From: Chromohalobacter nigrandesensis
Lineage (GTDB): Bacteria; Pseudomonadota; Gammaproteobacteria; Pseudomonadales; Halomonadaceae
DNA length: 64,000 bases
Reading direction: 5' to 3'
Assembly (NCBI RefSeq): GCF_023061285.1
Contig: NZ_JAKGAM010000012.1
Span: 1-64,000, forward strand
Below the pieces are notes generated by a model that was not told the DNA's origin, did no database searches, and was given only the letters and a program-made list of their open reading frames with translations. The position numbers and the translations under genes are program-made. Position 1 is the first letter of the stretch. Each line of letters starts with the position of its first letter. This document shows, in pieces, positions 1-64,000 of the stretch.

Positions 1-172
1 AGCGCTATGGAATTCAGCCGACGCACGCGGCTACCTGCTGCCCCGCCCCTCGCCAAGCCACGCGATGCTAGGCATCAAGGCGGCGCTTCGCTATGCTGCA
101 AGGCGTGAAACTCAGGGCTGCTCACGAGGCGGCTCCATAACAACACACTGCAAATTCCGTAGAGAGCTTTCC

Positions 173-940
173 ATGAAAAAATTGCTGACCATCACCCTTC
201 TCGGCAGCGCCCTGCTGGCAGGGAGCGCTTTCGCTCAGGACACCTTGCGTATCGGCGTCGACGTGCCTTACGAGCCGATGGAATACCGTACGTCCGACGG
301 TGAACTCACCGGCTTCGACATCGAGCTGGGCAATGCGCTGTGTGCCGAGATCGACAGGAAGTGCGAGTGGGTCGTGCAAGCGTGGGATGGCATCATTCCG
401 GGCCTGATGGCGCGTAAGTACGATGCGATCATGTCCTCGATGACCATCAACGAAGAACGCAAGGAGACCGTGCTCTTCTCCGACCCCTACATCACGCCGC
501 CTTCAGCGTGGTTCGCGCCGCAAGACAGCAGCATCGACTTCCCCGCCAAGGAGACGCTCGAAGACAAGACCATCGGGGTGCAGCGCGGGACCTTGCAGGA
601 CAATTACGTCACCGACATGTTCGGCGACGCGGCAGAGATCAGCCGTTACTCCACCGCAGACGATCTCGTCCTCGACATGGATGCCGGTCGCGTCGACATC
701 GCCTTCCTGGACTTCCCGATAGGCAAGTCCACCCTGCTGGATAGCGATGAAGGCGATTATAAAGTCGTCGGCGAGATGATCACCGAGCCCAAGAAGTACT
801 TCGGCGAAGGCTTCGGCGTTGCATTCCGCAAGCGCGATCAGGAACTGGCGAACCAGTTCAACGAGGCGCTGGCGACCCTGAAAGACAACGGCACCTATGA
901 GGAGCTCTACAACAAGTATTTCGTTGGAGAAGCCAAGTAA
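173..940 (+). CDS. Amino-acid ABC transporter periplasmic substrate-binding protein
   Basis: Predicted 255-residue solute-binding protein of family 3 (HisJ/ArgT/LAO type), which captures basic or polar amino acids in the periplasm for an ABC importer. The chosen ATG gives a typical Sec signal peptide (MKK, hydrophobic core, AFA-Q cleavage site near residue 22); longer in-frame starts upstream would put junk before it. The mature part opens with TLRIGVDVPYEPMEY and carries the GFDIELG signature of the family, and the length is usual. No permease or ATPase gene follows, since the next gene is convergent, so its membrane partners lie upstream of the window or elsewhere. Arginine/lysine/ornithine specificity is an inference from similarity and would fit the arginine catabolic genes nearby. 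Confidence 0.88.
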   Translation: MKKLLTITLLGSALLAGSAFAQDTLRIGVDVPYEPMEYRTSDGELTGFDIELGNALCAEIDRKCEWVVQAWDGIIPGLMARKYDAIMSSMTINEERKETVLFSDPYITPPSAWFAPQDSSIDFPAKETLEDKTIGVQRGTLQDNYVTDMFGDAAEISRYSTADDLVLDMDAGRVDIAFLDFPIGKSTLLDSDEGDYKVVGEMITEPKKYFGEGFGVAFRKRDQELANQFNEALATLKDNGTYEELYNKYFVGEAK

Positions 941-974
941 GGCGGCGTTTTACAAATTAACGCCAGACGCCATG

Positions 975-999
975 GGGGCGGCCTTCGGGTCGCCCCTTT
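975..999 (+). terminator. Rho-independent terminator after the ABC binding protein
   Basis: A 9-bp stem (GGGGCGGCC with GGTCGCCCC, one G-U pair) closed by a TTCG tetraloop and followed by TTT lies 35 bp after the binding-protein stop codon, between convergent genes. Confidence 0.7.
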
Positions 1000-1015
1000 G
1001 CGTTACGGCAAACGC

Positions 1016-2122
1016 TCAGGACGTCTCCTCCACGGGCCGGGCGAAACGCGCGATGAAGCGCGCCATCGCCGGCCCCAGCAGCATCACCGTGAAAAGCCGC
1101 AATGTCTGCAGCGCCACCACTAGCCCTACATCGGCATGCGTGTCGATGGCGATGATTGTCATCGAGTCAAGTCCACCGGGGCTGGTCGCCAGATAAGCGG
1201 TAATGAAGTCTGTATCCATGAGCCCCACCATCAACAGCGCCGAGAGCGCGCATAGGGCGATCAGCACCAGCGAGGCCAAGACCATCTTGCCTAGCGAGCG
1301 GGCCACGGTCGCCAGCGCGTCACGATCGAAGCGCAGCCCTACATAGACGCCGATGAAGCCGTAAGCCAGCATCAGCAAGGGCGCGGGCATCGACAGCGTC
1401 GCCCAGCCGCCGAGATGCAGCAGCGTGCCGATGAGCATCGGCCCCAGCAAGGCACCCGCCGGCAAGCGACGATCGCACAGCCAAACCCCACCGACGACGA
1501 CCGCCAGGGTAATCGCCAGATCGAGCACCCCGGCCAAGTCGCCTGGCAAGCCGCTTCCGCTGCGCGATGGCGTACCGCTTACCCCTAGCCAATGGCTCAC
1601 CAGGGCGCCCACGAGCACCACGCATACCACCCGCACGTATTGCATCGCCGCCACGATGCGCGGGTCGGTATCTTCGCGCTCCTCAGCCATCGCCACCATC
1701 GCCGCCGCCGCGCCCGGCGTGGTGCCCCAGGCTGCCGTGCTCCCGGGAAGCCCGCCGTAACGCACCAGAACGATCCCCACCAGCAGGCTGAGCAGCAAAG
1801 TAATGGCCGTGGCCAACAGCATCACCAGCCAGCCATCGAGGATCGTCATCAGCACGCTCATCGTCATGGCGTGCGCGATCAACACGCCGACCGTGCCCTG
1901 GCCGAGCTTGAAGCAGCGCCTCGGCAGACGCAGGCCGCTGCCGCCGATACCGAAGGCGATGCCCACCAGCATCGGGCCGATGAAACCGCCCGCCGGCATA
2001 TGCCAATAGTTGAGCACGCCACTCGCCACGCAGCACGCCACGAACAAGCCCAGCCACAGCCCGGCACGGCGCATGCGGGAAGATGACGGTCGAGAAGGCG
2101 CAGGGGACGGAGAAGGGGCCAA
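1016..2122 (-). CDS. AbrB-family (DUF/Pfam 'transport protein AbrB') integral membrane protein
   Basis: Membrane protein of about 368 residues, nearly all of it hydrophobic helices, with the two-fold repeated architecture of the AbrB/'putative ammonia monooxygenase' family: each half has a GGxxGPMLxG-like segment (residues near the N-terminus, GGFIGPMLVGIAFG, and again GALLGPMLIGTLLHL), plus the TSPGGLDSMTIIAIDT motif near the C-terminus. The function of the family is not settled; it is generally described as a permease-like protein. Start choice: a TTG at 2122 has GGAG seven bases upstream and follows the promoter at 2147-2155; an ATG at 2074 is possible but has no ribosome binding site. A start at 2191 would lie upstream of the predicted transcription start. 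Confidence 0.75.
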   Translation of the reverse strand: MAPSPSPAPSRPSSSRMRRAGLWLGLFVACCVASGVLNYWHMPAGGFIGPMLVGIAFGIGGSGLRLPRRCFKLGQGTVGVLIAHAMTMSVLMTILDGWLVMLLATAITLLLSLLVGIVLVRYGGLPGSTAAWGTTPGAAAAMVAMAEEREDTDPRIVAAMQYVRVVCVVLVGALVSHWLGVSGTPSRSGSGLPGDLAGVLDLAITLAVVVGGVWLCDRRLPAGALLGPMLIGTLLHLGGWATLSMPAPLLMLAYGFIGVYVGLRFDRDALATVARSLGKMVLASLVLIALCALSALLMVGLMDTDFITAYLATSPGGLDSMTIIAIDTHADVGLVVALQTLRLFTVMLLGPAMARFIARFARPVEETS

Positions 2123-2146
2123 GGGAATGCTCCGCAAAAGAGACGC

Positions 2147-2155
2147 ATTATAGCA
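2147..2155 (-). promoter_or_regulatory. Extended -10 promoter for the AbrB-family gene
   Basis: On the minus strand the sequence reads TGCTATAAT, a perfect extended -10 (TGn-TATAAT). No good -35 hexamer is visible, which is acceptable for an extended -10 promoter. It lies about 25 bp before the TTG start at 2122. Confidence 0.55.
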
Positions 2156-2269
2156 GGCTAAGTAATATCGGCGAGACCACCGCCCGCGCATATCACTACC
2201 GAATCCGGCGAGTCCGGTGCCGCCAACGCGTTACACTAGGGTCGTCATGCCCACGAGGAGTCCCCGCCA

Positions 2270-2364
2270 TGCTCGATCCCGACCGCTGCCGCGTGGCCCG
2301 TCTGTCGCGGGATGCTCGCTTCGATGGGCGCAGTTATCTCACCCTGCAACTCTGGAGTCGCTGA
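2270..2364 (+). pseudogene. 31-codon ORF resembling the N-terminus of Ada/AlkA, upstream of ogt
   Basis: This short ORF starts at an ATG with a strong GAGGAG ribosome binding site and reads MLDPDRCRVARLSRDARFDG before ending at a TGA one base ahead of the ogt ATG. The motif LDPDRC...SRDARFDGR is characteristic of the N-terminus of Ada (and of AlkA proteins carrying the Ada zinc domain), where it precedes the zinc-binding cysteines. Here those cysteines and the rest of the domain are missing. The best reading is a remnant of an ada gene whose alkyltransferase part survives as ogt. It may still act as a translated leader because translation would end right at the ogt start. Confidence 0.5.
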
Positions 2365-2365
2365 T

Positions 2366-2872
2366 ATGGTAATGCCCGCTTACGCTATCGATTACTTCAC
2401 GCCTGAGCCGACCTCGCCGCTGGGCATGCTACGCATCCTCGCCAGCGAGCATGGAATTCGCGAGATCACCTTCGTCGACAGCGTCGAGACACAGGCGCCG
2501 GCGTCACCCTCGCCGCTCACCGAGACCTGCCGCGAGCAGCTGAGCGCCTATCTCAAGGGAGAATTGCGCAACTTCGACGTGCCACTCGACCCTCAAGGTA
2601 CGCCCTTTCAGCAACGCGTATGGGCGGCATTGGCTCGCATTCCTTTCGGGGAGACGCGCAGCTACGCGGAGATCGCCCGGGACATCGACAACCTCAAGGC
2701 AATGCGCGCGGTCGGCGCCGCCAACGGGCGCAATCCGTTGCCCATCGTCGTGCCTTGTCACCGCGTGATCGGGCGTGATGGTACGCTCACCGGGTACGCT
2801 GGCGGGCTCGAGCGCAAGGCCTGGTTACTTGAGCTCGAGCGCACGCATATCAAGCACCATCCAATGCGTTAA
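2366..2872 (+). CDS. ogt: Methylated-DNA--protein-cysteine S-methyltransferase
   Basis: A 168-residue suicide DNA-repair protein that moves the methyl group from O6-methylguanine (or O4-methylthymine) to its own cysteine. The active-site motif PCHRVI is clear in the C-terminal part, preceded by the helix-turn-helix and arginine-finger region (AVGAANGRNPLPIVVPCHRV) and followed by GYAGGLERKAWLLELE, the usual C-terminal signature. The ATG at 2366 has GGAG eight bases upstream and overlaps no other frame; an ATG two codons later is an alternative. It is translationally next to the Ada-like leader ORF at 2270-2364. A DUF924 gene follows after 25 bp on the same strand and may be cotranscribed. Confidence 0.93.
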   Translation: MVMPAYAIDYFTPEPTSPLGMLRILASEHGIREITFVDSVETQAPASPSPLTETCREQLSAYLKGELRNFDVPLDPQGTPFQQRVWAALARIPFGETRSYAEIARDIDNLKAMRAVGAANGRNPLPIVVPCHRVIGRDGTLTGYAGGLERKAWLLELERTHIKHHPMR

Positions 2873-2897
2873 ACGCATCAAACAGCGGAGGTGAGCC

Positions 2898-3452
2898 ATG
2901 ACGCAAGATGTTGAACAGGCGCGGCAAGTGCTGGATTTCTGGTTCGTTGAGGCGGGCCCCAAGCAGTGGTTCAACAAGAGCACGTCGTTCGATCAGGCGC
3001 TCACCGAGCGCTTCGGGGCCCTCCACGACGCGGCGTGTCGCTGCGAGCTTTACGCCTGGCGGCAAAGTCACCGCGGTGCCTTGGCGGAAATACTGCTGCT
3101 CGATCAGTTCTCACGCAATATCTACCGCGATCAGCCCCTGGCCTTCGCTCAGGACCCGCTAGCGCTGAGCCTCGCCCAGCATCTGGTCGCGCAAGGCGGC
3201 GATCAAGGACTACCGTCCGAACAGCGCGCGTTTGTGTATATGCCGTATATGCACAGCGAATCGCCCGTGATCCACCAGGAGGCTCTGCGGCTTTTCGATC
3301 ATCCGGGACTGGAGCGCAACCTGGACTTCGAGCAGCGCCATTGGGCGATTATCGAGCGCTTCGGCCGTTATCCGCACCGTAATGCGGTACTTGGTCGGGA
3401 ATCGACGCCGGAAGAACGCGACTTTTTACGCCAGCCCGGCTCGTCTTTCTAA
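2898..3452 (+). CDS. DUF924 family protein
   Basis: A 184-residue soluble protein matching the DUF924 family by its opening (VLDFWFVEAGPKQWFNKS), the central LLLDQFSRNIYR motif and the HSES...FGRYPHRN motif near the C-terminus. The family has a TPR-like all-helical fold and no established biochemical role. A good ribosome binding site (GGAGGTG) stands six bases before the ATG. It follows ogt by 25 bp and may share its transcript. Confidence 0.88.
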   Translation: MTQDVEQARQVLDFWFVEAGPKQWFNKSTSFDQALTERFGALHDAACRCELYAWRQSHRGALAEILLLDQFSRNIYRDQPLAFAQDPLALSLAQHLVAQGGDQGLPSEQRAFVYMPYMHSESPVIHQEALRLFDHPGLERNLDFEQRHWAIIERFGRYPHRNAVLGRESTPEERDFLRQPGSSF

Positions 3453-3496
3453 GCATTGTCTGGAAAGTATCTAGTTTGAGCGACCCGGTCTGGCGA

Positions 3497-4333
3497 TCAG
3501 GCGCCGCGAGCAACAGGATAACGCCCTGCCAGCGGGGCTGTCAGCGTGCCGAGCAGGCGCCAGCCCAGATAGAGAAAGCCCAGCGGGAATAGAATCGTCT
3601 GGACGATGAACACCGCCGACAAGGCCACCACGTTCTCGGTCATGCTATCCAGACGTGTCAGCAGATCGCGCACCGGATGGCCCACGGCACTGTCCCATTT
3701 ATCCTTGAGCCGCTGCCAAACACCGTCGTCTTCTTCACGCATGCCAGCCTGCGTCTCGGCGACGTCCTGAAACACCGCGCGGTCCTGGTCCAGCGCCGTG
3801 TAAAGTCCCTCGCGTTGGTCGCCGATCAGTGCATCGCCCACCCAGGTACTGGCCAGCGCCGCGATGAGCACCGCGAAACGCAAGAACGCCATCAGCAGGA
3901 ACGCCCGACGCGCCCATTCGCGCCAGACACCACGCCCCCAGACGAGCGACACCGCCAGCAACAGGCAACTCAATGAGAAAAGCGCCTTGATGAGCGTATG
4001 GCCGGCCATCTGGATCAAGACCTTCTGCATGGCCAGCGAGGCCGTGGAGGCGAACATGATCCATGAGAAACGCTCGACGAGATCGTTGGCGGGGTCCAGC
4101 GCCTGGCCGAACTGCACCTGGAAGACCATGGCGTCGGCGGTGATGCTCTGCATCACCGAAATCGCCGCGTTGAGCGCCTTGGCCAGGGCAAAGCTCTTGA
4201 ACGCCGTGGACAGAGCGTCATCCAGCGTGGCCATCGCCACGTCGTGCGTGACGCCGAGCCACGAGACCAGCGCCAATACCAGTAACGCCGCCACCACCCA
4301 GCGACAATGGGGCATGCGAGAAGACAGCGACAT
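3497..4333 (-). CDS. Conserved hypothetical inner-membrane protein
   Basis: A 278-residue protein that I do not recognise. It has an N-terminal hydrophobic segment (about residues 12-30, possibly a signal anchor), a long amphipathic stretch rich in alanine, paired hydrophobic segments around residues 115-165, a charged loop rich in D/E/R and a final hydrophobic segment around residues 238-265. Coding bias and length are consistent with a real gene. It stands alone, convergent with the DUF924 gene and followed upstream by a ~140-bp repeat element. No function is proposed. Confidence 0.7.
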   Translation of the reverse strand: MSLSSRMPHCRWVVAALLVLALVSWLGVTHDVAMATLDDALSTAFKSFALAKALNAAISVMQSITADAMVFQVQFGQALDPANDLVERFSWIMFASTASLAMQKVLIQMAGHTLIKALFSLSCLLLAVSLVWGRGVWREWARRAFLLMAFLRFAVLIAALASTWVGDALIGDQREGLYTALDQDRAVFQDVAETQAGMREEDDGVWQRLKDKWDSAVGHPVRDLLTRLDSMTENVVALSAVFIVQTILFPLGFLYLGWRLLGTLTAPLAGRYPVARGA

Positions 4334-4367
4334 GACGAAAGCTCCCGGGACAATGCCCAGACCCTAA

Positions 4368-4506
4368 GCTCTGTCTGAAAAATCGGCGAGCGATGGCCAG
4401 ACAAGGCAAAAATTGGCGAAAAAGCGGAGTTTACACAGGGTAAATGAGCATTTTGAGTCGATTTTTAACGCCGTATGGGTGAGCGCAGGCATTTTTCCGA
4501 TAGAGC
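4368..4506. repeat. ~140-bp inverted-repeat-bounded element, copy 1
   Basis: 139-bp element whose ends are imperfect inverted repeats (GCTCTGTCTGAAAAAT at 4368-4383 and ATTTTTCCGATAGAGC at 4491-4506, two mismatches). Its interior matches copy 2 at 4756-4896 closely, sharing ACAAGGCAAAA, CGGAGTTTA, GGTAAATGAG and TTTTAACGCCGTAT in the same order. It has no coding capacity. It looks like a MITE-like or REP-like interspersed repeat. Confidence 0.75.
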
Positions 4507-4538
4507 GTAACCGCTCGGCGGCCCGAGCGCCATCGTCA

Positions 4539-4643
4539 TCAGATCAGCAGTTGGTAGCTCAACGCCGATAACAACAAGGTGGCGGAGCCCATCGCGGAGA
4601 CGATGAGGGCATGGCGCAGGGTATCCGGCTTCACGATGCGCAT
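4539..4643 (-). CDS. Putative 34-residue single-span membrane peptide
   Basis: A small ORF between the two ~140-bp repeat copies: MRIVKPDTLRHALIVSAMGS followed by a hydrophobic ATLLLSALSYQLLI end. The ATG has GAGG eight bases upstream. The basic N-terminus and one hydrophobic span suggest an inner-membrane microprotein. Evidence is only the ribosome binding site and composition, so it could be spurious. Confidence 0.4.
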   Translation of the reverse strand: MRIVKPDTLRHALIVSAMGSATLLLSALSYQLLI

Positions 4644-4967
4644 GGGGGCAACCTCGCATGACAGTGACTTGTGCCTCCTTGATAAGCAATTACGCTAGCG
4701 CGCTCAATACGCCTTTGGATTAAGACGCCGCGACGGACAGCCGCGATGCGGCTCTGAGGGTGTTTACAAAACAGGCGAACGAAGACAAGACAAGGCAAAA
4801 TTGGCTGAAAAAACGGAGTTTAGATGGGGTAAATGAGTATTTTGAGGCCGATTTTAACGCCGTATTGTCGAGTGCAGCCCTTTTGTAAGCACCCTCTCAC
4901 GCTACCGATACCAGACACCAAGATGATATCGTCTACGCCTTCATCCGTATCCATTCACGAGGTCATC
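4644..4967. other. Intergenic stretch of 324 bp
   Basis: Apart from repeat copy 2 at 4756-4896 and the ribosome binding site of the next gene (GAGG just before 4968) I see no gene, tRNA or clear promoter in this stretch. Confidence 0.6.
4756..4896. repeat. ~140-bp inverted-repeat-bounded element, copy 2
   Basis: 141-bp copy of the element at 4368-4506. Its ends are 16-bp inverted repeats with a single mismatch (GAGGGTGTTTACAAAA at 4756-4771 and TTTTGTAAGCACCCTC at 4881-4896). The end sequences differ from copy 1 while the core is shared and each copy keeps its own pairing, so the terminal stems seem to be maintained by compensatory change, as expected for a structured repeat. Confidence 0.75.
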
Positions 4968-5315
4968 ATGTCCAGCAAGATCTATTGCACCGCCCAGTTC
5001 AAGCCCAAGCCCGGCAAGGAAGAGAGCGTCTTTCAGGCACTTCAGGCGCTCGAGCCCAACGCGCACCGCGAAGACGCCTGCATCCAGTACACCGTGACCC
5101 GGAAGATCGACAACCCGTTCGCCGATGGCACCAGCTATCCCATCGTCTTCCACGAAATCTGGGCCGACCGTGCCTCTTTCGAAGCGCATTGCCAGCGTCG
5201 CGAAGTGCAGGCCTTCTTCGCTGACTACGTCGAAGCCGAGGACGGCGATGTCGAAGACGCCAATGTCTGCGTGTATACCGATGAGCCGGCCAATTTCGAC
5301 GCCCCCAAGCTGTAA
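4968..5315 (+). CDS. Antibiotic biosynthesis monooxygenase (ABM) domain protein
   Basis: A 115-residue dimeric alpha/beta-barrel protein of the ABM/YgiN type, which typically oxidises small quinols or phenols, or handles haem, without added cofactor. It opens with KIYCTAQFKPKPGKEESVFQALQAL, and contains the HEIWADRASFEAHCQRREVQAFF segment typical of the family (E-x-W...H...F). The ATG at 4968 with GAGG nine bases upstream gives the usual family length; upstream in-frame codons run into the repeat element. It is followed by a LysR regulator and a quinone reductase gene, so a shared quinone/redox stress role is plausible but inferred. Confidence 0.82.
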   Translation: MSSKIYCTAQFKPKPGKEESVFQALQALEPNAHREDACIQYTVTRKIDNPFADGTSYPIVFHEIWADRASFEAHCQRREVQAFFADYVEAEDGDVEDANVCVYTDEPANFDAPKL

Positions 5316-5372
5316 TGCGCCGCACCGTCGGATGATCGTCCCTGCCATTGCCTTCGTGCATCGCGAGGTGGC

Positions 5373-6248
5373 ATGAAAAGCCGCTGGGACGATCTTGAGG
5401 CGTTGCTCGCCGTGGTCGATGCCGGTGGCTTCACCGCCGCCGCCGAGCGCCTGAGCACCAGCACCGCACGGCTTTCGCGGGCCGTCTCGCGCCTGGAGAA
5501 GCGGCTCGAGACGACCCTCGTGCACCGCACTACGCGACGCCTGGATATCACCGAGGAAGGCGAGGCATTCATCGCCCAGGCCCGCCAGGCGCTGGGTACC
5601 CTGGAAACCGCCGAGGAAGCGCTCACGGTGCGCCGTCGCGAGCCCGCCGGGCGCCTGCGCGTCGACGCCGCTACGCCGTTTCTGCTGCATCAGATCGTCC
5701 CCCACCTCGCCGAATTCCATGCCGCCTACCCCAAGATGCGCCTGGAATTGACCACCCACGAGACCAACATCGACCTGATCGAACAACGCACCGATGTCGC
5801 CATTCGCATCGGGCGCCTGGAAGATTCCACCCTGCATGCCCGTCCGCTCGGCCATAGCCGGCGCCGCCTGGTGGCGAGCCCCGCTTACCTGGCACGCTAT
5901 GGCACGCCGCACCATGTCGAGGATCTGGCGCATCACGTGCTACTGGGCTTCACGCATTTGACCCAGCTCAACCGCTGGCCCATCGGCGACGGCCGTACCA
6001 TCCAGCCCACCCTCGCCTCGAGCAGCGGCGAAGCGTTGCTGCAAATGGCGGAGGCCGACGTGGGCATCGCTTGTCTGGCGGATTTCCTGACGCGCGGCGC
6101 TCGCCAGGCCGGACGCCTGACGGTGGTACTCGACGACGCCACCCACGAGCGCCACGAGCCCATTCAAGCGGTCTACTACCGCAATACGGCGCTCCACGGC
6201 CGCATCAATGCCTTTTTGGATTTCTTCGTCGACCGCCTGACACTCTGA
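5373..6248 (+). CDS. LysR family transcriptional regulator
   Basis: A 291-residue LysR regulator. The winged helix-turn-helix is at residues 1-60 (WDDLEALLAVVDAGGFTAAAERLSTSTARLSRAVSRLEKRL) and the remainder is a periplasmic-binding-protein-like effector domain from about residue 88. It belongs to the group typified by regulators of quinone oxidoreductases or MFS pumps in proteobacteria. The downstream gene mdaB on the same strand and a TTGC-N7-GCAA palindrome between them suggest it controls mdaB and perhaps the upstream ABM gene. Confidence 0.9.
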   Translation: MKSRWDDLEALLAVVDAGGFTAAAERLSTSTARLSRAVSRLEKRLETTLVHRTTRRLDITEEGEAFIAQARQALGTLETAEEALTVRRREPAGRLRVDAATPFLLHQIVPHLAEFHAAYPKMRLELTTHETNIDLIEQRTDVAIRIGRLEDSTLHARPLGHSRRRLVASPAYLARYGTPHHVEDLAHHVLLGFTHLTQLNRWPIGDGRTIQPTLASSSGEALLQMAEADVGIACLADFLTRGARQAGRLTVVLDDATHERHEPIQAVYYRNTALHGRINAFLDFFVDRLTL

Positions 6249-6281
6249 TTCCATCACGCCGCACCATGCACGCAGCTACCT

Positions 6282-6296
6282 TTGCGATTAATGCAA
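6282..6296. promoter_or_regulatory. Candidate LysR-type operator (TTGC-N7-GCAA)
   Basis: The sequence TTGCGATTAATGCAA fits the T-N11-A LysR-box with a perfect TTGC/GCAA dyad, and a further TTTTGCAATTA half-site follows 10 bp downstream. It lies between the LysR gene and mdaB, about 100 bp before the mdaB ATG. Confidence 0.45.
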
Positions 6297-6392
6297 GAAT
6301 GTTTTGCAATTAGGCGTCTTTATCGCAAGGCCGCGACTCGGCAGACTGCCCCACCTTTTGCATTCACATGCCTACCAAGTGGGAACGACACC

Positions 6393-6977
6393 ATGAAGAT
6401 TCTGCTGATCAACGGCGCCAAGGCCTTCGCCCATTCCGGTGGCCGTTACAACGATACGCTGCACGACGTGGCACGCGGCGAACTCGCCGAAATGGGCCAC
6501 GAGATCCGCGAGACCCGCGTCGACGACGGCTACGATACCGACGCCGAAGTCGAGAAATTCCTGTGGGCCGATGTCATCGTCTATCAGATGCCCGGTTGGT
6601 GGATGGGCACGCCATGGACGGTCAAGCGCTATATCGACGAGGTGTTCACCGCCGGCCACGGCTCGCTCTACGCCAGCGACGGCCGCTCACGCAAGGACCC
6701 CAGCCTTCAGTACGGCAGCGGCGGCTTGCTCCAAGGACGTCACTACATGCTCTCGCTGACATGGAACGCACCCGCCGAAGCCTTCGATGAAGCCGGCAAC
6801 TTTTTCGAGGGGCGCGGTGTCGACGGTGTCTACTTCCCGTTCCACAAGTCGCAGGCATTCATTGGCCTGGACGCCATGCCGACCTATATCGCCAACGACG
6901 TCATCAAGGCACCCGACATCGAAGGTCATATCGACGCCTATCGCGCCCACCTGCGCGAGCACTTTTCCAACGCCTGA
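6393..6977 (+). CDS. mdaB: NAD(P)H:quinone oxidoreductase, MdaB type
   Basis: A 194-residue flavodoxin-fold FAD enzyme that reduces quinones by two electrons and so avoids semiquinone radicals. It opens with the family motif MKILLINGAKAFAHSGGRYN, contains VIVYQMPGWWMGTPWTVKRYIDEVF (the flavin/substrate region) and GSLYASDGRSR. The length equals that of E. coli MdaB. The ATG at 6393 was chosen because it aligns with the family start; an upstream ORF extension of 37 codons does not. It follows a LysR gene and its likely operator. Confidence 0.92.
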   Translation: MKILLINGAKAFAHSGGRYNDTLHDVARGELAEMGHEIRETRVDDGYDTDAEVEKFLWADVIVYQMPGWWMGTPWTVKRYIDEVFTAGHGSLYASDGRSRKDPSLQYGSGGLLQGRHYMLSLTWNAPAEAFDEAGNFFEGRGVDGVYFPFHKSQAFIGLDAMPTYIANDVIKAPDIEGHIDAYRAHLREHFSNA

Positions 6978-6988
6978 ATCGGCACACC

Positions 6989-7014
6989 GGGCCGGCGCTT
7001 CACCGCGTCGGCCC
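6989..7014 (+). terminator. Hairpin terminator after mdaB
   Basis: A 9-bp stem (GGGCCGGCG with CGTCGGCCC, one G-U pair) around an 8-base loop begins 12 bp after the mdaB stop. A weak pyrimidine-rich tract follows. Confidence 0.5.
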
Positions 7015-7123
7015 GCACTTCTCTTGCCTACCTCGTTCTCCTGCGCTTTCACCTTTCGGCCCACGGCAAGCGTTTCAACGAGATGCTAAGATAGCGCGCC
7101 CGTTCGAGAGGAAGGCTTTGTCC

Positions 7124-8323
7124 ATGTCCGCGCGTTCCGCTTCCCCAGCCGCTCCCCTGCCCGCTGCGCTATGGCTCGTCGCCTTCGCGTTGGCGGCCGT
7201 CAATCTGCGCGCGCCGATCGTGGTGGTGGGGCCGGTACTCGAATCGATCATGCAGACACTGGCCATCGGCGCCGGCGTCGCCAGTTTGTTCACCACCGGC
7301 ATGATCCTGTGCTTTGGGGTGCTCTCGCCGCTGGCGCCCGGCGTCGCCGCACGCCTGGGGCTGGATCGCGCCATCGCTCTGGCACTCGGCGCTATCGCGC
7401 TGGGTGGGCTACTGCGTGGCATCGAGAGCCTGCCGGTGATGCTCGTCGGGACATTCTTCGCCGGCCTGGGCATCGCCTTCGGCAACGTCTTCATGCCCAG
7501 CCTGGTCAAGCGCGACCGCCCCGAGCGCATCGGCCAGACCATGGGGCTCTACACAGTGGTAATGGGGATCGGTGCAACGCTCGGCGCGGGGACTGCCGTG
7601 CCTTTGATGAACCTCAGCGGTGCCTGGTCGGTGCCCATCCTGATGTGGGCGGGCGTGGGCGTCGCCACCACAGCGCTGTGGATCTGGATGGCCTGGCGGC
7701 GGCCCAAGGCAAGCGACGACGGGCAATCGACCAATATCACGCGGCTATTCAAGAGCCGCACCGCCTGGACCTTGACGCTGTTCATGGGCATGCAATCACT
7801 GGGCTTCTACACCCTGCAGACCTGGGTGCCCGCCGTGGCCTCGGCCGCAGGCGTGCCCAGCGCCGCTGCGGGGAACATGCTGTCAGTCATCAACCTGACC
7901 ACCATTCCCGCGAGTTACGTGATCGCGCGTCTCGCCGCGCGCTTAAATCACCATAGCCTGCTGGTGCTGGGGCTTTGCCTGCTGATCGCGCTGGGGCTGG
8001 TAGGATTGTGGCTGGCGCCCACGGCGTCGCCCACGCTATGGGCAATCCTGCTCGGCGCCGGCCAGGGTGGCTGTTTCAGCTTCGCCCTGACCATGATCGT
8101 AATGCGCACCCGGCGTGCCAACCACGCCGCCATGCTCTCCGGCATGGCCCAGAGCCTCGGCTATCTCATGGCCGCCGGCGGCCCACTGGTGTTCGGCGCC
8201 CTGCACGGCGTCACCGGCGACTGGCGACTCTCGCTGTGGCTGCTGATGGCCCTGCTCAGCGTGCAAACCGTCGCCGGAGTGATGATCGGCCGGCCCAAGC
8301 TCGTCACGGTGCGCGAAGGTTGA
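7124..8323 (+). CDS. MFS transporter, CynX/NimT-like
   Basis: A 399-residue major facilitator protein with about 12 hydrophobic segments. The first helix ends in AVNLRAPIVVVGPVLESI, a signature of the cyanate/nitroimidazole (CynX/NimT, YeaN) branch. The ATG at 7124 has AGGAAGG nine bases upstream; a TTG two codons earlier would sit too close to it. The substrate cannot be read from the sequence. It stands alone between terminators. Confidence 0.85.
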   Translation: MSARSASPAAPLPAALWLVAFALAAVNLRAPIVVVGPVLESIMQTLAIGAGVASLFTTGMILCFGVLSPLAPGVAARLGLDRAIALALGAIALGGLLRGIESLPVMLVGTFFAGLGIAFGNVFMPSLVKRDRPERIGQTMGLYTVVMGIGATLGAGTAVPLMNLSGAWSVPILMWAGVGVATTALWIWMAWRRPKASDDGQSTNITRLFKSRTAWTLTLFMGMQSLGFYTLQTWVPAVASAAGVPSAAAGNMLSVINLTTIPASYVIARLAARLNHHSLLVLGLCLLIALGLVGLWLAPTASPTLWAILLGAGQGGCFSFALTMIVMRTRRANHAAMLSGMAQSLGYLMAAGGPLVFGALHGVTGDWRLSLWLLMALLSVQTVAGVMIGRPKLVTVREG

Positions 8324-8486
8324 GCCACCGTCACGTCGTGCTACCTCCCGCACCCATGCTGGCGGTCATTCCTCACCGCCCGCAGCGGCAATCTCTGATA
8401 CGCTGCTGGATTAAATGCGAGTAAGCTCTTGGAGCCGATCCCCATCCTCGCAAGACTTCCGCAAGAATCGATCACCGAGGACTGAT

Positions 8487-8945
8487 ATGGACTGGAATAT
8501 CGCCTACACCTGGCTGGCCATTGCCCTGCTATTGGGCCTTGCGGAGCTCGCCTCAGGCGCGTTGGTGCTGCTCGCTCTGGCCGTCGCCGCCGCGCTGACG
8601 GCGCTCCTGGCCTGGCTCGGCGCCAGCCTCGCCTGGCAACTACTGGGGTTCGGCGTCCTCGCCGGGCTGCTGTTGCCAATAACCATCAAAGTGATTCGCC
8701 CCTGGTTCTCGCCCCGCGGTGTCGCCTACGGAACGACCGGCACGGGCGTCGAGAAGGGCAATGAATATCGTACGCTCAAGCGCGATTTCGATGGCGCGAC
8801 CGGCATCAAGATCAACGGCGATTTTTATCGATTGAGAGTCGCCGATACCCACACGACTGAACTGCCTTTAGACAGCCGAGTCGTTTTCCAGCGCTTCGAT
8901 GGCACCACCGCCATCGTCACGCCAGCATCGCCACAGGAGCAATAA
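8487..8945 (+). CDS. NfeD-like membrane protein, partner of the SPFH protein
   Basis: A 152-residue protein with two or three N-terminal hydrophobic segments (residues 5-70) and a C-terminal OB-fold NfeD domain (TGTGVEKGN...ATGIKINGDFYRLRVADT...). This is the short NfeD class found beside stomatin/SPFH genes, like E. coli YbbJ beside YbbK (QmcA). It ends 2 bp before the SPFH start codon, so the two are surely cotranscribed and probably form one membrane complex. Confidence 0.87.
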   Translation: MDWNIAYTWLAIALLLGLAELASGALVLLALAVAAALTALLAWLGASLAWQLLGFGVLAGLLLPITIKVIRPWFSPRGVAYGTTGTGVEKGNEYRTLKRDFDGATGIKINGDFYRLRVADTHTTELPLDSRVVFQRFDGTTAIVTPASPQEQ

Positions 8946-8947
8946 AT

Positions 8948-9997
8948 ATGGATTCATTTCTGACCCCGGGATTGATCCTCAGTCTGATCGTCGTTGCGAT
9001 CGGCATTGTGATCATCGTCAAGGGACTGGTGATCGTTCGACAGTCCGAGGTAATGGTGATCGAGCGACTTGGCTCGTTCAACCGCCTGCTGGAGAGCGGC
9101 ATCAACATCATCATCCCGTTCATCGAGCAGCCTCGCGCCATCAGCATGATCCGTTATCGCAAGCAGGGCGAGGAGTACTACCCGATCGCCACCGACGAGA
9201 CCCGCATCGACCGCCGCGAGACGGTGATGGATTTTCCCGGTCAGCCGGTAGTGACCACCGATAACGTCACGGTGACCATCAACGGCGCACTTTACTACCA
9301 GATCATCGACCCCAAGCGCGCCGTCTACGAAGTCGCCAACATGAGTCAGGCCGTCGAGGTCCTGGCCAAGACCACGCTGCGCTCGGTGGTGGGCAAGATG
9401 GAACTCGACAAGCTGTTCGAGTCCCGCGCCGAGGTCAACAACGCGATCCAATCCGCCATGGAGGAGCCCGCGTCCAAGTGGGGCGTCAAGATCTCCCGCG
9501 TCGAAGTGCAGGACATCGCCATGCCCGAGGAAGTCGAAGGTGCCATGCGTCTGCAGATGGCGGCCGAGCGTAAACGCCGCGCGACGGTCACCGAAGCCGA
9601 GGGCGAAAAATCCGCCGCCATCGCCATGGCACAAGGCCAGCGTGAGTCATCGATTCTCAACGCCGAAGGCGACAAGCAATCCGCCATTTTGCGTGCCGAG
9701 GGCGAACAGGAGTCGATCAAGCTGGTCCTTAACGCCATCGGCGACAGTGAGGACGACAAGCGTACCGTGGTGGGCTACCTGCTCGGCCAGAGCTATATCA
9801 AGGTGCTGCCGAACATGGCCAAGGATGGCGAGCGCGTGTTCGTGCCTTACGAATCTTCCGCGCTGCTGGGCAGCATGGGCATGTTCCGGGAGATGGCCGG
9901 CTCACCGGAAGATGTGGTGAGCCAGCACGTCAAGAATCGCCAGGATGGCACCGACCTGCGCAGCGGAATGGTCGGCGGCGCCGGCAGCAGTAGCTGA
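8948..9997 (+). CDS. qmcA: SPFH/band 7 (stomatin-like) membrane protein
   Basis: A 349-residue stomatin-like protein: one N-terminal membrane anchor (residues 8-30), an SPFH domain (about 33-210, with VIERLGSFNRLLESGINIIIPF) and a coiled-coil segment rich in EGEKSAAIAMAQGQRESSILNAEG repeats (about 225-260). Such proteins build oligomeric cages that organise membrane microdomains and modulate membrane proteases. It resembles E. coli QmcA, and the preceding NfeD gene supports this. The C-terminus is glycine- and serine-rich. Confidence 0.9.
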   Translation: MDSFLTPGLILSLIVVAIGIVIIVKGLVIVRQSEVMVIERLGSFNRLLESGINIIIPFIEQPRAISMIRYRKQGEEYYPIATDETRIDRRETVMDFPGQPVVTTDNVTVTINGALYYQIIDPKRAVYEVANMSQAVEVLAKTTLRSVVGKMELDKLFESRAEVNNAIQSAMEEPASKWGVKISRVEVQDIAMPEEVEGAMRLQMAAERKRRATVTEAEGEKSAAIAMAQGQRESSILNAEGDKQSAILRAEGEQESIKLVLNAIGDSEDDKRTVVGYLLGQSYIKVLPNMAKDGERVFVPYESSALLGSMGMFREMAGSPEDVVSQHVKNRQDGTDLRSGMVGGAGSSS

Positions 9998-10040
9998 CTC
10001 AGGCCGTGCGCTCACTCTCTTCATCGCGACCATGATGCGG

Positions 10041-10046
10041 TAGAAT
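10041..10046 (+). promoter_or_regulatory. Possible -10 element of the Fic module
   Basis: TAGAAT stands 27 bp before the antitoxin ATG and just after the preceding gene ends. The -35 region is poor, so confidence is low. Confidence 0.35.
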
Positions 10047-10072
10047 AGGAAGAAACGCTTGTAGGAGTCGTC

Positions 10073-10231
10073 ATGCCAAACGTATCTCTGAAGGCCAAGC
10101 GGGCCTATTTCGCCAAGGTGAGACAGGCCAACTATGCAGCCAGTCTACGACTTGAGGGTGTAGATGTGGCTTCCTCTTACCGGCCCACGAGCAGCAAAGC
10201 AGCTGTCCTGAAAAAATATCGTCAGAATTAA
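10073..10231 (+). CDS. YhfG-type Fic antitoxin (small protein)
   Basis: A 52-residue protein preceded by a GGAG ribosome binding site. It carries KAKRAYFAKVRQANYAASLR, then LEGV, resembling E. coli YhfG, the partner of Fic. Residues 24-29 are SLRLEG, which fits the (S/T)xxxE(G/N) inhibition helix motif by which class I antitoxins push a glutamate into the Fic active site to block ATP binding. The stop codon is 4 bp before the GTG of the fic gene, the classic antitoxin-first order. Base composition is less GC-rich than the neighbours, suggesting acquisition by transfer. Confidence 0.85.
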   Translation: MPNVSLKAKRAYFAKVRQANYAASLRLEGVDVASSYRPTSSKAAVLKKYRQN

Positions 10232-10235
10232 CCTT

Positions 10236-10847
10236 GTGGATAAGTACGGTGCTGGCCAAGACCCTTATTGCTACGAGGGGACTACCATGCTCAGGAACTT
10301 ACTGGGCATTCGCGATGATCCTACGCTTGAAGCAGCGGAGCGTGAGCTGACGGTTCTCGCCGCAGACACTATTCAGTTCGCTCCGCCCCCTTACGACCTC
10401 GATTATCTAAAGCACCTTCATCGCCAGCTATTTGCCGATCTTTATCCTTGGGCTGGTGAGATCCGAACCATCGACATCGCCAAAGGTGAGACGCGCTTCT
10501 GTAACGTACAGCGCATCGAACCCGAGGCATACAAGCTCTTCACCCGCCTGAGGCATGAGACTTATTTCACGAATCTGCCTCGTCAACAGCTAGTCAGTGC
10601 CGTCGCAGAGCTTTATGGCGATTTGAATGTGATTCATCCCTTCAGAGAAGGCAATGGCCGGGCACAGCGCCTTCTCTTCGAGCATCTCATCATTAATAAT
10701 GGCTATGAGATTTCATGGGAAGGGATTCAGCGTGAAGAATGGCTTCACGCCAATATCGCTGCCTACCATTGCGACTATGATGCAATGATTGCCATCTTCG
10801 ATAGATGTATCGGCTGGCCACTAGATGAGTTGTCTCCCAACTCGTGA
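10236..10847 (+). CDS. fic: Fic family protein adenylyltransferase (toxin)
   Basis: A 203-residue class I Fic protein that transfers AMP from ATP to target proteins. The catalytic loop HPFREGNGR is complete at residues 134-142 with the essential His134, and the flap region (KGETRFCNVQRIEPEA) is present. The start is a GTG, supported by family alignment (DKYGAGQDPYCYEG at the N-terminus, as in E. coli Fic). No inhibitory SxxxE motif lies inside the protein; it is supplied in trans by the upstream small ORF. The pair sits between the SPFH gene and the convergent AST operon and is visibly lower in GC content. Confidence 0.93.
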   Translation: MDKYGAGQDPYCYEGTTMLRNLLGIRDDPTLEAAERELTVLAADTIQFAPPPYDLDYLKHLHRQLFADLYPWAGEIRTIDIAKGETRFCNVQRIEPEAYKLFTRLRHETYFTNLPRQQLVSAVAELYGDLNVIHPFREGNGRAQRLLFEHLIINNGYEISWEGIQREEWLHANIAAYHCDYDAMIAIFDRCIGWPLDELSPNS

Positions 10848-10861
10848 ACCACGCCAGGCGA

Positions 10862-12235
10862 TCACCCCAACTGAAACGGATATACCGCGCCGATGCCCAG
10901 TAGCTGCGTCAGTTCATCCAGGGCGGTGAGCGATTCCCGGGCGAGTTGCGGGTCGGCGAGATCGGCGGGCGTCAGCCGATCACGATAATGCCGCTCGACC
11001 CAGGCGGTGAGGTCGCCATGCAGGACCTCGTCGAGCAACACGCGGCCACCCAGCGCTTGGCGTTCGGCCGACGAGAGCGCGACGCGCAGGCGCAGACACG
11101 CCGGGCCGCCGCCGTTGCGCATGCTCTGCTTGACGTCCTTGACCAGCACCTCGCTGATGGGGTTGTACCCCGCCAACAGCAGGTCCTGAATCGTCCGCCA
11201 CACGGTTTCATTTTCCTGACACTCGCCAGGCACGACCAGCGTCATGCTGCCGTCAGGGTTGGAGAGCAGTTGCGAGTTGAACAGGTACGTCGACACCGCA
11301 TCCTCGAGACTGACCGCCTCGCTCGGCACCCGCACCGGGATCAGCGGCGACGCCATCCGTGCGCGCAGCGCGTCCAGCGTGGCGTCTTCATCCCGAAACG
11401 CCATATCGTGATAGAGCAGCACCGGGCCATTGCCGACGGCGATGACGTCGTTATGGAAGACACCGGCATCGATGGCCTCGGGATTTTGCTGGGCGAACAC
11501 CGTCTGCGCGTCGCTCAAGCCATGCTGCCGGGCGATCGCCTGGCTCGCCTCCAGGGTCTGGCGCGCGGGATAGCGCGTGGGGCCGTGTTGCCCGCCGAAC
11601 GCCTGGCGACCGTAGACGAAAAGATGCACGCCGGGCTCGCCATGCGCGCCGCTCAACCGGGTGTGATTGGCCGCGCCTTCGTCGGAGAAGGCCGGCGTCG
11701 CCGGCAGCACCGGGTGATGCGCGAAGTGCGTCTCGTCGCGGAACATCGCCGCCAGCACGCGCGCGGTGGTGCGCGGTTCGAGGTAGCGATGAAAGCTCGA
11801 TTGCAGATTCGCGGCGGTGAAATGTACGCGGCCATCCGGGGCATCCGCGCTCGGCGTCACGGTCGCCGCGTTGGCCGTCCACATCGACGAGGCCGAGCAT
11901 ACCGCGCGCAGCAGTTGTGGGGCTTCCTGGGCCGCTCGCGCCAGCACGCTCGCGTCATCACCGGTAAAGCCGAGATCGCGCAGCGCGCCCAGGTCGGGGC
12001 GTTGCTGGGGCGGCAACACGCCTTGCGCGTAGCCGGCCTCCATCAGCGACTTCATCTTGTCGAGCCCCTGCAACGCCGCCTCGCGGGGATTGGCCGTAAG
12101 CCCCTCGTGGCGCATCGACGCTACGTTGCCATGCGCCAGCCCGGCGTAGTTGTGGGTCAGTCCTACCAGGCCGTCGAAATTGACCTCGCGTACCTCTTTA
12201 CTCATAGAACCTTCACTCATAGCACCTTCGCTCAT
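10862..12235 (-). CDS. astB: N-succinylarginine dihydrolase
   Basis: A 457-residue enzyme of the AST pathway that converts N2-succinylarginine to N2-succinylornithine with release of two NH3 and CO2. It has the guanidino-group modifying fold, with [20 protein letters not shown] at the N-terminus, HNDVIAVGN (catalytic His region) and [12 protein letters not shown] (catalytic Cys) near the C-terminus. The first ATG overlaps the astD stop codon (ATGA). Three ATGs occur in a 15-bp periodic array; the third, at 12205, matches the usual family start ([15 protein letters not shown]). It is the last gene of the cluster: astE does not follow. Confidence 0.95.
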
Positions 12236-12237
12236 AG
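12193..12237 (-). repeat. 15-bp tandem repeat over the astB start (three start codons)
   Basis: The astB start region consists of three near-identical 15-bp units of the form CTATGAGYGAAGGTK. Each unit carries an ATG and the first two carry a GAAGG ribosome-binding-site-like core correctly spaced (6-7 bases) before the next ATG. The third unit has diverged to AAAGAGG. Confidence 0.7.
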
Positions 12238-13719
12238 CGTCACCCCCGGCGGCAGGGTATCGGGCAGGCTAAGCGTCTCGGTTTCCATCGAAGCGACCGG
12301 ATAGGCGCAGTAATCGGCGGCGTAATAGGCACTCGGGCGGTGGTTGCCGCTATCGCCGATACCGCCGAACGGCGCGTCGCTGGAGGCGCCGGTGGTCTGG
12401 CGGTTCCAGTTGACGATGCCGGCACGGATGCGCAGCAGGAAGTCATCCCAATCGGCCTGCTCACCGCCGATCAGCCCCGCCGACAGGCCATAGCGGGTAT
12501 CGTTGGCCAGGGCGATGGCCTCGTCCCAATCATGATAGCGATGCACTTTGAGCAGCGGCCCGAAGTGCTCCTCGTCGGGCACCTCGCAGCCGGTGACGTC
12601 GATCAGCCCCGGCGAGAGGATGCTGGTGCCCTCCTCCAGGCGACGCAGCGGCGCGAGTATTCGCCCGCCGCGTGCGACGAAATCGTCTTGGGCTGCCAGC
12701 AAGCCATCCGCGGCCTCGACGCTGGCCAATCCCGCATAGAACGGCGGCGGTTCGCTGAACGGCCCCGCCACGCGCAGCGCGCCAATGGCATGTACCAGCG
12801 CTTCGAGCAACGCATCGCCGGCCGCCCCCTGGGGCACGATCAAACGCCGCGCGCAAGTGCAACGCTGGCCGCCGGAGGCGAACGCCGACTGCAGAATCGA
12901 CAGTACCGCCGCGTCCTGATCCGGCACGTCCTTGACCACCAGCGGATTGTTGCCGCCCATTTCCAGCGCCAAGATCTTGTCGACCTGGCCGCCGAACTGG
13001 CGATGCAGAAGCCCGCCGATCTTGGCGCTTCCGGTGAACAGCAAGCCGTCGATGTCGGCGCTGCCGGCCAATGCCTGACCAACCTCGGCCGCGCCCTGCA
13101 CCAGATTGATCACACCGGCGGGCAGGCCCGCCTCGAGCCAGCATTGCAGCGTCAGATCGGCGGTCATCGGCGTCTGCTCGCTGGGCTTGAAGACCACCGC
13201 GTTGCCGGCCAAAAGCGCCGGGACGATATGCCCGTTGGGCAGATGCCCGGGGAAGTTGTATGGGCCGTATACCGCCAACACGCCATGCGGGCGGTGGCGC
13301 AGCACCGCACGGCTGCCGCCGACATCCCGCGCGCGTTCGCCGGTACGCTCATGATAGGCGGTGATCGAAATTGCCACCTTGCCGATCATCGCGCCGATCT
13401 CGGTACGCGCCTCCCACAGCGGCTTGCCAGTTTCCTGCGCGATGCTCGTCGCCAGCGCCTCGCGATTGGCTTCCAGACGCTCGCGGAAGCGCTCGACCAC
13501 CGCCTGACGTTCTTCGAAGCTGTGACGCGCCCAGGCGGGAAACGCCCGGCGTGCGCCGGCTACCGCCGCTTCGACCTGGGCCGCGCTGGCCGCGCTGGCA
13601 CTCCATAGTGTCTCGCCGGAGACGGGGTCGGTCTTGTCGAAACGCGCGGCATCACCCTCGACCCAGGCGCCGTCGATCAGCAACTGCTGTTTGGGTTGCA
13701 TATGTCGCTCCTGATTCAT
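12232..13719 (-). CDS. astD: Succinylglutamate-semialdehyde dehydrogenase
   Basis: A 495-residue NAD-dependent aldehyde dehydrogenase of the AST pathway, oxidising N-succinylglutamate semialdehyde to N-succinylglutamate. Family motifs are complete: the cofactor region [20 protein letters not shown] and FKPSEQTP, the Gly-rich FTGSAKIGG, the general base in [11 protein letters not shown], and the catalytic cysteine in [10 protein letters not shown]. It starts at 13719, or at an ATG six codons in. It overlaps astB by 4 bp. The region just upstream of its start is a run of nine 7-bp repeats that separates it from astA. Confidence 0.95.
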
Positions 13720-13725
13720 TTGTAA

Positions 13726-13788
13726 GCTACGAGCTACGAGCTACGAGCTACGAGCTACGAGCTACGAGCTACGAGCTACGAGCTACGA
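13726..13788. repeat. Nine perfect copies of a 7-bp repeat (GCTACGA)
   Basis: The 63 bases from 13726 to 13788 are exactly nine tandem GCTACGA units (TCGTAGC on the coding strand of the AST operon). The tract ends 6 bp upstream of the astD start codon, within the 161-bp gap between astA and astD, and so lies in or next to its ribosome binding region. Perfect identity of all copies indicates recent expansion or active slippage. Confidence 0.95.
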
Positions 13789-13880
13789 AAAGCAGTATTC
13801 GGCCACGCTGAAAGCTCGCAATCCTTTTCCCGAAGCCCGTCGCTGACAGCTTATGACTTCTCACTCCCGGCGCAGCCGGA

Positions 13881-14897
13881 TTACGTCTCGAGCAGGCGCA
13901 AGCGGTCGCCCGCACCGACGCCGAGACGCCGAGCCTCATCCGCGCTCAACGTGAGCACGCCATCCGCACTGGGCCCGCGTCCGATCCAGGCGGCTCGGAA
14001 TTCGCTAATGTTCGCCGTCGCTACCAACCAGGTCGGGCGTTCGACACTGGCGGCCTCGTCCACGATCTCCACAGGATAGGACGCCGAGTCGCGCACCGCG
14101 CGTACATCGTCGATATAGGCCTCCACCGTGGGGCCGCCGTCGAAGATGTCGATGTAGCCCTCCCAGCGCAGCCCTTCCTTCCTGAGCATTTCCAGCGCCG
14201 GGCGGGTGTGCTCGTGAACCGCGCCGATGCAGGCCCGCGCTTCTTCGGACAGAAACGGCGTGTAAATCGGGAACTTGGGCATCAGCTCGCCGATGAAGCT
14301 TTTCTGCCCGAGGCCGGTCAGGCGGTCGGCCTCGTTGAAGTTCATGGGAAAGAAGTGGCTGCCCAGGCATTCCCAGAACGCGCTGGTGCCGTTCTCGTCG
14401 AAGCGCCCGCGCATCTCGGCAAGCACCTTGTCAGGGAAGCGATCGCGAAACTCGGCGATAAACAGCCAGCGCGCCTTGGACAGCAAGGCGCCGTTGCGAT
14501 CGCGTCGGTATTCGGGGCGCAGATACAGCGAGCAGACTTCGGCATCGCCGGTATGGTCGGAACTGAGAAACAGCGTATCGATGGTGCGATGCAAGTCGAG
14601 CTGCACCGACGAATGCGCCAGAGTGCCCAGGCGATAATTGTAGAATGGCACTTCGCGGCCGACCTGCGCCTCGATGGCGCAACATCCGGCCAGCTCGCCG
14701 TTGGCGTCGTCTTCGAGCACGAAGAAATACAGCCGGTCGTCGATGGCGCTGCGCTCCTCGAAGGCGCTGACCGCGTGTTCGATCTTGGCAGCGAGGAAGT
14801 CGCGATTGTCGGGCAACGAGGTGAACCCCACGCCGGTCTGCCAAGCCATGGCTTGCAGACTATCGATATCGCGACGTTCGATGGGTCGAATGCGCAT
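13881..14897 (-). CDS. astA: Arginine N-succinyltransferase, AstA/AruG subunit
   Basis: A 338-residue acyltransferase that succinylates the alpha-amino group of L-arginine using succinyl-CoA, the first step of the AST pathway. Matching blocks include RPIERRDIDSLQAMAWQTG, GFTSLPDN, YNYRLGTLAHSS, LLSKARWLFIAEF, KSFIGELMPKFPIYT and YIDIFDGGPTVEA, which are the hallmark segments of AstA. It is closest to the canonical single-subunit AstA and to pseudomonad AruG. The ATG shares a base with the stop codon of the upstream paralogue (TGATG), implying translational coupling and heteromer assembly as for AruF-AruG. Confidence 0.92.
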   Translation of the reverse strand: MRIRPIERRDIDSLQAMAWQTGVGFTSLPDNRDFLAAKIEHAVSAFEERSAIDDRLYFFVLEDDANGELAGCCAIEAQVGREVPFYNYRLGTLAHSSVQLDLHRTIDTLFLSSDHTGDAEVCSLYLRPEYRRDRNGALLSKARWLFIAEFRDRFPDKVLAEMRGRFDENGTSAFWECLGSHFFPMNFNEADRLTGLGQKSFIGELMPKFPIYTPFLSEEARACIGAVHEHTRPALEMLRKEGLRWEGYIDIFDGGPTVEAYIDDVRAVRDSASYPVEIVDEAASVERPTWLVATANISEFRAAWIGRGPSADGVLTLSADEARRLGVGAGDRLRLLET

Positions 14898-15961
14898 CAG
14901 GTTTCTCCCTCGTCGAACTCATCCAGGACGCTGGGCAATGCCATTGGCGCGGCCAGGACCGCGCGACCTTCCTCGACGCCCAGCAACTCGGCATGCTCGG
15001 GCGTGAGCATCAACTGCCCGGTGGGCGACAGCGCATAGCGCGCCACCAGGCAGCGGAAGCCGCCCAGTTGCTGATTGGCGATCAACGCCGGTTCGGCATC
15101 CGGCAGCACGTTGCCGGGGCGCAAGCGTACCGGATGCCAACTGGCCTGGCGGACGCTCTGCAGACGGTCACGCTCGCCGCGCACCACCGGCCCGCCATCG
15201 AAGATATCCACGTGCCGCGAGCGCACGAAGCCTTCGCCGAGCATTTCCTCGAGCGCGCCCTCGTGGTCGGGGTGTTCGCGGCCGATGGCGGCACGCGCCT
15301 GGGGCGTGAGCAAGGGTAGGTAGAGCGGGAACTGCGGCATCACCTCGGCGATGAAGCTCTTCGAGCGTACCCCGGCCAGCAGGTTGATCTCCTGAAAGCC
15401 ACGCGCAAAGAAGTGCCGCCCGACGCTGTTCCAGAACGGCGACTCGCCCTCGGCATCGAGATAGCCCGGGAAAGCCACGGCCAGAATCGAGGCGAAGCGC
15501 TCGGGGTACTGCGCGATGAACATCAACCGCGCGCGCCGCAACAGGCTCTCGGCGCTGGTGCCCTTGTAACGCGCGTCCAACGACAGCGCGCACAAAAGCG
15601 TGGTCTCGGAAGTCTCGTGCGACAGCGACAGGGTCTGCACCTCGCGGCGCACGTTGAGCTGTTGCGAGGCGTGGATCAGCGTTTCCTGACGATAGGTGTA
15701 GTAGGCATCCATGGCGCCCGCCTGGGCACGAATGCTGGCGGTCCCCACTACTTCGTCAAGCTCGAGATCCTCGAGCACGAAGGTATAGGCCTCGTCTTCG
15801 GGAAAATCGACCTCGCGCGCCAGGGCCCGCGTCGAGCGCGCAATACGCTCCTCGAGGCGGTCGCGATGCGCCGGCAGATTGGTCAGGCGCGGCGTGGCAC
15901 TGCCCGCCAGGCGCTCCAGTGCCGGCAAGTCGCGGGGTTGAACGGGGCGAACGACAAGCAT
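14897..15961 (-). CDS. aruF: Arginine N-succinyltransferase, AruF-like subunit
   Basis: Paralogue of the downstream astA with the same block order (VRPVQPRDLPALERLAG, LTNLPAH, YYTYRQETLIHASQQL, KSFIAEVMPQFPLYLPLL, HVDIFDGGPVV), giving 354 residues from the ATG at 15961. Pseudomonads have such a pair (AruF alpha, AruG beta) that form a heteromeric arginine/ornithine succinyltransferase. An upstream ATG at 15988 overlaps the astC stop codon; 15961 was preferred because it aligns with family starts (MLVVRP) and has GAGAGA nine bases upstream. Confidence 0.9.
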   Translation of the reverse strand: MLVVRPVQPRDLPALERLAGSATPRLTNLPAHRDRLEERIARSTRALAREVDFPEDEAYTFVLEDLELDEVVGTASIRAQAGAMDAYYTYRQETLIHASQQLNVRREVQTLSLSHETSETTLLCALSLDARYKGTSAESLLRRARLMFIAQYPERFASILAVAFPGYLDAEGESPFWNSVGRHFFARGFQEINLLAGVRSKSFIAEVMPQFPLYLPLLTPQARAAIGREHPDHEGALEEMLGEGFVRSRHVDIFDGGPVVRGERDRLQSVRQASWHPVRLRPGNVLPDAEPALIANQQLGGFRCLVARYALSPTGQLMLTPEHAELLGVEEGRAVLAAPMALPSVLDEFDEGET

Positions 15962-15984
15962 GGCAATGTCTCTCGATTGCGGGT

Positions 15985-17277
<1,293 letters not shown>

Positions 17278-17418
17278 TCAGCGATGTGACGACGAATTAT
17301 GAAAAGAGGTTGAGTTTTGGCGTCTACGCCCCGACTCATTCGTTTGCAGGCTCATGGTCGTGTCATCACGACGCGAGGAGCCACATCGGACACACGAGGC
17401 GCTACAAGGAGACGCACC

Positions 17419-18213
17419 ATGCAGATCGATCTCAGCGGCAAATCCGCTATCGTCACCGGTTCCACCGCCGGCATCGGCTTCGCCATCGCCCAGGGGTTGG
17501 CCGAGGCCGGCGCCGAGGTCACCCTCACCGGCCGTACCCAAGAGCGGGTCGACAGCGCGGTGCAAGCGCTGAAAGCCGACGTCTCGGGCGCTCAGGTGTC
17601 CGGCGTCGCCGCCGATCTGGGCAGTACCGAAGGCTGCCAGGCACTGATCGACGCCCGCGCGGACACCGATATTCTGATCAACAACGTGGGCATCTTCGGC
17701 CCGCAGGATTTCTTCGAGATCGACGACGACACCTGGGAGCAGTTCTTCCAGGTCAACGTGATGAGCGGCGTGCGACTATCGCGCCATTACGCTCAGGGCA
17801 TGAAGGCGCGCGGCTGGGGACGTATCCAGTTCCTGTCCAGCGAGTCGGGACTGAACATTCCCGCCGAAATGGTCCACTACGGCATGACCAAGTCCGCCGT
17901 GCAGTCGATCTCACGCGGGCTGGCCAAGGTACTGGCCGGTACCGGCGTCACCGTCAACGCGGTGTTGCCCGGGCCGACGCGTTCCGAGGGCGTGGTCAAC
18001 ATGATCGCCCAGATGGCCGAGCAGGAAGGCGTGTCCCAGGAGGAAATGGAAGCGCGTTTCGTCAAGGAAAACCGCCCCAGCTCGATCATCGGCCGTCTCG
18101 CCACCTCCGAGGAAGTCGCCAACATGAGCGTCTACGCCGCCTCGCCGCAGGCCAGCGCGACGACCGGCGCCCCCTTGCGAGTGGAAGGCGGCATCGTCGA
18201 CAGCATGGCGTAA
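17419..18213 (+). CDS. SDR family oxidoreductase
   Basis: A 264-residue short-chain dehydrogenase/reductase using NAD(P)(H). The cofactor motif VTGSTAGIGFAIA is at residues 11-23, the NNVGIFGP motif follows, and the catalytic YxxxK is in VHYGMTKSAVQ with its serine in FLSSESG. The substrate is unknown. The ATG at 17419 has AAGGAGACG upstream and gives the normal SDR start (IDLSGKSAIVTG). A hairpin terminator follows the gene. Confidence 0.9.
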   Translation: MQIDLSGKSAIVTGSTAGIGFAIAQGLAEAGAEVTLTGRTQERVDSAVQALKADVSGAQVSGVAADLGSTEGCQALIDARADTDILINNVGIFGPQDFFEIDDDTWEQFFQVNVMSGVRLSRHYAQGMKARGWGRIQFLSSESGLNIPAEMVHYGMTKSAVQSISRGLAKVLAGTGVTVNAVLPGPTRSEGVVNMIAQMAEQEGVSQEEMEARFVKENRPSSIIGRLATSEEVANMSVYAASPQASATTGAPLRVEGGIVDSMA

Positions 18214-18222
18214 TCGCACGCG

Positions 18223-18247
18223 CACGGCCCGATACCCCCGGGCCGTG
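18223..18247 (+). terminator. Hairpin terminator after the SDR gene
   Basis: A perfect 9-bp stem (CACGGCCCG with CGGGCCGTG) around a 7-base loop, 10 bp after the SDR stop codon. The T tract after it is short. Confidence 0.55.
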
Positions 18248-18312
18248 TCGGCATCGTGTCGTGCGCCTATCCTCGCATGGACGCCCCACCGGCAACGTGC
18301 TAAGACAGCGGT

Positions 18313-18954
18313 ATGTCTTTGCCGGAGCGCCGCGTCATGCTCAACACGACCGCCTGGAACCGTCTGCGCTATTCGCTTTATGCGCCGATCTATGACCTGG
18401 TGGCGGCGCGGGCGTTTCGCCGCGCACGACGCCTGGCGTTGGACGGTGTGCATTGGCGCCAGAGCCAGCGCGTGCTGCTGATCGGCGCCGGTACGGGGCT
18501 CGATTTGCCTTGCCTGCCGCGCGACATCGAAGTGCATGCCATCGATATCTCGCCGATGATGATCGCGCGCCTCAGGGCGCGTGCCGATCGCCACGGCCTC
18601 GACGTGATCGCCGCGACGATGGATGCCGCACGGTTGAACTACCCCGATGCGCATTTCGACGTGGTGGTAATGCACTTGATCGTCGCCGTCATGCCCGATC
18701 CCGAGGCCGGGCTGCACGAAGCGCACCGCGTGCTGACAAAAGACGGCCAGTTATGCGTGATGGACAAGTTCCAAAGCGATGCCCGCCCCGCCGGCTGGGG
18801 CAGGCGCCTGATGAACATCGTAACGTCGTTTGTGGCCACCGATATCACGCGTCAGGCGCGGCCACTTCTAGAAGGTGCAGGCTTCGTCATCGAGCACGAT
18901 ACACCGGTGATGATGGGCTCGCTGTTTCGTGCACTGCTGGCGCGCAAGGCATGA
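18313..18954 (+). CDS. Class I SAM-dependent methyltransferase
   Basis: A 213-residue Rossmann-fold methyltransferase. Motif I is VLLIGAGTGLDLP (about residues 56-68), followed by the acidic loop EVHAIDISPMM and motif II/III HFDVVVMHLIVAVMPDPEAGL. The N-terminal YSLYAPIYDLVAARAFRRARRLAL block is shared with phosphatidylethanolamine N-methyltransferase-like and ubiquinone-like methyltransferases, so a lipid or quinone substrate is possible but not shown. An ATG eight codons later (18337) is an alternative start. Confidence 0.82.
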   Translation: MSLPERRVMLNTTAWNRLRYSLYAPIYDLVAARAFRRARRLALDGVHWRQSQRVLLIGAGTGLDLPCLPRDIEVHAIDISPMMIARLRARADRHGLDVIAATMDAARLNYPDAHFDVVVMHLIVAVMPDPEAGLHEAHRVLTKDGQLCVMDKFQSDARPAGWGRRLMNIVTSFVATDITRQARPLLEGAGFVIEHDTPVMMGSLFRALLARKA

Positions 18955-18977
18955 TCGCTCACCGGCGCACGAACGCC

Positions 18978-19457
18978 TCACAACGCCTTGCTGAGCCTGA
19001 CACGCGGCAGACGTTCGCCGCCTCGCGCCACCCAATCTTCGCCTTGATGCGCCCAATCGCGGCGCATCAAGGCATCCGCCAGTACCAGGCTGGCTTCGAT
19101 CCGCATGCACGCCACGCCGCGCTGGCGCATTTCGCCCTCGGCGTGCTCCAACAAGCGGCTGCCCACGCCTCGACCGGCCAGCGAGGGCCACACGTAAAGC
19201 GTTTCGATACGCCCTTCGCCGGGGTCGAGCTCGCAGAACCCCACGCAGCGCCCGTCGCAGACCGCCACTAGGGTGGGATAAAGCACCTGACGCGCCGCCC
19301 AGGCTTCGGCATCGCGCGGCAGAGCCATGGTCCACGCCTCGCGTTGCGCCAGCGTGTAATAGCCGGCGGCCCCCTGCATCACGGCGTGGTGAAACACTTC
19401 CGCCTGGTCGGCGGCATCACGCGGCGTAGCCGCTCGATAGACGATTCGTTCGATCAC
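18978..19457 (-). CDS. GNAT family N-acetyltransferase
   Basis: A 159-residue acetyl-CoA-dependent N-acetyltransferase: YRAATPRDAADQAEVFHHAV at the start, the motif A region LYVWPSLAGRGVGSRLLEHAE (R-G-x-G-x-G/S pyrophosphate loop), and a final acetyltransferase strand. The start is a GTG at 19457 because AGGAGG stands six bases upstream and the domain begins right there; ATG codons much further upstream would add a long low-quality extension. The substrate is not known. Confidence 0.85.
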   Translation of the reverse strand: MIERIVYRAATPRDAADQAEVFHHAVMQGAAGYYTLAQREAWTMALPRDAEAWAARQVLYPTLVAVCDGRCVGFCELDPGEGRIETLYVWPSLAGRGVGSRLLEHAEGEMRQRGVACMRIEASLVLADALMRRDWAHQGEDWVARGGERLPRVRLSKAL

Positions 19458-19604
19458 CGTTGCCTCCTGGAAATGGCCTGCATGGCGGGTCACGCCGCAG
19501 ACGCCCAACCCGCCATGGTGACGGGCACAGCGCAGCCTACACAAGGCCCAAGCGCCACACCAGCATGTCTCGTCGCATGGACCGGCATTAGGCATAATGC
19601 CACG

Positions 19605-20363
19605 ATGACCGATTGCGATTTCTCCTCTGACGAAGCATCCAACGCGTTCACGCTCACGCCCATTGGGCGTATCGCCAGCGACTATCCGGACAAGTTCGGC
19701 ATTCCGCGCCAGCCCGGGCTGGCCAGCGCCGCGCAAGCGACGCTGACGCTGACGCCGCCGTTCGACGATCCGCTTAGCGTGCGCGGGCTGGAGGCGTTCA
19801 GCCATCTCTGGCTGACCTTCGTCTTCCATCAAAGTCCCACACGCTGGACGCCGCTGGTGCGCCCGCCACGCCTGGGTGGCAATGTCAAGCACGGCGTCTT
19901 CGCCACGCGCAGCACGCATCGCCCCAACCGTCTAGGACTGTCGTTGGTCGAACTGGTGAAGGTCGACACGCACCATGGCGTGACACTGCACCTGCGCGGA
20001 CACGATCTCGTCGACGGAACGCCCGTACTCGACATCAAGCCTTATCTGGCCTGGGCCGAAGCGCTCCCCGAAGCACACAGTGGCTTCGCCCCCGCACCAC
20101 CACCGTCGCTTCCGGTGACGTTCTCGGCCGCCGCCGAGACACGCCTGCTGGTGCGTCGCGACGGCGACTCATTGCGTGAATTGATTCGCCAGGTGTTGGC
20201 CCAGGATCCGCGCCCCGCGTACCACAAGAACGCGCAGAACAAGCCCGAGCGTCGCTACGGCGTGCGCCTGCGCGATGTGGACGTGCGCTTCTACCCGACC
20301 ACGACCAACGGCATCGAAGCACTGCACATAGAAGACATCATCGTGTTGTCTTCTCCCACGTGA
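19605..20363 (+). CDS. trmO: tRNA (N6-threonylcarbamoyladenosine37-N6)-methyltransferase TrmO
   Basis: A 252-residue TsaA/YaeB-type SAM-dependent enzyme that methylates t6A37 of tRNA-Thr(GGU) in E. coli. The beta-barrel domain has FTLTPIGRIASDYPDKFGIPRQPGL, FSHLWLTFVFHQ and GVFATRSTHRPNRLGLSLVEL, the diagnostic segments; the C-terminal part has DPRPAY and YGVRLRDVDVRF. The ATG has no ribosome binding site and follows a CATAAT hexamer by seven bases, so the mRNA may be leaderless. Convergent with purC. Confidence 0.92.
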   Translation: MTDCDFSSDEASNAFTLTPIGRIASDYPDKFGIPRQPGLASAAQATLTLTPPFDDPLSVRGLEAFSHLWLTFVFHQSPTRWTPLVRPPRLGGNVKHGVFATRSTHRPNRLGLSLVELVKVDTHHGVTLHLRGHDLVDGTPVLDIKPYLAWAEALPEAHSGFAPAPPPSLPVTFSAAAETRLLVRRDGDSLRELIRQVLAQDPRPAYHKNAQNKPERRYGVRLRDVDVRFYPTTTNGIEALHIEDIIVLSSPT

Positions 20364-20410
20364 ACGACAGTCCCGCGTGAACGACAGTCCCGCGTGAACG
20401 ACAGCGGGGC
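20360..20410. repeat. 17-bp tandem repeat at the trmO stop codon (2.7 copies)
   Basis: The unit GTGAACGACAGTCCCGC occurs at 20360-20376 and 20377-20393 exactly, followed by a partial third copy (GTGAACGACAG) that runs into the terminator hairpin. The trmO TGA stop lies inside the first unit. Confidence 0.85.
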
Positions 20411-20428
20411 GCCCGTTGGCGCCCCGCT
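20403..20428. terminator. Bidirectional hairpin between trmO and purC
   Basis: A perfect 11-bp GC-rich stem (AGCGGGGCGCC with GGCGCCCCGCT) with a CGTT loop stands between the two convergent genes. No T run is evident, so strength as an intrinsic terminator is uncertain. Confidence 0.6.
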
Positions 20429-20454
20429 GGGGATAGGCCGGAAACGCGCGGCAA

Positions 20455-21165
20455 TCAGAACGTGATGCCTATCCGCCGTCCGACTTCTTCATAGGCTTCG
20501 ATGACGCCACCCAGGCCCTGGCGGAAGCGGTCCTTGTCCATCTTCTCGCGGGTATTGGCGTCCCACAGGCGGCAGCCGTCCGGCGAAAACTCATCGCCCA
20601 GGGTTACCTTACCGTCGAACATGCCGAACTCGAGCTTGTAATCGACCAGCAGCATGTCGCCATCGAGAAACAGCTGCTTGAGAACGTCGTTGACCTGGAA
20701 GGTCAGCGCTTTCATGGTCGCCAACTGCTCGGGCGTCGCCCAGCCGAACGTCTCGGCCAGCGACTCGTTGATCATCGGGTCACCGTTGGCGTCGTCCTTG
20801 AGGAACAACTCGAACGTCGGCGGTGTCAGCGTCTGACCTTCCTCGACGCCGAGACGGCGCACCAGCCCACCTGCGGCGACATTGCGCACCACGCACTCGA
20901 CGGGAATCATCTCGAGGTTCTTGACCACGCATTCGTCGTCGGAGAGCAGCATCTCGAAATGCGTCGGAATGCCCGCCGCCTGAAGCTTTTCCATGATGAA
21001 AGCATTGAACTTGTTGTTGACCGTGCCCTTGCGCGCCAGCGATTCCTTCTTCTTGCCGTCGAAGGCGCTGGTGTCGTCGCGGAAGTGCAGGATCAAACGC
21101 TGCGGGTCATCGGTGCGGTAGACCGACTTGGCCTTGCCCGCGTACAGTTCGTCACGTTTTTCCAT
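20455..21165 (-). CDS. purC: Phosphoribosylaminoimidazole-succinocarboxamide synthase
   Basis: A 236-residue SAICAR synthetase of purine biosynthesis, joining CAIR and aspartate with ATP. Motifs: [55 protein letters not shown], and LVDYKLEFG. The length is standard for the short bacterial form. It is the last gene of the minus-strand group dapA-bamC-MBL-purC, resembling the dapA-nlpB-purC arrangement of E. coli and pseudomonads. Confidence 0.96.
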
Positions 21166-21282
21166 GGGGTCTCCACAATGGCCCTCGCGGGGCCGGCTGG
21201 CTCTTGTCTGGGCGCGGATCGCACGACCCGCGACGTATACTATTCAAGGCATTCTACGCTGCCAACGACGCGCGGCCTCGAC

Positions 21283-22080
21283 TCACGCGATGCTCTGCCA
21301 GGCGAAGCCGTGTTCCTGCGCCGATACCAACAGCCGCGACTCATCGCCGGACAACAACGGCGTCAGCGCTTCCAGCGCCAGTTCGGGACGATTGTTCTCC
21401 ACCGAGATATGCGAACACACGATACGCTGCAGGCGATCCAACCCCAGCCGCGTCAGGAGCTCCGCGGCCTGAACATTGGCCAGATGCCCCCAGTGCCCCC
21501 CGACCCGCCGCTTGAGGTTGCGTGGGTAGGGGCCGACATCGAGCATACGGCGATCATGATTGCACTCGAGAATCAACGCATCGCAACCCCGGAACGCATC
21601 GATGACGTGTTCGCTGGGATAGCCGAGGTCAGTGAGCACGCCCAGGTGACGCCCATGCGCGCGAAACCGAAACTGCACCGGCTCGCGGGCATCGTGGGGC
21701 ACCGTGACCGCCTCGATCTCCAGTCCCTTGATCGCGAAGCATGACTGGGGCACCACCCACTCATGTCGCGGTACTTCGCCCAGCCGCCCCGAGAGCCAGG
21801 TGCCCGCGGTCAGGTAGACCGGCATCGCATAGCGCCGCGCCAGGGGCCCTACGCCACGAATGTGATCGCCGTGCTCATGGGTGAGGAGAACGGCATCGAG
21901 CTGGCGGGGATGCAGGCCGAACTGCGCGAGACGACGTTCCGCCTCGCGCATACCAAAGCCGCAATCCACCAGCACATGCGTTTCACCGTCACTGACCAGC
22001 GTGGCATTGCCCTTGCTGCCGCTACCCAGCGATGCGAAACGCAGGGCCGCCTGAGGCTGATCCATCATGCCGTCCGGCAT
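21283..22080 (-). CDS. MBL-fold metallohydrolase (YycJ/WalJ-like)
   Basis: A 265-residue metallo-beta-lactamase-fold hydrolase. It begins with RFASLGSGSKGNATLVSDG, the typical opening of the YycJ/WalJ-like group, followed by the zinc motif LLTHEHGDH (HxHxDH) and later ILECNHDRRML and ICSHIS. Members of this group are predicted exonuclease-like or regulatory hydrolases. The start is ambiguous: ATGs at 22080, 22068 and 22065 are all possible; the last two have GGA at better spacing. It begins 2 bp after the bamC stop codon. Confidence 0.85.
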   Translation of the reverse strand: MPDGMMDQPQAALRFASLGSGSKGNATLVSDGETHVLVDCGFGMREAERRLAQFGLHPRQLDAVLLTHEHGDHIRGVGPLARRYAMPVYLTAGTWLSGRLGEVPRHEWVVPQSCFAIKGLEIEAVTVPHDAREPVQFRFRAHGRHLGVLTDLGYPSEHVIDAFRGCDALILECNHDRRMLDVGPYPRNLKRRVGGHWGHLANVQAAELLTRLGLDRLQRIVCSHISVENNRPELALEALTPLLSGDESRLLVSAQEHGFAWQSIA

Positions 22081-22081
22081 C

Positions 22082-23032
22082 TCAGCGCAAGGTCGCCGCC
22101 ACGGCGTCGAGCACTTCACGGGCATCGCCCGAATCCACTGGACCGCCGTCTTCGCTGCTGACCTGCACCTGCGTGGCGGTGCCGCCACTGGCACTGACAT
22201 CGAGACGGTAGCGCTGGGTCGCATCGTCACCGCCGAACCAATCGAACCAGCCGGAATCGTCATCGCGAGCGGTGTAGTCGACCACGAACTGACCGGCACT
22301 ACGGTTCTGGTCGACCAAGGCGCCGCGTTGGTCCTCGAAGTTGTTCTCCAACTGATAACGCAGTTCCGGCCAGGCACGCTCAAGATTCAGCGCCAGCTCG
22401 AGCTGCCACTCACCACCATGGTTCGATAAGCGTACGCGCTCATCGCTCGCCAGCGGTTGTGCCGCCAGAGACACGCCTTCCTGGTCACCGACATTGTCGT
22501 TCAGGTAGCGCTGCAGCGCGTCGAGGCACCGGGTTTCGTTGCTGCTGCCTTCACAACGCACCTCACTGGAGCCGTCACGCAACCCCTGACGGATGCTCAA
22601 CGTCCCCAGGCTGGTCTCGAGACGCCCGCTATCGGCATCGGCACTGTCAACATTGGCGCCTTGCGCGGACGCAAATCCCTGTAGCATCGGCCAGACACCG
22701 CCCGGCGCGGCATTGACGACCAACCAGCGTTCGTCGCCAGCCTCGCGCGATTCGACGAATGTCGCCTCGGCTTCCTGGCTAGAAGCCAGCGGACGTGGAC
22801 GCGGCACGTCGAAGTCTTCGTCCGTGGCCGCGAAATCACTCTCGGCGTCAGGTACCGGCATCGCGTCCTGGTAACGTGACGAATCGCGCGAGTCCGGCAG
22901 CGTCACTGGCTCGACCATCTCGGCATCGGCGTATTCGGCGTTGCGGTCGTAATAAAAACCGGAACGGCTACAGCCACTTACGATCAGAGTGGCGCCGATG
23001 ATCAGCGGCATCCATTTAAGGACGGGTTTCAT
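22082..23032 (-). CDS. bamC: Outer membrane protein assembly factor BamC (lipoprotein)
   Basis: A 316-residue lipoprotein of the BAM complex. The signal peptide ends in the lipobox LIVSGC (Cys near residue 21). A long acidic unstructured N-terminal lasso follows (YDRNAEYADAEMVEPVTLPD), with the conserved Y...EY...A...L pattern that binds BamD, then two helix-grip domains. Between dapA and purC, the usual place of nlpB/bamC. The surface is rich in D and E, as expected of a halophile. Confidence 0.9.
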   Translation of the reverse strand: MKPVLKWMPLIIGATLIVSGCSRSGFYYDRNAEYADAEMVEPVTLPDSRDSSRYQDAMPVPDAESDFAATDEDFDVPRPRPLASSQEAEATFVESREAGDERWLVVNAAPGGVWPMLQGFASAQGANVDSADADSGRLETSLGTLSIRQGLRDGSSEVRCEGSSNETRCLDALQRYLNDNVGDQEGVSLAAQPLASDERVRLSNHGGEWQLELALNLERAWPELRYQLENNFEDQRGALVDQNRSAGQFVVDYTARDDDSGWFDWFGGDDATQRYRLDVSASGGTATQVQVSSEDGGPVDSGDAREVLDAVAATLR

Positions 23033-23117
23033 GCATCCACCTTCTTTATGCGTTGATCGGCGTCGAGGAGCATCGCTAACGCAGGTAAACGTCTGACCTC
23101 CCGCTCACGACGGTATG

Positions 23118-24002
23118 TCAATCTTCGGCCACATCGGCGAGCTGGAGTGCCTCACTCACCGTGGAGTGGTACTTCTCGGATAGCCACGTCATCGGCAGGC
23201 GAATGCCCTGCTCCGCCAACCCCATGCGGTTGAGCGCCCACTTCACCGGGATCGGATTGGCCTCGACGCCCAGTGCGGTATGCAGCGACATGAGACGTGA
23301 GTTGATCTGATGCGCTCTTTCGGCATCGCCGGCGACGGCGGCCTCGCAGAGATCGTGCATGGCATGCGGCGCGACATTGGCAGTCACGGAGATATCGCCG
23401 TGGCCTCCCATCAACATGAACTCGCACGCCGTGGGGTCGTCACCGGAATAAAGCGCGAAGCCGGTACCCTTGAGGCGATCGACCAGTTCCTCGGCGCGCT
23501 CCAGATTACCGGTGGCGTCCTTGAGCCCCACGACGTTCTCGATTTCGGCGAGACGGAATACGGTCTCGTTGTAGATATCCGAGCAAGTGCGACCGGGCAC
23601 GTTGTAGAGAATGACCGGCAATCCGCCACCCTCGGCGACCGCCTTGAAATGCTGGTAAAGCCCTTCCTGAGTGGGCTTGTTGTAGTAGGGGGCCACCGAC
23701 AAGCAGAGGTCCGCGCCGACTTCGCGTGCGTAACGCGCCAGCTCGACCGCTTCCGAGGTCGCGTTGGCGCCGGTACCGGCAATCACCGGAACGCGGCCGT
23801 CGACTTCCTCGACGACGCAGCGAATGACGTCGAAATGTTCGGCGAACGACATGGTGGTCGGCTCACCGGTGGTGCCCGCCGCGACGATGGCATCGGTGCC
23901 GTTGTCGAGATGGAATCCCACCAGGCGACGCAGCGCCTCCCAGTCGATATCGCCACTGGCCTTCATCGGTGTCGCCAAAGCGACGATGCTGCCTGTGATC
24001 AT
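23118..24002 (-). CDS. dapA: 4-hydroxy-tetrahydrodipicolinate synthase
   Basis: A 294-residue TIM-barrel class I aldolase of the lysine/diaminopimelate pathway, condensing pyruvate with aspartate semialdehyde. Motifs: [14 protein letters not shown] (substrate loop), [14 protein letters not shown] with the catalytic tyrosine, and [17 protein letters not shown] with the Schiff-base lysine. Length is standard. It heads the operon dapA-bamC-MBL-purC and diverges from bcp. Confidence 0.96.
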
Positions 24003-24175
24003 GCTGCAGTGCTCTCCTGTGAATCGGGCCAGCGTGCCACCGGCATGCGCGGGCGATCAAAATGCGCGTATCGCCAACCGGGCGTTTCGAGCGCCGGACC
24101 GGCTTTTTCTGTCATGATGTCGATCAACATCAAATGGTACTCAGCCAGCTTCATCCTGTACAGAAGCGGCGTGCT

Positions 24176-24204
24176 TTGACACGCGCGCCTGGCGGTTATG
24201 TAAT
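24176..24204 (+). promoter_or_regulatory. Sigma-70 promoter of bcp
   Basis: A perfect -35 (TTGACA, 24176-24181) and a good -10 (TGTAAT, 24199-24204) are separated by exactly 17 bp. The -10 lies 68 bp before the bcp ATG in the gap divergent from dapA. Confidence 0.78.
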
Positions 24205-24272
24205 CTGGACTATCCACGTTCAGGCAATGCTATCTTTCACGTCACTTTCATATCAGCACGCAAGGAACCCTC

Positions 24273-24749
24273 ATGAGCGTCAGCATCGGCCAGCCCGTTC
24301 CCGATTTCACCGCCCCGGCAACCGGCGATACGCAGATCACCCTTTCCGACTACCGTGGCCAGCAGGTCGTGATCTATTTCTATCCCAAGGATAGTACCCC
24401 GGGCTGCACCACCGAAGGGGGCGATTTTCGCGATCACAAGGCCGACTTCGAGGCCGCGAACACCGTCGTTCTCGGTGTCTCGCGAGACGGGTTGCGTGCC
24501 CATGAGAACTTCAAGGCCAAGCAAGGGTTCAATTTCGAGCTGATTTCCGACAAGGACGAAGCGCTATGCCAGCTCTTCGATGTCATCAAGCTCAAGAAGC
24601 TCTACGGCAAGGAACATCTGGGGATAGAGCGCAGTACTTTCTTGATCGACACCGACGGCAAACTGGCGCGCGAATGGCGCAAGGTGAAGGTCAAGGGCCA
24701 CGTCGAGGAGGTCCTCGACGCCGCCCGTGAACTCAACGCGACGTCCTGA
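24273..24749 (+). CDS. bcp: Peroxiredoxin, Bcp/PrxQ family
   Basis: A 158-residue thiol peroxidase reducing H2O2 and organic hydroperoxides. The peroxidatic cysteine is in the motif YPKDSTPGCTTEGGDFRDH (about residue 46). The resolving cysteine found five residues later in E. coli BCP is a glycine here; another cysteine is in DEALCQLFD, so it may work by a 1-Cys or atypical mechanism. The stop codon directly abuts that of the convergent PerM-like gene with no gap. Confidence 0.94.
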   Translation: MSVSIGQPVPDFTAPATGDTQITLSDYRGQQVVIYFYPKDSTPGCTTEGGDFRDHKADFEAANTVVLGVSRDGLRAHENFKAKQGFNFELISDKDEALCQLFDVIKLKKLYGKEHLGIERSTFLIDTDGKLAREWRKVKVKGHVEEVLDAARELNATS

Positions 24750-25841
24750 TCACTGCTCTGCAGGCGGAGATCGCAGGCCTGGGTCGCGCACACCGCGCGG
24801 CCAGGCATACACCAGCGCCTTGAGCAGGGTCGCCAACGGAATCGCAAAGAATACGCCCCAGAATCCCCAGATACCGCCGAAGAACAACACCGCGAGGATG
24901 ATCGATACCGGGTGCAGGTTGACCGCCTCGGAAAACAGGATCGGCACCAGCACATTGCCATCCAGCGCCTGAATAACGGCATAGGCCAGCAGGACGTAGG
25001 CGAGTTGATCGCCGATGCCGAAGTGGAAACCTGCGACGGCCGCCACTGGCAAGGTCGCCACCGCCGCGCCGATGTATGGCACCAGCACCGACAAGCCGAC
25101 GATCAGTGCCAGCAAGGTGGAATAGGGCAACCCGAACGTCCAGAAGGTAATGAAGGCGACCACGCCCACGATCAGGATCTCGATCGCCTTGCCGCGAATG
25201 TAGTTGGCGATCTGATCGTCCATCTCATGCCAGATGCGCGTCATCAAGGTACGCTTCTTGGGTAGCAGGGACAGCAGGAACAGCGTCAGGCGCTGGCGGT
25301 CCTTGAGCAGGAAAAACACCAGAATCGGCACCAATACCAGATAGACGATCACGCCCAATAAATTGCCCAACGACGCCAGCGACAGCGTCAGCGCCCGCTG
25401 ACCGAGCTGGGTCGCTTCGCGCCCGGCGGTGGCAATCCACTGTTCGATTTGATCGGGGGTGATCAAGGTCGGGTAGCGCGACTGCAAGGCATCCAGCAAT
25501 GCCTGACCACTGGCGAACATACGTGGCGCTTCCTGCACCAGTTCGACCATCTGGTTCCAGACCAGCGGCATGATCACCAAGGCCAGCGCCAATAATGCCC
25601 CCATGAAAATCAGGAACACGACCAGTACCGACAGCAGGCGTGGCAAGCCTCGCCGTTCCAGCCACGCGACCACGCCTTCCAGAAGGAAGGCCAGCACCAG
25701 AGCAGTGAAGAACGGCGCCAGCATCCGGCCCAGGCAAATGACAGCGGCAAAGCCCAGCACCAGCACGATAAGCAAGACGACCGCTTCCTCATCCGAGAAA
25801 TAGCGCTCCATCCACCCCTTGAAGAGGCCTTTCATCGTCAT
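24750..25841 (-). CDS. AI-2E family transporter (PerM-like permease)
   Basis: A 363-residue polytopic membrane protein of the AI-2E/PerM superfamily, with about eight hydrophobic segments and the central stretch IMPLVWNQMVELVQEAPRMF...IEQWI typical of the extramembrane region, followed by LLGVIVYLVLVPILVFFLLKDR and the C-terminal VLVPYIGAAVATLPVA and GNVLVPILFSEAVNLHPVSIILAVLFFGGIWG motifs. Members export small molecules or exchange sodium/protons; the substrate here is unknown. The ATG at 25841 overlaps the stop of the upstream TusA-like gene (ATGA), so they are coupled. Confidence 0.88.
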   Translation of the reverse strand: MTMKGLFKGWMERYFSDEEAVVLLIVLVLGFAAVICLGRMLAPFFTALVLAFLLEGVVAWLERRGLPRLLSVLVVFLIFMGALLALALVIMPLVWNQMVELVQEAPRMFASGQALLDALQSRYPTLITPDQIEQWIATAGREATQLGQRALTLSLASLGNLLGVIVYLVLVPILVFFLLKDRQRLTLFLLSLLPKKRTLMTRIWHEMDDQIANYIRGKAIEILIVGVVAFITFWTFGLPYSTLLALIVGLSVLVPYIGAAVATLPVAAVAGFHFGIGDQLAYVLLAYAVIQALDGNVLVPILFSEAVNLHPVSIILAVLFFGGIWGFWGVFFAIPLATLLKALVYAWPRGVRDPGLRSPPAEQ

Positions 25842-26089
25842 GCGGTGCTTCCTCGTTCGCCCTTGCGCAGCCAATAATAGTAGACGCCGTCCCTTTCTTC
25901 GCGCGCCTCCAGGCAGTGCGTGCCCTGCGCGGCAAAGGTCTCGAAATCCTGCCACGAGCCCACATCGGTCGCCTGAACCTCAAGCAACGCGCCCACCTCG
26001 AGCGTCGACAGGGCCTGCTTGGCCTTGAGCAGCGGCAACGGACAATGCAGGCCGCGTGCATCGAGCATATGATCGGGTTGCAACGCCAT
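25838..26089 (-). CDS. TusA/SirA-like sulfurtransferase
   Basis: An 83-residue sulfur carrier protein with the signature LDARGLHCPLPLLKAKQAL containing the active-site CPxP cysteine (about residue 16), which receives persulfide sulfur. The ATG at 26089 was preferred over 26125 because GGGGGAC precedes it at good spacing and it gives the family length. The four-base overlap with the AI-2E permease gene suggests a functional or at least translational link. Divergent from bepA. Confidence 0.86.
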   Translation of the reverse strand: MALQPDHMLDARGLHCPLPLLKAKQALSTLEVGALLEVQATDVGSWQDFETFAAQGTHCLEAREERDGVYYYWLRKGERGSTA

Positions 26090-26233
26090 CTGCGTCCCCC
26101 AGCGGTTGGGTAGTTGAAAACGCACCGATTTAAAGGCACTTTGCCAGTCAGTTCAATGTCGAAGACAACGGTAGCATGGCGTGCACCATGCCGTCGGCCT
26201 ACCCGCCCCGTCGCGTCATTCAAGAGGATGCCC

Positions 26234-27679
26234 ATGCCACGTCGCTGGACGCTGCTTCCTGCCCTATTCCTGGCTCTGACATTTGGCGCCTTTGCGTCGA
26301 ATGCCCTGGCACAGAACGATTACGGCCTTCCCGAGCTGGGTGGCTCGAGTGCCACCGTTTCAAGCGGTGAGGAACACCGCCTGGGACGCGCCTGGCTACG
26401 CCAGTTCCGCGCCCAGACCGACGAGTGGCAGGACCCCATCGCGCAGGATTACATCCATGGCCTGGTGGCACGCCTGTTACCGCATACCGGGGTCCACGAC
26501 GACACCGTCATCACCTTGGTCGACAGCCGACTTCTCAATGCCTTCGCCGTGCCAGGCGGCGTGGTCGGCGTCCACAACGGCCTGTTCACCTTCACCGAGA
26601 CCGAGGATGCCCTGGCCTCGGTAATCGCCCACGAGCTCGGCCATCTGTCGCAGCATCATTTTGCGCGCCGCATGCAACGCGTGGAAGAGACACAGTTGCC
26701 CACCATGGGCGCCATGCTGGCCGGCATGGTGCTTGCGGCGGGTGGCGCAGGCGATGCCGGGCTGGCTGCCATGGTCGGCTCGCAAGCGGCATTCATCCAG
26801 GATCAGCTCGCCTATTCGCGGCGTTTCGAGCAGGAAGCCGACCGCGTCGGGCTGGAGGCCCTGGCCGACGCCGGTTTCGACCCGCAGGCCATGCCCGAAC
26901 TCTTCCGCGTCATGCAACGCTTAGCCAGTCTCCAGGGCGGCAATCCGCCGGAATTTCTGCTCACGCACCCGGTTACCGAAGCCCGCATCGCCGACACCCA
27001 AGCCCGCGCCGACCAGTTGCCCTCGCCCGCACCGCACGATAGCACGGCCTTCAGCCTTATTCGCGCTCGCGCCCTGCTCGCGCTGAATCGCGACAATCCC
27101 GACCAGGCCATGACCCAGCTACGTCAGGACGATCCTCCTGACGCCGCGATACGCTATCTGCAAGCGCTGATCGACGCCCACAACGACCATACCGCACAGG
27201 CACTCGACGCCATCGACCGATTGAGCGCAGCGCAGCCGAATCTCTCGATGCTGCCGGCCAGCGCAGCCCAGGTAGCGCTCGACGCCGGCCAGCGCGATGC
27301 GGCATTGATCCGCGCCCGGCGCATCCTGCGTCTGCAACCGGACTACCGCCCGGCGCAGCTCATCGAAGCCGAGGTCCTGCTGCAGCAAGCCCCACGCCAA
27401 GCATACGATATCTTGCGCCGCATGAGCGATCAGTACCCCGAGGATCCGCAGGTTTTCTCCCTGCTCGCGGAAGCCGCCGGACGTAGCGACCGCAACCTGT
27501 GGGGCATGCTCGCCCGCGCCGAGCAATTGCAACTGACCGGCCATATCGACCGCGCCATCAAACAGCTCGACATCGCCGAAGAGACGGCACGCAACCAAGG
27601 CGATTTCGCCATGGCCAGCCGCTTGGTTGAGCGCCGCAAGGCGTATTTGGGGTATCGGCAGACGCTCCAGGACTTCTAG
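26234..27679 (+). CDS. bepA: M48 family beta-barrel assembly-enhancing protease
   Basis: A 481-residue periplasmic zinc metalloprotease/chaperone (BepA, YfgC) that promotes maturation of LptD and removes stalled outer-membrane proteins. A signal peptide (LLPALFLALTFGAFASNALA) precedes the M48 domain with the HExxH motif in VIAHELGHLSQHHFARR and the third zinc ligand in FEQEADRVGLEAL. TPR repeats fill the C-terminal half. The ATG at 26234 has AGAGG seven bases upstream, whereas the ATG at 26228 is too close to it. Confidence 0.92.
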   Translation: MPRRWTLLPALFLALTFGAFASNALAQNDYGLPELGGSSATVSSGEEHRLGRAWLRQFRAQTDEWQDPIAQDYIHGLVARLLPHTGVHDDTVITLVDSRLLNAFAVPGGVVGVHNGLFTFTETEDALASVIAHELGHLSQHHFARRMQRVEETQLPTMGAMLAGMVLAAGGAGDAGLAAMVGSQAAFIQDQLAYSRRFEQEADRVGLEALADAGFDPQAMPELFRVMQRLASLQGGNPPEFLLTHPVTEARIADTQARADQLPSPAPHDSTAFSLIRARALLALNRDNPDQAMTQLRQDDPPDAAIRYLQALIDAHNDHTAQALDAIDRLSAAQPNLSMLPASAAQVALDAGQRDAALIRARRILRLQPDYRPAQLIEAEVLLQQAPRQAYDILRRMSDQYPEDPQVFSLLAEAAGRSDRNLWGMLARAEQLQLTGHIDRAIKQLDIAEETARNQGDFAMASRLVERRKAYLGYRQTLQDF

Positions 27680-27699
27680 GTTCTCTACGACAACTACCG

Positions 27700-28698
27700 T
27701 CAGTGACGCGGGATGCGTTCGTCGCGCGGGCTGATGCCGAAATGGTTACGGTACGCCGTAGAGAAATGCGCCCCGGAGGAAAAGCCCGTGGACAGGGCGA
27801 TGTCGCCGACCGCCTGCTCGTTGTCACGCAGCAATTGGCGGGCCTTCTGAAGACGCAGTTCCAGATAGTAACGGCTGGGCACCGCCTGCAGATACTTCTT
27901 GAACAACCGCTCGAGCTGCCGCCGGGAAATCCCCAGGTGTTCCGCCAGCTCGTGGGTGGTCAACGGCTCCTCGATGTTCGACTCCATCAGCGTCACCGCG
28001 TCGACCAGACTCTGCGGTGCGTGCGAGAGGCGCGCGCGCAGCGGTACATGCTGGGGCTCGTCCGCCATGCGGATGCGCTCGCAGACGAAATGCTCGGAGA
28101 CACGTTCGGCCAACCGCGCGCCATGCTGCTGGGCGATCAACGTCATCATCATGTCCATCGCTGCCGTACCGCCCCCGCAGGTCAGGCGGTCACGGTCGAT
28201 CTCGAACAACTGATGCGAGACATGCACGCCGGGAAAATCCCGCGTGAACGCGTCGGCCCCGGCGACGTGCAGCGTGACCCGATAGCCTTCCAGCACGCCA
28301 GCGCGAGCCAGCACCTGGGTGCCACCGGCGATGCCGCCCAGCATGACCCCGCGTGACGCCAGCCGTTGCAACCAGCCATGCAAGGTCGGGGACTCGCTTG
28401 CTGGCGACGGACTCACGCCACACACCATGAGCATGTCCAGATGCTGGACATCGCTGCCCGCCACGCTTTCCGGGGTCAACGCCAGCTCTGCGGCACTTCT
28501 GACCGCGCGCCCATCGAGCCCGAAGGTACGCGGCACATAGAGTCGACGCTCGGCCAGCAAGTTAGCGACGTGCAACGGCTCCATGGCGCAGGCCTGCGCC
28601 AGCAGCGAAAACCCCGGCAGCAGCAAAAACCCCACCTGGCGTGGTGCATCGTGGCGCGCTTCACTGTCTGGCATCGAGCAGCGCCTCCACCAACGCAT
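27700..28698 (-). CDS. GlxA-type AraC family regulator (ArgR/GbdR-like)
   Basis: A 332-residue regulator with an N-terminal DJ-1/PfpI-like domain (VGFLLLPGFSLLAQACAMEPL...GGIAGGTQVLARAGVLEG, with no catalytic cysteine in the nucleophile position) and a C-terminal AraC-type double helix-turn-helix (ESNIEEPLTTHELAEHLGIS, RQLERLFKKYL, and the second HTH IALSTGFSSGAHFSTAYRNHFGISPRDER). This architecture includes pseudomonad ArgR (arginine catabolism), GbdR (glycine betaine) and CdhR (carnitine). It is an orphan here, so its target is unknown; a role in the AST operon is only speculative. An ATG at 28674 is another possible start. Confidence 0.87.
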   Translation of the reverse strand: MRWWRRCSMPDSEARHDAPRQVGFLLLPGFSLLAQACAMEPLHVANLLAERRLYVPRTFGLDGRAVRSAAELALTPESVAGSDVQHLDMLMVCGVSPSPASESPTLHGWLQRLASRGVMLGGIAGGTQVLARAGVLEGYRVTLHVAGADAFTRDFPGVHVSHQLFEIDRDRLTCGGGTAAMDMMMTLIAQQHGARLAERVSEHFVCERIRMADEPQHVPLRARLSHAPQSLVDAVTLMESNIEEPLTTHELAEHLGISRRQLERLFKKYLQAVPSRYYLELRLQKARQLLRDNEQAVGDIALSTGFSSGAHFSTAYRNHFGISPRDERIPRH

Positions 28699-28734
28699 CC
28701 GTCTCGCGGTCGATCTGCGCGACGCGTGTAGCGA

Positions 28735-29940
28735 TCACAGTTGCACGACGTCGAACTCCGCCACGGGATCGACGTCCGCCTCGTAATCGACATCCTCGCG
28801 CTCGAAGCCAAATAGCTTGAGAAAATCGTGCTTGTAACCGGCATAATCGGTCAGCGTGAAGAGATTGTCGGTGGTCACCTGTGACCACAGCTCCTTGCAC
28901 GGCTGCTGCACGTCATCGCGTAGCTCCCAATCGTCGAGACGCAGACGCCCCGCTTCGTCGGTACCCTGCTCTTGTGATGCATACAGACGCTCGGCATACA
29001 GACGGTTGAGCTGATCGATGGTGCCTTCGTGCAGGCCCTTCTCCTTCATGATCTTGTAAACCATCGAGATATAAAGCGGCATCACCGGAATCGCCGCGCT
29101 GGCCTGGGTCACTACCGACTTGAGCACCGCTACGTTGGCGCTGCCGCCCTCTTTGGAAAGACGCGCGTCGATCTCGCCGGCGGCGCGATCGAGGTCTTCC
29201 TTGGCCTTGCCCAGCGCGCCATGCCAGTAGATCGGCCAGGTAATCTCGGTGCCGATGTAGCTGAACGCCACGCTGCGTGCGCCCGGCGCCAACACACCCG
29301 CTTCGTCCAGGGCGTCGATCCACAACTCCCAATCCTCACCACCCATGACGGTGATGGTATCGGCGATCTCTTCCTCGGTGGCCGGCTCCACGGAGGCCTC
29401 GGTGATGGCATCCTTGTTGGTGTCGATGGCCGTGGCAGTGTAGGTCTCGCCGATAGGCTTGAGGGCGGAACGCTTGAGTTCGCCGCTATCGGGCATCTTG
29501 CGTACCGGCGAGGCCAGCGAGTACACCACCAGATCGACCTGGCCCAGGTCCTGCTTGATCAACTCGATGGCCTTGGTGCGCGCTTCGTGCGAGAAGGCAT
29601 CGCCATTGATCGCCTTGCTGTAAAGGCCTTCTTCCTTGGCGAACTTGTCGAACGCCGCCGAGTTGTACCATCCCGCCGTGCCCGGCTTCTTCTCTGTGCC
29701 CGGCTTCTCGAAGAAAACCCCAAGCGTCGATGCCCCATAACCGAAGGCCGCGGTGACACGCGCGGCCAAGCCATAGCCGCTGGAGGCGCCGATCACCAAC
29801 ACCTTCTTGGGGCCATTTTGCTGTTCGCTTTGCGGAATATTCGCACGCGTGGTGGCAATCTGCTCGGCGACATTGCGCTCGCAGCCCTTGGGGTGCGTCG
29901 TCGTACAGATGAAGCCACGAACCTTGGGTTTGATGATCAC
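28735..29940 (-). CDS. fabV: Enoyl-[acyl-carrier-protein] reductase FabV
   Basis: A 401-residue NADH-dependent enoyl-ACP/trans-2-enoyl-CoA reductase of the SDR superfamily, finishing each elongation cycle of fatty-acid synthesis. The start is a GTG giving [20 protein letters not shown], the invariant FabV N-terminus, with AGAGG eight bases upstream. The dinucleotide motif [17 protein letters not shown] and the YX8K active site ([10 protein letters not shown]) are intact. FabV enzymes are known to be resistant to triclosan. Confidence 0.95.
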
Positions 29941-30124
29941 AGAGGGGACCTCTTTGCTGACGTCATTCGTTGATCGCGGTCGAAACCGCCACGGAGAAAC
30001 GCGCGCCAATGCACGGTTTCTTTATTGTGGGGCATTCTAGCGGGTGATGGCGTCCATGTCCGCACCCCCTTGCTCGCCATGGCCGAGTGGCCGAAGATGC
30101 CCCTTCACAGCGAAGGTCCAAAAC

Positions 30125-30514
30125 ATGCACGACCCCAACGAGCTTGAAACCCTACTGGAACGCCGTGGCGCCCTGTGGTTGGCACTCTCGCCTTTATGGC
30201 TCGAGCGCGAGCCCCGGGAGCGCGAATACACCCGAATGCTCGAGGTGATCGAGACACAAGGGCATACGCCTCAGGAGCTGGAGATGATCTATCGCCTGGA
30301 GATGGCGCCGGTCATGTCACGTCGCCAGATGTCGGTGGCCGGCGAATGGCGCGCCTTCGACGAGGACCGCCTGCTGCTCGACCTGGCACGCCACACGCGG
30401 CGCTTGCATGGCTGGCGCAAGGGCTTCTGGCTGCTGTTTTCCGGGTTGACCACGATGATGAGTCGGCCACGCTTCGACATCCTGGTCGAACGTCTGCATG
30501 CGACCGCGCCATGA
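30125..30514 (+). CDS. Hypothetical protein resembling DUF7079
   Basis: A 129-residue soluble protein whose pattern of WLALSPLWLERE, a helix with QGHTPQELEMIYRLEMAPVMSR, and SVAGEWRAFDEDRLL resembles DUF7079 family members. No function is known. The first ATG that gives this family start is at 30125. It is convergent with a glutathione peroxidase gene. Confidence 0.7.
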   Translation: MHDPNELETLLERRGALWLALSPLWLEREPREREYTRMLEVIETQGHTPQELEMIYRLEMAPVMSRRQMSVAGEWRAFDEDRLLLDLARHTRRLHGWRKGFWLLFSGLTTMMSRPRFDILVERLHATAP

Positions 30515-30526
30515 GCCGTACGAGCG

Positions 30527-31021
30527 TCATGCCGAGAACGGAATGTCCAGTGCCCGCTCGATATCCGCCGCCATACGGCGTGGCGAAACGCGCGGCGCAA
30601 AACGCCGAATCACATGGCCATCGCGCCCCACCAGGAACTTGGTGAAATTCCACTTGATGGGGGTACTGCCCAGCACGCCCGGCGCCTGGCGGCGCAGCAA
30701 CACGAACAGCGGATGGGCATCGCGCCCATTGACGTGCACCTTTTCCATCACCGGAAAGCTGACCCGATATTCACGCATGCAGAAGGCGCCAAACCCCTCG
30801 GCCGACTCCGGCGTCTGGCGACCGAACTGATTGCAGGGGAACGCCAGCACGGTGAAGCCTTGATCGTGGTAACGGCGATACAGCCACTCGAGCTCCTTGA
30901 GCTGCGGCGTATAACCGCAGCGGCTGGCGACATTGACGATCAACAGCACCTGCCCGCGCAGCGCGCGCAGATTGAAGGGCTCCATCCGATTGGTATGGCA
31001 ATCCTGGCTATATAGCGTCAT
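30527..31021 (-). CDS. Glutathione peroxidase family protein
   Basis: A 164-residue thiol peroxidase of the GPx/BtuE family. The tetrad is visible: peroxidatic cysteine at residue 35 (NVASRCGYTPQ), glutamine in FPCNQFGRQTPES, and tryptophan and asparagine in IKWNFTKFLVGRDG. In bacteria these enzymes generally use thioredoxin rather than glutathione. Cysteine rather than selenocysteine is encoded (TGC). Located between the DUF7079-like and NUDIX genes. Confidence 0.93.
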   Translation of the reverse strand: MTLYSQDCHTNRMEPFNLRALRGQVLLIVNVASRCGYTPQLKELEWLYRRYHDQGFTVLAFPCNQFGRQTPESAEGFGAFCMREYRVSFPVMEKVHVNGRDAHPLFVLLRRQAPGVLGSTPIKWNFTKFLVGRDGHVIRRFAPRVSPRRMAADIERALDIPFSA

Positions 31022-31086
31022 GGCGGTCGCGCATCACGTTCATCGTCGGAGATACCTCTTCATTGTCGTCCGCCTGCGCCAGGGCT

Positions 31087-31644
31087 TCAATCGTTCCCTG
31101 CCGTCAACCAGCCCTGGGCGAGCATGCGCTCCAGCGCGACACGACTGTCCGGCGTGGCATCTTCCAGGGCCAACGCGGCCTCCACCGTCAACCAGGTGGC
31201 ATCGGCGACTTCGTCAGCCTGCAGGACCAGCGGCCCATCGTAATCGACCACGAAGGCACTGCCATGAATGAAGTTGCCACCATCGGTATAACGGAACGTG
31301 AAACACGGCGTCAACGACACGCCCTCGATGCCGAGTTCTTCCGCCAGCTCGCGACGCGCGGCGACATGCTCCGCCTCCCCCGCGCCGACCACGCCCCCGG
31401 TCGCCAAATCATGATAGCCGGGAAAGACTTCCTTGGTCAGCGTGCGACGCTGCACGCATAGCTCGCTCCGTCCATTGCGGACGAACACGTACGTCGCACG
31501 GTGCCAGAAGCGAAAGCGCCGCATCAGCCGACGCGAGGCACTGCCACAAGGACGATTGCGAGCGTCCACCAGTTGGATGCGCTCATCCTTGATGACCGGC
31601 TCGGGCAATACCCCAAGCGTTGCGGAAGACGACGGCGTGACCAT
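31087..31644 (-). CDS. NUDIX hydrolase, YfcD-like
   Basis: A 185-residue NUDIX hydrolase that cleaves a nucleoside diphosphate linked to another group. The NUDIX box is GGVVGAGEAEHVAARRELAEELGI (GX5EX7REXXEEXGX), preceded by HRATYVFVRNGRSELCVQRR typical of the YfcD/IDI-like subgroup. The ATG at 31644 was chosen for its AGGAC ribosome binding site; longer starts (31692, 31737) are possible. The specific substrate is unknown. Confidence 0.88.
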   Translation of the reverse strand: MVTPSSSATLGVLPEPVIKDERIQLVDARNRPCGSASRRLMRRFRFWHRATYVFVRNGRSELCVQRRTLTKEVFPGYHDLATGGVVGAGEAEHVAARRELAEELGIEGVSLTPCFTFRYTDGGNFIHGSAFVVDYDGPLVLQADEVADATWLTVEAALALEDATPDSRVALERMLAQGWLTAGND

Positions 31645-31771
31645 GGCGTGTCCTGTGACCTGTGACGTATCGATGCGAAAAGGCTTCAGCATGCCAGAGC
31701 CCGGGCATCGCGTCATGTCGAATCCACTAATGGACATGCAGAAGGCCTACACCAGAAGCCTGGGGCGCACG

Positions 31772-33016
31772 TCAGGCTGGGTTATCGCAGGCACGGCGGC
31801 GGGCCGGGGGCGAGCGCTGCGTCAACGCACCGATAAAAGCGGTGAGCGACAACGCCGCCACGACACCGCCATACACGTACGTCGTCGGCAGCAGGCCCAT
31901 GTGCTGCGTCGCCACGCCGCCAACCATGGCCAAGAGGCTGGCGGACAAGTAGCAGATGACATAAAACGCCGCCATCAACGCCGAGCGCTCGGTGGGCGGT
32001 GCCAATGGCATCACCGTACGCATGGCGCCCATGAAAGCCGCCCCGAAACCAATCCCGGCAACGGCCGTGCCGCTCAACAGCACCGCCACGCTGCGCCAAT
32101 AAACCCCTAGCAACAGCACGCTCATGCCGACGATCAAGCAGCCCGTGCCGATGAGCACGGCCACACGAGGCGGCTTGCCGCGCAGCGTCAACACACTGAT
32201 GGCACCCACGCAGGGAAGCAGGAACGTAATCAGGCAACCCACCAGCGGGTTATGGATACCGCTGACGGTCTCCACCAGTGTAGGACCCAACGACAGTGAG
32301 AAACCGCCCAGCGCCCAGGACGAAATCACCGCTGCCACCACACGCAGCAGCGGCCCTCTGACCGGCGGCGGTATATAGGCGCGTGGCCGTAGCGAGGCCC
32401 AGACACCCGGGCGCGGTGTCACGCTCTCGCGGATGCGCCCCAGCAACAGGCCTTGAACCATCAGGACCGCAGCCAGGAGCGCATATACCAGATGCAGCGG
32501 TGCGGGGGCGTACGTCACCAGGATGCCCGCGATCAGAGCACCGATGCCCATGCCGAAAAGCGGCGCGATACTCGCCATGACGGGCCCACGCTGGTGATCA
32601 CTATCAAGCATGGCCGCTGCCAACGCGCTGGTCACCACACCGGTCGCGATGCCCTGGAGAATACGTGCCACCATGAGCCACGCCAGACTATCGGCCCAGA
32701 AGAATACCCCCAGCGACAGGATTTCGCCCACGATGGCACCCGCCACCACCGGTCGCCGACCGATATGATCCGACAGCGATCCTGACACCAGCAGTGCCCC
32801 CAGCAAGGCGAACACGTAGCTGGCAAACACCAGCGTCAGCATCGTGGCGGAGAATCCCCACGTCTGCTGATACAGCCGGTACAACGGTGTCGGGGCACTG
32901 GACGCCGCCAGGAAGGTGATCATCAAGATGGCATAATAAGCCAGTTGCCCGAGGCGCGGCGTCGGGTAGGCATTCGTCGTACCCGTGGATGAAGGCGGTG
33001 ACATGGTGAAGTCCAT
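31772..33016 (-). CDS. MFS transporter
   Basis: A 414-residue major facilitator protein with 12 hydrophobic segments, the first loop containing APTPLYRLYQQ and the helix 2-3 loop SGSLSDHIGRRPVV (the MFS motif A). It is divergent from a TetR-type regulator gene with a 75-bp gap, the usual arrangement of a regulated efflux pump. The substrate cannot be read from the sequence; drug or metabolite export is inferred. Confidence 0.87.
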   Translation of the reverse strand: MDFTMSPPSSTGTTNAYPTPRLGQLAYYAILMITFLAASSAPTPLYRLYQQTWGFSATMLTLVFASYVFALLGALLVSGSLSDHIGRRPVVAGAIVGEILSLGVFFWADSLAWLMVARILQGIATGVVTSALAAAMLDSDHQRGPVMASIAPLFGMGIGALIAGILVTYAPAPLHLVYALLAAVLMVQGLLLGRIRESVTPRPGVWASLRPRAYIPPPVRGPLLRVVAAVISSWALGGFSLSLGPTLVETVSGIHNPLVGCLITFLLPCVGAISVLTLRGKPPRVAVLIGTGCLIVGMSVLLLGVYWRSVAVLLSGTAVAGIGFGAAFMGAMRTVMPLAPPTERSALMAAFYVICYLSASLLAMVGGVATQHMGLLPTTYVYGGVVAALSLTAFIGALTQRSPPARRRACDNPA

Positions 33017-33019
33017 TAA

Positions 33020-33057
33020 TGCTAAGATTGTGCGTTAGTAGCAGTCTGAACTTAGCA
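33020..33057. promoter_or_regulatory. Inverted repeat in the MFS/TetR intergenic gap
   Basis: TGCTAAG at 33020-33026 and CTTAGCA at 33051-33057 are perfect inverse copies 31 bp apart centre to centre, within the short gap shared by the divergent genes. A separate element, TGCGTTAG, occurs twice in the same gap. Either could be the TetR operator. Confidence 0.3.
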
Positions 33058-33091
33058 GGCTCATAAAGCAAATATTTTGCGTTAGGTAACC

Positions 33092-33661
33092 ATGGCTATC
33101 AAAGAAGCCGTTCGTCCCGGGGGACGCAGCGCACGGGTGCAAGAGGCCGTGCATCAAGCGGTGCGCGAGTTGCAGACCGCCAAATCCCGCGAGGAACTCA
33201 GCGTTCCGCAGATCGCGCACAAGGCCGGCGTAACGCCGTCGACGATCTATCGCCGCTGGGGGAATCTTGCCGAGTTGCTGGCGGATGTGTCCCTCGAGCG
33301 CCTTCATCCCGACGACGAACCACCACATACCGGTTCCTTGGCGAATGACCTACAGGCCTGGGGCGAGCACTATCTCGACGAGATGACCTCGCCAACCGGC
33401 CAGTGCATGCTCGGCGATATCATGGCCAGTGCCGAACGCGAACGACGCCAACGCTGCTACCGTTACAATGAAACGATCATGGCATGCCTGCGTGAACGCG
33501 CCGTGATGCGCGGCGAAGCCACGCCGTCGGTCGAAGACTTGATGGACGGCGTGATCGCGCCGATGACCTATCGGCTGCTTTATGCCCCTGACACGGCGAC
33601 GCCCGAGCGGCTCAGTCGCTGGATCGCGCAGACGCTGTCGAGTACCGACATGCCCGGCTAA
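33092..33661 (+). CDS. TetR/AcrR family transcriptional regulator
   Basis: A 189-residue one-component repressor. The helix-turn-helix (LSVPQIAHKAGVTPSTIYRRWGNLAELLADVSLERL) fits the TetR consensus and the rest is an effector-binding helical domain. It is divergent from an MFS carrier, so it probably represses it and itself from the shared gap. Confidence 0.9.
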   Translation: MAIKEAVRPGGRSARVQEAVHQAVRELQTAKSREELSVPQIAHKAGVTPSTIYRRWGNLAELLADVSLERLHPDDEPPHTGSLANDLQAWGEHYLDEMTSPTGQCMLGDIMASAERERRQRCYRYNETIMACLRERAVMRGEATPSVEDLMDGVIAPMTYRLLYAPDTATPERLSRWIAQTLSSTDMPG

Positions 33662-33749
33662 TCCCACCAGGGTCGCATTGACCCCGGCACGACGTCTGGC
33701 CATGCTCGAAGCACAGCGCAGTCCGCTGCCGCCTTCAGGAGTCGCTTCC

Positions 33750-35402
33750 ATGTCCGACCACGCCGCTCGCACTCATCTCGCCACGCACGACGTCACCAAC
33801 CAGCCCCCGCTCGGCGGCGACCATGACCTCTTGAAAGAGGACACGGCCCTGCACGAGGCCCTGACCCGCGAGGCCCCGGACTGGGTCGCGACGCGTCTCG
33901 CCCCGCTCGCCCGCGAGGCCGGGCGTGACACCTGGCAAACCATCGCCGACGAGGCCAATCGGTACCCTCCCGAGCTGCACTCGTTCGATCGCCACGGGCG
34001 CCGGCTCGACGAAGTGCGCTACACCGAGGCCTATCATCGCTTGATGCACTTGGCCTGCGATGGCGGCTGGCAGGCCGTAGCCTGGGAACAGGAAGGCGAA
34101 GGCGGTCACCAGGCGCATGTCGCCGCGCTTTATCTCTTGACCCAGGTCGAACCGGGGTTCTGCTGCCCGATCACCATGACCCACGCCGCCTACCCCGTGC
34201 TACGCCACGACAGAACCGTTCTCGAGACATGGGGACCGCGCCTGCTGGCAAACGATTACGACCCCCGCGCCCTGCCCGCCAGCGACAAGCGCGCGGCGAC
34301 CTTCGGCATGGCGATGACCGAGAAACAAGGCGGCAGCGACGTGCGCCGCAATACCACTCAGGCGACGCGCCAGCCGGATGGCAGCGCGCGTCTCATCGGC
34401 CACAAGTGGTTCTGCAGCGCGCCGATGTCGGATGCTTTTCTAACCCTGGCCCAGGACGACGCCGGCATTGGCTGCTTCCTGGTACCGCGCTTTCGCCCCG
34501 ATGGCGAGCGCAACGGCATCCAGTTGCAACGCCTCAAGGACAAGTGCGGTAACCGCGCCAACGCCTCGGCCGAAATCGAGTATGTCGACGCCTGGGCGCA
34601 CCCCATCGGCGACCCGGGACGCGGCGTCGCCACCATTCTCGAAATGGTGCAGCAGACCCGGCTCGATGCCGCCACCGCCCCCGCCGGCATGATGCGCCAG
34701 GCGACGCTCGAGGCCTGGCGCCACGTGCAAGGCCGCGAAGCGTTCGGCAAACGCCTCGCCGACCAGCCCTTGATGCGCCGCGTGATCGCTGACCTGGCCC
34801 TGGAAACCGAGGCCAGCCTGGCACTCTGCCTGCGCACCGCCCGCGCCTTCGACGGCGCCGCCCGCGATCCACATGAGCACGCTCTGGCGCGTCTTCTCCC
34901 TGCACTGGCCAAGTTCTGGCACAACAAGCGTGGCCCGGCGTTCATGGCCGAGGCCATGGAATGCCTCGGCGGCATCGGCTACGTCGAGGAAGCACCGCTG
35001 GCGCGGCTTTATCGTGAGGCGCCGGTGAATTCGATCTGGGAAGGTTCGGGCAATGTCATGTGTCTGGACGTGATGCGCGTGATGGCCCGCCATCCGGAAA
35101 GTATCGCCGCCCTGCGCCAGGAGCTTGCCCTGGCACGCGGCGCTCACCCCGATTTCGACCGAGCATTTGAAGCCCTCGAACGACGTCTCAAGGCCACGCC
35201 GGACGTGCTGGAAGCCCAGGCGCGCTGGCTGACCCAGCGCCTCGCGCAATGTCTGCAGGCCGCGCTGCTGTTGCGCTACGCACCCAATGCTATCGGCGAG
35301 ACTTTTTGTGCGGCCCGCCTCGGCGAGGAGGCCTCACCGTTGTTCGGCGTCTTGCCGTCTCACGCGCCGCTGGACGCCATCCTTGAGCGAATCGCGCCTT
35401 GA
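33750..35402 (+). CDS. Acyl-CoA dehydrogenase, AidB-like
   Basis: A 550-residue flavoprotein of the acyl-CoA dehydrogenase superfamily, closest in pattern to the isovaleryl-CoA dehydrogenase/AidB group. Signature segments: FGMAMTEKQGGSDVRRNTT (flavin binding), HKWFCSAPMSDAFLTLAQ, and the C-terminal AMECLGGIGYVEEAPLARLYREAPVNSIWEGSGNVMCLD. AidB is part of the E. coli adaptive response to alkylation; a strict catabolic role is also possible. The ATG has AGGAG eight bases upstream. Convergent with a LysE gene. Confidence 0.88.
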   Translation: MSDHAARTHLATHDVTNQPPLGGDHDLLKEDTALHEALTREAPDWVATRLAPLAREAGRDTWQTIADEANRYPPELHSFDRHGRRLDEVRYTEAYHRLMHLACDGGWQAVAWEQEGEGGHQAHVAALYLLTQVEPGFCCPITMTHAAYPVLRHDRTVLETWGPRLLANDYDPRALPASDKRAATFGMAMTEKQGGSDVRRNTTQATRQPDGSARLIGHKWFCSAPMSDAFLTLAQDDAGIGCFLVPRFRPDGERNGIQLQRLKDKCGNRANASAEIEYVDAWAHPIGDPGRGVATILEMVQQTRLDAATAPAGMMRQATLEAWRHVQGREAFGKRLADQPLMRRVIADLALETEASLALCLRTARAFDGAARDPHEHALARLLPALAKFWHNKRGPAFMAEAMECLGGIGYVEEAPLARLYREAPVNSIWEGSGNVMCLDVMRVMARHPESIAALRQELALARGAHPDFDRAFEALERRLKATPDVLEAQARWLTQRLAQCLQAALLLRYAPNAIGETFCAARLGEEASPLFGVLPSHAPLDAILERIAP

Positions 35403-35421
35403 GGGTGGTTGCTACGCTCCA

Positions 35422-36030
35422 TCAACCGATGACGATGCGCAGCGCCAGGCCCAGCAGCAAGACACCGGTCGCCCGGTTGATCCAGTGCGCGCGTGCCTGA
35501 AGCCAGGGTAAAACCGCCGAATGCGAGAGCGCCAGCGCCACCAGCACGTACCAGCCAGCGTCGATCAGTGACGCGGTCGCCACGATCAACGTCTTGGCCC
35601 CCGCGCCCATGTCGGCGCTCACGAACTGGCTCAACAAGGCCACAAAGAAAAGAATCAGCTTGGGATTGGCCAACGCCACCAGCACGCCGTCCCGCGCGGC
35701 CACACCAGGGCGACTGGCCACACCGCCGGTCTCCAGGGCCCCGCCCCGGCCAGCGCGCAACGCCTTCACGCCCAGCCAGGCCAGGTACGCCGCCCCGCCC
35801 CAGGTAATCGCCTGGAACAACAGCGGCTGATGAACGATGACCGCGCCCAGACCCCACACGGTCAGCGCCGCATAGAAGCCCACGCCCGCCGCATGGCAAA
35901 CACCGGCGACCACGCCCGGCACGCGCCCACCGCCTAGCGTATGGCGCAGCACCATCGCCAAACTCGGCCCCGGCGACATCGCCCCCATGGCACACACCGC
36001 CGCCAGCGACAGCCACAAACTCAGTGACAT
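35422..36030 (-). CDS. LysE/RhtB family amino-acid exporter
   Basis: A 202-residue inner-membrane exporter with about six hydrophobic segments. The opening MSPGPSLAMVLRHTLGGGR and the AYLAWLGVKALR and LANPKLILFFVALLSQF motifs are characteristic of the LysE/RhtB superfamily. Exported amino acid unknown. Confidence 0.88.
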   Translation of the reverse strand: MSLSLWLSLAAVCAMGAMSPGPSLAMVLRHTLGGGRVPGVVAGVCHAAGVGFYAALTVWGLGAVIVHQPLLFQAITWGGAAYLAWLGVKALRAGRGGALETGGVASRPGVAARDGVLVALANPKLILFFVALLSQFVSADMGAGAKTLIVATASLIDAGWYVLVALALSHSAVLPWLQARAHWINRATGVLLLGLALRIVIG

Positions 36031-36063
36031 CGCACAGGCTCCGTCATGAAATAAGCGCGCAAC

Positions 36064-36438
36064 TTAGCGGTCGGCGTCCTTCATGCGGCCCTGGCAATCG
36101 CGCTCGATGACGTTGCGTTCACCCTCGTCGTTCTCGCGGTAAAGCTCACCTTCGTCATCCTGGGTGTGCCAGATGTAGGCGAGCTGTTCGTCGTCGCTGG
36201 CATAGCGTGCGTCGGCGCCCGAGGCAATTTGATGCATGGGAATGGAATCGTGACCGTAGCTCAACATGGCACTATCGGTGTCAGCGCCATATTGGAAATA
36301 GGTCACCGACAGCGATGTGTCTCCCTCACACTGGTAAATCTGGGTATGCTGATCGGCGCGATCATCATCGCCACCTTGCATGGCACACCCCGTCATCAAG
36401 GTCGCTAGCGCCAACAGGGTAAGACTGACAGGTTTCAT
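36064..36438 (-). CDS. MliC/PliC family lysozyme-inhibitor lipoprotein
   Basis: A 124-residue lipoprotein with the lipobox LMTGC (Cys around residue 18) and a small beta-sheet domain containing YQCEGDTSLSVTYFQYGADTDSAML and a C-terminal cysteine (ERDCQG) that pairs in MliC-like proteins. MliC inhibits C-type lysozyme from hosts or other organisms. The charge is acidic. Confidence in the family is moderate because only one domain motif is visible. Confidence 0.72.
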   Translation of the reverse strand: MKPVSLTLLALATLMTGCAMQGGDDDRADQHTQIYQCEGDTSLSVTYFQYGADTDSAMLSYGHDSIPMHQIASGADARYASDDEQLAYIWHTQDDEGELYRENDEGERNVIERDCQGRMKDADR

Positions 36439-36635
36439 CGGAACTCCTTATCCAAAAACATCATGATGGAAGCACGATACGACACGGCGTTCTCAAAGGC
36501 GTACCGCATCCATTTTATGATCGTACAATATGCTGCAGACATCTTATCTTAAACGACGCGTGACACACCCAACACGCACCGGGATATTTAGTGGGCATCA
36601 TTACGGCGCTCTCAACCCATCACACGGAGGTCAGC

Positions 36636-37415
36636 ATGACGAATTGCGCGCGAACCGACCATCATTGCCAGCGTTGCGAAGGCCCGTTGCCGTTCGCCTT
36701 CAGCATGGCGTTCCAGCCCATCGTCGATGTCGCGACGCAACGTATCGTCACTCATGAGGCCCTGGTACGCGGCGTCAATGGCGAATCGGCCTACCAGATA
36801 CTTTCCCAAGTATCGGACGGCTTGCTCTACCGATTCGATCAGGCCTGTCGCGTCAAGGCCATCGAACTGGCCGACCAACTCGAGATGACAAGCGCGCTCT
36901 CGATCAACTTCCTGCCCAACGCCGTCTATGAACCCGAGGCCTGCATACAGGCTACATTGGCTATTTCCGAACGCGTGGGATGGCCCGCCGAGCGCCTGGT
37001 GTTCGAAATCACCGAAACCGAAAGCGTCACCGATCGCGCCCATTTGCGCAGCATCATCGACACCTATCGCCGGATGGGCTTCACCACCGCCCTGGACGAT
37101 TTCGGCAAGGGCCACGCCAACCTGGATCTGTTGGTCGAGTTGCGCCCGGACAAGCTCAAGATCGACCGTGACCTGGTGATGGACTGCCACCACGACAGGC
37201 GTCGTCAGGTCCTGCTCAAGGCGGTGGCCGACATCGCCACTCAGCTCGACATCGAGATGGTCGCCGAAGGCATCGAGTGCCGGGACGAAGCGCGCTGGCT
37301 GCATGAGGAAGCCGGCATCGTGCAGCATCAAGGCTTTTATTACGCACGTCCCGCGTTCGAGGCACTGCCGTCGGTCACGGGTTTTTCAAATATCACAGAC
37401 ATCTCGAACGGCTAG
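36636..37415 (+). CDS. Stand-alone EAL domain protein (c-di-GMP phosphodiesterase)
   Basis: A 259-residue protein consisting of one EAL domain with an N-terminal Cys/His motif (C4, H9, H10, C11, C14). Residues needed for c-di-GMP hydrolysis all appear: EAL in HEALVRG, N in LSINFLP, E in FEITETES, DD in LDDFGKG, K in LKIDRDL, E in AEGIE and Q in HQGFYYARP. It therefore looks catalytically competent. No GGDEF, PAS or membrane domain is attached. The ATG at 36636 has GGAGG six bases upstream. Confidence 0.9.
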   Translation: MTNCARTDHHCQRCEGPLPFAFSMAFQPIVDVATQRIVTHEALVRGVNGESAYQILSQVSDGLLYRFDQACRVKAIELADQLEMTSALSINFLPNAVYEPEACIQATLAISERVGWPAERLVFEITETESVTDRAHLRSIIDTYRRMGFTTALDDFGKGHANLDLLVELRPDKLKIDRDLVMDCHHDRRRQVLLKAVADIATQLDIEMVAEGIECRDEARWLHEEAGIVQHQGFYYARPAFEALPSVTGFSNITDISNG

Positions 37416-37426
37416 CCAGAAGAGTA

Positions 37427-37450
37427 GTGGTCAAGTGTTTTTGGCCACTG
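37427..37450 (+). terminator. Terminator after the EAL gene
   Basis: A stem AGTGGTC/GGCCACT with a loop rich in T and a following CTTTT tract begins 12 bp after the EAL stop codon. Confidence 0.5.
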
Positions 37451-37605
37451 CCTTTTGAGCATTCCAGCACTTCAACAAGCACTTCATGCCAAATAGAACG
37501 CGACGCACTATCAACAAGGCGAGTACGCGATGACACTTCGTTGACACATAAGGCTAAGGGAGCAAAACCAAGCGAGGAAGGGAACTGCTAAGTGCTTGAT
37601 TTAGT

Positions 37606-37692
37606 TGGTGCCCGGGGTCGGACTCGAACCGACACGGTGTCGCCACCGGCGGATTTTGAATCCGCTGCGTCTACCAATTTCGCCACCCGGGC
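37606..37692 (-). tRNA. tRNA-Leu (anticodon CAA)
   Basis: 87-base leucine tRNA with a long variable arm and encoded CCA. The acceptor stem GCCCGGG pairs with CCCGGGC, the anticodon loop reads TTCAAAA within the stem GCGGA/TCCGC, and the T arm contains GGTTCGAGTCC. The CAA anticodon reads UUG. Confidence 0.97.
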
Positions 37693-37703
37693 AGCGGAGA
37701 CGT

Positions 37704-37731
37704 ATTATACGGAGCAGATTGGCGACGTCAA
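37704..37731 (-). promoter_or_regulatory. Promoter of tRNA-Leu
   Basis: On the minus strand a TATAAT -10 (37704-37709) and a TTGACG -35 (37726-37731) are separated by 16 bp, 11 bp upstream of the tRNA 5' end. Confidence 0.75.
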
Positions 37732-37852
37732 TCATCCGGACCTGACTTCGTCGCCTGTCTCGACTATCATAGGCCGCCTTCGCTGAGCGTACGCCGCGCG
37801 TGCCTCATCTCCGATTTCCGTTTTTCGATTACAGGTCGTTTTCTCCAACGCC

Positions 37853-38904
37853 ATGCAGCGCGCCGATTTCCATTTCGATCTCCCCGATGAGCTGATCGCT
37901 CGTTACCCGTCCGAGAAACGCAGCGACTGTCGGCTACTTTGCCTGGACGACGCCAGCGGCGAAATTCAGCATCGACATTTCACCGACCTGCTGACGCAGC
38001 TCGAGCCCGGCGATCTGCTGGTGTTCAACGACACCCGTGTGATTCCCGCGCGGCTGTTCGGACAAAAGGCCAGCGGTGGGCGCGTGGAGATGCTTCTCGA
38101 ACGCCCGCTGGATGCGCATCGCGGTCTGGCACACCTGCGCGCCAACAAGGCTCCCAAGCCCGGCACCGAGCTGATTTTCGAGGGCGATATCCACGCAGTG
38201 GTCGAGGAGCGTCACGAGGCCTTGTTCGAGCTGCGCTTTTTAGGCGAGACACCGCTGATCGCGCTACTCGAACGCCACGGGCACATGCCGTTGCCGCCGT
38301 ATATCGACCGCGAGGACGAGCTCGATGACCGCGAGCGTTATCAGACCGTCTACGCCCGTCGCGAGGGCGCGGTGGCAGCGCCCACCGCCGGCCTGCATTT
38401 CGACGAGGCGCTGATGGCAGCGCTGCGCGAAAGGGGCGTGGAGATCGGCTATGTCACCCTGCATGTGGGCGCGGGCACCTTTCAGCCGGTCCGCGTGGAC
38501 GATATTCGCGAGCACCATATGCACAGCGAATGGCTGGAAGTCGACGAGACGCTATGCCGCCAAGTCGAGGCCACCCGAGCACGCAGCAAGCGCGTAATCG
38601 CCGTGGGCACGACCAGCGTGCGCTGCCTGGAAACCGCTGGCCAGGGCCACGACGACGGCCGTATTGCGCCTTACCGTGGCGACACCGATATCTTCATCTA
38701 TCCCGGTTACGCTTGGCGCTGCGTCGATGCACTGATCACCAACTTCCACTTGCCCGAGTCGACCCTGTTGATGCTGGTCTCGGCATTTGCCGGCTATCGC
38801 CAGACCATGCGTGCCTACCGCGAAGCCGTTGCCGAGCGCTACGCCTTCTTCAGCTATGGCGATGCCATGTTCCTCAGCCGGTCGGCAACGTCACATCCGT
38901 CCCC

Positions 38905-38923
<19 letters not shown>
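37853..38923 (+). CDS. queA: S-adenosylmethionine:tRNA ribosyltransferase-isomerase
   Basis: A 356-residue enzyme of queuosine synthesis that transfers and isomerises the ribosyl moiety of SAM onto preQ1 in tRNA, giving epoxyqueuosine. Motifs: [60 protein letters not shown] and [19 protein letters not shown]. The extreme C-terminus (ETSHA) and stop codon are encoded within a 19-bp tandem repeat that leads into tgt, so the tail is a recent addition. It is the first gene of queA-tgt-yajC-secD-secF. Confidence 0.96.
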
Positions 38924-40109
<1,186 letters not shown>

Positions 40110-40177
40110 TCGAATGCCATCCGGGACACGCTCTCGGGCACAGATTCACCCTCACTACCATCCGGAGATAACAATCC

Positions 40178-40507
40178 ATGCTGGAGTTTCTCATTCCCGC
40201 AGCTCATGCGCAGGATGCTTCCCCCGCAGGCGGCGGCATTGCCCAGATCGTCATGCTGGTCGGCTTCGTACTGATCTTCTATTTTCTGCTCTGGCGTCCG
40301 CAGTCCAAGCGTGCCAAACAGCACAAGCAACTGATCAGCAACCTTTCCAAAGGCGATGAGATCGTCATCGGCGGCGGCTTGATGGGACGTATCACCAATG
40401 TCGGCGACGATTTCCTCAGCATGGAAATCGCCGAAGGTACCGAGGTGAACGTTCAGAAAAGCTCTGTCGCTGCAGTGTTGCCCAAGGGCACCTTGAAGTC
40501 CATCTGA
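40178..40507 (+). CDS. yajC: Preprotein translocase subunit YajC
   Basis: A 109-residue single-span membrane protein that associates with SecDF-YajC at the Sec translocon. The helix IAQIVMLVGFVLIFYFLLWRPQSKRAKQHKQLISNL is at residues 23-55, followed by the characteristic GDEIVIGGGLMGRITNVGDDF domain. It stands between tgt and secD as in most gammaproteobacteria. Confidence 0.95.
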   Translation: MLEFLIPAAHAQDASPAGGGIAQIVMLVGFVLIFYFLLWRPQSKRAKQHKQLISNLSKGDEIVIGGGLMGRITNVGDDFLSMEIAEGTEVNVQKSSVAAVLPKGTLKSI

Positions 40508-40607
40508 TTCCCTATCAGGAGGCGCGAAACCGCCCCTCCTCAACGCCACCGACCATATTCTATGGTCGGTGGTTGTCTTCTGCATCAGCAACAAGGACAG
40601 GGCTTCC

Positions 40608-42458
40608 ATGCTCAACCGTTATCCCCTGTGGAAGTATCTGCTGATACTCATCGTACTTCTCGTCGGCATCGTCTACGCATTACCCAATCTTTATCCCGCC
40701 GACCCCGCCGTTCAGATCAGCAGTACCGCCAGCGGCAGCGCACTCGATCAAGAGCGCCTAGATCGCTTGACCCAAGCGCTCGAGGACGAAGGCATCGATA
40801 TCAAGCAAAGCGAGCTGGATGGCAATAGTGCGCTGATTCGCCTCGACGAGGCCGATCAGCAAATCGCTGCCCGCGACATCCTCGACGAGCGGCTGGGCGA
40901 CGCCTATACCGTGGCGCTCAACCTCGCCGATGCGACACCCGACTGGTTGGCCGGCCTTTCAGCCGCGCCCATGAAGCTCGGCCTCGACCTCCAGGGCGGG
41001 GTACACTTCCTGCTCGAAGTCGACATGGACGCCGCCGTCCAGCAACGCCTGGAGGCAAATGCCAGCGCTGTCCGCAGCATCCTGCGCGACGAGCGGATCC
41101 GCTACCGTGACACCGATATCGGTGACCGTACGATCACGTTCCAGTTCGCCAACGAGGACGATCGCGACGAGGCGCGCGGTTTGATCACCGACCAGTTCCC
41201 CGACTTCGACTACGAGAACGAAGACAGCGACCGCGGAGCCGCCCTGGCGATGACCTTCACCGAGGAGGCCGTGGAAGAACTACAGGACTACGCCGTCAAT
41301 CAGAACCTGACGACGATCCGCAACCGCGTCAACGAATTGGGCGTCTCGGAGCCACTGGTGCAGCGCCAGGGTCCCAGCCGCATCGTCGTCGAGCTACCCG
41401 GCGTGCAGGACACCGCCGCCGCCAAGCGTATCGTGGGCGCCACGGCGAACCTGGAGTTCCGCCTGGAAGCCCGCTCGGATACCCCCGACCGCGAGATCGA
41501 AACGCTCGACTTCCGCAATGACGAAGACCGTAATGCAGAGTTGATGCGTGACGTCATCGTCACCGGCGATCATGTCTCCAGCGCCAGCCGCAGCTTCGAC
41601 CAAAACAACCGTCCGCAGGTCAATATCAACCTCGATGGTACCGGTGGCTCAATGATGAGTCGTGCCACGCGCTCCAATATCGGACGCAACATGGCAGTCG
41701 TCTTCATCGAGCACAAGACGCGCACACGTACAGTCATGGAAGACGGTGAAGAGGTCGAAAAGCGCGAGGCTTATACCGAGCGCGGCATCATCAGCCTGGC
41801 GACCATTCAAAGCACCTTGAGCAACCGCTTCCGCATCACCGGTCTCGATTCCTCGAGCGAGGCGGCAGACCTGGCCTTGCTGCTGCGCTCCGGCTCGCTG
41901 GCGGCGCCCATTTATTTCGCCCAGGAGCGCACCATCGGGCCTAGCCTGGGTGCTCAGAACATCAATCAGGGCATTCTCTCGGTAGAACTCGGCCTGTTGC
42001 TCGTGGTGCTGTTCATGCTGGCGCGCTACAAGGCCTTCGGCGTGGTCGCCAACATCTCTCTGGGGCTCAACCTGGTGCTGCTGGTCGCCGCGATGTCGAT
42101 GCTCGGCGCTACACTGACGCTCCCCGGGATCGCCGGTATCGTGCTGACACTAGGCATGGCAGTGGATGCCAACGTCTTGATATTCGAGCGAATACGTGAA
42201 GAGATCAGAGCCAAGATGCCTGCCCAGCAAGCGATACATGCCGGCTTCGAGCGCGCCTTCACCTCGATCGTCGACGCCAACATCACCACCCTGCTGGTGG
42301 CAGTCATACTGTTCTCGATCGGCACCGGACCGGTCAAAGGCTTCGCCGTCACACTGTCGCTGGGCATTCTGACCTCGATGTTTACCGCCATCCTGGTCTC
42401 ACGTGCCCTGATCAACCTCACCATCGGCGGACGCCCGCTGAAGAAAATCTGGATCTGA
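40608..42458 (+). CDS. secD: Protein translocase subunit SecD
   Basis: A 616-residue RND-superfamily membrane protein that, with SecF, uses the proton (or sodium) gradient to complete protein export. It has an N-terminal helix (YPLWKYLLILIVLLVGIVYALPNLYP), a large periplasmic domain with LGLDLQGGVHFLLEVD, VEELQDYAVNQNLTTIRNRVNELGVSEPLVQRQG, and a C-terminal bundle containing the functional GMAVDANVLIFERIREE. The ATG at 40608 aligns with family starts; a longer ORF start is a poor fit. A halophile may use sodium, but this is not visible in the sequence. Confidence 0.95.
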   Translation: MLNRYPLWKYLLILIVLLVGIVYALPNLYPADPAVQISSTASGSALDQERLDRLTQALEDEGIDIKQSELDGNSALIRLDEADQQIAARDILDERLGDAYTVALNLADATPDWLAGLSAAPMKLGLDLQGGVHFLLEVDMDAAVQQRLEANASAVRSILRDERIRYRDTDIGDRTITFQFANEDDRDEARGLITDQFPDFDYENEDSDRGAALAMTFTEEAVEELQDYAVNQNLTTIRNRVNELGVSEPLVQRQGPSRIVVELPGVQDTAAAKRIVGATANLEFRLEARSDTPDREIETLDFRNDEDRNAELMRDVIVTGDHVSSASRSFDQNNRPQVNINLDGTGGSMMSRATRSNIGRNMAVVFIEHKTRTRTVMEDGEEVEKREAYTERGIISLATIQSTLSNRFRITGLDSSSEAADLALLLRSGSLAAPIYFAQERTIGPSLGAQNINQGILSVELGLLLVVLFMLARYKAFGVVANISLGLNLVLLVAAMSMLGATLTLPGIAGIVLTLGMAVDANVLIFERIREEIRAKMPAQQAIHAGFERAFTSIVDANITTLLVAVILFSIGTGPVKGFAVTLSLGILTSMFTAILVSRALINLTIGGRPLKKIWI

Positions 42459-42470
42459 GGAGAGCGAGCG

Positions 42471-43379
42471 ATGCGACAGTTAGACTTCATGGGCAAACGC
42501 CGCATAGCCTTCGCCGTTTCCGTGCTGCTCGCGGTCATTGCGATCGGTGCCCTGGCGTTCAAAGGCCTCAACCTGGGCCTGGACTTCACCGGCGGCACGC
42601 TGGTGGAAGTCCGCTACGAACAAGCCCCGGCGCTTGATGAGCTACGCAGCCAATTGGGCGACGAGGGCTTCGAGGAAGCCCAGGTACAAACCTTCGGCAC
42701 TTCCAACGACATCCTCGTGCGCCTGCAGCAGACCTTCGACAATGATGTCGGGCAACGCGTCGTGGGCATTCTGGACAGCGACGCAAATCCGGTGGATCTG
42801 GTCCGCGCCGAGTTCGTCGGCGCGCAGGTCGGCGATCAGCTCCGCGATCAGAGTGGTATGGGCATGCTGCTGGCCCTGGCGGTGGTCATGGTGTACGTGG
42901 CGTTCCGTTTCCAGTACAAGTTCGCGCTCGGCGCCCTGATCTCGCTGGGCCATGACGTGGTGATCATACTCGGCATCTTCGCGCTGTTCGGGCTGGACTT
43001 CGACTTGACGGTACTGGCCGCCATATTGGCGGTGATCGGTTACTCCCTCAACGACACCATCATCGTCTACGACCGAATACGCGAGAATATCCGCAAGTCA
43101 CAAATCGATGACATGGCGCAGATATTCAACGAGGCGATCAACCAGACCCTGGCGCGCACCATGGCAACGTCGGGGACCACATTGCTGGTACTGCTGGCAC
43201 TGTTCTTCCTCGGCGGGGACATGATTCACAACTTCTCGATCGCCTTGATTCTGGGCGTCATCGCGGGGACCTTCTCGTCGGTCTACGTCGCCGCAGCGTT
43301 GCTGCTGGCCATCAAACTGCAGCGCCAGGACCTGATCCGGACGAAGAAGGAAGACGACGAGGAAGAAGAACTGCCCTGA
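42471..43379 (+). CDS. secF: Protein translocase subunit SecF
   Basis: A 302-residue partner of SecD with six transmembrane segments and a small periplasmic domain. Motifs: LDFTGGTLVEVRYE, RAEFVGAQVGDQLRDQSGMGML and IGYSLNDTIIVYDRIRENIR. It starts 12 bp after secD and ends with an acidic tail (EDDEEEELP). Confidence 0.95.
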   Translation: MRQLDFMGKRRIAFAVSVLLAVIAIGALAFKGLNLGLDFTGGTLVEVRYEQAPALDELRSQLGDEGFEEAQVQTFGTSNDILVRLQQTFDNDVGQRVVGILDSDANPVDLVRAEFVGAQVGDQLRDQSGMGMLLALAVVMVYVAFRFQYKFALGALISLGHDVVIILGIFALFGLDFDLTVLAAILAVIGYSLNDTIIVYDRIRENIRKSQIDDMAQIFNEAINQTLARTMATSGTTLLVLLALFFLGGDMIHNFSIALILGVIAGTFSSVYVAAALLLAIKLQRQDLIRTKKEDDEEEELP

Positions 43380-43410
43380 GACATCTTCAGCCTAGCTGTT
43401 ACGCTGTCCG

Positions 43411-43436
43411 ATACGCCTCCCCCCCGGGAGGCGTAT
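43411..43436. terminator. Hairpin terminator between secF and the sigma-54 activator
   Basis: A perfect 11-bp stem (ATACGCCTCCC with GGGAGGCGTAT) with a CCCC loop, 31 bp after the secF stop codon and between convergent genes; probably serves both directions. Confidence 0.75.
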
Positions 43437-43465
43437 TGCGTTGGGGCTTGTTTTGCGTTGAGCGC

Positions 43466-44881
43466 TTAATCGCGCGACACGATCTTCAACCCATGACGGC
43501 GCAGCTTGCGCACCACGCTAGGCTGACTGATGCCCAGGCGCTCGGCCATGGCGTAGGTGCTCGACAAACGCGTCGCCAACTCGCCGAGGATCTCAGCCTC
43601 GACGGCCTCCAACGTTTCACGCAAGGAGCGTCCCTCTTCCAGCGTCGCCAGCGGGCTACTTCCACTTGCCGCCGTACTCACGCGCGCCGACGCCACGTCA
43701 CGCTCCTCCATCGGCGCGCCAATGACACCGCCCTCGGCGGATAGCCAGGCGCGTTCGAGCCAATTCTCCAGCTCGCGCACGTTCCCCTGCCAGTCGCCGC
43801 CCATCAACTCCGGCCACACGCGCGGATGCAACACCTTGTCCATGCCGTAGCGCTCATTGAGCCTGGCGAGCTGGCGTTCCGCGAGGCCGGGAATATCTTC
43901 ACGGCGCTCGCGCAGGGGCGGTAGCGTGACGGGAATCACGTTGAGCCGATAATAAAGATCGAGTCGAAAACGCCCTTCCTCCACGCGTTGCGCCAAGTCC
44001 TGATTGGTGGCGACCACCAGGCGAAAATCGACCCGCCGCGAACGCGTATCGCCCAGTCGCGTCAGATAACCGTCCTGGATCACCTTCAGCAGCTTGCTCT
44101 GCATGGCCAGAGGCAACTCGCCGATCTCGTCGAGAAACAGCGTCCCCTTGTGGGCCTGCTCCAGGAGCCCGGCCTTGCCCATCCGCGCGGCACCGCTGAA
44201 CGCGCCGGGTTGATAGCCAAACATTTCGGATTCGAACAGCGACTCGGGGATCGCCGCGCAATTGACGTCCACGAAGGCGCCATCGCAACGCTGGCTCCAG
44301 CGGTGCAACTGGCGAGCGAAGGCCGTCTTGCCAACCCCCGACTCGCCGAGCATCAGCACCGTGGCGTCGGTCGGCGCCACCCGCTTGATGAGGTGCGCCA
44401 CCTCGTGCATGACCTGACTGCGCACCTCCAGCGATTCCAGTTCCAACGCATCCCCCGATGCCGGACTACCGCCACGCTTGAGATGCTCATTGAAGCGGCG
44501 CTGGAGAAGTGCGTATTCGTCTTGCAGCAGGCGCAGATCGGTCATGTCCATGGAACGACTGATGACGCGTACCAAGCGCCCGGAGGCGTACACCGGGTAG
44601 GCCTCGGCGATCACCTGGCGTCCCGTACCGGTGCGTTGCATGACCTGCGCCGGCTGACCGGTTCGAATGACCTCGAGCGAGACCGAGGGCGATAGCACGC
44701 CGCGCGCCTCCAGTTCATAGACCGTGGTCGCGCACAACGACTCACGGCTCATGCCATAGACGGCGGCACTGCCCGGGCTGACATCCAGCACCTGACCATC
44801 GACATCGACGATGAAGACATGATCGTGGCCGGTATGAATCAGTGCCTCGAGCGTTCGCGCGTCGATATCGTGTTCTTGCAT
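43466..44881 (-). CDS. PAS-domain sigma-54-dependent transcriptional activator
   Basis: A 471-residue enhancer-binding protein. A PAS sensor domain (residues 11-110) precedes a sigma-54-interacting AAA+ domain with Walker A GESGVGKT (179-186), Walker B GTLFLDEIG (246-254) and the sigma-54 contact loop GAFSGA (226-231, where the usual sequence is GAFTGA). A Fis/TyrR-like helix-turn-helix closes the protein (TYAMAERLGISQPSVVRKLRRHG). It diverges from the guanidino-compound cluster and a -24/-12 promoter lies in the gap, so it is the obvious activator; the PAS domain suggests sensing of a small ligand. Function resembles RocR-type regulators of arginine catabolism. Confidence 0.88.
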   Translation of the reverse strand: MQEHDIDARTLEALIHTGHDHVFIVDVDGQVLDVSPGSAAVYGMSRESLCATTVYELEARGVLSPSVSLEVIRTGQPAQVMQRTGTGRQVIAEAYPVYASGRLVRVISRSMDMTDLRLLQDEYALLQRRFNEHLKRGGSPASGDALELESLEVRSQVMHEVAHLIKRVAPTDATVLMLGESGVGKTAFARQLHRWSQRCDGAFVDVNCAAIPESLFESEMFGYQPGAFSGAARMGKAGLLEQAHKGTLFLDEIGELPLAMQSKLLKVIQDGYLTRLGDTRSRRVDFRLVVATNQDLAQRVEEGRFRLDLYYRLNVIPVTLPPLRERREDIPGLAERQLARLNERYGMDKVLHPRVWPELMGGDWQGNVRELENWLERAWLSAEGGVIGAPMEERDVASARVSTAASGSSPLATLEEGRSLRETLEAVEAEILGELATRLSSTYAMAERLGISQPSVVRKLRRHGLKIVSRD

Positions 44882-44899
44882 GGCGCTCTCGATTCAATT

Positions 44900-44957
44900 T
44901 TGCATCAAGATACAATAGTGGATCACCAATCGCCGCCGAGCAATGCATCTTTGCATC
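44900..44957. promoter_or_regulatory. Candidate upstream activator sites for the sigma-54 activator
   Basis: TTGCATCAAGATACAA (44900-44915) is a dyad, TTGCATC with GATACAA, with one mismatch. A second region (44943-44957) has ATGCATC and TTGCATC eight bases apart. The half-site TTGCATC thus recurs about 50 and 100 bp upstream of the -24/-12 promoter, the usual position for enhancer sites. Confidence 0.45.
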
Positions 44958-44997
44958 AGTCATGGCGCTAAGTTATTGATTATAGTCACTCCTAAAC

Positions 44998-45013
44998 TTG
45001 GCATGGTTCGTGC
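44998..45013 (+). promoter_or_regulatory. Sigma-54 (-24/-12) promoter
   Basis: TTGGCATGGTTCGTGC matches the consensus TTGGCAY-R-N4-TTGC, with GG and GC dinucleotides at the required 10-bp interval and only one -12 base different (GTGC instead of TTGC). It lies 54 bp upstream of the first gene of the guanidino cluster and next to a sigma-54 activator gene. Confidence 0.8.
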
Positions 45014-45066
45014 CTGCAATAAATCAGTACCAACAACAATTCACTGCTTCCCACCAGGAGCCAAGC

Positions 45067-46029
45067 ATGAGCAATCACGACGCCTCGCATCTCAACCAAC
45101 CCTTGGGCGGCAACGAGATGCCCCGCTTCGGCGGCATCGCGAGCATGATGCGTCTGCCCACCCAGGCGGACGCCGACGGGCTCGATGCCGCCTTCGTCGG
45201 CATCCCCATGGACATCGGCACCTCGAACCGCCCCGGCACCCGTCTGGGGCCGCGCCAGATCCGCGACGAATCGCGCATGCTGCGCCCCTACAACATGGCC
45301 ACCCGCGCGGCGCCATTCGACAGCCTGCAAGTAGCGGATACCGGCGATGTAGCAATCAACACCTTCGACCTAAAGAAAAGCGTCGAGATCATCCGCCAAC
45401 ATTACCGTGAGCTACTTAGCCACGACGCCGTGCCACTGACGCTCGGCGGGGATCACACCCTGACATGGCCGGTGTTGCAGGCGATTGCCGAGAAACACGG
45501 TCCGGTGGGGCTGATTCACATCGACGCCCACGCCGATATCAATCCGCACATGTTCGGTGAGGAGGTCGCCCACGGCTGCCCGATTCGCCGCGCTCAGGAA
45601 GAAGGCCTGCTGGATAGCCAACGCGTGATCCAGATCGGTCTGCGCGGTACCGGCTATGCCGCCGACGATTTCGACTGGTGTCGCGACCAGGGCTTTCGCG
45701 TCGTCACCGCCGAGCAGTGCTGGTACAAGTCGCTGGAACCGCTGATGGCCGAGGTGCGCGATCAGATGGGCGACCGCCCCGTGTACATCACCTTCGACAT
45801 CGACGCCCTCGACCCCTCGGTAGCGCCCGGCACGGGCACCGTCGAGGCAGCCGGCCTGACCATGTCGCAAGGCCTCGAGATCGTCCGTGGGGCCTGGGGC
45901 TTGAATATCGTCGGCGGCGACCTGGTCGAAGTCGCGCCGCCCTACGACCCCAGCGGCAACACCGCGCTGATGGGCGCCACGGCACTCTATGAAATGCTCT
46001 GCGTGCTACCCGGCGTCAAGCGCCGTTAA
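45067..46029 (+). CDS. gbuA: Guanidinobutyrase / agmatinase-family ureohydrolase
   Basis: A 320-residue binuclear-manganese ureohydrolase that hydrolyses a guanidino group to urea and an amine. The metal motifs are complete: GGDHTLTWP (near 128-136), DAHADINPHMF (near 153-163) and TFDIDALDPSVAPGTGT (near 243-258). The N-terminal LNQPLGGNEMPRFGGIASMMRLP and C-terminal YEMLCVLPGVKRR blocks match GbuA (4-guanidinobutyrase) of pseudomonads better than SpeB. The product would be 4-aminobutyrate plus urea. First gene after the sigma-54 promoter. Confidence 0.9.
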   Translation: MSNHDASHLNQPLGGNEMPRFGGIASMMRLPTQADADGLDAAFVGIPMDIGTSNRPGTRLGPRQIRDESRMLRPYNMATRAAPFDSLQVADTGDVAINTFDLKKSVEIIRQHYRELLSHDAVPLTLGGDHTLTWPVLQAIAEKHGPVGLIHIDAHADINPHMFGEEVAHGCPIRRAQEEGLLDSQRVIQIGLRGTGYAADDFDWCRDQGFRVVTAEQCWYKSLEPLMAEVRDQMGDRPVYITFDIDALDPSVAPGTGTVEAAGLTMSQGLEIVRGAWGLNIVGGDLVEVAPPYDPSGNTALMGATALYEMLCVLPGVKRR

Positions 46030-46073
46030 GTCTGCCTCGGCATTGGGGCTCTACAACAACAAGTGGTGACATC

Positions 46074-47465
46074 ATGTCCGCACCCCTCGATTCCACCGCC
46101 TCTGGCGGTAGCAATCCCGATCACGCGCGGCTGACGTCGCGCGGACTACTCAAGTTTCTCATCCCCTCGCTGATCGGTATCGGCATGTTTCTGGTGCCCT
46201 TCTCGACAGGCGATACCATCAATATCGGCATGGGACTGCTCGCCGATGGCCTCAAGGCGCTTCTAGGCGACGCATTACCGGCCATCGCCATGGCCGTGCT
46301 ATGCGCTTCGGCACTGCTGACCCTGCTCGTCAAGTTCTCCAAACCCCACTGGGCCCGCGAAAATGCCTTAGGTGAACTGTTCGACGTCGAGCCGCTGTGG
46401 ATGGCGATGCGCCTGCTGGGTGCCGCCTTCGCGCTCATGACCTACTTCCAGATCGGCCCCGAGTTCGTGACCGCTTCGTTCACCGGCGGAGTGATGCTCA
46501 ACGACCTAGCGCCGGTCCTACTGACCTTTTTCTTCTTCGCCGCCATCCTGCTGCCATTCCTGGTCGACTTCGGCTTCATGGAATTCATCGGCAGCCTGGT
46601 GCGTACCCCCTTCCGCAAGATTTTCGGTCTACCGGGGCGCAGCGCCATCGACGCCACCGCTTCGTGGATGGGCTCGGGCACCGTGGGCGTACTGATCACC
46701 ACGCAGCAATACGAGCAGGGCTATTACAACCGACGTGAAGCCTCGACCATCGCCACCAATTTCTCCATCGTCTCGATTGCCTTTGCACTGCTGGTGACCA
46801 ACTTCATCGGCATCAATCACCTCTTTGTCCCGTTTTACCTCACCGTGGTTGTGGCGGGATTGGTGGCTGCAGTGATCGTCCCGCGCCTGCCGCCGCTCTC
46901 GCGCAAGCCGAATACCTACTACGAACCGGTGGGTTGCCGCCTCGCCGAGGAACGCACCGGCACCCAAGGCCTGTTCCGCTACAGCCTCGGCATGGCCGTC
47001 TCACGGGCCGACCAGGCCCCCGGCCCGCGCCAGCTGGTGCGGCACGCCCTGCTGAACGTGGCCGACATCTTCTTCGGCCTGCTGCCCCTGGTCATCGCCA
47101 TCGGGACCGTGGCCCTGATCCTGGCCGAGTTCACGCCGCTGTTCACCTGGCTTTCGTACCCGATGGTGCCAGTCCTCGAATGGATGCGCGTGCCCGAAGC
47201 GGCGGCCGCCGCGCCGGCCACGCTGGTGGGCTTCGCGGACATGTTCCTGCCCGCCGTGCTGGCCAGCGATATCGAGAGCGAACTTACCCGCTTCGTGATC
47301 GCCTGCCTGTCGTTGACGCAGTTGATCTACATGTCGGAAATCGGCGCCTTGCTGCTCAAGTCCAAGATTCCGCTCAAGCTCTGGGAACTGGTCATCATCT
47401 TCCTGCTGCGTACCGCCATCACGTTGCCGATCATCGTCGTGATGGGCCACTGGCTGGTGGCTTAA
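46074..47465 (+). CDS. YjiH-like membrane protein with nucleoside-recognition (Gate) domains
   Basis: A 463-residue polytopic membrane protein with about ten hydrophobic segments. It has FLIPSLIGIGMFLVPFSTGDTINIGMGLLADG and the Gate-type motifs SWMGSGTVGVLITTQQYEQGYYNRREASTIATNFSIVSIAFA and MSEIGALLLKSKIPL. Proteins of this family (E. coli YjiH) probably act as a transporter or a transport partner; the substrate is unknown. Being inside the guanidino cluster, it may import the inducing compound. Confidence 0.82.
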   Translation: MSAPLDSTASGGSNPDHARLTSRGLLKFLIPSLIGIGMFLVPFSTGDTINIGMGLLADGLKALLGDALPAIAMAVLCASALLTLLVKFSKPHWARENALGELFDVEPLWMAMRLLGAAFALMTYFQIGPEFVTASFTGGVMLNDLAPVLLTFFFFAAILLPFLVDFGFMEFIGSLVRTPFRKIFGLPGRSAIDATASWMGSGTVGVLITTQQYEQGYYNRREASTIATNFSIVSIAFALLVTNFIGINHLFVPFYLTVVVAGLVAAVIVPRLPPLSRKPNTYYEPVGCRLAEERTGTQGLFRYSLGMAVSRADQAPGPRQLVRHALLNVADIFFGLLPLVIAIGTVALILAEFTPLFTWLSYPMVPVLEWMRVPEAAAAAPATLVGFADMFLPAVLASDIESELTRFVIACLSLTQLIYMSEIGALLLKSKIPLKLWELVIIFLLRTAITLPIIVVMGHWLVA

Positions 47466-47475
47466 GGTGCTTCCC

Positions 47476-49113
47476 ATGACCACCGAAACGAATTCGCCTT
47501 ATCTTCGCTCGATTAGCTGCGCCGAGGCGCTGGTCCGGCTGCTGCGTGACAGTTACGCCGTGGATACCGTCTTCGGCATCCCCGGCGTGCATACCGTGCC
47601 GCTGTATCGTGGACTGGAAGCAGGCGGTCTGCGCCATGTCACGCCGCGCCACGAACAGGGCGCAGGGTTCATGGCGGACGGCTACGCCCGTGCCAGCGGT
47701 AACCCCGGGGTCTGCTTCATCATCACCGGACCGGGGATGACCAATATCGCCACCGCCATGGGCCAGGCACTGGCCGATTCCGTGCCCATGCTGGTGATCT
47801 CCAGCGTCAACCGCCGCGACACCTTGGGACGCGGCCAGGGGCGACTCCACGAGTTGCCCAGCCAGCAGAACGTGCTGGCGGGCGTTAGTCGTTTCAGCCA
47901 TACCCTGCTTGACCCGAGCGCTTTGCCCGAAGTCCTGGCGCGCGCTTTTGCGGTCTTTCGTTCCGAGCGGCCAGGGCCGGTGCATATCGAAATTCCCATC
48001 GATCTTTTCGATGCGCCGATCTCCCTACCCACCGAGTACGCACCGGCAAGGCTCTATCGTCCCGCGCCGCACCCCGACGGCGTAGCACTCGCCGCCGAGT
48101 GGCTGCGCGAGGCTCATGCTCCGCTGGTGTTATTGGGGGGCGGCTGTGCGGACGCATCAAAATCGGCTCGGGCGCTGGTCGAACATCTCGACGCACCGAC
48201 CGTGACCACCATCAACGCCAAGGGGGTACTTGGACGCGGGCACCCACTCGACCTGGGTGCCAACGCCACCTGGCCCGAGGTCCGTGCGCTGGCTAGCGAC
48301 GCCGACGTTATCCTCGCCGTGGGTACCGAACTCGGCGAAACCGATTACGATGTGGTATTCGATGAGGGCTTCACCCTGACCGGACGCTTGATTCGCATCG
48401 ACCTGGAAGCGGAGCAACTGGTGCGCAATCAGGCTACGGCGCTGGGCCTTGTCAGTGACACCGGTATCGCGCTGTCGGCTCTGCTGGCGCATTTCCCCAC
48501 CCCACTCGCGCGTCAGGGTGCGAAGCGCACCCGCGCCATCCATGAAGCACTGGCGCTGCCGACGCGTCCGGACATGGCGCCGTTCGTGCCGCTTTATGCC
48601 GCGCTCGATCACGCCTTGCCCGAGGCCATCATCGTCGGCGACTCCACCGCGCCGGTCTACGCCGGCAATCATCTCGTCGAACGTGCGGCGCCACGTCGTT
48701 ACTTCAATGCCTCGACCGGCTACGGCACCTTGGGATACGGCCTACCGGCGGCGCTTGGCGCCCAACTGGCCAAGCCCGGCACGCCGGTCGTGGCCCTGGT
48801 CGGCGATGGCGGCTTGATGTTCACCCTCAGCGAGCTGGCCACCGCCGTCGACGAAGGGCTGCCGGTGGTCGTGGTGCTCTGGAACAACGCCGGTTACGAG
48901 GAAATCCGCCGTTACATGGACGCGCATGGTGTCGCGCGCATCGGCGTCGACCCCACGCCGCCCGATTTCCAGCGCTTGGCCGAAGGCTTCGGCCTCACCT
49001 CGCAGCGCATCGAATCTCCCGCCGCTCTCGGCCTCGCACTCAGCAACGTCTCGCGTAACGCACCCACGCTGATCGAGATCGATGCCGAACGCTGGCAAGC
49101 GGCACTCGGCTGA
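47476..49113 (+). CDS. aruI: ThDP-dependent decarboxylase, 5-guanidino-2-oxopentanoate decarboxylase (AruI-like)
   Basis: A 545-residue thiamine-diphosphate enzyme of the acetolactate-synthase/decarboxylase superfamily. The catalytic glutamate is in PRHEQGAGFMADGYAR (about residue 60) and the ThDP motif is VGDGGLMFTLSELATAVDEG...VLWNNAGYEEI (about residues 440-475). The pattern fits AruI, which decarboxylates 2-ketoarginine to 4-guanidinobutyraldehyde in the arginine transaminase pathway. Next to a guanidinobutyrase and an aldehyde dehydrogenase, this is the most likely role. The ATG at 47476 has AAGG eight bases upstream. Confidence 0.85.
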   Translation: MTTETNSPYLRSISCAEALVRLLRDSYAVDTVFGIPGVHTVPLYRGLEAGGLRHVTPRHEQGAGFMADGYARASGNPGVCFIITGPGMTNIATAMGQALADSVPMLVISSVNRRDTLGRGQGRLHELPSQQNVLAGVSRFSHTLLDPSALPEVLARAFAVFRSERPGPVHIEIPIDLFDAPISLPTEYAPARLYRPAPHPDGVALAAEWLREAHAPLVLLGGGCADASKSARALVEHLDAPTVTTINAKGVLGRGHPLDLGANATWPEVRALASDADVILAVGTELGETDYDVVFDEGFTLTGRLIRIDLEAEQLVRNQATALGLVSDTGIALSALLAHFPTPLARQGAKRTRAIHEALALPTRPDMAPFVPLYAALDHALPEAIIVGDSTAPVYAGNHLVERAAPRRYFNASTGYGTLGYGLPAALGAQLAKPGTPVVALVGDGGLMFTLSELATAVDEGLPVVVVLWNNAGYEEIRRYMDAHGVARIGVDPTPPDFQRLAEGFGLTSQRIESPAALGLALSNVSRNAPTLIEIDAERWQAALG

Positions 49114-49182
49114 GGCGCCATTCGCGTCCCGAAAAGGCTTCTCAAGAACAACGGCTTCCCAAAACATTACAAGGACAACACC

Positions 49183-50517
49183 ATGGCTTTCTTCCACCGT
49201 CTGCTCGGTCAGGACACCCTCGACGACCACCAGCACAAGAGCCTCGGGGCATTCGGCACTGTCGCCCTATGGCTCGGCGCCAACGTCGTGGTCACTACCA
49301 TCCTCACCGGCATGCTCCTGGTGCCCGACCTGCCCTTCACGACCGCCATGGGCAGCGTACTGATCGGCTCGCTGATCGGTGCCATCCCTCTTTTACTAGT
49401 CGGCCTGATGGGGCAGCGTACCGGCCTGCCCTCCATGGCGCTGACCCGAAGGGCCTATGGGCCACTTGGCAGTCGGCTGATTTCACTGGTCAACATGGGG
49501 GTGTTGATCGCCTGGAGCTGGATCCAGGCCCTGCTTGCCGGCATGAGCCTCGACTACGCTATCCAGGCCACCACCGGTTACTCCAACCTACCCTTGATGA
49601 CCATCCTCTGCGAAAGCGTGGTGGTTCTCATCGTACTGCGTGGCCACCTGGGCATCGAACGGGTCGAGCGCTGGGCAGCAATGGCCATGGTCGGCCTCGC
49701 CGCCCTAGTCCTCTATCAGTTGAATCTTCACTATGATGTCTCGACGCTCTTGGACATGCCTGTCGAAGCGCGTAACGGCATCACGCTGGGGATCGCCTTC
49801 GACATCGTCATCGCCACCGCCTTCTCGTGGATCTCGTCCTCGGCGGATTACAACCGCAACTGCAAGAGCGGCGCCATCGCCGTCTGGGGCACCTACATTG
49901 GCTATGTGATGGCCGCCATGATCGCCATGGGCCTGGGCGCCGCAGTCTCCGGGCTCTCGGTCCTGAATGGCATGGAGCAGACCTACGACCCGACCCGGCT
50001 GCTCTCCGGTTTCGGCTTCGGCCTGCCCGCAGCCCTGGTCATCTTCTTCTCCGTGATGACTACCAATGTCATGGCCGTCTACAGCGCCACCCTGTCCTGC
50101 ATGAACGTGTCGCCCGGCATGGCCTTCTGGAAACCGGCGCTGATCATCGGGGTCGTGACCGTCTTCGGCGCCCTGATTCCCGGCATACTCGATCAATTCC
50201 AAAACTTCCTGCTATTAATAGGCGCTTTGTTCATTCCGGCCTTCTCGGTGATCATCGTCGATTACTACCTGGTCGGTCGCGACGGCTACAGTCCCGAGCT
50301 ACTCAAGGCGCGTCACCAGCTGGGACGTCCCACTGCGCCGGTGGCCATCGGTGCCTACGTGATCGGCGCCGGGCTGGCCGCCTATTGGTCGCTGGTCGCC
50401 CCGCTGGCCTTCGGCGCCTCGCTGCCGGTCTTCATCATCACCGGCGGCCTCTACTGGCTCGGCGCCATGCTGTTGACCAAGTCCCGTGCGAACGCTTCAC
50501 AGACGACAGGAGAGTGA
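49183..50517 (+). CDS. NCS1-family permease (cytosine/purine permease type)
   Basis: A 444-residue carrier with 12 hydrophobic segments of the nucleobase:cation symporter-1 family. Motifs near the N-terminus (GTVALWLGANVVVTTILTG) and ALTRRAYGPLGSRLISLVNM, ISSSADYNRNCKSGAIAVWGTYIGYVM are typical of this family. NCS1 members import nucleobases, hydantoins, and other N-heterocyclic compounds. The place in the operon suggests uptake of a guanidino compound, which is an inference. Confidence 0.87.
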   Translation: MAFFHRLLGQDTLDDHQHKSLGAFGTVALWLGANVVVTTILTGMLLVPDLPFTTAMGSVLIGSLIGAIPLLLVGLMGQRTGLPSMALTRRAYGPLGSRLISLVNMGVLIAWSWIQALLAGMSLDYAIQATTGYSNLPLMTILCESVVVLIVLRGHLGIERVERWAAMAMVGLAALVLYQLNLHYDVSTLLDMPVEARNGITLGIAFDIVIATAFSWISSSADYNRNCKSGAIAVWGTYIGYVMAAMIAMGLGAAVSGLSVLNGMEQTYDPTRLLSGFGFGLPAALVIFFSVMTTNVMAVYSATLSCMNVSPGMAFWKPALIIGVVTVFGALIPGILDQFQNFLLLIGALFIPAFSVIIVDYYLVGRDGYSPELLKARHQLGRPTAPVAIGAYVIGAGLAAYWSLVAPLAFGASLPVFIITGGLYWLGAMLLTKSRANASQTTGE

Positions 50518-50522
50518 CACCG

Positions 50523-51305
50523 ATGAGACTAATGCTGGCGCAAACCGCCCCCGTATGTGGCGACGTGGCCGCCAACCTGGCGTCTCTCCCGCGCCAGTGC
50601 CAGCAGGCAGCAGCAGCCGGTGCGGACCTACTGGTCCTCCCCGAGCTTGCCCTGAGCGGCTACAACATCTTCGAGCGACTGGAGGAACTCGCCGAGCCGG
50701 TAGGCGGCCCAATCGCCCAGCGAGCCGCCAAACTCGCCGCCGAGCACGAGATGTTCTTGCTCTTCGGCCTTGCCGAACGGCAAGCCGACGGACGCCTGAC
50801 CAATTCCGCCGTGCTGATCGACGACCGGGGCGAGCATATCGCCACCTATCACAAGCGCCAGCTGTGGGATCGCGAACATGCCTTCTTCACCGCCGGCGAG
50901 GAATGCTGCGTGGTGGATACGCGTCTCGGCCGTCTCGGGCTGATGATCTGCTATGACAATGAGTTTCCCGAGATGGCCAGAGCACTCGCCACAAGCGGCG
51001 CGCAGATCATTCTTTCACCCACCGCCAACATGGTGCCCAACGCTGAACGTCAAGCGCTGCAGATTCGTGCCCGAGCCCTCGACAATCAATGCTTCGTCGC
51101 TTGCATCAACCGGGCAGGGATGGAGGCCGAACTTCACTATTGCGGCAACAGCTTGATAGCAGGGCCGGATGGCGAGGTTCTGGGCCGTCTCGGTGCCGAC
51201 GCAGGAAGCTTGGTGGTGGACATCGACCTGGAACGTATCAACGAGAGTCGTGCCCATCAGGACTATCTCAAAGATCTCAGACCCATACCGGAGGCCACCT
51301 TATGA
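50523..51305 (+). CDS. Carbon-nitrogen hydrolase (nitrilase superfamily amidase)
   Basis: A 260-residue amidase with the Glu-Lys-Cys triad: E41 in LVLPELALSGYN, K111 in TYHKRQLW and C143 in GLMICYDNEFPE. It is of the branch that includes N-carbamoylputrescine amidase and omega-amidases, so it could hydrolyse 4-guanidinobutyramide or another amide. The ATG at 50523 is the natural one and lies 6 bp after the permease stop codon. Its stop codon overlaps the ATG of the next gene (ATGA). Confidence 0.9.
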   Translation: MRLMLAQTAPVCGDVAANLASLPRQCQQAAAAGADLLVLPELALSGYNIFERLEELAEPVGGPIAQRAAKLAAEHEMFLLFGLAERQADGRLTNSAVLIDDRGEHIATYHKRQLWDREHAFFTAGEECCVVDTRLGRLGLMICYDNEFPEMARALATSGAQIILSPTANMVPNAERQALQIRARALDNQCFVACINRAGMEAELHYCGNSLIAGPDGEVLGRLGADAGSLVVDIDLERINESRAHQDYLKDLRPIPEATL

Positions 51306-52045
51306 GCGGCTTCTTACTCCCTCGAGGAAAAACCGCAACCTGGTATCGCACCACGGCACTCGCTGACGGCATCACGCGGATCGACGAGCCCGCCATCAAG
51401 CCGTTCTACCGCTGCAACATCTGGCATGTACGGGGTCGGGATCGGGACTTGTTGGTGGACTTCGGGCTCGGCGCCGTGCCGCTACGCAGGCAGGTACCGC
51501 TACTCAGCGAACGCGACCTGATCGCAGTGGCGAGCCACACGCACTTCGATCATATTGGTGCCGCTCACGAGTTCGAGTGTTGCCATGTGCATGCCGCCGA
51601 GGCCGACATCCTGGCCAGCCCGGACAACTCGCGCACCCTGGCCGCCGACTTCCTCGATGACGCCATGTTCGATGCCCTGCCACCGGCGCCCTTCGAATAC
51701 CATAGCTACCGTATCGCCCCACCGGCGTGCATCGTCACGCTCGAGGATGGCGAAATCATCGATCTCGGCGACCGCCGTTTCGAGGTCATCCACACGCCGG
51801 GGCATTCCCCTGGCGGTATCGCGCTATGGGAAGCCGCCAGCGGTACCTTGATCTCGGGCGATCTGATCTATGACGGGCCGCTGATCGAGGATGTCTATCA
51901 CAGCAACCTCGACGATTACGCCGCCAGTATGCGCCGACTACGCGAACTCCCGGCGCGTATCGTCCATGGTGGCCATTTTCCTAGCTTTTCCGGGGCACGC
52001 TTACACGCCATGATCGACGATTGGCGCCGTGAGCACGCCCTTTGA
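51302..52045 (+). CDS. MBL-fold metallohydrolase
   Basis: A 247-residue metallo-beta-lactamase-fold hydrolase with zinc motif ASHTHFDHIGAAHEFE (HxHxDH), IHTPGHSPGGIAL (third His) and TLISGDLIYDGPLI (Asp), and a final GGHFPSF. All metal ligands for two ions are present. The role is not known; it overlaps the nitrilase gene by 4 bp and precedes the aldehyde dehydrogenase by 10 bp, so it belongs to the same operon. Confidence 0.88.
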   Translation: MSGFLLPRGKTATWYRTTALADGITRIDEPAIKPFYRCNIWHVRGRDRDLLVDFGLGAVPLRRQVPLLSERDLIAVASHTHFDHIGAAHEFECCHVHAAEADILASPDNSRTLAADFLDDAMFDALPPAPFEYHSYRIAPPACIVTLEDGEIIDLGDRRFEVIHTPGHSPGGIALWEAASGTLISGDLIYDGPLIEDVYHSNLDDYAASMRRLRELPARIVHGGHFPSFSGARLHAMIDDWRREHAL

Positions 52046-52055
52046 AGGAGTCTTC

Positions 52056-53504
52056 ATGCAACAGCTCGATCAGCAGTTTATCGACAATCGCTGGGTGGTT
52101 AGCCAAGGCACGCGGCGCCTGGCGGTGATGGACCCGTACCATGAGCGCCAGATCGCCGAGGTCACGGGCGGCGATACCGCAGACGTCGACGCGGCAGTTG
52201 ACGCCGCACGTCGCGCCCTGCCCGCTTGGCAAGCGCTGGGCGGCGAAGTGCGCGGGGCGTATCTGGAGGCGCTGGCCGATGCCCTCACGGCGCGCCGCGA
52301 AGCGCTGATGGAGCTTTCCGCGACCAACAACGGCAAGGCGCTCGCCGAGGCCGGCATCGACCTCGACGACGCCATCGCCTGCTATCGTTACTACGCACGC
52401 CAGGCACGCGAGCTGGAAGCCCGACAGGGGCGGCGTATCACGCATGATATTGAAGGCGTCGATGCCTACTGCTACGAAGATCCTGCTGGGGTGATCGGCT
52501 TGATCACGCCGTGGAACTTCCCGCTGGTAACCAGCGCCTGGAAGATCGCCCCGGCCCTGGCCGCGGGCTGCACAGTGGTTTTCAAACCCTCTGAAGTGGT
52601 GCCGCTGCCGGAGCAGGCGCTGGCCGAGATCGCTCTGGAAATCGCGCTACCGCCCGGCGTTCTCAATCTGCTGCACGGCGATGGCGACGGCATCGGCGCG
52701 CCACTGACGCGCCATGCGGGTATCGACAAGCTCTCCTTCACGGGCAGCAACGCCGTGGGCGAACGCGTGATGCAAGCCGCCGCCGAAGGCAGTCGCGGGG
52801 TGTCACTGGAGCTCGGCGGCAAATCGCCGATCCTGGTGCTCGACGATGCCGAGATCGATCAGGCCGCCGACTGGGTCATGGCCGGCATCTACTTCAATAG
52901 CGGACAGATTTGCTCGGCGACTTCGCGCTTGATCGTGCATGAATCGCTGACCGAGGCACTTTATGAAGCGCTGGCGACACGCATCGACGCGATCCGCCTG
53001 GGCAACCCGCTGGGCACGGAAACCGACATGGGACCGATGACCAGCCAGCGTCAGCGCGACCGCGTGCGCGATTATCTGGCCATCGCCGAGCGCGAAGGCC
53101 TCCAGGCAGTACGCGATGCCCGCCATCGGCAACTGCCGGAACAGGGCTACTTCATCGCCCCCACCCTGTATCGTGATGTGCCCACCGAGAGCCGCTTGTG
53201 GCGCGAGGAGATCTTCGGGCCGGTCCTGTGTGGGCGTAGCGTCGCTTCCGACGACGAGGCCATCGCGTTGGCCAATGCCAGCGACTTCGGCCTGGCCGCC
53301 ACGGTGATCAGTGGCGACCCTCAACGCGCCAGGCACGTCGGCAGAGCCCTGCGTGCCGGCAACATCTGGTACAACAGTGAGCAGATCGTCATGCCGGAAG
53401 CCAGCTGGGGCGGTTTCGGGCATAGCGGCATAGGCCGCGAACTGGGTCCCTGGGGACTCGCCGCCTATCTCGAGGTCAAGCACCTGATCGGCCCGGCGGA
53501 CTGA
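52056..53504 (+). CDS. Aldehyde dehydrogenase (predicted 4-guanidinobutyraldehyde dehydrogenase)
   Basis: A 482-residue NAD(P)-dependent aldehyde dehydrogenase of the betaine-/aminobutyraldehyde dehydrogenase type. Key residues: cofactor loop GLITPWNFPLVTSAWKIAPALAAG, FKPSEVVPLPEQAL, general base E252 in LELGGKSP and nucleophile C286 in GQICSATSR. The ATG has AAGGAG seven bases upstream. It is last of the operon. By context it oxidises 4-guanidinobutyraldehyde (product of AruI) to 4-guanidinobutyrate, the GbuA substrate; this is inference. Confidence 0.88.
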   Translation: MQQLDQQFIDNRWVVSQGTRRLAVMDPYHERQIAEVTGGDTADVDAAVDAARRALPAWQALGGEVRGAYLEALADALTARREALMELSATNNGKALAEAGIDLDDAIACYRYYARQARELEARQGRRITHDIEGVDAYCYEDPAGVIGLITPWNFPLVTSAWKIAPALAAGCTVVFKPSEVVPLPEQALAEIALEIALPPGVLNLLHGDGDGIGAPLTRHAGIDKLSFTGSNAVGERVMQAAAEGSRGVSLELGGKSPILVLDDAEIDQAADWVMAGIYFNSGQICSATSRLIVHESLTEALYEALATRIDAIRLGNPLGTETDMGPMTSQRQRDRVRDYLAIAEREGLQAVRDARHRQLPEQGYFIAPTLYRDVPTESRLWREEIFGPVLCGRSVASDDEAIALANASDFGLAATVISGDPQRARHVGRALRAGNIWYNSEQIVMPEASWGGFGHSGIGRELGPWGLAAYLEVKHLIGPAD

Positions 53505-53531
53505 CCGCAACGCACCGCACCGCACAACGAA

Positions 53532-53567
53532 AAATACCCCGCCGACATCGCGTTCGGCGGGGTATTT
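53532..53567. terminator. Bidirectional terminator at the end of the guanidino cluster
   Basis: A perfect 14-bp stem (AAATACCCCGCCGA with TCGGCGGGGTATTT) with an 8-base loop. It has A-rich and T-rich flanks suitable for termination in both directions, between the ALDH and the convergent suhB. Confidence 0.92.
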
Positions 53568-53589
53568 CGTGTGCTCGAGCCAAAAGGAC

Positions 53590-54384
53590 TTACATTCGCG
53601 GCTTGAGCTGCTGTACCAGTGTCTTGTAAAGGCGCGGCGTGGCGGCCATGAGATCTTCTTCGGTGCTGACCGAGGGACTACCGTCGGGCCCGCCCAGCAG
53701 TGCACCGGCCTCCTTGAGGAGGAGGCTGCCAACCAGTTGATCCTGCTCCTCGAGGCCCAGCACGAAGGCGGCATCGGCACGGCCGGCGGCGAGTTGCGCG
53801 AGATCCAGGAGGCCGCTACCGCTGCTGAGGAAGTTCTCGACCTGTGACCCAAGCGCCTGGGTCAGGGTCAAATACGTCTGCAGATGACGCGAACGTAGCC
53901 ATGGCTCCGGCAAGCCAACGGCGATGCGCGCGTCCTCGACCGTGATATGGTCGGGCACGCGAATGCGGCGTCCATTGAGCTGCGCGCCACGCCCACGGCT
54001 GACGAGATACTCATCATCGTTGAAGGGGCAGACGATCACCGCATGCTCAGGCTTGCCCTTGACCAGGCAGACGATCGATATAGCAAAGTTGGGCGATGCC
54101 ACGGCCAGGTTGGAATAACCATGGAACGGCTCGATGCGCCAATGGAAATCGGCGCCCTCGCCTTCGCCATCACGGTGCGCCGTATAGCGGCCGGAAAGGC
54201 CATGCTGGGGATAACTGCGACGAAACTGCGCGTCGATGAGAGTTTCGGCGTTACGCGCAGTATCTTCCAGCAGCTTATCGAGCTGTTTGTCGCCACGCGC
54301 AACTTCGATACGGTCGCGAGCACGCACGAACTGCTCGGCGGCACTACGCGCGGCGCGCAGTGCGAATTGAACCATGGGATGCAT
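53590..54384 (-). CDS. suhB: SuhB homologue lacking the inositol-monophosphatase active site
   Basis: A 264-residue protein that aligns end to end with SuhB/inositol monophosphatase (MHPMVQFALRAARSAAEQF, SPNFAISIVCLVKGKPEHAVI, RGRGAQLNGRRIRV, LDLAQLAAGRADAAF). The metal-binding residues are lost: the GEES motif is SGRYT (66-68), the DPLDGT motif is EPFHGY (85-90), and the WD of WDxAAG is replaced by EEQDQLVG. The protein cannot be a normal Mg-dependent phosphatase. In E. coli SuhB also binds NusA/NusG and stabilises the rRNA antitermination complex; that non-catalytic function may be retained. Divergent from trmJ, its usual neighbour. Confidence 0.88.
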   Translation of the reverse strand: MHPMVQFALRAARSAAEQFVRARDRIEVARGDKQLDKLLEDTARNAETLIDAQFRRSYPQHGLSGRYTAHRDGEGEGADFHWRIEPFHGYSNLAVASPNFAISIVCLVKGKPEHAVIVCPFNDDEYLVSRGRGAQLNGRRIRVPDHITVEDARIAVGLPEPWLRSRHLQTYLTLTQALGSQVENFLSSGSGLLDLAQLAAGRADAAFVLGLEEQDQLVGSLLLKEAGALLGGPDGSPSVSTEEDLMAATPRLYKTLVQQLKPRM

Positions 54385-54517
54385 GATACGGGCCTGAATC
54401 TCGGAAACTGTTAAAGAACGTCGCGCATCCTAGCAGAAGGCGCCCACGACGGGAAGTTTCACGGCCTCAAGCCATGCTAGACTCGCCGTTCGTTTCTCAG
54501 CCGCGCGCCCTATCATC

Positions 54518-55294
54518 ATGCTCGACAAACTACGTATCGTTCTCATCGGCACCAGCCATCCCGGCAATATTGGCGGCGCCGCCCGCGCCATGCACAACAT
54601 GGGCCTCGCCGACCTTGCCCTGGTCGCGCCACGCTGCGAGGTGTACGGCGCCGAATCCCATGCCCGTGCGTCCGGCGCCGATGCCCTGGTGAGTCATGCC
54701 AAAGTGTATGCCACGCTCGAGGAGGCCGTCGGCGACTGCACCTTCGTGGTCGGTGCCAGCGCCCGCGTGCGCCATCTGCCCTGGCCCATGCTCACCCCGC
54801 GGGCATTGAGCGAACGTCTCCCCGGAGAGTGCGCGCCCGAGGGCGCCCAGGCCGCACTGGTCTTCGGACGCGAGGACAGCGGCATGACCAATGGCGAATT
54901 GCAGCGCTGCCATGCCCATGTGCACATCCCCACCAATCCCGACTTCAGCTCGCTCAACCTGGCCGCCGCGGTCCAGGTGCTAGCCTATGAGTGTCGGCTG
55001 GCGGCGCTGGGCGCGGACGACGCCCCGGACACACCGTTCGGCGTCGAATGGGACAACCCGCCGGCCAGTCATGACGACCTGGAGCGCTTCTTCGACCATC
55101 TCGAGCGAACGCTGGTCGAGATCGACTTTCACGACCCCGACAACCCGCGTCAGCTGATGGCGCGTCTGCGCCGACTCTTCATGCGCAGTCACATCGACAG
55201 CATGGAGATGAACATCCTGCGTGGCATCCTCGGAGCCGTGAACAAGCAAAGCCGGGCATTGGCCCACCAGAAGCACCACGACGGGAATGGTTGA
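54518..55294 (+). CDS. trmJ: tRNA (cytidine/uridine-2'-O-)-methyltransferase TrmJ
   Basis: A 258-residue SPOUT-class enzyme that makes 2'-O-methyl C or U at tRNA position 32. Motifs: [24 protein letters not shown] at the N-terminus, [27 protein letters not shown] and [18 protein letters not shown] in the trefoil-knot SAM site, and a C-terminal dimerisation helix. It lies between suhB and iscR as in E. coli and pseudomonads. Confidence 0.94.
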
Positions 55295-55319
55295 CCGCAT
55301 TACTGGGTTTTCCCATAAT
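55291..55319 (+). promoter_or_regulatory. iscR promoter overlapping a possible type 1 IscR site
   Basis: TTGACC (-35, 55291-55296), 17 bp, CATAAT (-10, 55314-55319). The spacer reads GCATTACTGGG, and the TTGACC-N5-TACT-GGG arrangement resembles the IscR type 1 site in the E. coli iscR promoter. The -35 overlaps the trmJ stop codon. Confidence 0.6.
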
Positions 55320-55406
55320 ACAGGCACGTTTCAGGCAAGAAATCCATGCGGATTGAATACCTGCCTGGTCAATCGCTTCATCACCGACGCCCGATCACCT
55401 CGACTT

Positions 55407-55889
55407 ATGCGCTTGACGACCAAGGGACGCTACGCCGTCACCGCGATGCTGGACCTGGCGCTGCATGCCGATGCCGGCCCCATCAGCCTCGCCGACATTT
55501 CCAAACGCCAGGCGATCTCGCTGTCCTATCTGGAACAGCTGTTCGCGCGGCTCAAGCGTGCCGAACTGGTCAGTAGCGTACGTGGCCCGGGCGGCGGTTA
55601 CTTGCTCGCCCATGCGTCCCACGCCATTTCGGTAGCGTCGGTCATCGGCGCGGTGGACGAATCCGTGGACGCGACGCGCTGCCAGGGGCTCTCGGACTGC
55701 CAGCAAGGCGATACCTGCCTGACGCATCATTTGTGGTGCGATCTGTCGGACAAGATTCATGGCTTCCTCGATGCCATCACGCTCGCCGAGCTGGTGGAAC
55801 GCCAGGAAGTCCGCGATATCGCCGCCCGTCAGCAGCGCGTCGCGTCGGAGACGATCAGCACCGATACCATCAGCATTGCCCCGCAATGA
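55407..55889 (+). CDS. iscR: Fe-S cluster assembly transcriptional regulator IscR
   Basis: A 160-residue Rrf2-family regulator that holds a [2Fe-2S] cluster and represses the isc promoter when loaded. The winged helix ([19 protein letters not shown]... [31 protein letters not shown]) is intact, and the cluster ligands appear as [22 protein letters not shown], including the three conserved cysteines and a His. The ATG at 55407 gives the family start ([11 protein letters not shown]); an ORF extension of 40 codons is unlikely. Confidence 0.95.
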
Positions 55890-55935
55890 TCGTGCGGAGC
55901 AATAGGCGCCAGCGCCATCATCGATACGAGCCGTC

Positions 55936-57084
55936 ATGACCTCACCCGTGTATCTTGACTATGCCGCCACTACCCCCGTCGACCCGCGTGTCGCGGAGGT
56001 CATGGCGCGTCACCTGACACTTGATGGCGTCTACGCCAACCCCGCTTCGCGTAGCCACATGCCGGGATGGCTGGCCGAGCAGGCGGTGGAAAGCGCGCGC
56101 CGCCAAGTCGCCGATTTGATCGCCGCTGACCCGCGTGAGATCGTCTGGACCAGCGGTGCCACCGAGGCCGACAACCTCGCGCTGACCGGCTTCATGCGTG
56201 CCAACCGCGCGCGCGGTCGCCACTTGGTTACCTCACGCATCGAACACAAGGCCGTCGTCGATACCGCCCTAGCGCTCGAGGCCGAGGGCTTCGAGGTGAC
56301 TTGGTTGACGCCCGGCGCGGATGGCCGCGTGACGCCCACGCAGCTCAACGATGCCATGCGCGAGGATACCGTTCTGGTCTCGTTGATGGCCGTCAACAAC
56401 GAGCTGGGCAGCATCCACGAGCTGGCGGCGCTGGCCGAGGTCGTCCACGCCGCCGGCGCGGTCTTCCATGTCGATGCCGCCCAGGCCACCGGCAAGATCG
56501 CGCTGGATGTCAACGCCATGGGCATCGACCTGATGTCGATGTCGGCGCACAAGACCTACGGCCCCAAGGGGGTCGGCGCGCTCTATGTACGCCGCAGCCC
56601 CGACATCCACCTCGACGCGCTGATCCATGGCGGTGGTCACGAGCGCGGCATGCGCTCGGGCACCCTGCCCACGCATCAGATAGCAGGCATGGGTGAAGCG
56701 TTCTCCCTGGCCGCCGACGCGCGAGAAACCGATCACGCCCATGGCCTGACCCTGCGCAAGCGCTTTCTCGACGGCCTCGAGGCATGCGAAGGCGTGCACT
56801 GCAACACGGCGCTCGACGTCTCGGTACCCATGATCGTCAACCTGGCTTTCGACGACGTCGACGGCGAATCGCTACTGATGGCGCTGCGTGCGCTGGCGGT
56901 ATCGACCGGCTCGGCGTGCAACTCGGCCAGTGTCGAGCCATCCTATGTATTGAAGGCCATCGGTACCGATCGTATTCGCGCCTTGGCGTCCATTCGCTTC
57001 AGTTTCGGCCGCTTCACGACCGAAGCGGACATCGACACCGCAAGCGCCGAGCTCCGCCACGCACTCGGTGCCCTACGCAAATGA
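55936..57084 (+). CDS. iscS: Cysteine desulfurase IscS (C-terminally short)
   Basis: A 382-residue class I PLP cysteine desulfurase releasing sulfur from cysteine as persulfide. It has VYLDYAATTPVDPRV, MSAHKTYGPKGVGALYVRR with the PLP lysine, and the mobile loop with the active cysteine, STGSACNSASVEPSYVLKAIG (SSGSACTSASLEPSYVL in E. coli). The protein stops right after RFTTEADIDTASAELRHALGALRK, lacking the about 20-residue C-terminal extension that contacts IscU in E. coli IscS (404 residues). Its N-terminus and core are otherwise standard. It follows iscR and is followed by iscA, with no iscU. Confidence 0.92.
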   Translation: MTSPVYLDYAATTPVDPRVAEVMARHLTLDGVYANPASRSHMPGWLAEQAVESARRQVADLIAADPREIVWTSGATEADNLALTGFMRANRARGRHLVTSRIEHKAVVDTALALEAEGFEVTWLTPGADGRVTPTQLNDAMREDTVLVSLMAVNNELGSIHELAALAEVVHAAGAVFHVDAAQATGKIALDVNAMGIDLMSMSAHKTYGPKGVGALYVRRSPDIHLDALIHGGGHERGMRSGTLPTHQIAGMGEAFSLAADARETDHAHGLTLRKRFLDGLEACEGVHCNTALDVSVPMIVNLAFDDVDGESLLMALRALAVSTGSACNSASVEPSYVLKAIGTDRIRALASIRFSFGRFTTEADIDTASAELRHALGALRK

Positions 57085-57131
57085 TTCGAGGTCGCCGCAC
57101 CGCGCGTCGCGACCCAAGCAAGGAGGTCAAT

Positions 57132-57458
57132 ATGGCTAACATCAGTATCAGTTCCGCTGCCGCCGAACAGATCCAGCATGTGCTCGCCGAGCGCGGCAAT
57201 GGTCTCGGCCTGCGCGTAGCGATCAAGCCCAGCGGCTGCTCGGGCTACAGTTACGTGCTCGACATCGCCGACGAGGTGGGCGCCAACGACGTGCCCTTCG
57301 AGGATCACGGCGTCAAGGTGCTCGTCGACAAGGAGGCGTTGACCATGCTCGACGGCACCGAGGTTGACTACGTCAACGAAGGGCTCAATCGCTACTTTCG
57401 CTTCAACAATCCCAATGCCACCGACGAATGCGGCTGCGGGGAAAGCTTCAGCGTCTAA
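57132..57458 (+). CDS. iscA: Iron-sulfur cluster assembly protein IscA (HesB family)
   Basis: A 108-residue A-type carrier with the three conserved cysteines: C36 in KPSGCSGYSY and the pair in ECGCGESF at the C-terminus. It has a perfect ribosome binding site, AAGGAGGT, before the ATG. In the usual order iscR-iscS-iscU-iscA the scaffold gene iscU stands between iscS and iscA, but here only 47 bp separate them. Confidence 0.93.
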   Translation: MANISISSAAAEQIQHVLAERGNGLGLRVAIKPSGCSGYSYVLDIADEVGANDVPFEDHGVKVLVDKEALTMLDGTEVDYVNEGLNRYFRFNNPNATDECGCGESFSV

Positions 57459-57500
57459 GGGCGCTCAGCCGCCGGGCGTGCGCCAGGTCCGGCGACACGC

Positions 57501-57566
57501 TACAATGACGCGCTTTTTCGACATCCGTCGAGTTTCATGCAACGCGTCGCTTCGAGCGGCGCGTTG
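57501..57566 (+). promoter_or_regulatory. Possible ndk promoter and leader hairpin
   Basis: A TACAAT -10-like hexamer (57501-57506) is followed by a hairpin with an 11-bp stem (CAACGCGTCGC, TTCGA loop, GCGGCGCGTTG, one G-U pair) at 57540-57566, 47 bp before the ndk ATG. The -35 is poor. The hairpin might terminate isc transcription or stabilise the ndk leader. Confidence 0.4.
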
Positions 57567-57613
57567 ACGTATCGATCAAGACCCTCGATTTCAGTCACGG
57601 AGACATTGACCTC

Positions 57614-58039
57614 ATGGCCAACGAACGCACCCTGTCCATCATCAAGCCCGACGCCGTCGCCAAGAACGTCATCGGCGAGATCGAAAGCCGCTTCGAGAAA
57701 GCCGGCCTCAAGATCGTCGCCGCCAAGATGCTCCAGCTTTCCCAGGCCCAGGCCGAGGGCTTCTACGCCGAGCACAAGGAGCGTTCCTTCTTCGGCGATC
57801 TGGTCGGCTTCATGACTTCCGGCCCGGTGATCGTGCAGGTACTGGAAGGCGACAACGCCATCGCCGCCAACCGTGACCTGATGGGCGCGACCAATCCCAA
57901 GGAAGCCGAGGCCGGCACCATCCGCGCCGACTTCGCGCAGTCCATCGACGCCAACGCCGTGCACGGCTCCGACTCGCCGGAATCCGCCGAGCGCGAGATC
58001 GCTTACTTCTTCGGCAGCGAAGAGATCTGCGCACGCTGA
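57614..58039 (+). CDS. ndk: Nucleoside diphosphate kinase
   Basis: A 141-residue kinase that balances nucleoside triphosphate pools by a phospho-histidine intermediate. The active-site motif NAVHGSDS contains the catalytic His near residue 117, and [25 protein letters not shown] opens the protein. Strongly acidic, as typical of halophile Ndk. It is in its standard place before rlmN. Confidence 0.96.
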
Positions 58040-58099
58040 TCGCTTCCCGCGGGGGTCGCAAGGCCCTCGCACCGCCATCCACCGAGCGTACGACCCACC

Positions 58100-59227
58100 A
58101 TGACCCTCGATACCGCCATGCCCCGTACCAACCTTCTCGGCCTAACGCGTGAGGAGATGGAAGCCTTCTTCGTCTCATTGGGCGAGAAGAAATTTCGCGC
58201 CGCCCAGGTGATGAAGTGGATTCACCACGAAGGCTGCGACGACTTCGAGTCGATGACCAATCTCTCGAAGGCGCTACGCACGCGCCTCGAGGAGCTCGCC
58301 GAGGTGCGTGGTCCACGCGTGGTCTACGAAGGCGCCTCGGAGGATGGCACACGCAAGTGGGTTCTCGAGGTCGAGGACGGCAGTTACGTGGAAACCGTGC
58401 TGATCCCTGCCGAGGGCGGCAAGCGTCGCACGCTCTGCGTATCGTCCCAGGTAGGCTGCTCGCTGGATTGCAGCTTCTGCTCTACCGGCAAGCAAGGCTT
58501 TCAGCGCAACCTCACCAGCGCCGAGGTCATCGGCCAGGTGTGGGTGGCCAGCAATAGCTTCGGTGCGCGTCGAGACAGCACCAATCGCCCGGTCACCAAC
58601 GTGGTAATGATGGGCATGGGGGAACCGCTGATGAACTACAATGCCGTCGTGCCGGCCATGAAACTCATGCTCGATGACAACGGTTACGGTCTTTCCAAGC
58701 GCCGCGTTACGCTCTCCACCTCTGGTGTGGTGCCGATGATCGACAAGCTCGGCGATGAGCTCGACGTGAGCCTGGCGGTCTCGCTGCATGCCGCCAACGA
58801 CGAACTGCGCAACGAGTTGGTGCCACTCAACCGCAAGTATGATATCGCCACGCTGCTCGATGCTTGCCGCCGTTATCTCGCCAAGTGCGATGACACGCGC
58901 ATGCTGACCATCGAGTACACCCTGATCAAGGACGTCAACGATCAGCAGCGCCACGCCCAAGAGCTGGCGACGCTGCTCGGCGACCTGCCGTGCAAGATCA
59001 ACTTGATTCCCTTCAATCCATTCCCGCACTCGGGCTACGAGAAGCCTTCACGCAATCAGGTCATGCGCTTTCAGCAATGGCTCGAAGAACTCGGCCATAC
59101 CGCCCCCGTACGCATGACGCGCGGCGATGATATCGATGCCGCCTGCGGCCAGTTGGTGGGACGCGTCAAGGACCGTACCAAGCGTCACGAGCGCTACATT
59201 CAGTCCATTCAGCTCGACGCCGATTGA
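58100..59227 (+). CDS. rlmN: Dual-specificity RNA methyltransferase RlmN
   Basis: A 375-residue radical-SAM enzyme that forms 2-methyladenosine at position 2503 of 23S rRNA and A37 of tRNAs. The [4Fe-4S] motif [11 protein letters not shown] (CxxxCxxC) and the LCVSSQVGC block are present, as is [14 protein letters not shown], and the methyl-accepting cysteine near the C-terminus is in [10 protein letters not shown] second ATG at codon 7 (58118) is an alternative start. Confidence 0.96.
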
Positions 59228-59331
59228 GCGTCGCCTTGACTTCACTGAGGTGCGGCGCTTTGATGGGACACTGCTAGATGACGAATACCGTCGCATCGCA
59301 CCGATTGATGCCATTATTTCGAGAGGGCTCC

Positions 59332-60072
59332 ATGACGCGCCGCCATCGTCCACCTTCGATCCGCTCGTTGAGTGCCGCGATGTCGCTCGTCTGGCTTTTG
59401 AGCGGTTGCGCCGTCCAGGTCGAAAGCAATTCCCCCTATGCATCACCGGATAACGGCCAAGCGGTATCGGCGTATACCGAACTAGGATTGGCCTATCTCA
59501 AGCGCGATAACTTGACCCGCGCCCGCGATGCGCTGGAACACGCCTTGAAACTGGGGCCTGACGACCCACGGGCACTGGAAAGCATGGCGCTCATCTATCA
59601 ACGTCAGGACGAGCCAGCACTCGCCGAAGAATATTTCGAACGTGCGTTGGATGCCGACGACGATTATACTCGCGCGCGCAACAACTACGCTGCATTTCTG
59701 TACGATGAGGGCAGGCTCGACGCCGCCTGTACGCAACTGCAGCAAGCAGCACAAGACACCACATATGACAATCGCGCCCAATTGCTTGCCAATCTGGGCC
59801 GATGCCGGTTCGAGCAAGGCGATCTCGATACCGCGCGACGTCCGCTGGAACAGGCCATCGCATCCGACTCACGCGATGTACAAAGCCTGCTCCTGCTGGC
59901 CAGACTCGACCATACGCAGGGTCATGATGAACGTGCCTGGGAACGCTTGCAGCGTTTTTTCACCTTGACCGAGGCGACTCCTGAAAGTCTCGAGTTGGCG
60001 AGCGAAATCGCTCGCGCACGGGGCGACGAGGAAGCCGCGGCCTTTTATCATCGGCAGCATGACGATTCCTGA
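59332..60072 (+). CDS. pilW: Type IV pilus biogenesis/stability lipoprotein PilW (PilF)
   Basis: A 246-residue TPR lipoprotein needed for type IV pilus secretin assembly in pseudomonads. Signal peptide with lipobox LLSGC (Cys near residue 26), then about six TPR motifs (AYTELGLAYLKRDNLTRARDALEHALKLGPDDPRALESMALIY...). The ATG at 59332 has GAGAGGG upstream; the ORF extends further upstream but the lipobox fixes this start. Between rlmN and rodZ as in pseudomonads. Confidence 0.88.
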   Translation: MTRRHRPPSIRSLSAAMSLVWLLSGCAVQVESNSPYASPDNGQAVSAYTELGLAYLKRDNLTRARDALEHALKLGPDDPRALESMALIYQRQDEPALAEEYFERALDADDDYTRARNNYAAFLYDEGRLDAACTQLQQAAQDTTYDNRAQLLANLGRCRFEQGDLDTARRPLEQAIASDSRDVQSLLLLARLDHTQGHDERAWERLQRFFTLTEATPESLELASEIARARGDEEAAAFYHRQHDDS

Positions 60073-60113
60073 GGCATGATCCGACCACACGAATTCGAGA
60101 AGGATGCTCTGGC

Positions 60114-61211
60114 ATGAGCGACACTCACGAACAACACATCTCCCCCGCTCCTTCCGAGGGTCAAGAGCCTCCGGGCACTCGGCTGAAGCGCGAGCGTGAG
60201 CGACAGGGTCTATCGCTGGAAGAAGTCGCCGATCAGCTCAACCTCCGACCCGCCGTGGTCACCGGTCTGGAAGAAGATCAATACGATCAAGTTCCCATCG
60301 CCACCTATCGACGGGGTTATCTGCGCGCCTACGCCAAATTGCTGGGACTCGACGACAAGCGTGTGGCGCAGGAATACGACGCCTTGCATGGCCGCGACGA
60401 CCTCGACCGCAAGGTCACCGCACCGGCGTATCGCTCACAACCGTCCTCACGGATCGGCACCTGGGCCTTCAGATTGGTCACGCTACTCATCATCGTCGGC
60501 TTGATCGGCTTGACGCTGCTCTGGTGGCAAAGTCGTCAGGGCAACGAGTTCTTCGGCCTCGGCGATGAGCCTGCCGCCATGGAAAGCGCGGATAATGATA
60601 GCGCCACCCAAGGCAGCGCCGGAGACGAGACCATGGCAAACGACGCTGCCAACGACGACACGCAACGCGACGCTGCTAATGACGACACGCAACGCGACGC
60701 TGACGCATCGCAGGCCACCACGGACGCGCAGGGCAACGCGAGCGAACAGGACACCCTGCCGCCGCTGCCCGACGAGAATGACAGCCTGGGACTGGTCGAG
60801 AGCGACGATGCGCGCGCTGATGACACCTCGAACGATGACGCTGCCAACCGCGACGATGTCGACGCACAGGGCGCAAACGTCGTCGACAACGACACCTCGT
60901 CGGAGGCCAGGTCCGCTACGCAGGACGACGATAGCGATAGCGCAAGCGACAATCCAAGCGCGAACAGCGCCAATAGCCTGACACTGACCTTCGACGAGCA
61001 GTCATGGACCGAGATCTATGATGCTGACGATCAACGCCTGCTGGCAGGACTGCAAGATCCCGAAACCGATATCCAGCTAGAAGGCACGCCGCCGTTTCGC
61101 CTGACCATTGGCAACGCCACCGGCGTCGAGCTTCGCTATCAGGGCGAGGATATCGACCTGAGCCAGCATACCGGCGGCAACAACGTCGCCCGCTTCACCT
61201 TGGGAGAGTGA
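60114..61211 (+). CDS. rodZ: Cytoskeleton protein RodZ (HTH, TM, DUF4115)
   Basis: A 365-residue cell-shape protein linking MreB to the cell wall. It has a Cro/CI-type HTH domain ([36 protein letters not shown], residues 22-60), one transmembrane helix ([20 protein letters not shown], near 125), a long acidic low-complexity linker of about 120 residues very rich in D, A, N and T with a repeated DDTQRDAAN unit, and a C-terminal DUF4115 beta-domain ([24 protein letters not shown]). The acid-rich periplasmic linker is consistent with a halophile. Confidence 0.9.
60653..60706 (+). repeat. 27-bp direct repeat inside rodZ
   Basis: Two in-frame 27-bp units encoding NDDTQRDAA and NDDTQRDAD lie in the linker region. 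The nucleotide copies are nearly identical. In-frame expansion of a disordered linker. Confidence 0.7.
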
Positions 61212-61218
61212 TACGCCC

Positions 61219-62334
61219 ATGCATATGCAATCTCCGATTCAACGACGCAAGTCACGCCAGATTCATGTCGGGAATGTCCCCGTCGGTGGTGGCGCGCCCA
61301 TCGCCGTTCAAAGCATGACCAACACCGACACCCTGGACGTCGCCGCCACTGTGGCGCAGATCCGCCAGCTCGAGGCTGCGGGAGCGGACATCGTGCGCGT
61401 CTCGGTGCCCACCATGGAGGCCGCCGAGGCCTTCGGCCAGATCAAGCGCGAGGTCGCGGTCCCCCTGGTTGCCGATATTCACTTCGACTACCGGATCGCC
61501 CTGCGCGTGGCGGAACTGGGCGTCGACTGCCTGCGCATCAATCCCGGCAACATCGGCCGCGAAGACCGCGTGCGTGCGGTGGTCGATGCCGCCCGCGAAC
61601 ATGGCATTCCAATCCGCATCGGCGTCAACGCCGGATCGCTGGAAAAGGATCTGCAGAAAAAATACGGCGAACCGACGCCAGAAGCGCTGGTCGAATCCGC
61701 CATGCGGCATATCGAGCATCTCGACCGCCTCGACTTCCAGGACTTCAAGGTCAGCGTCAAGGCTTCCGACGTGTTCATGGCGGTGGCTGCCTATCGCCAG
61801 CTCGCGCAGCGTATCGACCAGCCTCTGCACCTGGGCATCACCGAGGCCGGTGGCTTGCGCTCGGGTACCGTGAAGTCCTCGATCGGACTGGGCATGCTGT
61901 TGATGGAAGGCATCGGCGACACCATCCGCGTCTCGCTGGCGGCCGATCCCGTCGAGGAAATCAAGGTCGGCTACGACATGCTCAAGAGCCTGCGCCTGCG
62001 CTCCAAAGGCATCAACTTCGTCGCCTGTCCGAGTTGCTCGCGCCAGAATTTCGACGTCATCGGCACCATGAACGCCCTCGAGGAACGCCTCGACGACATC
62101 ATGACGCCGCTCGATGTCTCGGTTATCGGCTGCGTGGTCAATGGCCCCGGCGAGGCCAAGGAAAGCGATATCGGCCTTACCGGCGGCGATCCGGCCAACC
62201 TTGTCTACATCGACGGCAAGCCGGCCAGCAAGCTTCGCAACGACCACTTGGTCGACGACCTGGAAGCGCTGATCCGCGATAAGGTCCGCGAAAAAGAGGC
62301 CCGCGAACGCGATACCATCGCCCGCGAGGCATAA
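61219..62334 (+). CDS. ispG: 4-hydroxy-3-methylbut-2-en-1-yl diphosphate synthase (flavodoxin)
   Basis: A 371-residue [4Fe-4S] enzyme of the MEP isoprenoid pathway. Motifs: [19 protein letters not shown] at the N-terminus, [38 protein letters not shown], and the cluster cysteines in [13 protein letters not shown] and [17 protein letters not shown]. Two ATGs start it (61219 and 61225). It lies between rodZ and hisS, as is standard. Confidence 0.96.
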
Positions 62335-62374
62335 TGCGCCGCTCGCGCGCCCCGTACCGGTTCAGGAGTCAGCA

Positions 62375-63661
62375 TTGAGCAACAAGATCCAGGCCATCCG
62401 TGGCATGAACGATCTGCTACCGGAGCAGTCGCCTGTTTGGCAATACTTCGAGCGTCAGATCCAGCATCTCATGCAGCGCTATGGGTATAGCGAAATCCGC
62501 ACGCCCATCATCGAGCAGACGACGCTTTTCAAGCGTTCGATCGGCGAAGTGACCGATATCGTCGAGAAGGAGATGTACACCTTCGAGGATCGTAACGGCG
62601 ATAGCCTCACGCTGCGTCCCGAAGGCACCGCCAGTTGCGTGCGTGCGGCGTTGGAGAACGGTCTGCTTTACAACCAGACCCAGCGCCTGTGGTACCAGGG
62701 CCCGATGTTCCGCCACGAGCGCCCGCAAAAAGGACGCTATCGCCAGTTCCACCAGGTCGGCGTGGAAGCCTACGGCATGCACGGGCCGGACATCGATGTC
62801 GAGATGATCCTGCTCAGCGCGCGGCTGTGGGAAGCGCTCGGCTTGATGCCCCACGTCCAGTTGGAACTCAACTCGCTGGGCTCCAACGAAGCCCGAGCCG
62901 CCTACCGCGATGCGCTGGTCGCCTACTTCGAGGCGCATGCCGATGTCCTCGACGAGGATTCCCGGCGCCGTCTGAGTACCAACCCGCTGCGCATCCTGGA
63001 CTCCAAGAATCCCGATATGGCGGCGATGCTCGCCGACGCGCCGCGCTTGATGGATCACCTCGACGAAGAATCGCGTGTTCACTTCGCCGAGCTCACCGCC
63101 ATGCTCGAGGCCGCCGGCATCGATTACATCATCAACCCGCGGCTGGTGCGGGGGCTGGACTATTACAGTCGAACCGTGTTCGAGTGGACCACCCAGGCGC
63201 TGGGCAGCCAGGGCACGGTCTGTGCCGGCGGTCGCTACGACGATCTCGTCGAACAGCTCGGCGGCAAGCCCACGCCCGGCGTAGGGTTTGCCATGGGCGT
63301 CGAGCGCCTGATCCTGTTGCTCGAAACGCTCGATCTGATCCCCGAGACCGCGCGACCGCGCACCGATGTCTACCTGACGGCCGTGGGCGATGCCGCCATT
63401 CGCGAAGCGATGCTGCTGAGCGAACGCCTGCGTACCGCGCTGCCTGGCATGCATCTGCAACTGCATTGCGGCGGTGGCAGTTTCAAGAGCCAGATCAAGA
63501 AAGCCGACAAGAGCGGGGCCCGCATGGCACTGTTACTCGGCGAGGATGAGCTGGCCAGCGGTCAAGTAGGGATCAAATTCCTGCGTGAAGATCGCGATCA
63601 AGAAAGCGTGGCCCTCGATGCGCTCACGGCGCGTCTCCAGACGCTTCTCGCGGAGGCTTGA
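62375..63661 (+). CDS. hisS: Histidyl-tRNA synthetase
   Basis: A 428-residue class II aminoacyl-tRNA synthetase. The start is a TTG with AGGAG seven bases upstream, giving [20 protein letters not shown], which aligns with the family (the first residue is fMet). Motifs: [59 protein letters not shown] (motif 2), [15 protein letters not shown] and [14 protein letters not shown] (histidine loops), [10 protein letters not shown] (motif 3). Confidence 0.97.
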
Positions 63662-63722
63662 AGGACAAAGCTTGAACAACGAAGCGCCGTTTCGTACGCA
63701 CAGCCATTGAAGGAGACCGCCC

Positions 63723-64000
63723 GTGGCGGAGCTTATTACTAGCGAAGATGAACAGCTTGAGACGCTCAAGCGCTGGTGGAAAGAGTACGGCATGGCGATC
63801 ATCGCCGGCATCGTGTTGGCCGGCGCTGGCGTTTTCGCCTGGCATGCCTGGCAGGATTACCAGACCTCTCAAGCGGAGGCAGCCTCGCAACGCTACCAGC
63901 AGCTCACGATGCTGATGCAGCAACCGCAGATGAGTGATGCGCAACGCGAACAGGCCACGAGCATGATCGATGGCTTGGAAAGCGAGCATGGCGGCACCCT
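63723..64000 (+). CDS. yfgM: YfgM family protein, 5' part only
   Basis: The first 92 codons of a gene that runs past the end of the window. The GTG start has AAGGAG seven bases upstream. The protein opens with AELITSEDEQLETLKRWWKEYG, followed by one membrane helix (MAIIAGIVLAGAGVFAWHAW), as in YfgM, the ancillary SecYEG subunit that precedes bamB in gammaproteobacteria. Only the N-terminal anchor and the start of the TPR region are visible. Confidence 0.88.
   Translation, partial: MAELITSEDEQLETLKRWWKEYGMAIIAGIVLAGAGVFAWHAWQDYQTSQAEAASQRYQQLTMLMQQPQMSDAQREQATSMIDGLESEHGGT

What the first reader, a model, noticed from the sequence alone, without database searches (positions are those of the whole stretch)
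44900..53567. Sigma-54-controlled guanidino-compound catabolic cluster, an apparently unusual gene combination
Seen: a PAS-AAA+ sigma-54 activator (43466-44881) diverges from a -24/-12 promoter (44998-45013) and seven same-strand genes ending at a strong bidirectional terminator (53532-53567). They encode a guanidinobutyrase, a YjiH-like membrane protein, an AruI-like ThDP decarboxylase, an NCS1 permease, a nitrilase-family amidase, an MBL hydrolase and an aldehyde dehydrogenase. Known: in Pseudomonas aeruginosa the arginine transaminase route uses AruI, an aldehyde dehydrogenase and GbuA to make 4-aminobutyrate plus urea. Inference: the cluster degrades 2-ketoarginine or a related environmental guanidino compound; the nitrilase might open an amide intermediate such as 4-guanidinobutyramide. 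The arginine:pyruvate transaminase aruH is absent, while two transporters and two hydrolases of unknown role are present, so the true substrate may be something other than arginine.
Basis: partly seen in the sequence, partly recalled or inferred. Interest (0 to 1): 0.78.

Follow-up and report, generated by a model that had tools for sequence, protein, structure and literature searches.

The report
Modular guanidino-compound degradation operon
This is a real, sigma-54-controlled set of genes with which salt-loving bacteria probably break down arginine-like guanidino compounds to 4-aminobutyrate and urea; its core is common in related bacteria and has a relative in Pseudomonas, while three added genes probably let further compounds in.

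Summary
A sigma-54 activator diverges from a -24/-12 promoter and seven same-strand genes that end at a strong hairpin. The promoter is conserved (65 of 68 intergenic regions). The genome is a Chromohalobacter. "Unusual combination" does not hold: the core activator | guanidinobutyrase-YjiH-decarboxylase-aldehyde dehydrogenase is complete in 32 of 36 sampled loci and stands alone in 28, and a Pseudomonas aeruginosa gbuA locus has guanidinobutyrase, decarboxylase and MBL homologues with other permeases. NCS1 permease, nitrilase and MBL hydrolase are an accessory module. The nitrilase shares a cluster with guanidinobutyrase in 34 of 35 loci found (Halomonadaceae, Psychrobacter, Pseudomonas; the exception is a short contig), and 5 of 35 have no decarboxylase. 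So it probably feeds in 4-guanidinobutyrate directly, most simply from 4-guanidinobutyramide. The same window carries ast genes for L-arginine. In 15 of 19 Psychrobacter loci and in P. aeruginosa two different FAD hydroxyacid-dehydrogenase-type genes follow the decarboxylase, hinting that 2-ketoarginine may come from argininate. No activity was tested. New variant of a known kind.

The parts
43466..44881 (-). sigma-54-dependent activator (N-terminal sensory region, AAA+, HTH_50), divergent
   Evidence: orthologue upstream of gbuA in 67 of the 70 gbuA loci tallied
44998..45013 (+). -24/-12 promoter TTGGCATGGTTCGTGC
   Evidence: conserved in 65 of 68 intergenic regions
45067..46029 (+). gbuA, guanidinobutyrase (4-guanidinobutyrate to 4-aminobutyrate + urea, inferred)
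   Evidence: (best PDB match 3nio)
46074..47465 (+). YjiH-like membrane protein with Gate domain, presumed transporter
   Evidence: structure model too poor to use
47476..49113 (+). AruI-like ThDP decarboxylase (2-ketoarginine to 4-guanidinobutanal, inferred)
   Evidence: (NF005712, 788.8 vs cut-off 500)
49183..50517 (+). NCS1-type permease
   Evidence: below the cut-off of all three NCBIfam models it matches
50523..51305 (+). nitrilase-superfamily amidase, E41-K111-C143 invariant in the 8 sequences aligned
51302..52045 (+). metallo-beta-lactamase-fold hydrolase with the metal-ligand positions H79 H81 D83 H84 H168 D187 H225
52056..53504 (+). aldehyde dehydrogenase (nearest NCBIfam models: betaine- and aminobutyraldehyde dehydrogenase, below cut-off; 4-guanidinobutanal to 4-guanidinobutyrate, inferred)
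53527..53570 (.). strong bidirectional hairpin, presumed terminator

Best explanation
A catabolic operon for guanidino compounds that all funnel into 4-guanidinobutyrate. Step order, inferred from families: an activator senses an unknown inducer and opens a sigma-54 promoter (promoter supported by conservation, induction not shown). YjiH and NCS1 carry substrates in (inferred). Route A: the AruI-like enzyme decarboxylates 2-ketoarginine to 4-guanidinobutanal and the aldehyde dehydrogenase oxidises it to 4-guanidinobutyrate (inferred). Route B: the nitrilase-type amidase releases 4-guanidinobutyrate from an amide, most simply 4-guanidinobutyramide (inferred from the module's independence of route A). 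GbuA then splits 4-guanidinobutyrate into 4-aminobutyrate and urea (well supported by homology). The MBL hydrolase belongs with the NCS1 module; I guess that it opens or de-esterifies a form of the imported compound, and this step is not settled. L-arginine itself is probably served by the ast genes of the same window.
For: GbuA: best PDB match guanidinobutyrase 3nio, 2.6e-147; R72 (counted by hand in the alignment) and M161 conserved. R72 as a cap that could bind the carboxylate is stated in passages of PMC9772407; the weight of M161 is recalled. ThDP enzyme above the NCBIfam cut-off. Of the 60 tallied loci with decarboxylase none lacks the aldehyde dehydrogenase. Conserved -24/-12. In the 70 tallied gbuA loci nitrilase (10) and MBL (22) never occur without NCS1. 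Nitrilase in one cluster with gbuA in 34 of 35 loci, 5 of 35 without decarboxylase. ast genes at window 10862-15988.
Against: No biochemical or expression data. The source of 2-ketoarginine in this genome was not found: the transaminase probe gives no match, and 17 strong DAO-family hits could not be assigned. GbuA also passes the agmatinase equivalog cut-off (210.6 vs 174.3). The nitrilase is below every NCBIfam cut-off shown. The MBL matches only generic MBL structures, and relatives of 44-61% identity lie outside such clusters (L070-L074). An aldehyde dehydrogenase accompanies some loci without decarboxylase (L064, L076, L113). In the tree of 40 of 100 decarboxylases the gbuA-linked ones are not one clade: the second-locus paralogue is nearer to the window's than the gbuA-linked Psychrobacter and P. 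aeruginosa enzymes (midpoint root), and homologues sit in betaine-type contexts, so the family name alone does not prove 2-ketoarginine.
Confidence: 0.7

Rival explanations
1. Arginine route: the operon is the lower half of an L- or D-arginine transaminase/dehydrogenase pathway whose first enzyme lies elsewhere in the genome.
For: AruI, aldehyde dehydrogenase and GbuA are the known lower half of the P. aeruginosa route (recalled); passages of PMC2242806 describe an arginine oxidase/dehydrogenase route through 2-ketoarginine and 4-guanidinobutyrate. 17 strong DAO-family hits in the genome.
Against: No match to the transaminase probe in this genome (E limit 1e-60; the probe is not a verified AruH). 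The window has ast genes for arginine.
Confidence: 0.35
2. Hydroxy-acid route: 2-ketoarginine comes from argininate (2-hydroxy-5-guanidinovalerate) through a D-2-hydroxyacid dehydrogenase.
For: Two hardly similar FAD enzymes sit directly downstream of the decarboxylase in two lineages: Dld type in 15 of 19 Psychrobacter loci (NF008387, 679.7 vs cut-off 391) and GlcD type in the P. aeruginosa locus (TIGR00387, 219.4, below its cut-off 567.9; Pfam FAD-oxidase_C above). The latter has a 36% match in this genome (G000:C1:106826-108226).
Against: No such gene in the window cluster; no Dld match in this genome (a search without positive control). 4 of 19 Psychrobacter loci lack it. The genes may serve D-lactate or another hydroxy acid. 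The 36% match may be ordinary glycolate oxidase.
Confidence: 0.25
3. The nitrilase module handles an unrelated amide and merely shares the operon.
For: Best NCBIfam match is a nitrilase model far below its cut-off (144.6 vs 500); NCS1 permeases usually carry nucleobase- or hydantoin-like compounds (recalled).
Against: The nitrilase is in one cluster with gbuA in 34 of 35 loci, over three families of bacteria and two regulator types.
Confidence: 0.25
4. The decarboxylase acts on a non-guanidino 2-oxo acid (for example a trimethylammonium one).
For: Homologues lie next to a 2-trimethylaminoethylphosphonate dioxygenase-type gene (444.8 vs cut-off 400) and a choline-type binding protein (below cut-off), and beside BCCT and SRPBCC genes on a Psychrobacter plasmid, whose enzyme groups with the gbuA-linked Psychrobacter ones.
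Against: In the 60 tallied loci it lies with gbuA and an aldehyde dehydrogenase; a guanidino-acid-specific partner makes a guanidino substrate far more likely. The second-locus enzymes form their own clade.
Confidence: 0.07

Closest known systems
Pseudomonas aeruginosa gbuA locus (PAO1 PA1421-PA1415, numbering recalled; read here on plasmid NZ_CP131792.1, L081)
   Same: guanidinobutyrase (68%), AruI-like decarboxylase (55%) and MBL hydrolase (59%) in one same-strand run with an NCS1-type (cytosine) permease
   Different: LysR regulator instead of sigma-54 activator; sodium:solute symporter instead of YjiH; a permease with no BLASTP match to the window's NCS1 at 1e-3; a GlcD-type FAD enzyme and an NTF2-like protein; no nitrilase and no aldehyde dehydrogenase annotated in the run
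Arginine transaminase pathway (AruH, AruI, aldehyde dehydrogenase, GbuA; recalled)
   Same: the AruI, aldehyde dehydrogenase and GbuA steps
   Different: no transaminase in the cluster; added permease, amidase and MBL genes; sigma-54 control
Arginine oxygenase pathway (arginine 2-monooxygenase, 4-guanidinobutyramide amidase, guanidinobutyrase; recalled; the amidase reaction is named in a passage of PMC9943018)
   Same: an amidase beside guanidinobutyrase
   Different: no monooxygenase gene in the cluster; amidase specificity untested
Psychrobacter gbuA cluster (19 loci)
   Same: homologues of all seven genes
   Different: other order, LysR regulator, and in 15 of 19 an added Dld gene

Membership tests
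guanidinobutyrase (GbuA) | ureohydrolase metal motifs and the carboxylate-capping arginine R72 | tested here: met
   GGDH, HxDAHAD and DIDx motifs, R72 (by hand) and M161 conserved in the alignment with P. aeruginosa GbuA; PDB 3nio best match. It also passes the NCBIfam agmatinase equivalog cut-off (210.6 vs 174.3)
guanidinobutyrase (GbuA) | hydrolysis of 4-guanidinobutyrate to 4-aminobutyrate and urea | not testable with these tools
   no assay possible
5-guanidino-2-oxopentanoate decarboxylase (AruI) | score above the curated family cut-off | tested here: met
   788.8 bits against 500
arginine transaminase pathway | arginine:pyruvate transaminase AruH | tested here: inconclusive
   AruH-like probe finds nothing in this genome at 1e-60 and matches in its nine congeners, but the probe is not a verified AruH
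sigma-54-dependent operon | -24/-12 promoter with a sigma-54 activator gene next to it | tested here: met
   dependence on sigma-54 not shown
nitrilase superfamily | Glu-Lys-Cys triad (recalled as defining) | tested here: met
   E41, K111, C143 invariant in 8 sequences; Pfam CN_hydrolase 190.9 bits
4-guanidinobutyramide amidohydrolase | amidase activity on 4-guanidinobutyramide | not testable with these tools
   only gene linkage
metallo-beta-lactamase fold hydrolase | HxHxDH and the remaining metal ligands | tested here: met
   invariant in the 22 aligned sequences; fold matches in PDB

The most novel reading that the evidence does not exclude
The operon is a dedicated funnel for non-arginine guanidino compounds: argininate or 2-ketoarginine through a decarboxylase, and 4-guanidinobutyramide (or a cyclic or masked form opened by the MBL enzyme) through an NCS1-nitrilase-MBL module, shared between Halomonadaceae, Psychrobacter and Pseudomonas under two unrelated kinds of regulator.
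Probability: 0.3. Interest if true: 0.55.

Novelty: new variant of a known kind. Interest (0 to 1): 0.4.

Why it matters
It turns an odd-looking gene list into two separable routes into one enzyme, and names concrete substrates to test for a nitrilase-type amidase, an MBL hydrolase, an NCS1 permease and a YjiH protein to which I could give no specific function. It also warns that genes named 5-guanidino-2-oxopentanoate decarboxylase occur in at least two kinds of neighbourhood.

Tried and rejected
In-frame TGA in the second decarboxylase copy of all ten genomes of the genus: in the six copies read it is the ordinary terminal stop, so no recoding.

Horizontal transfer of NCS1 (97-100% in the four congeners L037-L040, 92-94% in L079 and L067 of another genus): fourfold-site identity is about that of its neighbours in L079 (56% against 47-65%) but somewhat higher in L038 (78% against 61-69%), so mainly strong constraint; not pursued.

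D-arginine dehydrogenase as the missing step: the ornithine-cyclodeaminase-family and DAO-family hits gave no clear candidate; the motif used is recalled, so this is weak. Amine-oxidase-family enzymes: two strong hits, not resolved further.

YjiH fold: mean pLDDT 61, not searched. MBL fold search: generic only. A palindromic activator site (TTGCATC-AA-GATACAA in the window and L037, a similar one in L060) is not conserved over the loci.

Literature: the P. aeruginosa locus-tag search matched mostly PA14_17... style tags where I looked, so it says nothing. Searches listed no paper that by title or start of abstract describes this cluster (searches printed 30 of 37 and 15 of 18). I saw listings, plus passages of PMC8844440, PMC6403454, PMC9943018, PMC2242806 and PMC9772407. 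Nakada and Itoh 2002 was seen only as a reference, not read.
Full report
What is there. The window belongs to a Chromohalobacter: its nearest relative among the genomes searched, G007 (97% in the decarboxylase), has the contig of 132,093 bases that names C. sarecensis (lineage). Refined gene starts are in the parts list. The -24/-12 element ends 53 bases before the gbuA start.

Is it more than chance? In 68 activator/gbuA intergenic regions TGGCA-N7-N-GC occurs in 65, against a mean of 0.7 in mononucleotide shuffles. Those shuffles do not keep dinucleotides, and related genomes are not independent, but the gap is large. The closing hairpin has z -5.1 and -5.8.

How common is it? GbuA at 1e-120 is in 170 of 250 family genomes. 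Of 36 loci picked at about even steps from the printed list, 27 have exactly activator | GBU-YJIH-THDP-ALDH and one more has a second aldehyde dehydrogenase. The other 8 are 2 with GBU-YJIH-THDP-NCS1-MBL-ALDH, 2 with GBU-YJIH-THDP-NCS1-ALDH, and one each of GBU-YJIH, GBU alone, GBU-YJIH-NCS1-ALDH and GBU-NCS1-NIT-MBL. So 32 of 36 hold the whole core, 4 do not. Over all 70 gbuA loci read (69 from the family and L046 from another family of the order; many chosen because they carry the decarboxylase, MBL or nitrilase) the decarboxylase is in 60, YjiH in 58, a sodium:solute symporter instead in 5, NCS1 in 26, MBL in 22, the nitrilase in 10 and an aldehyde dehydrogenase in 63. MBL or nitrilase never occurs there without NCS1; MBL relatives of 44-61% identity do lie elsewhere (L070-L074). 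In separate family searches MBL was found in 58 of 250 genomes and the nitrilase in 17 of 250. Two congeners, G002 and G004, have only the core.

Two routes. The nitrilase was then sought in named genomes: 35 loci. GBU is in the same cluster in 34; the other, L160, is a 6.5-kb contig that begins with YJIH. MBL is in 34 (not L162) and NCS1 in 34 (in L186 only a 180-residue NCS1-like frame was seen). In the Pseudomonas locus L185 the run is GbuR | GBU-YJIH-NCS1-NIT-MBL, without an aldehyde dehydrogenase. So an amidase that works with GbuA but without decarboxylase is the simplest reading, and 4-guanidinobutyramide the simplest substrate. This is inference from linkage.

The other route. The ThDP enzyme is above the family cut-off for 5-guanidino-2-oxopentanoate decarboxylase, and the 60 tallied loci with it all have an aldehyde dehydrogenase; the P. 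aeruginosa locus does not, in its run. In 15 of 19 Psychrobacter loci a Dld-type D-lactate dehydrogenase homologue follows the decarboxylase, and in the P. aeruginosa locus a GlcD-type FAD enzyme does. The two are hardly similar (best E 4e-6 in a two-sequence comparison). Such double recruitment suggests a D-2-hydroxy acid as source of the 2-oxo acid, that is argininate. The window cluster itself has no such gene, and a Dld search of this genome found none (no positive control).

Arginine itself. The window carries astB, astD and two AST/AOST-type genes at 10862-15988 (the 404-residue ORF 15985-17199 on the same strand was not searched), the ordinary L-arginine succinyltransferase route. This lowers, but does not remove, the case for L-arginine as the substrate here. 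The transaminase probe from a congener has no match in this genome, but that probe sits with a trimethylaminoethylphosphonate-dioxygenase-type gene and a choline-type binding protein, so it may not be an arginine transaminase.

Against. The gbuA-linked decarboxylases are not one clade: in a tree of 40 of 100 sequences the second-locus paralogue is nearer to the window's enzyme than the gbuA-linked enzymes of Psychrobacter and P. aeruginosa are. GbuA passes an agmatinase cut-off as well. The nitrilase passes no NCBIfam cut-off shown.

Relation to the known. The P. aeruginosa gbuA locus shares GbuA, the AruI-like enzyme and the MBL enzyme (68, 55 and 59% identity), so the Halomonadaceae operon is a variant of a known locus with another regulator, mostly another symporter and, in some genera, an added amidase. 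I found no paper in the held library that describes the Halomonadaceae version (searches, listings only).

Limits. Everything on substrates is inference. Structure work added little: the MBL model (mean pLDDT 83) matches generic MBL folds and the YjiH model is poor.

Noticed in passing
G000:C47:183955-185541 (L031 5456-7039) and L034, L051, L054-L056: Second AruI-like gene (64%) in a conserved neighbourhood of GlxA-type regulator, TmpA-like dioxygenase, mostly a choline-type binding protein, and a class I/II transaminase; the transaminase has no match in this genome but has one in its nine congeners searched. It looks like quaternary-ammonium rather than arginine catabolism.
   Followed up: partly
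window 10862-15988 (-): Arginine succinyltransferase pathway genes astB, astD and two AST/AOST-type subunits.
   Followed up: yes
window 65-940 (+): Lysine/arginine/ornithine-type ABC substrate-binding protein, a little below the family cut-off (231.5 vs 256.35).
   Followed up: no
L071 4676-9216: A 61%-identical MBL relative follows an ABC transporter run with PotD- and PotA-like parts (all below the NCBIfam cut-offs shown), which hints at cationic amine compounds for this MBL family; only this one locus was looked at.
   Followed up: partly
L100 2974-6903 (genome G030): gbuA with the same activator but followed by a 299-residue unknown, a 383-residue protein that looks by eye like a 2-oxoglutarate/Fe(II) oxygenase (no NCBIfam match) and a lysine/arginine/ornithine-type binding protein.
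   Followed up: no
L037 against window: Fourfold-site identity is 83-87% in activator, gbuA and yjiH but 95-99% from the decarboxylase onward, which looks like a recombination boundary.
   Followed up: no
L082 4184-16374: Psychrobacter plasmid with an AruI-like gene among BCCT, SRPBCC, VanB-type reductase and CaiB genes; it groups with the gbuA-linked Psychrobacter enzymes.
   Followed up: partly
L165 and 14 other Psychrobacter loci: Dld-type dehydrogenase between the decarboxylase and YjiH in 15 of 19 loci.
   Followed up: partly
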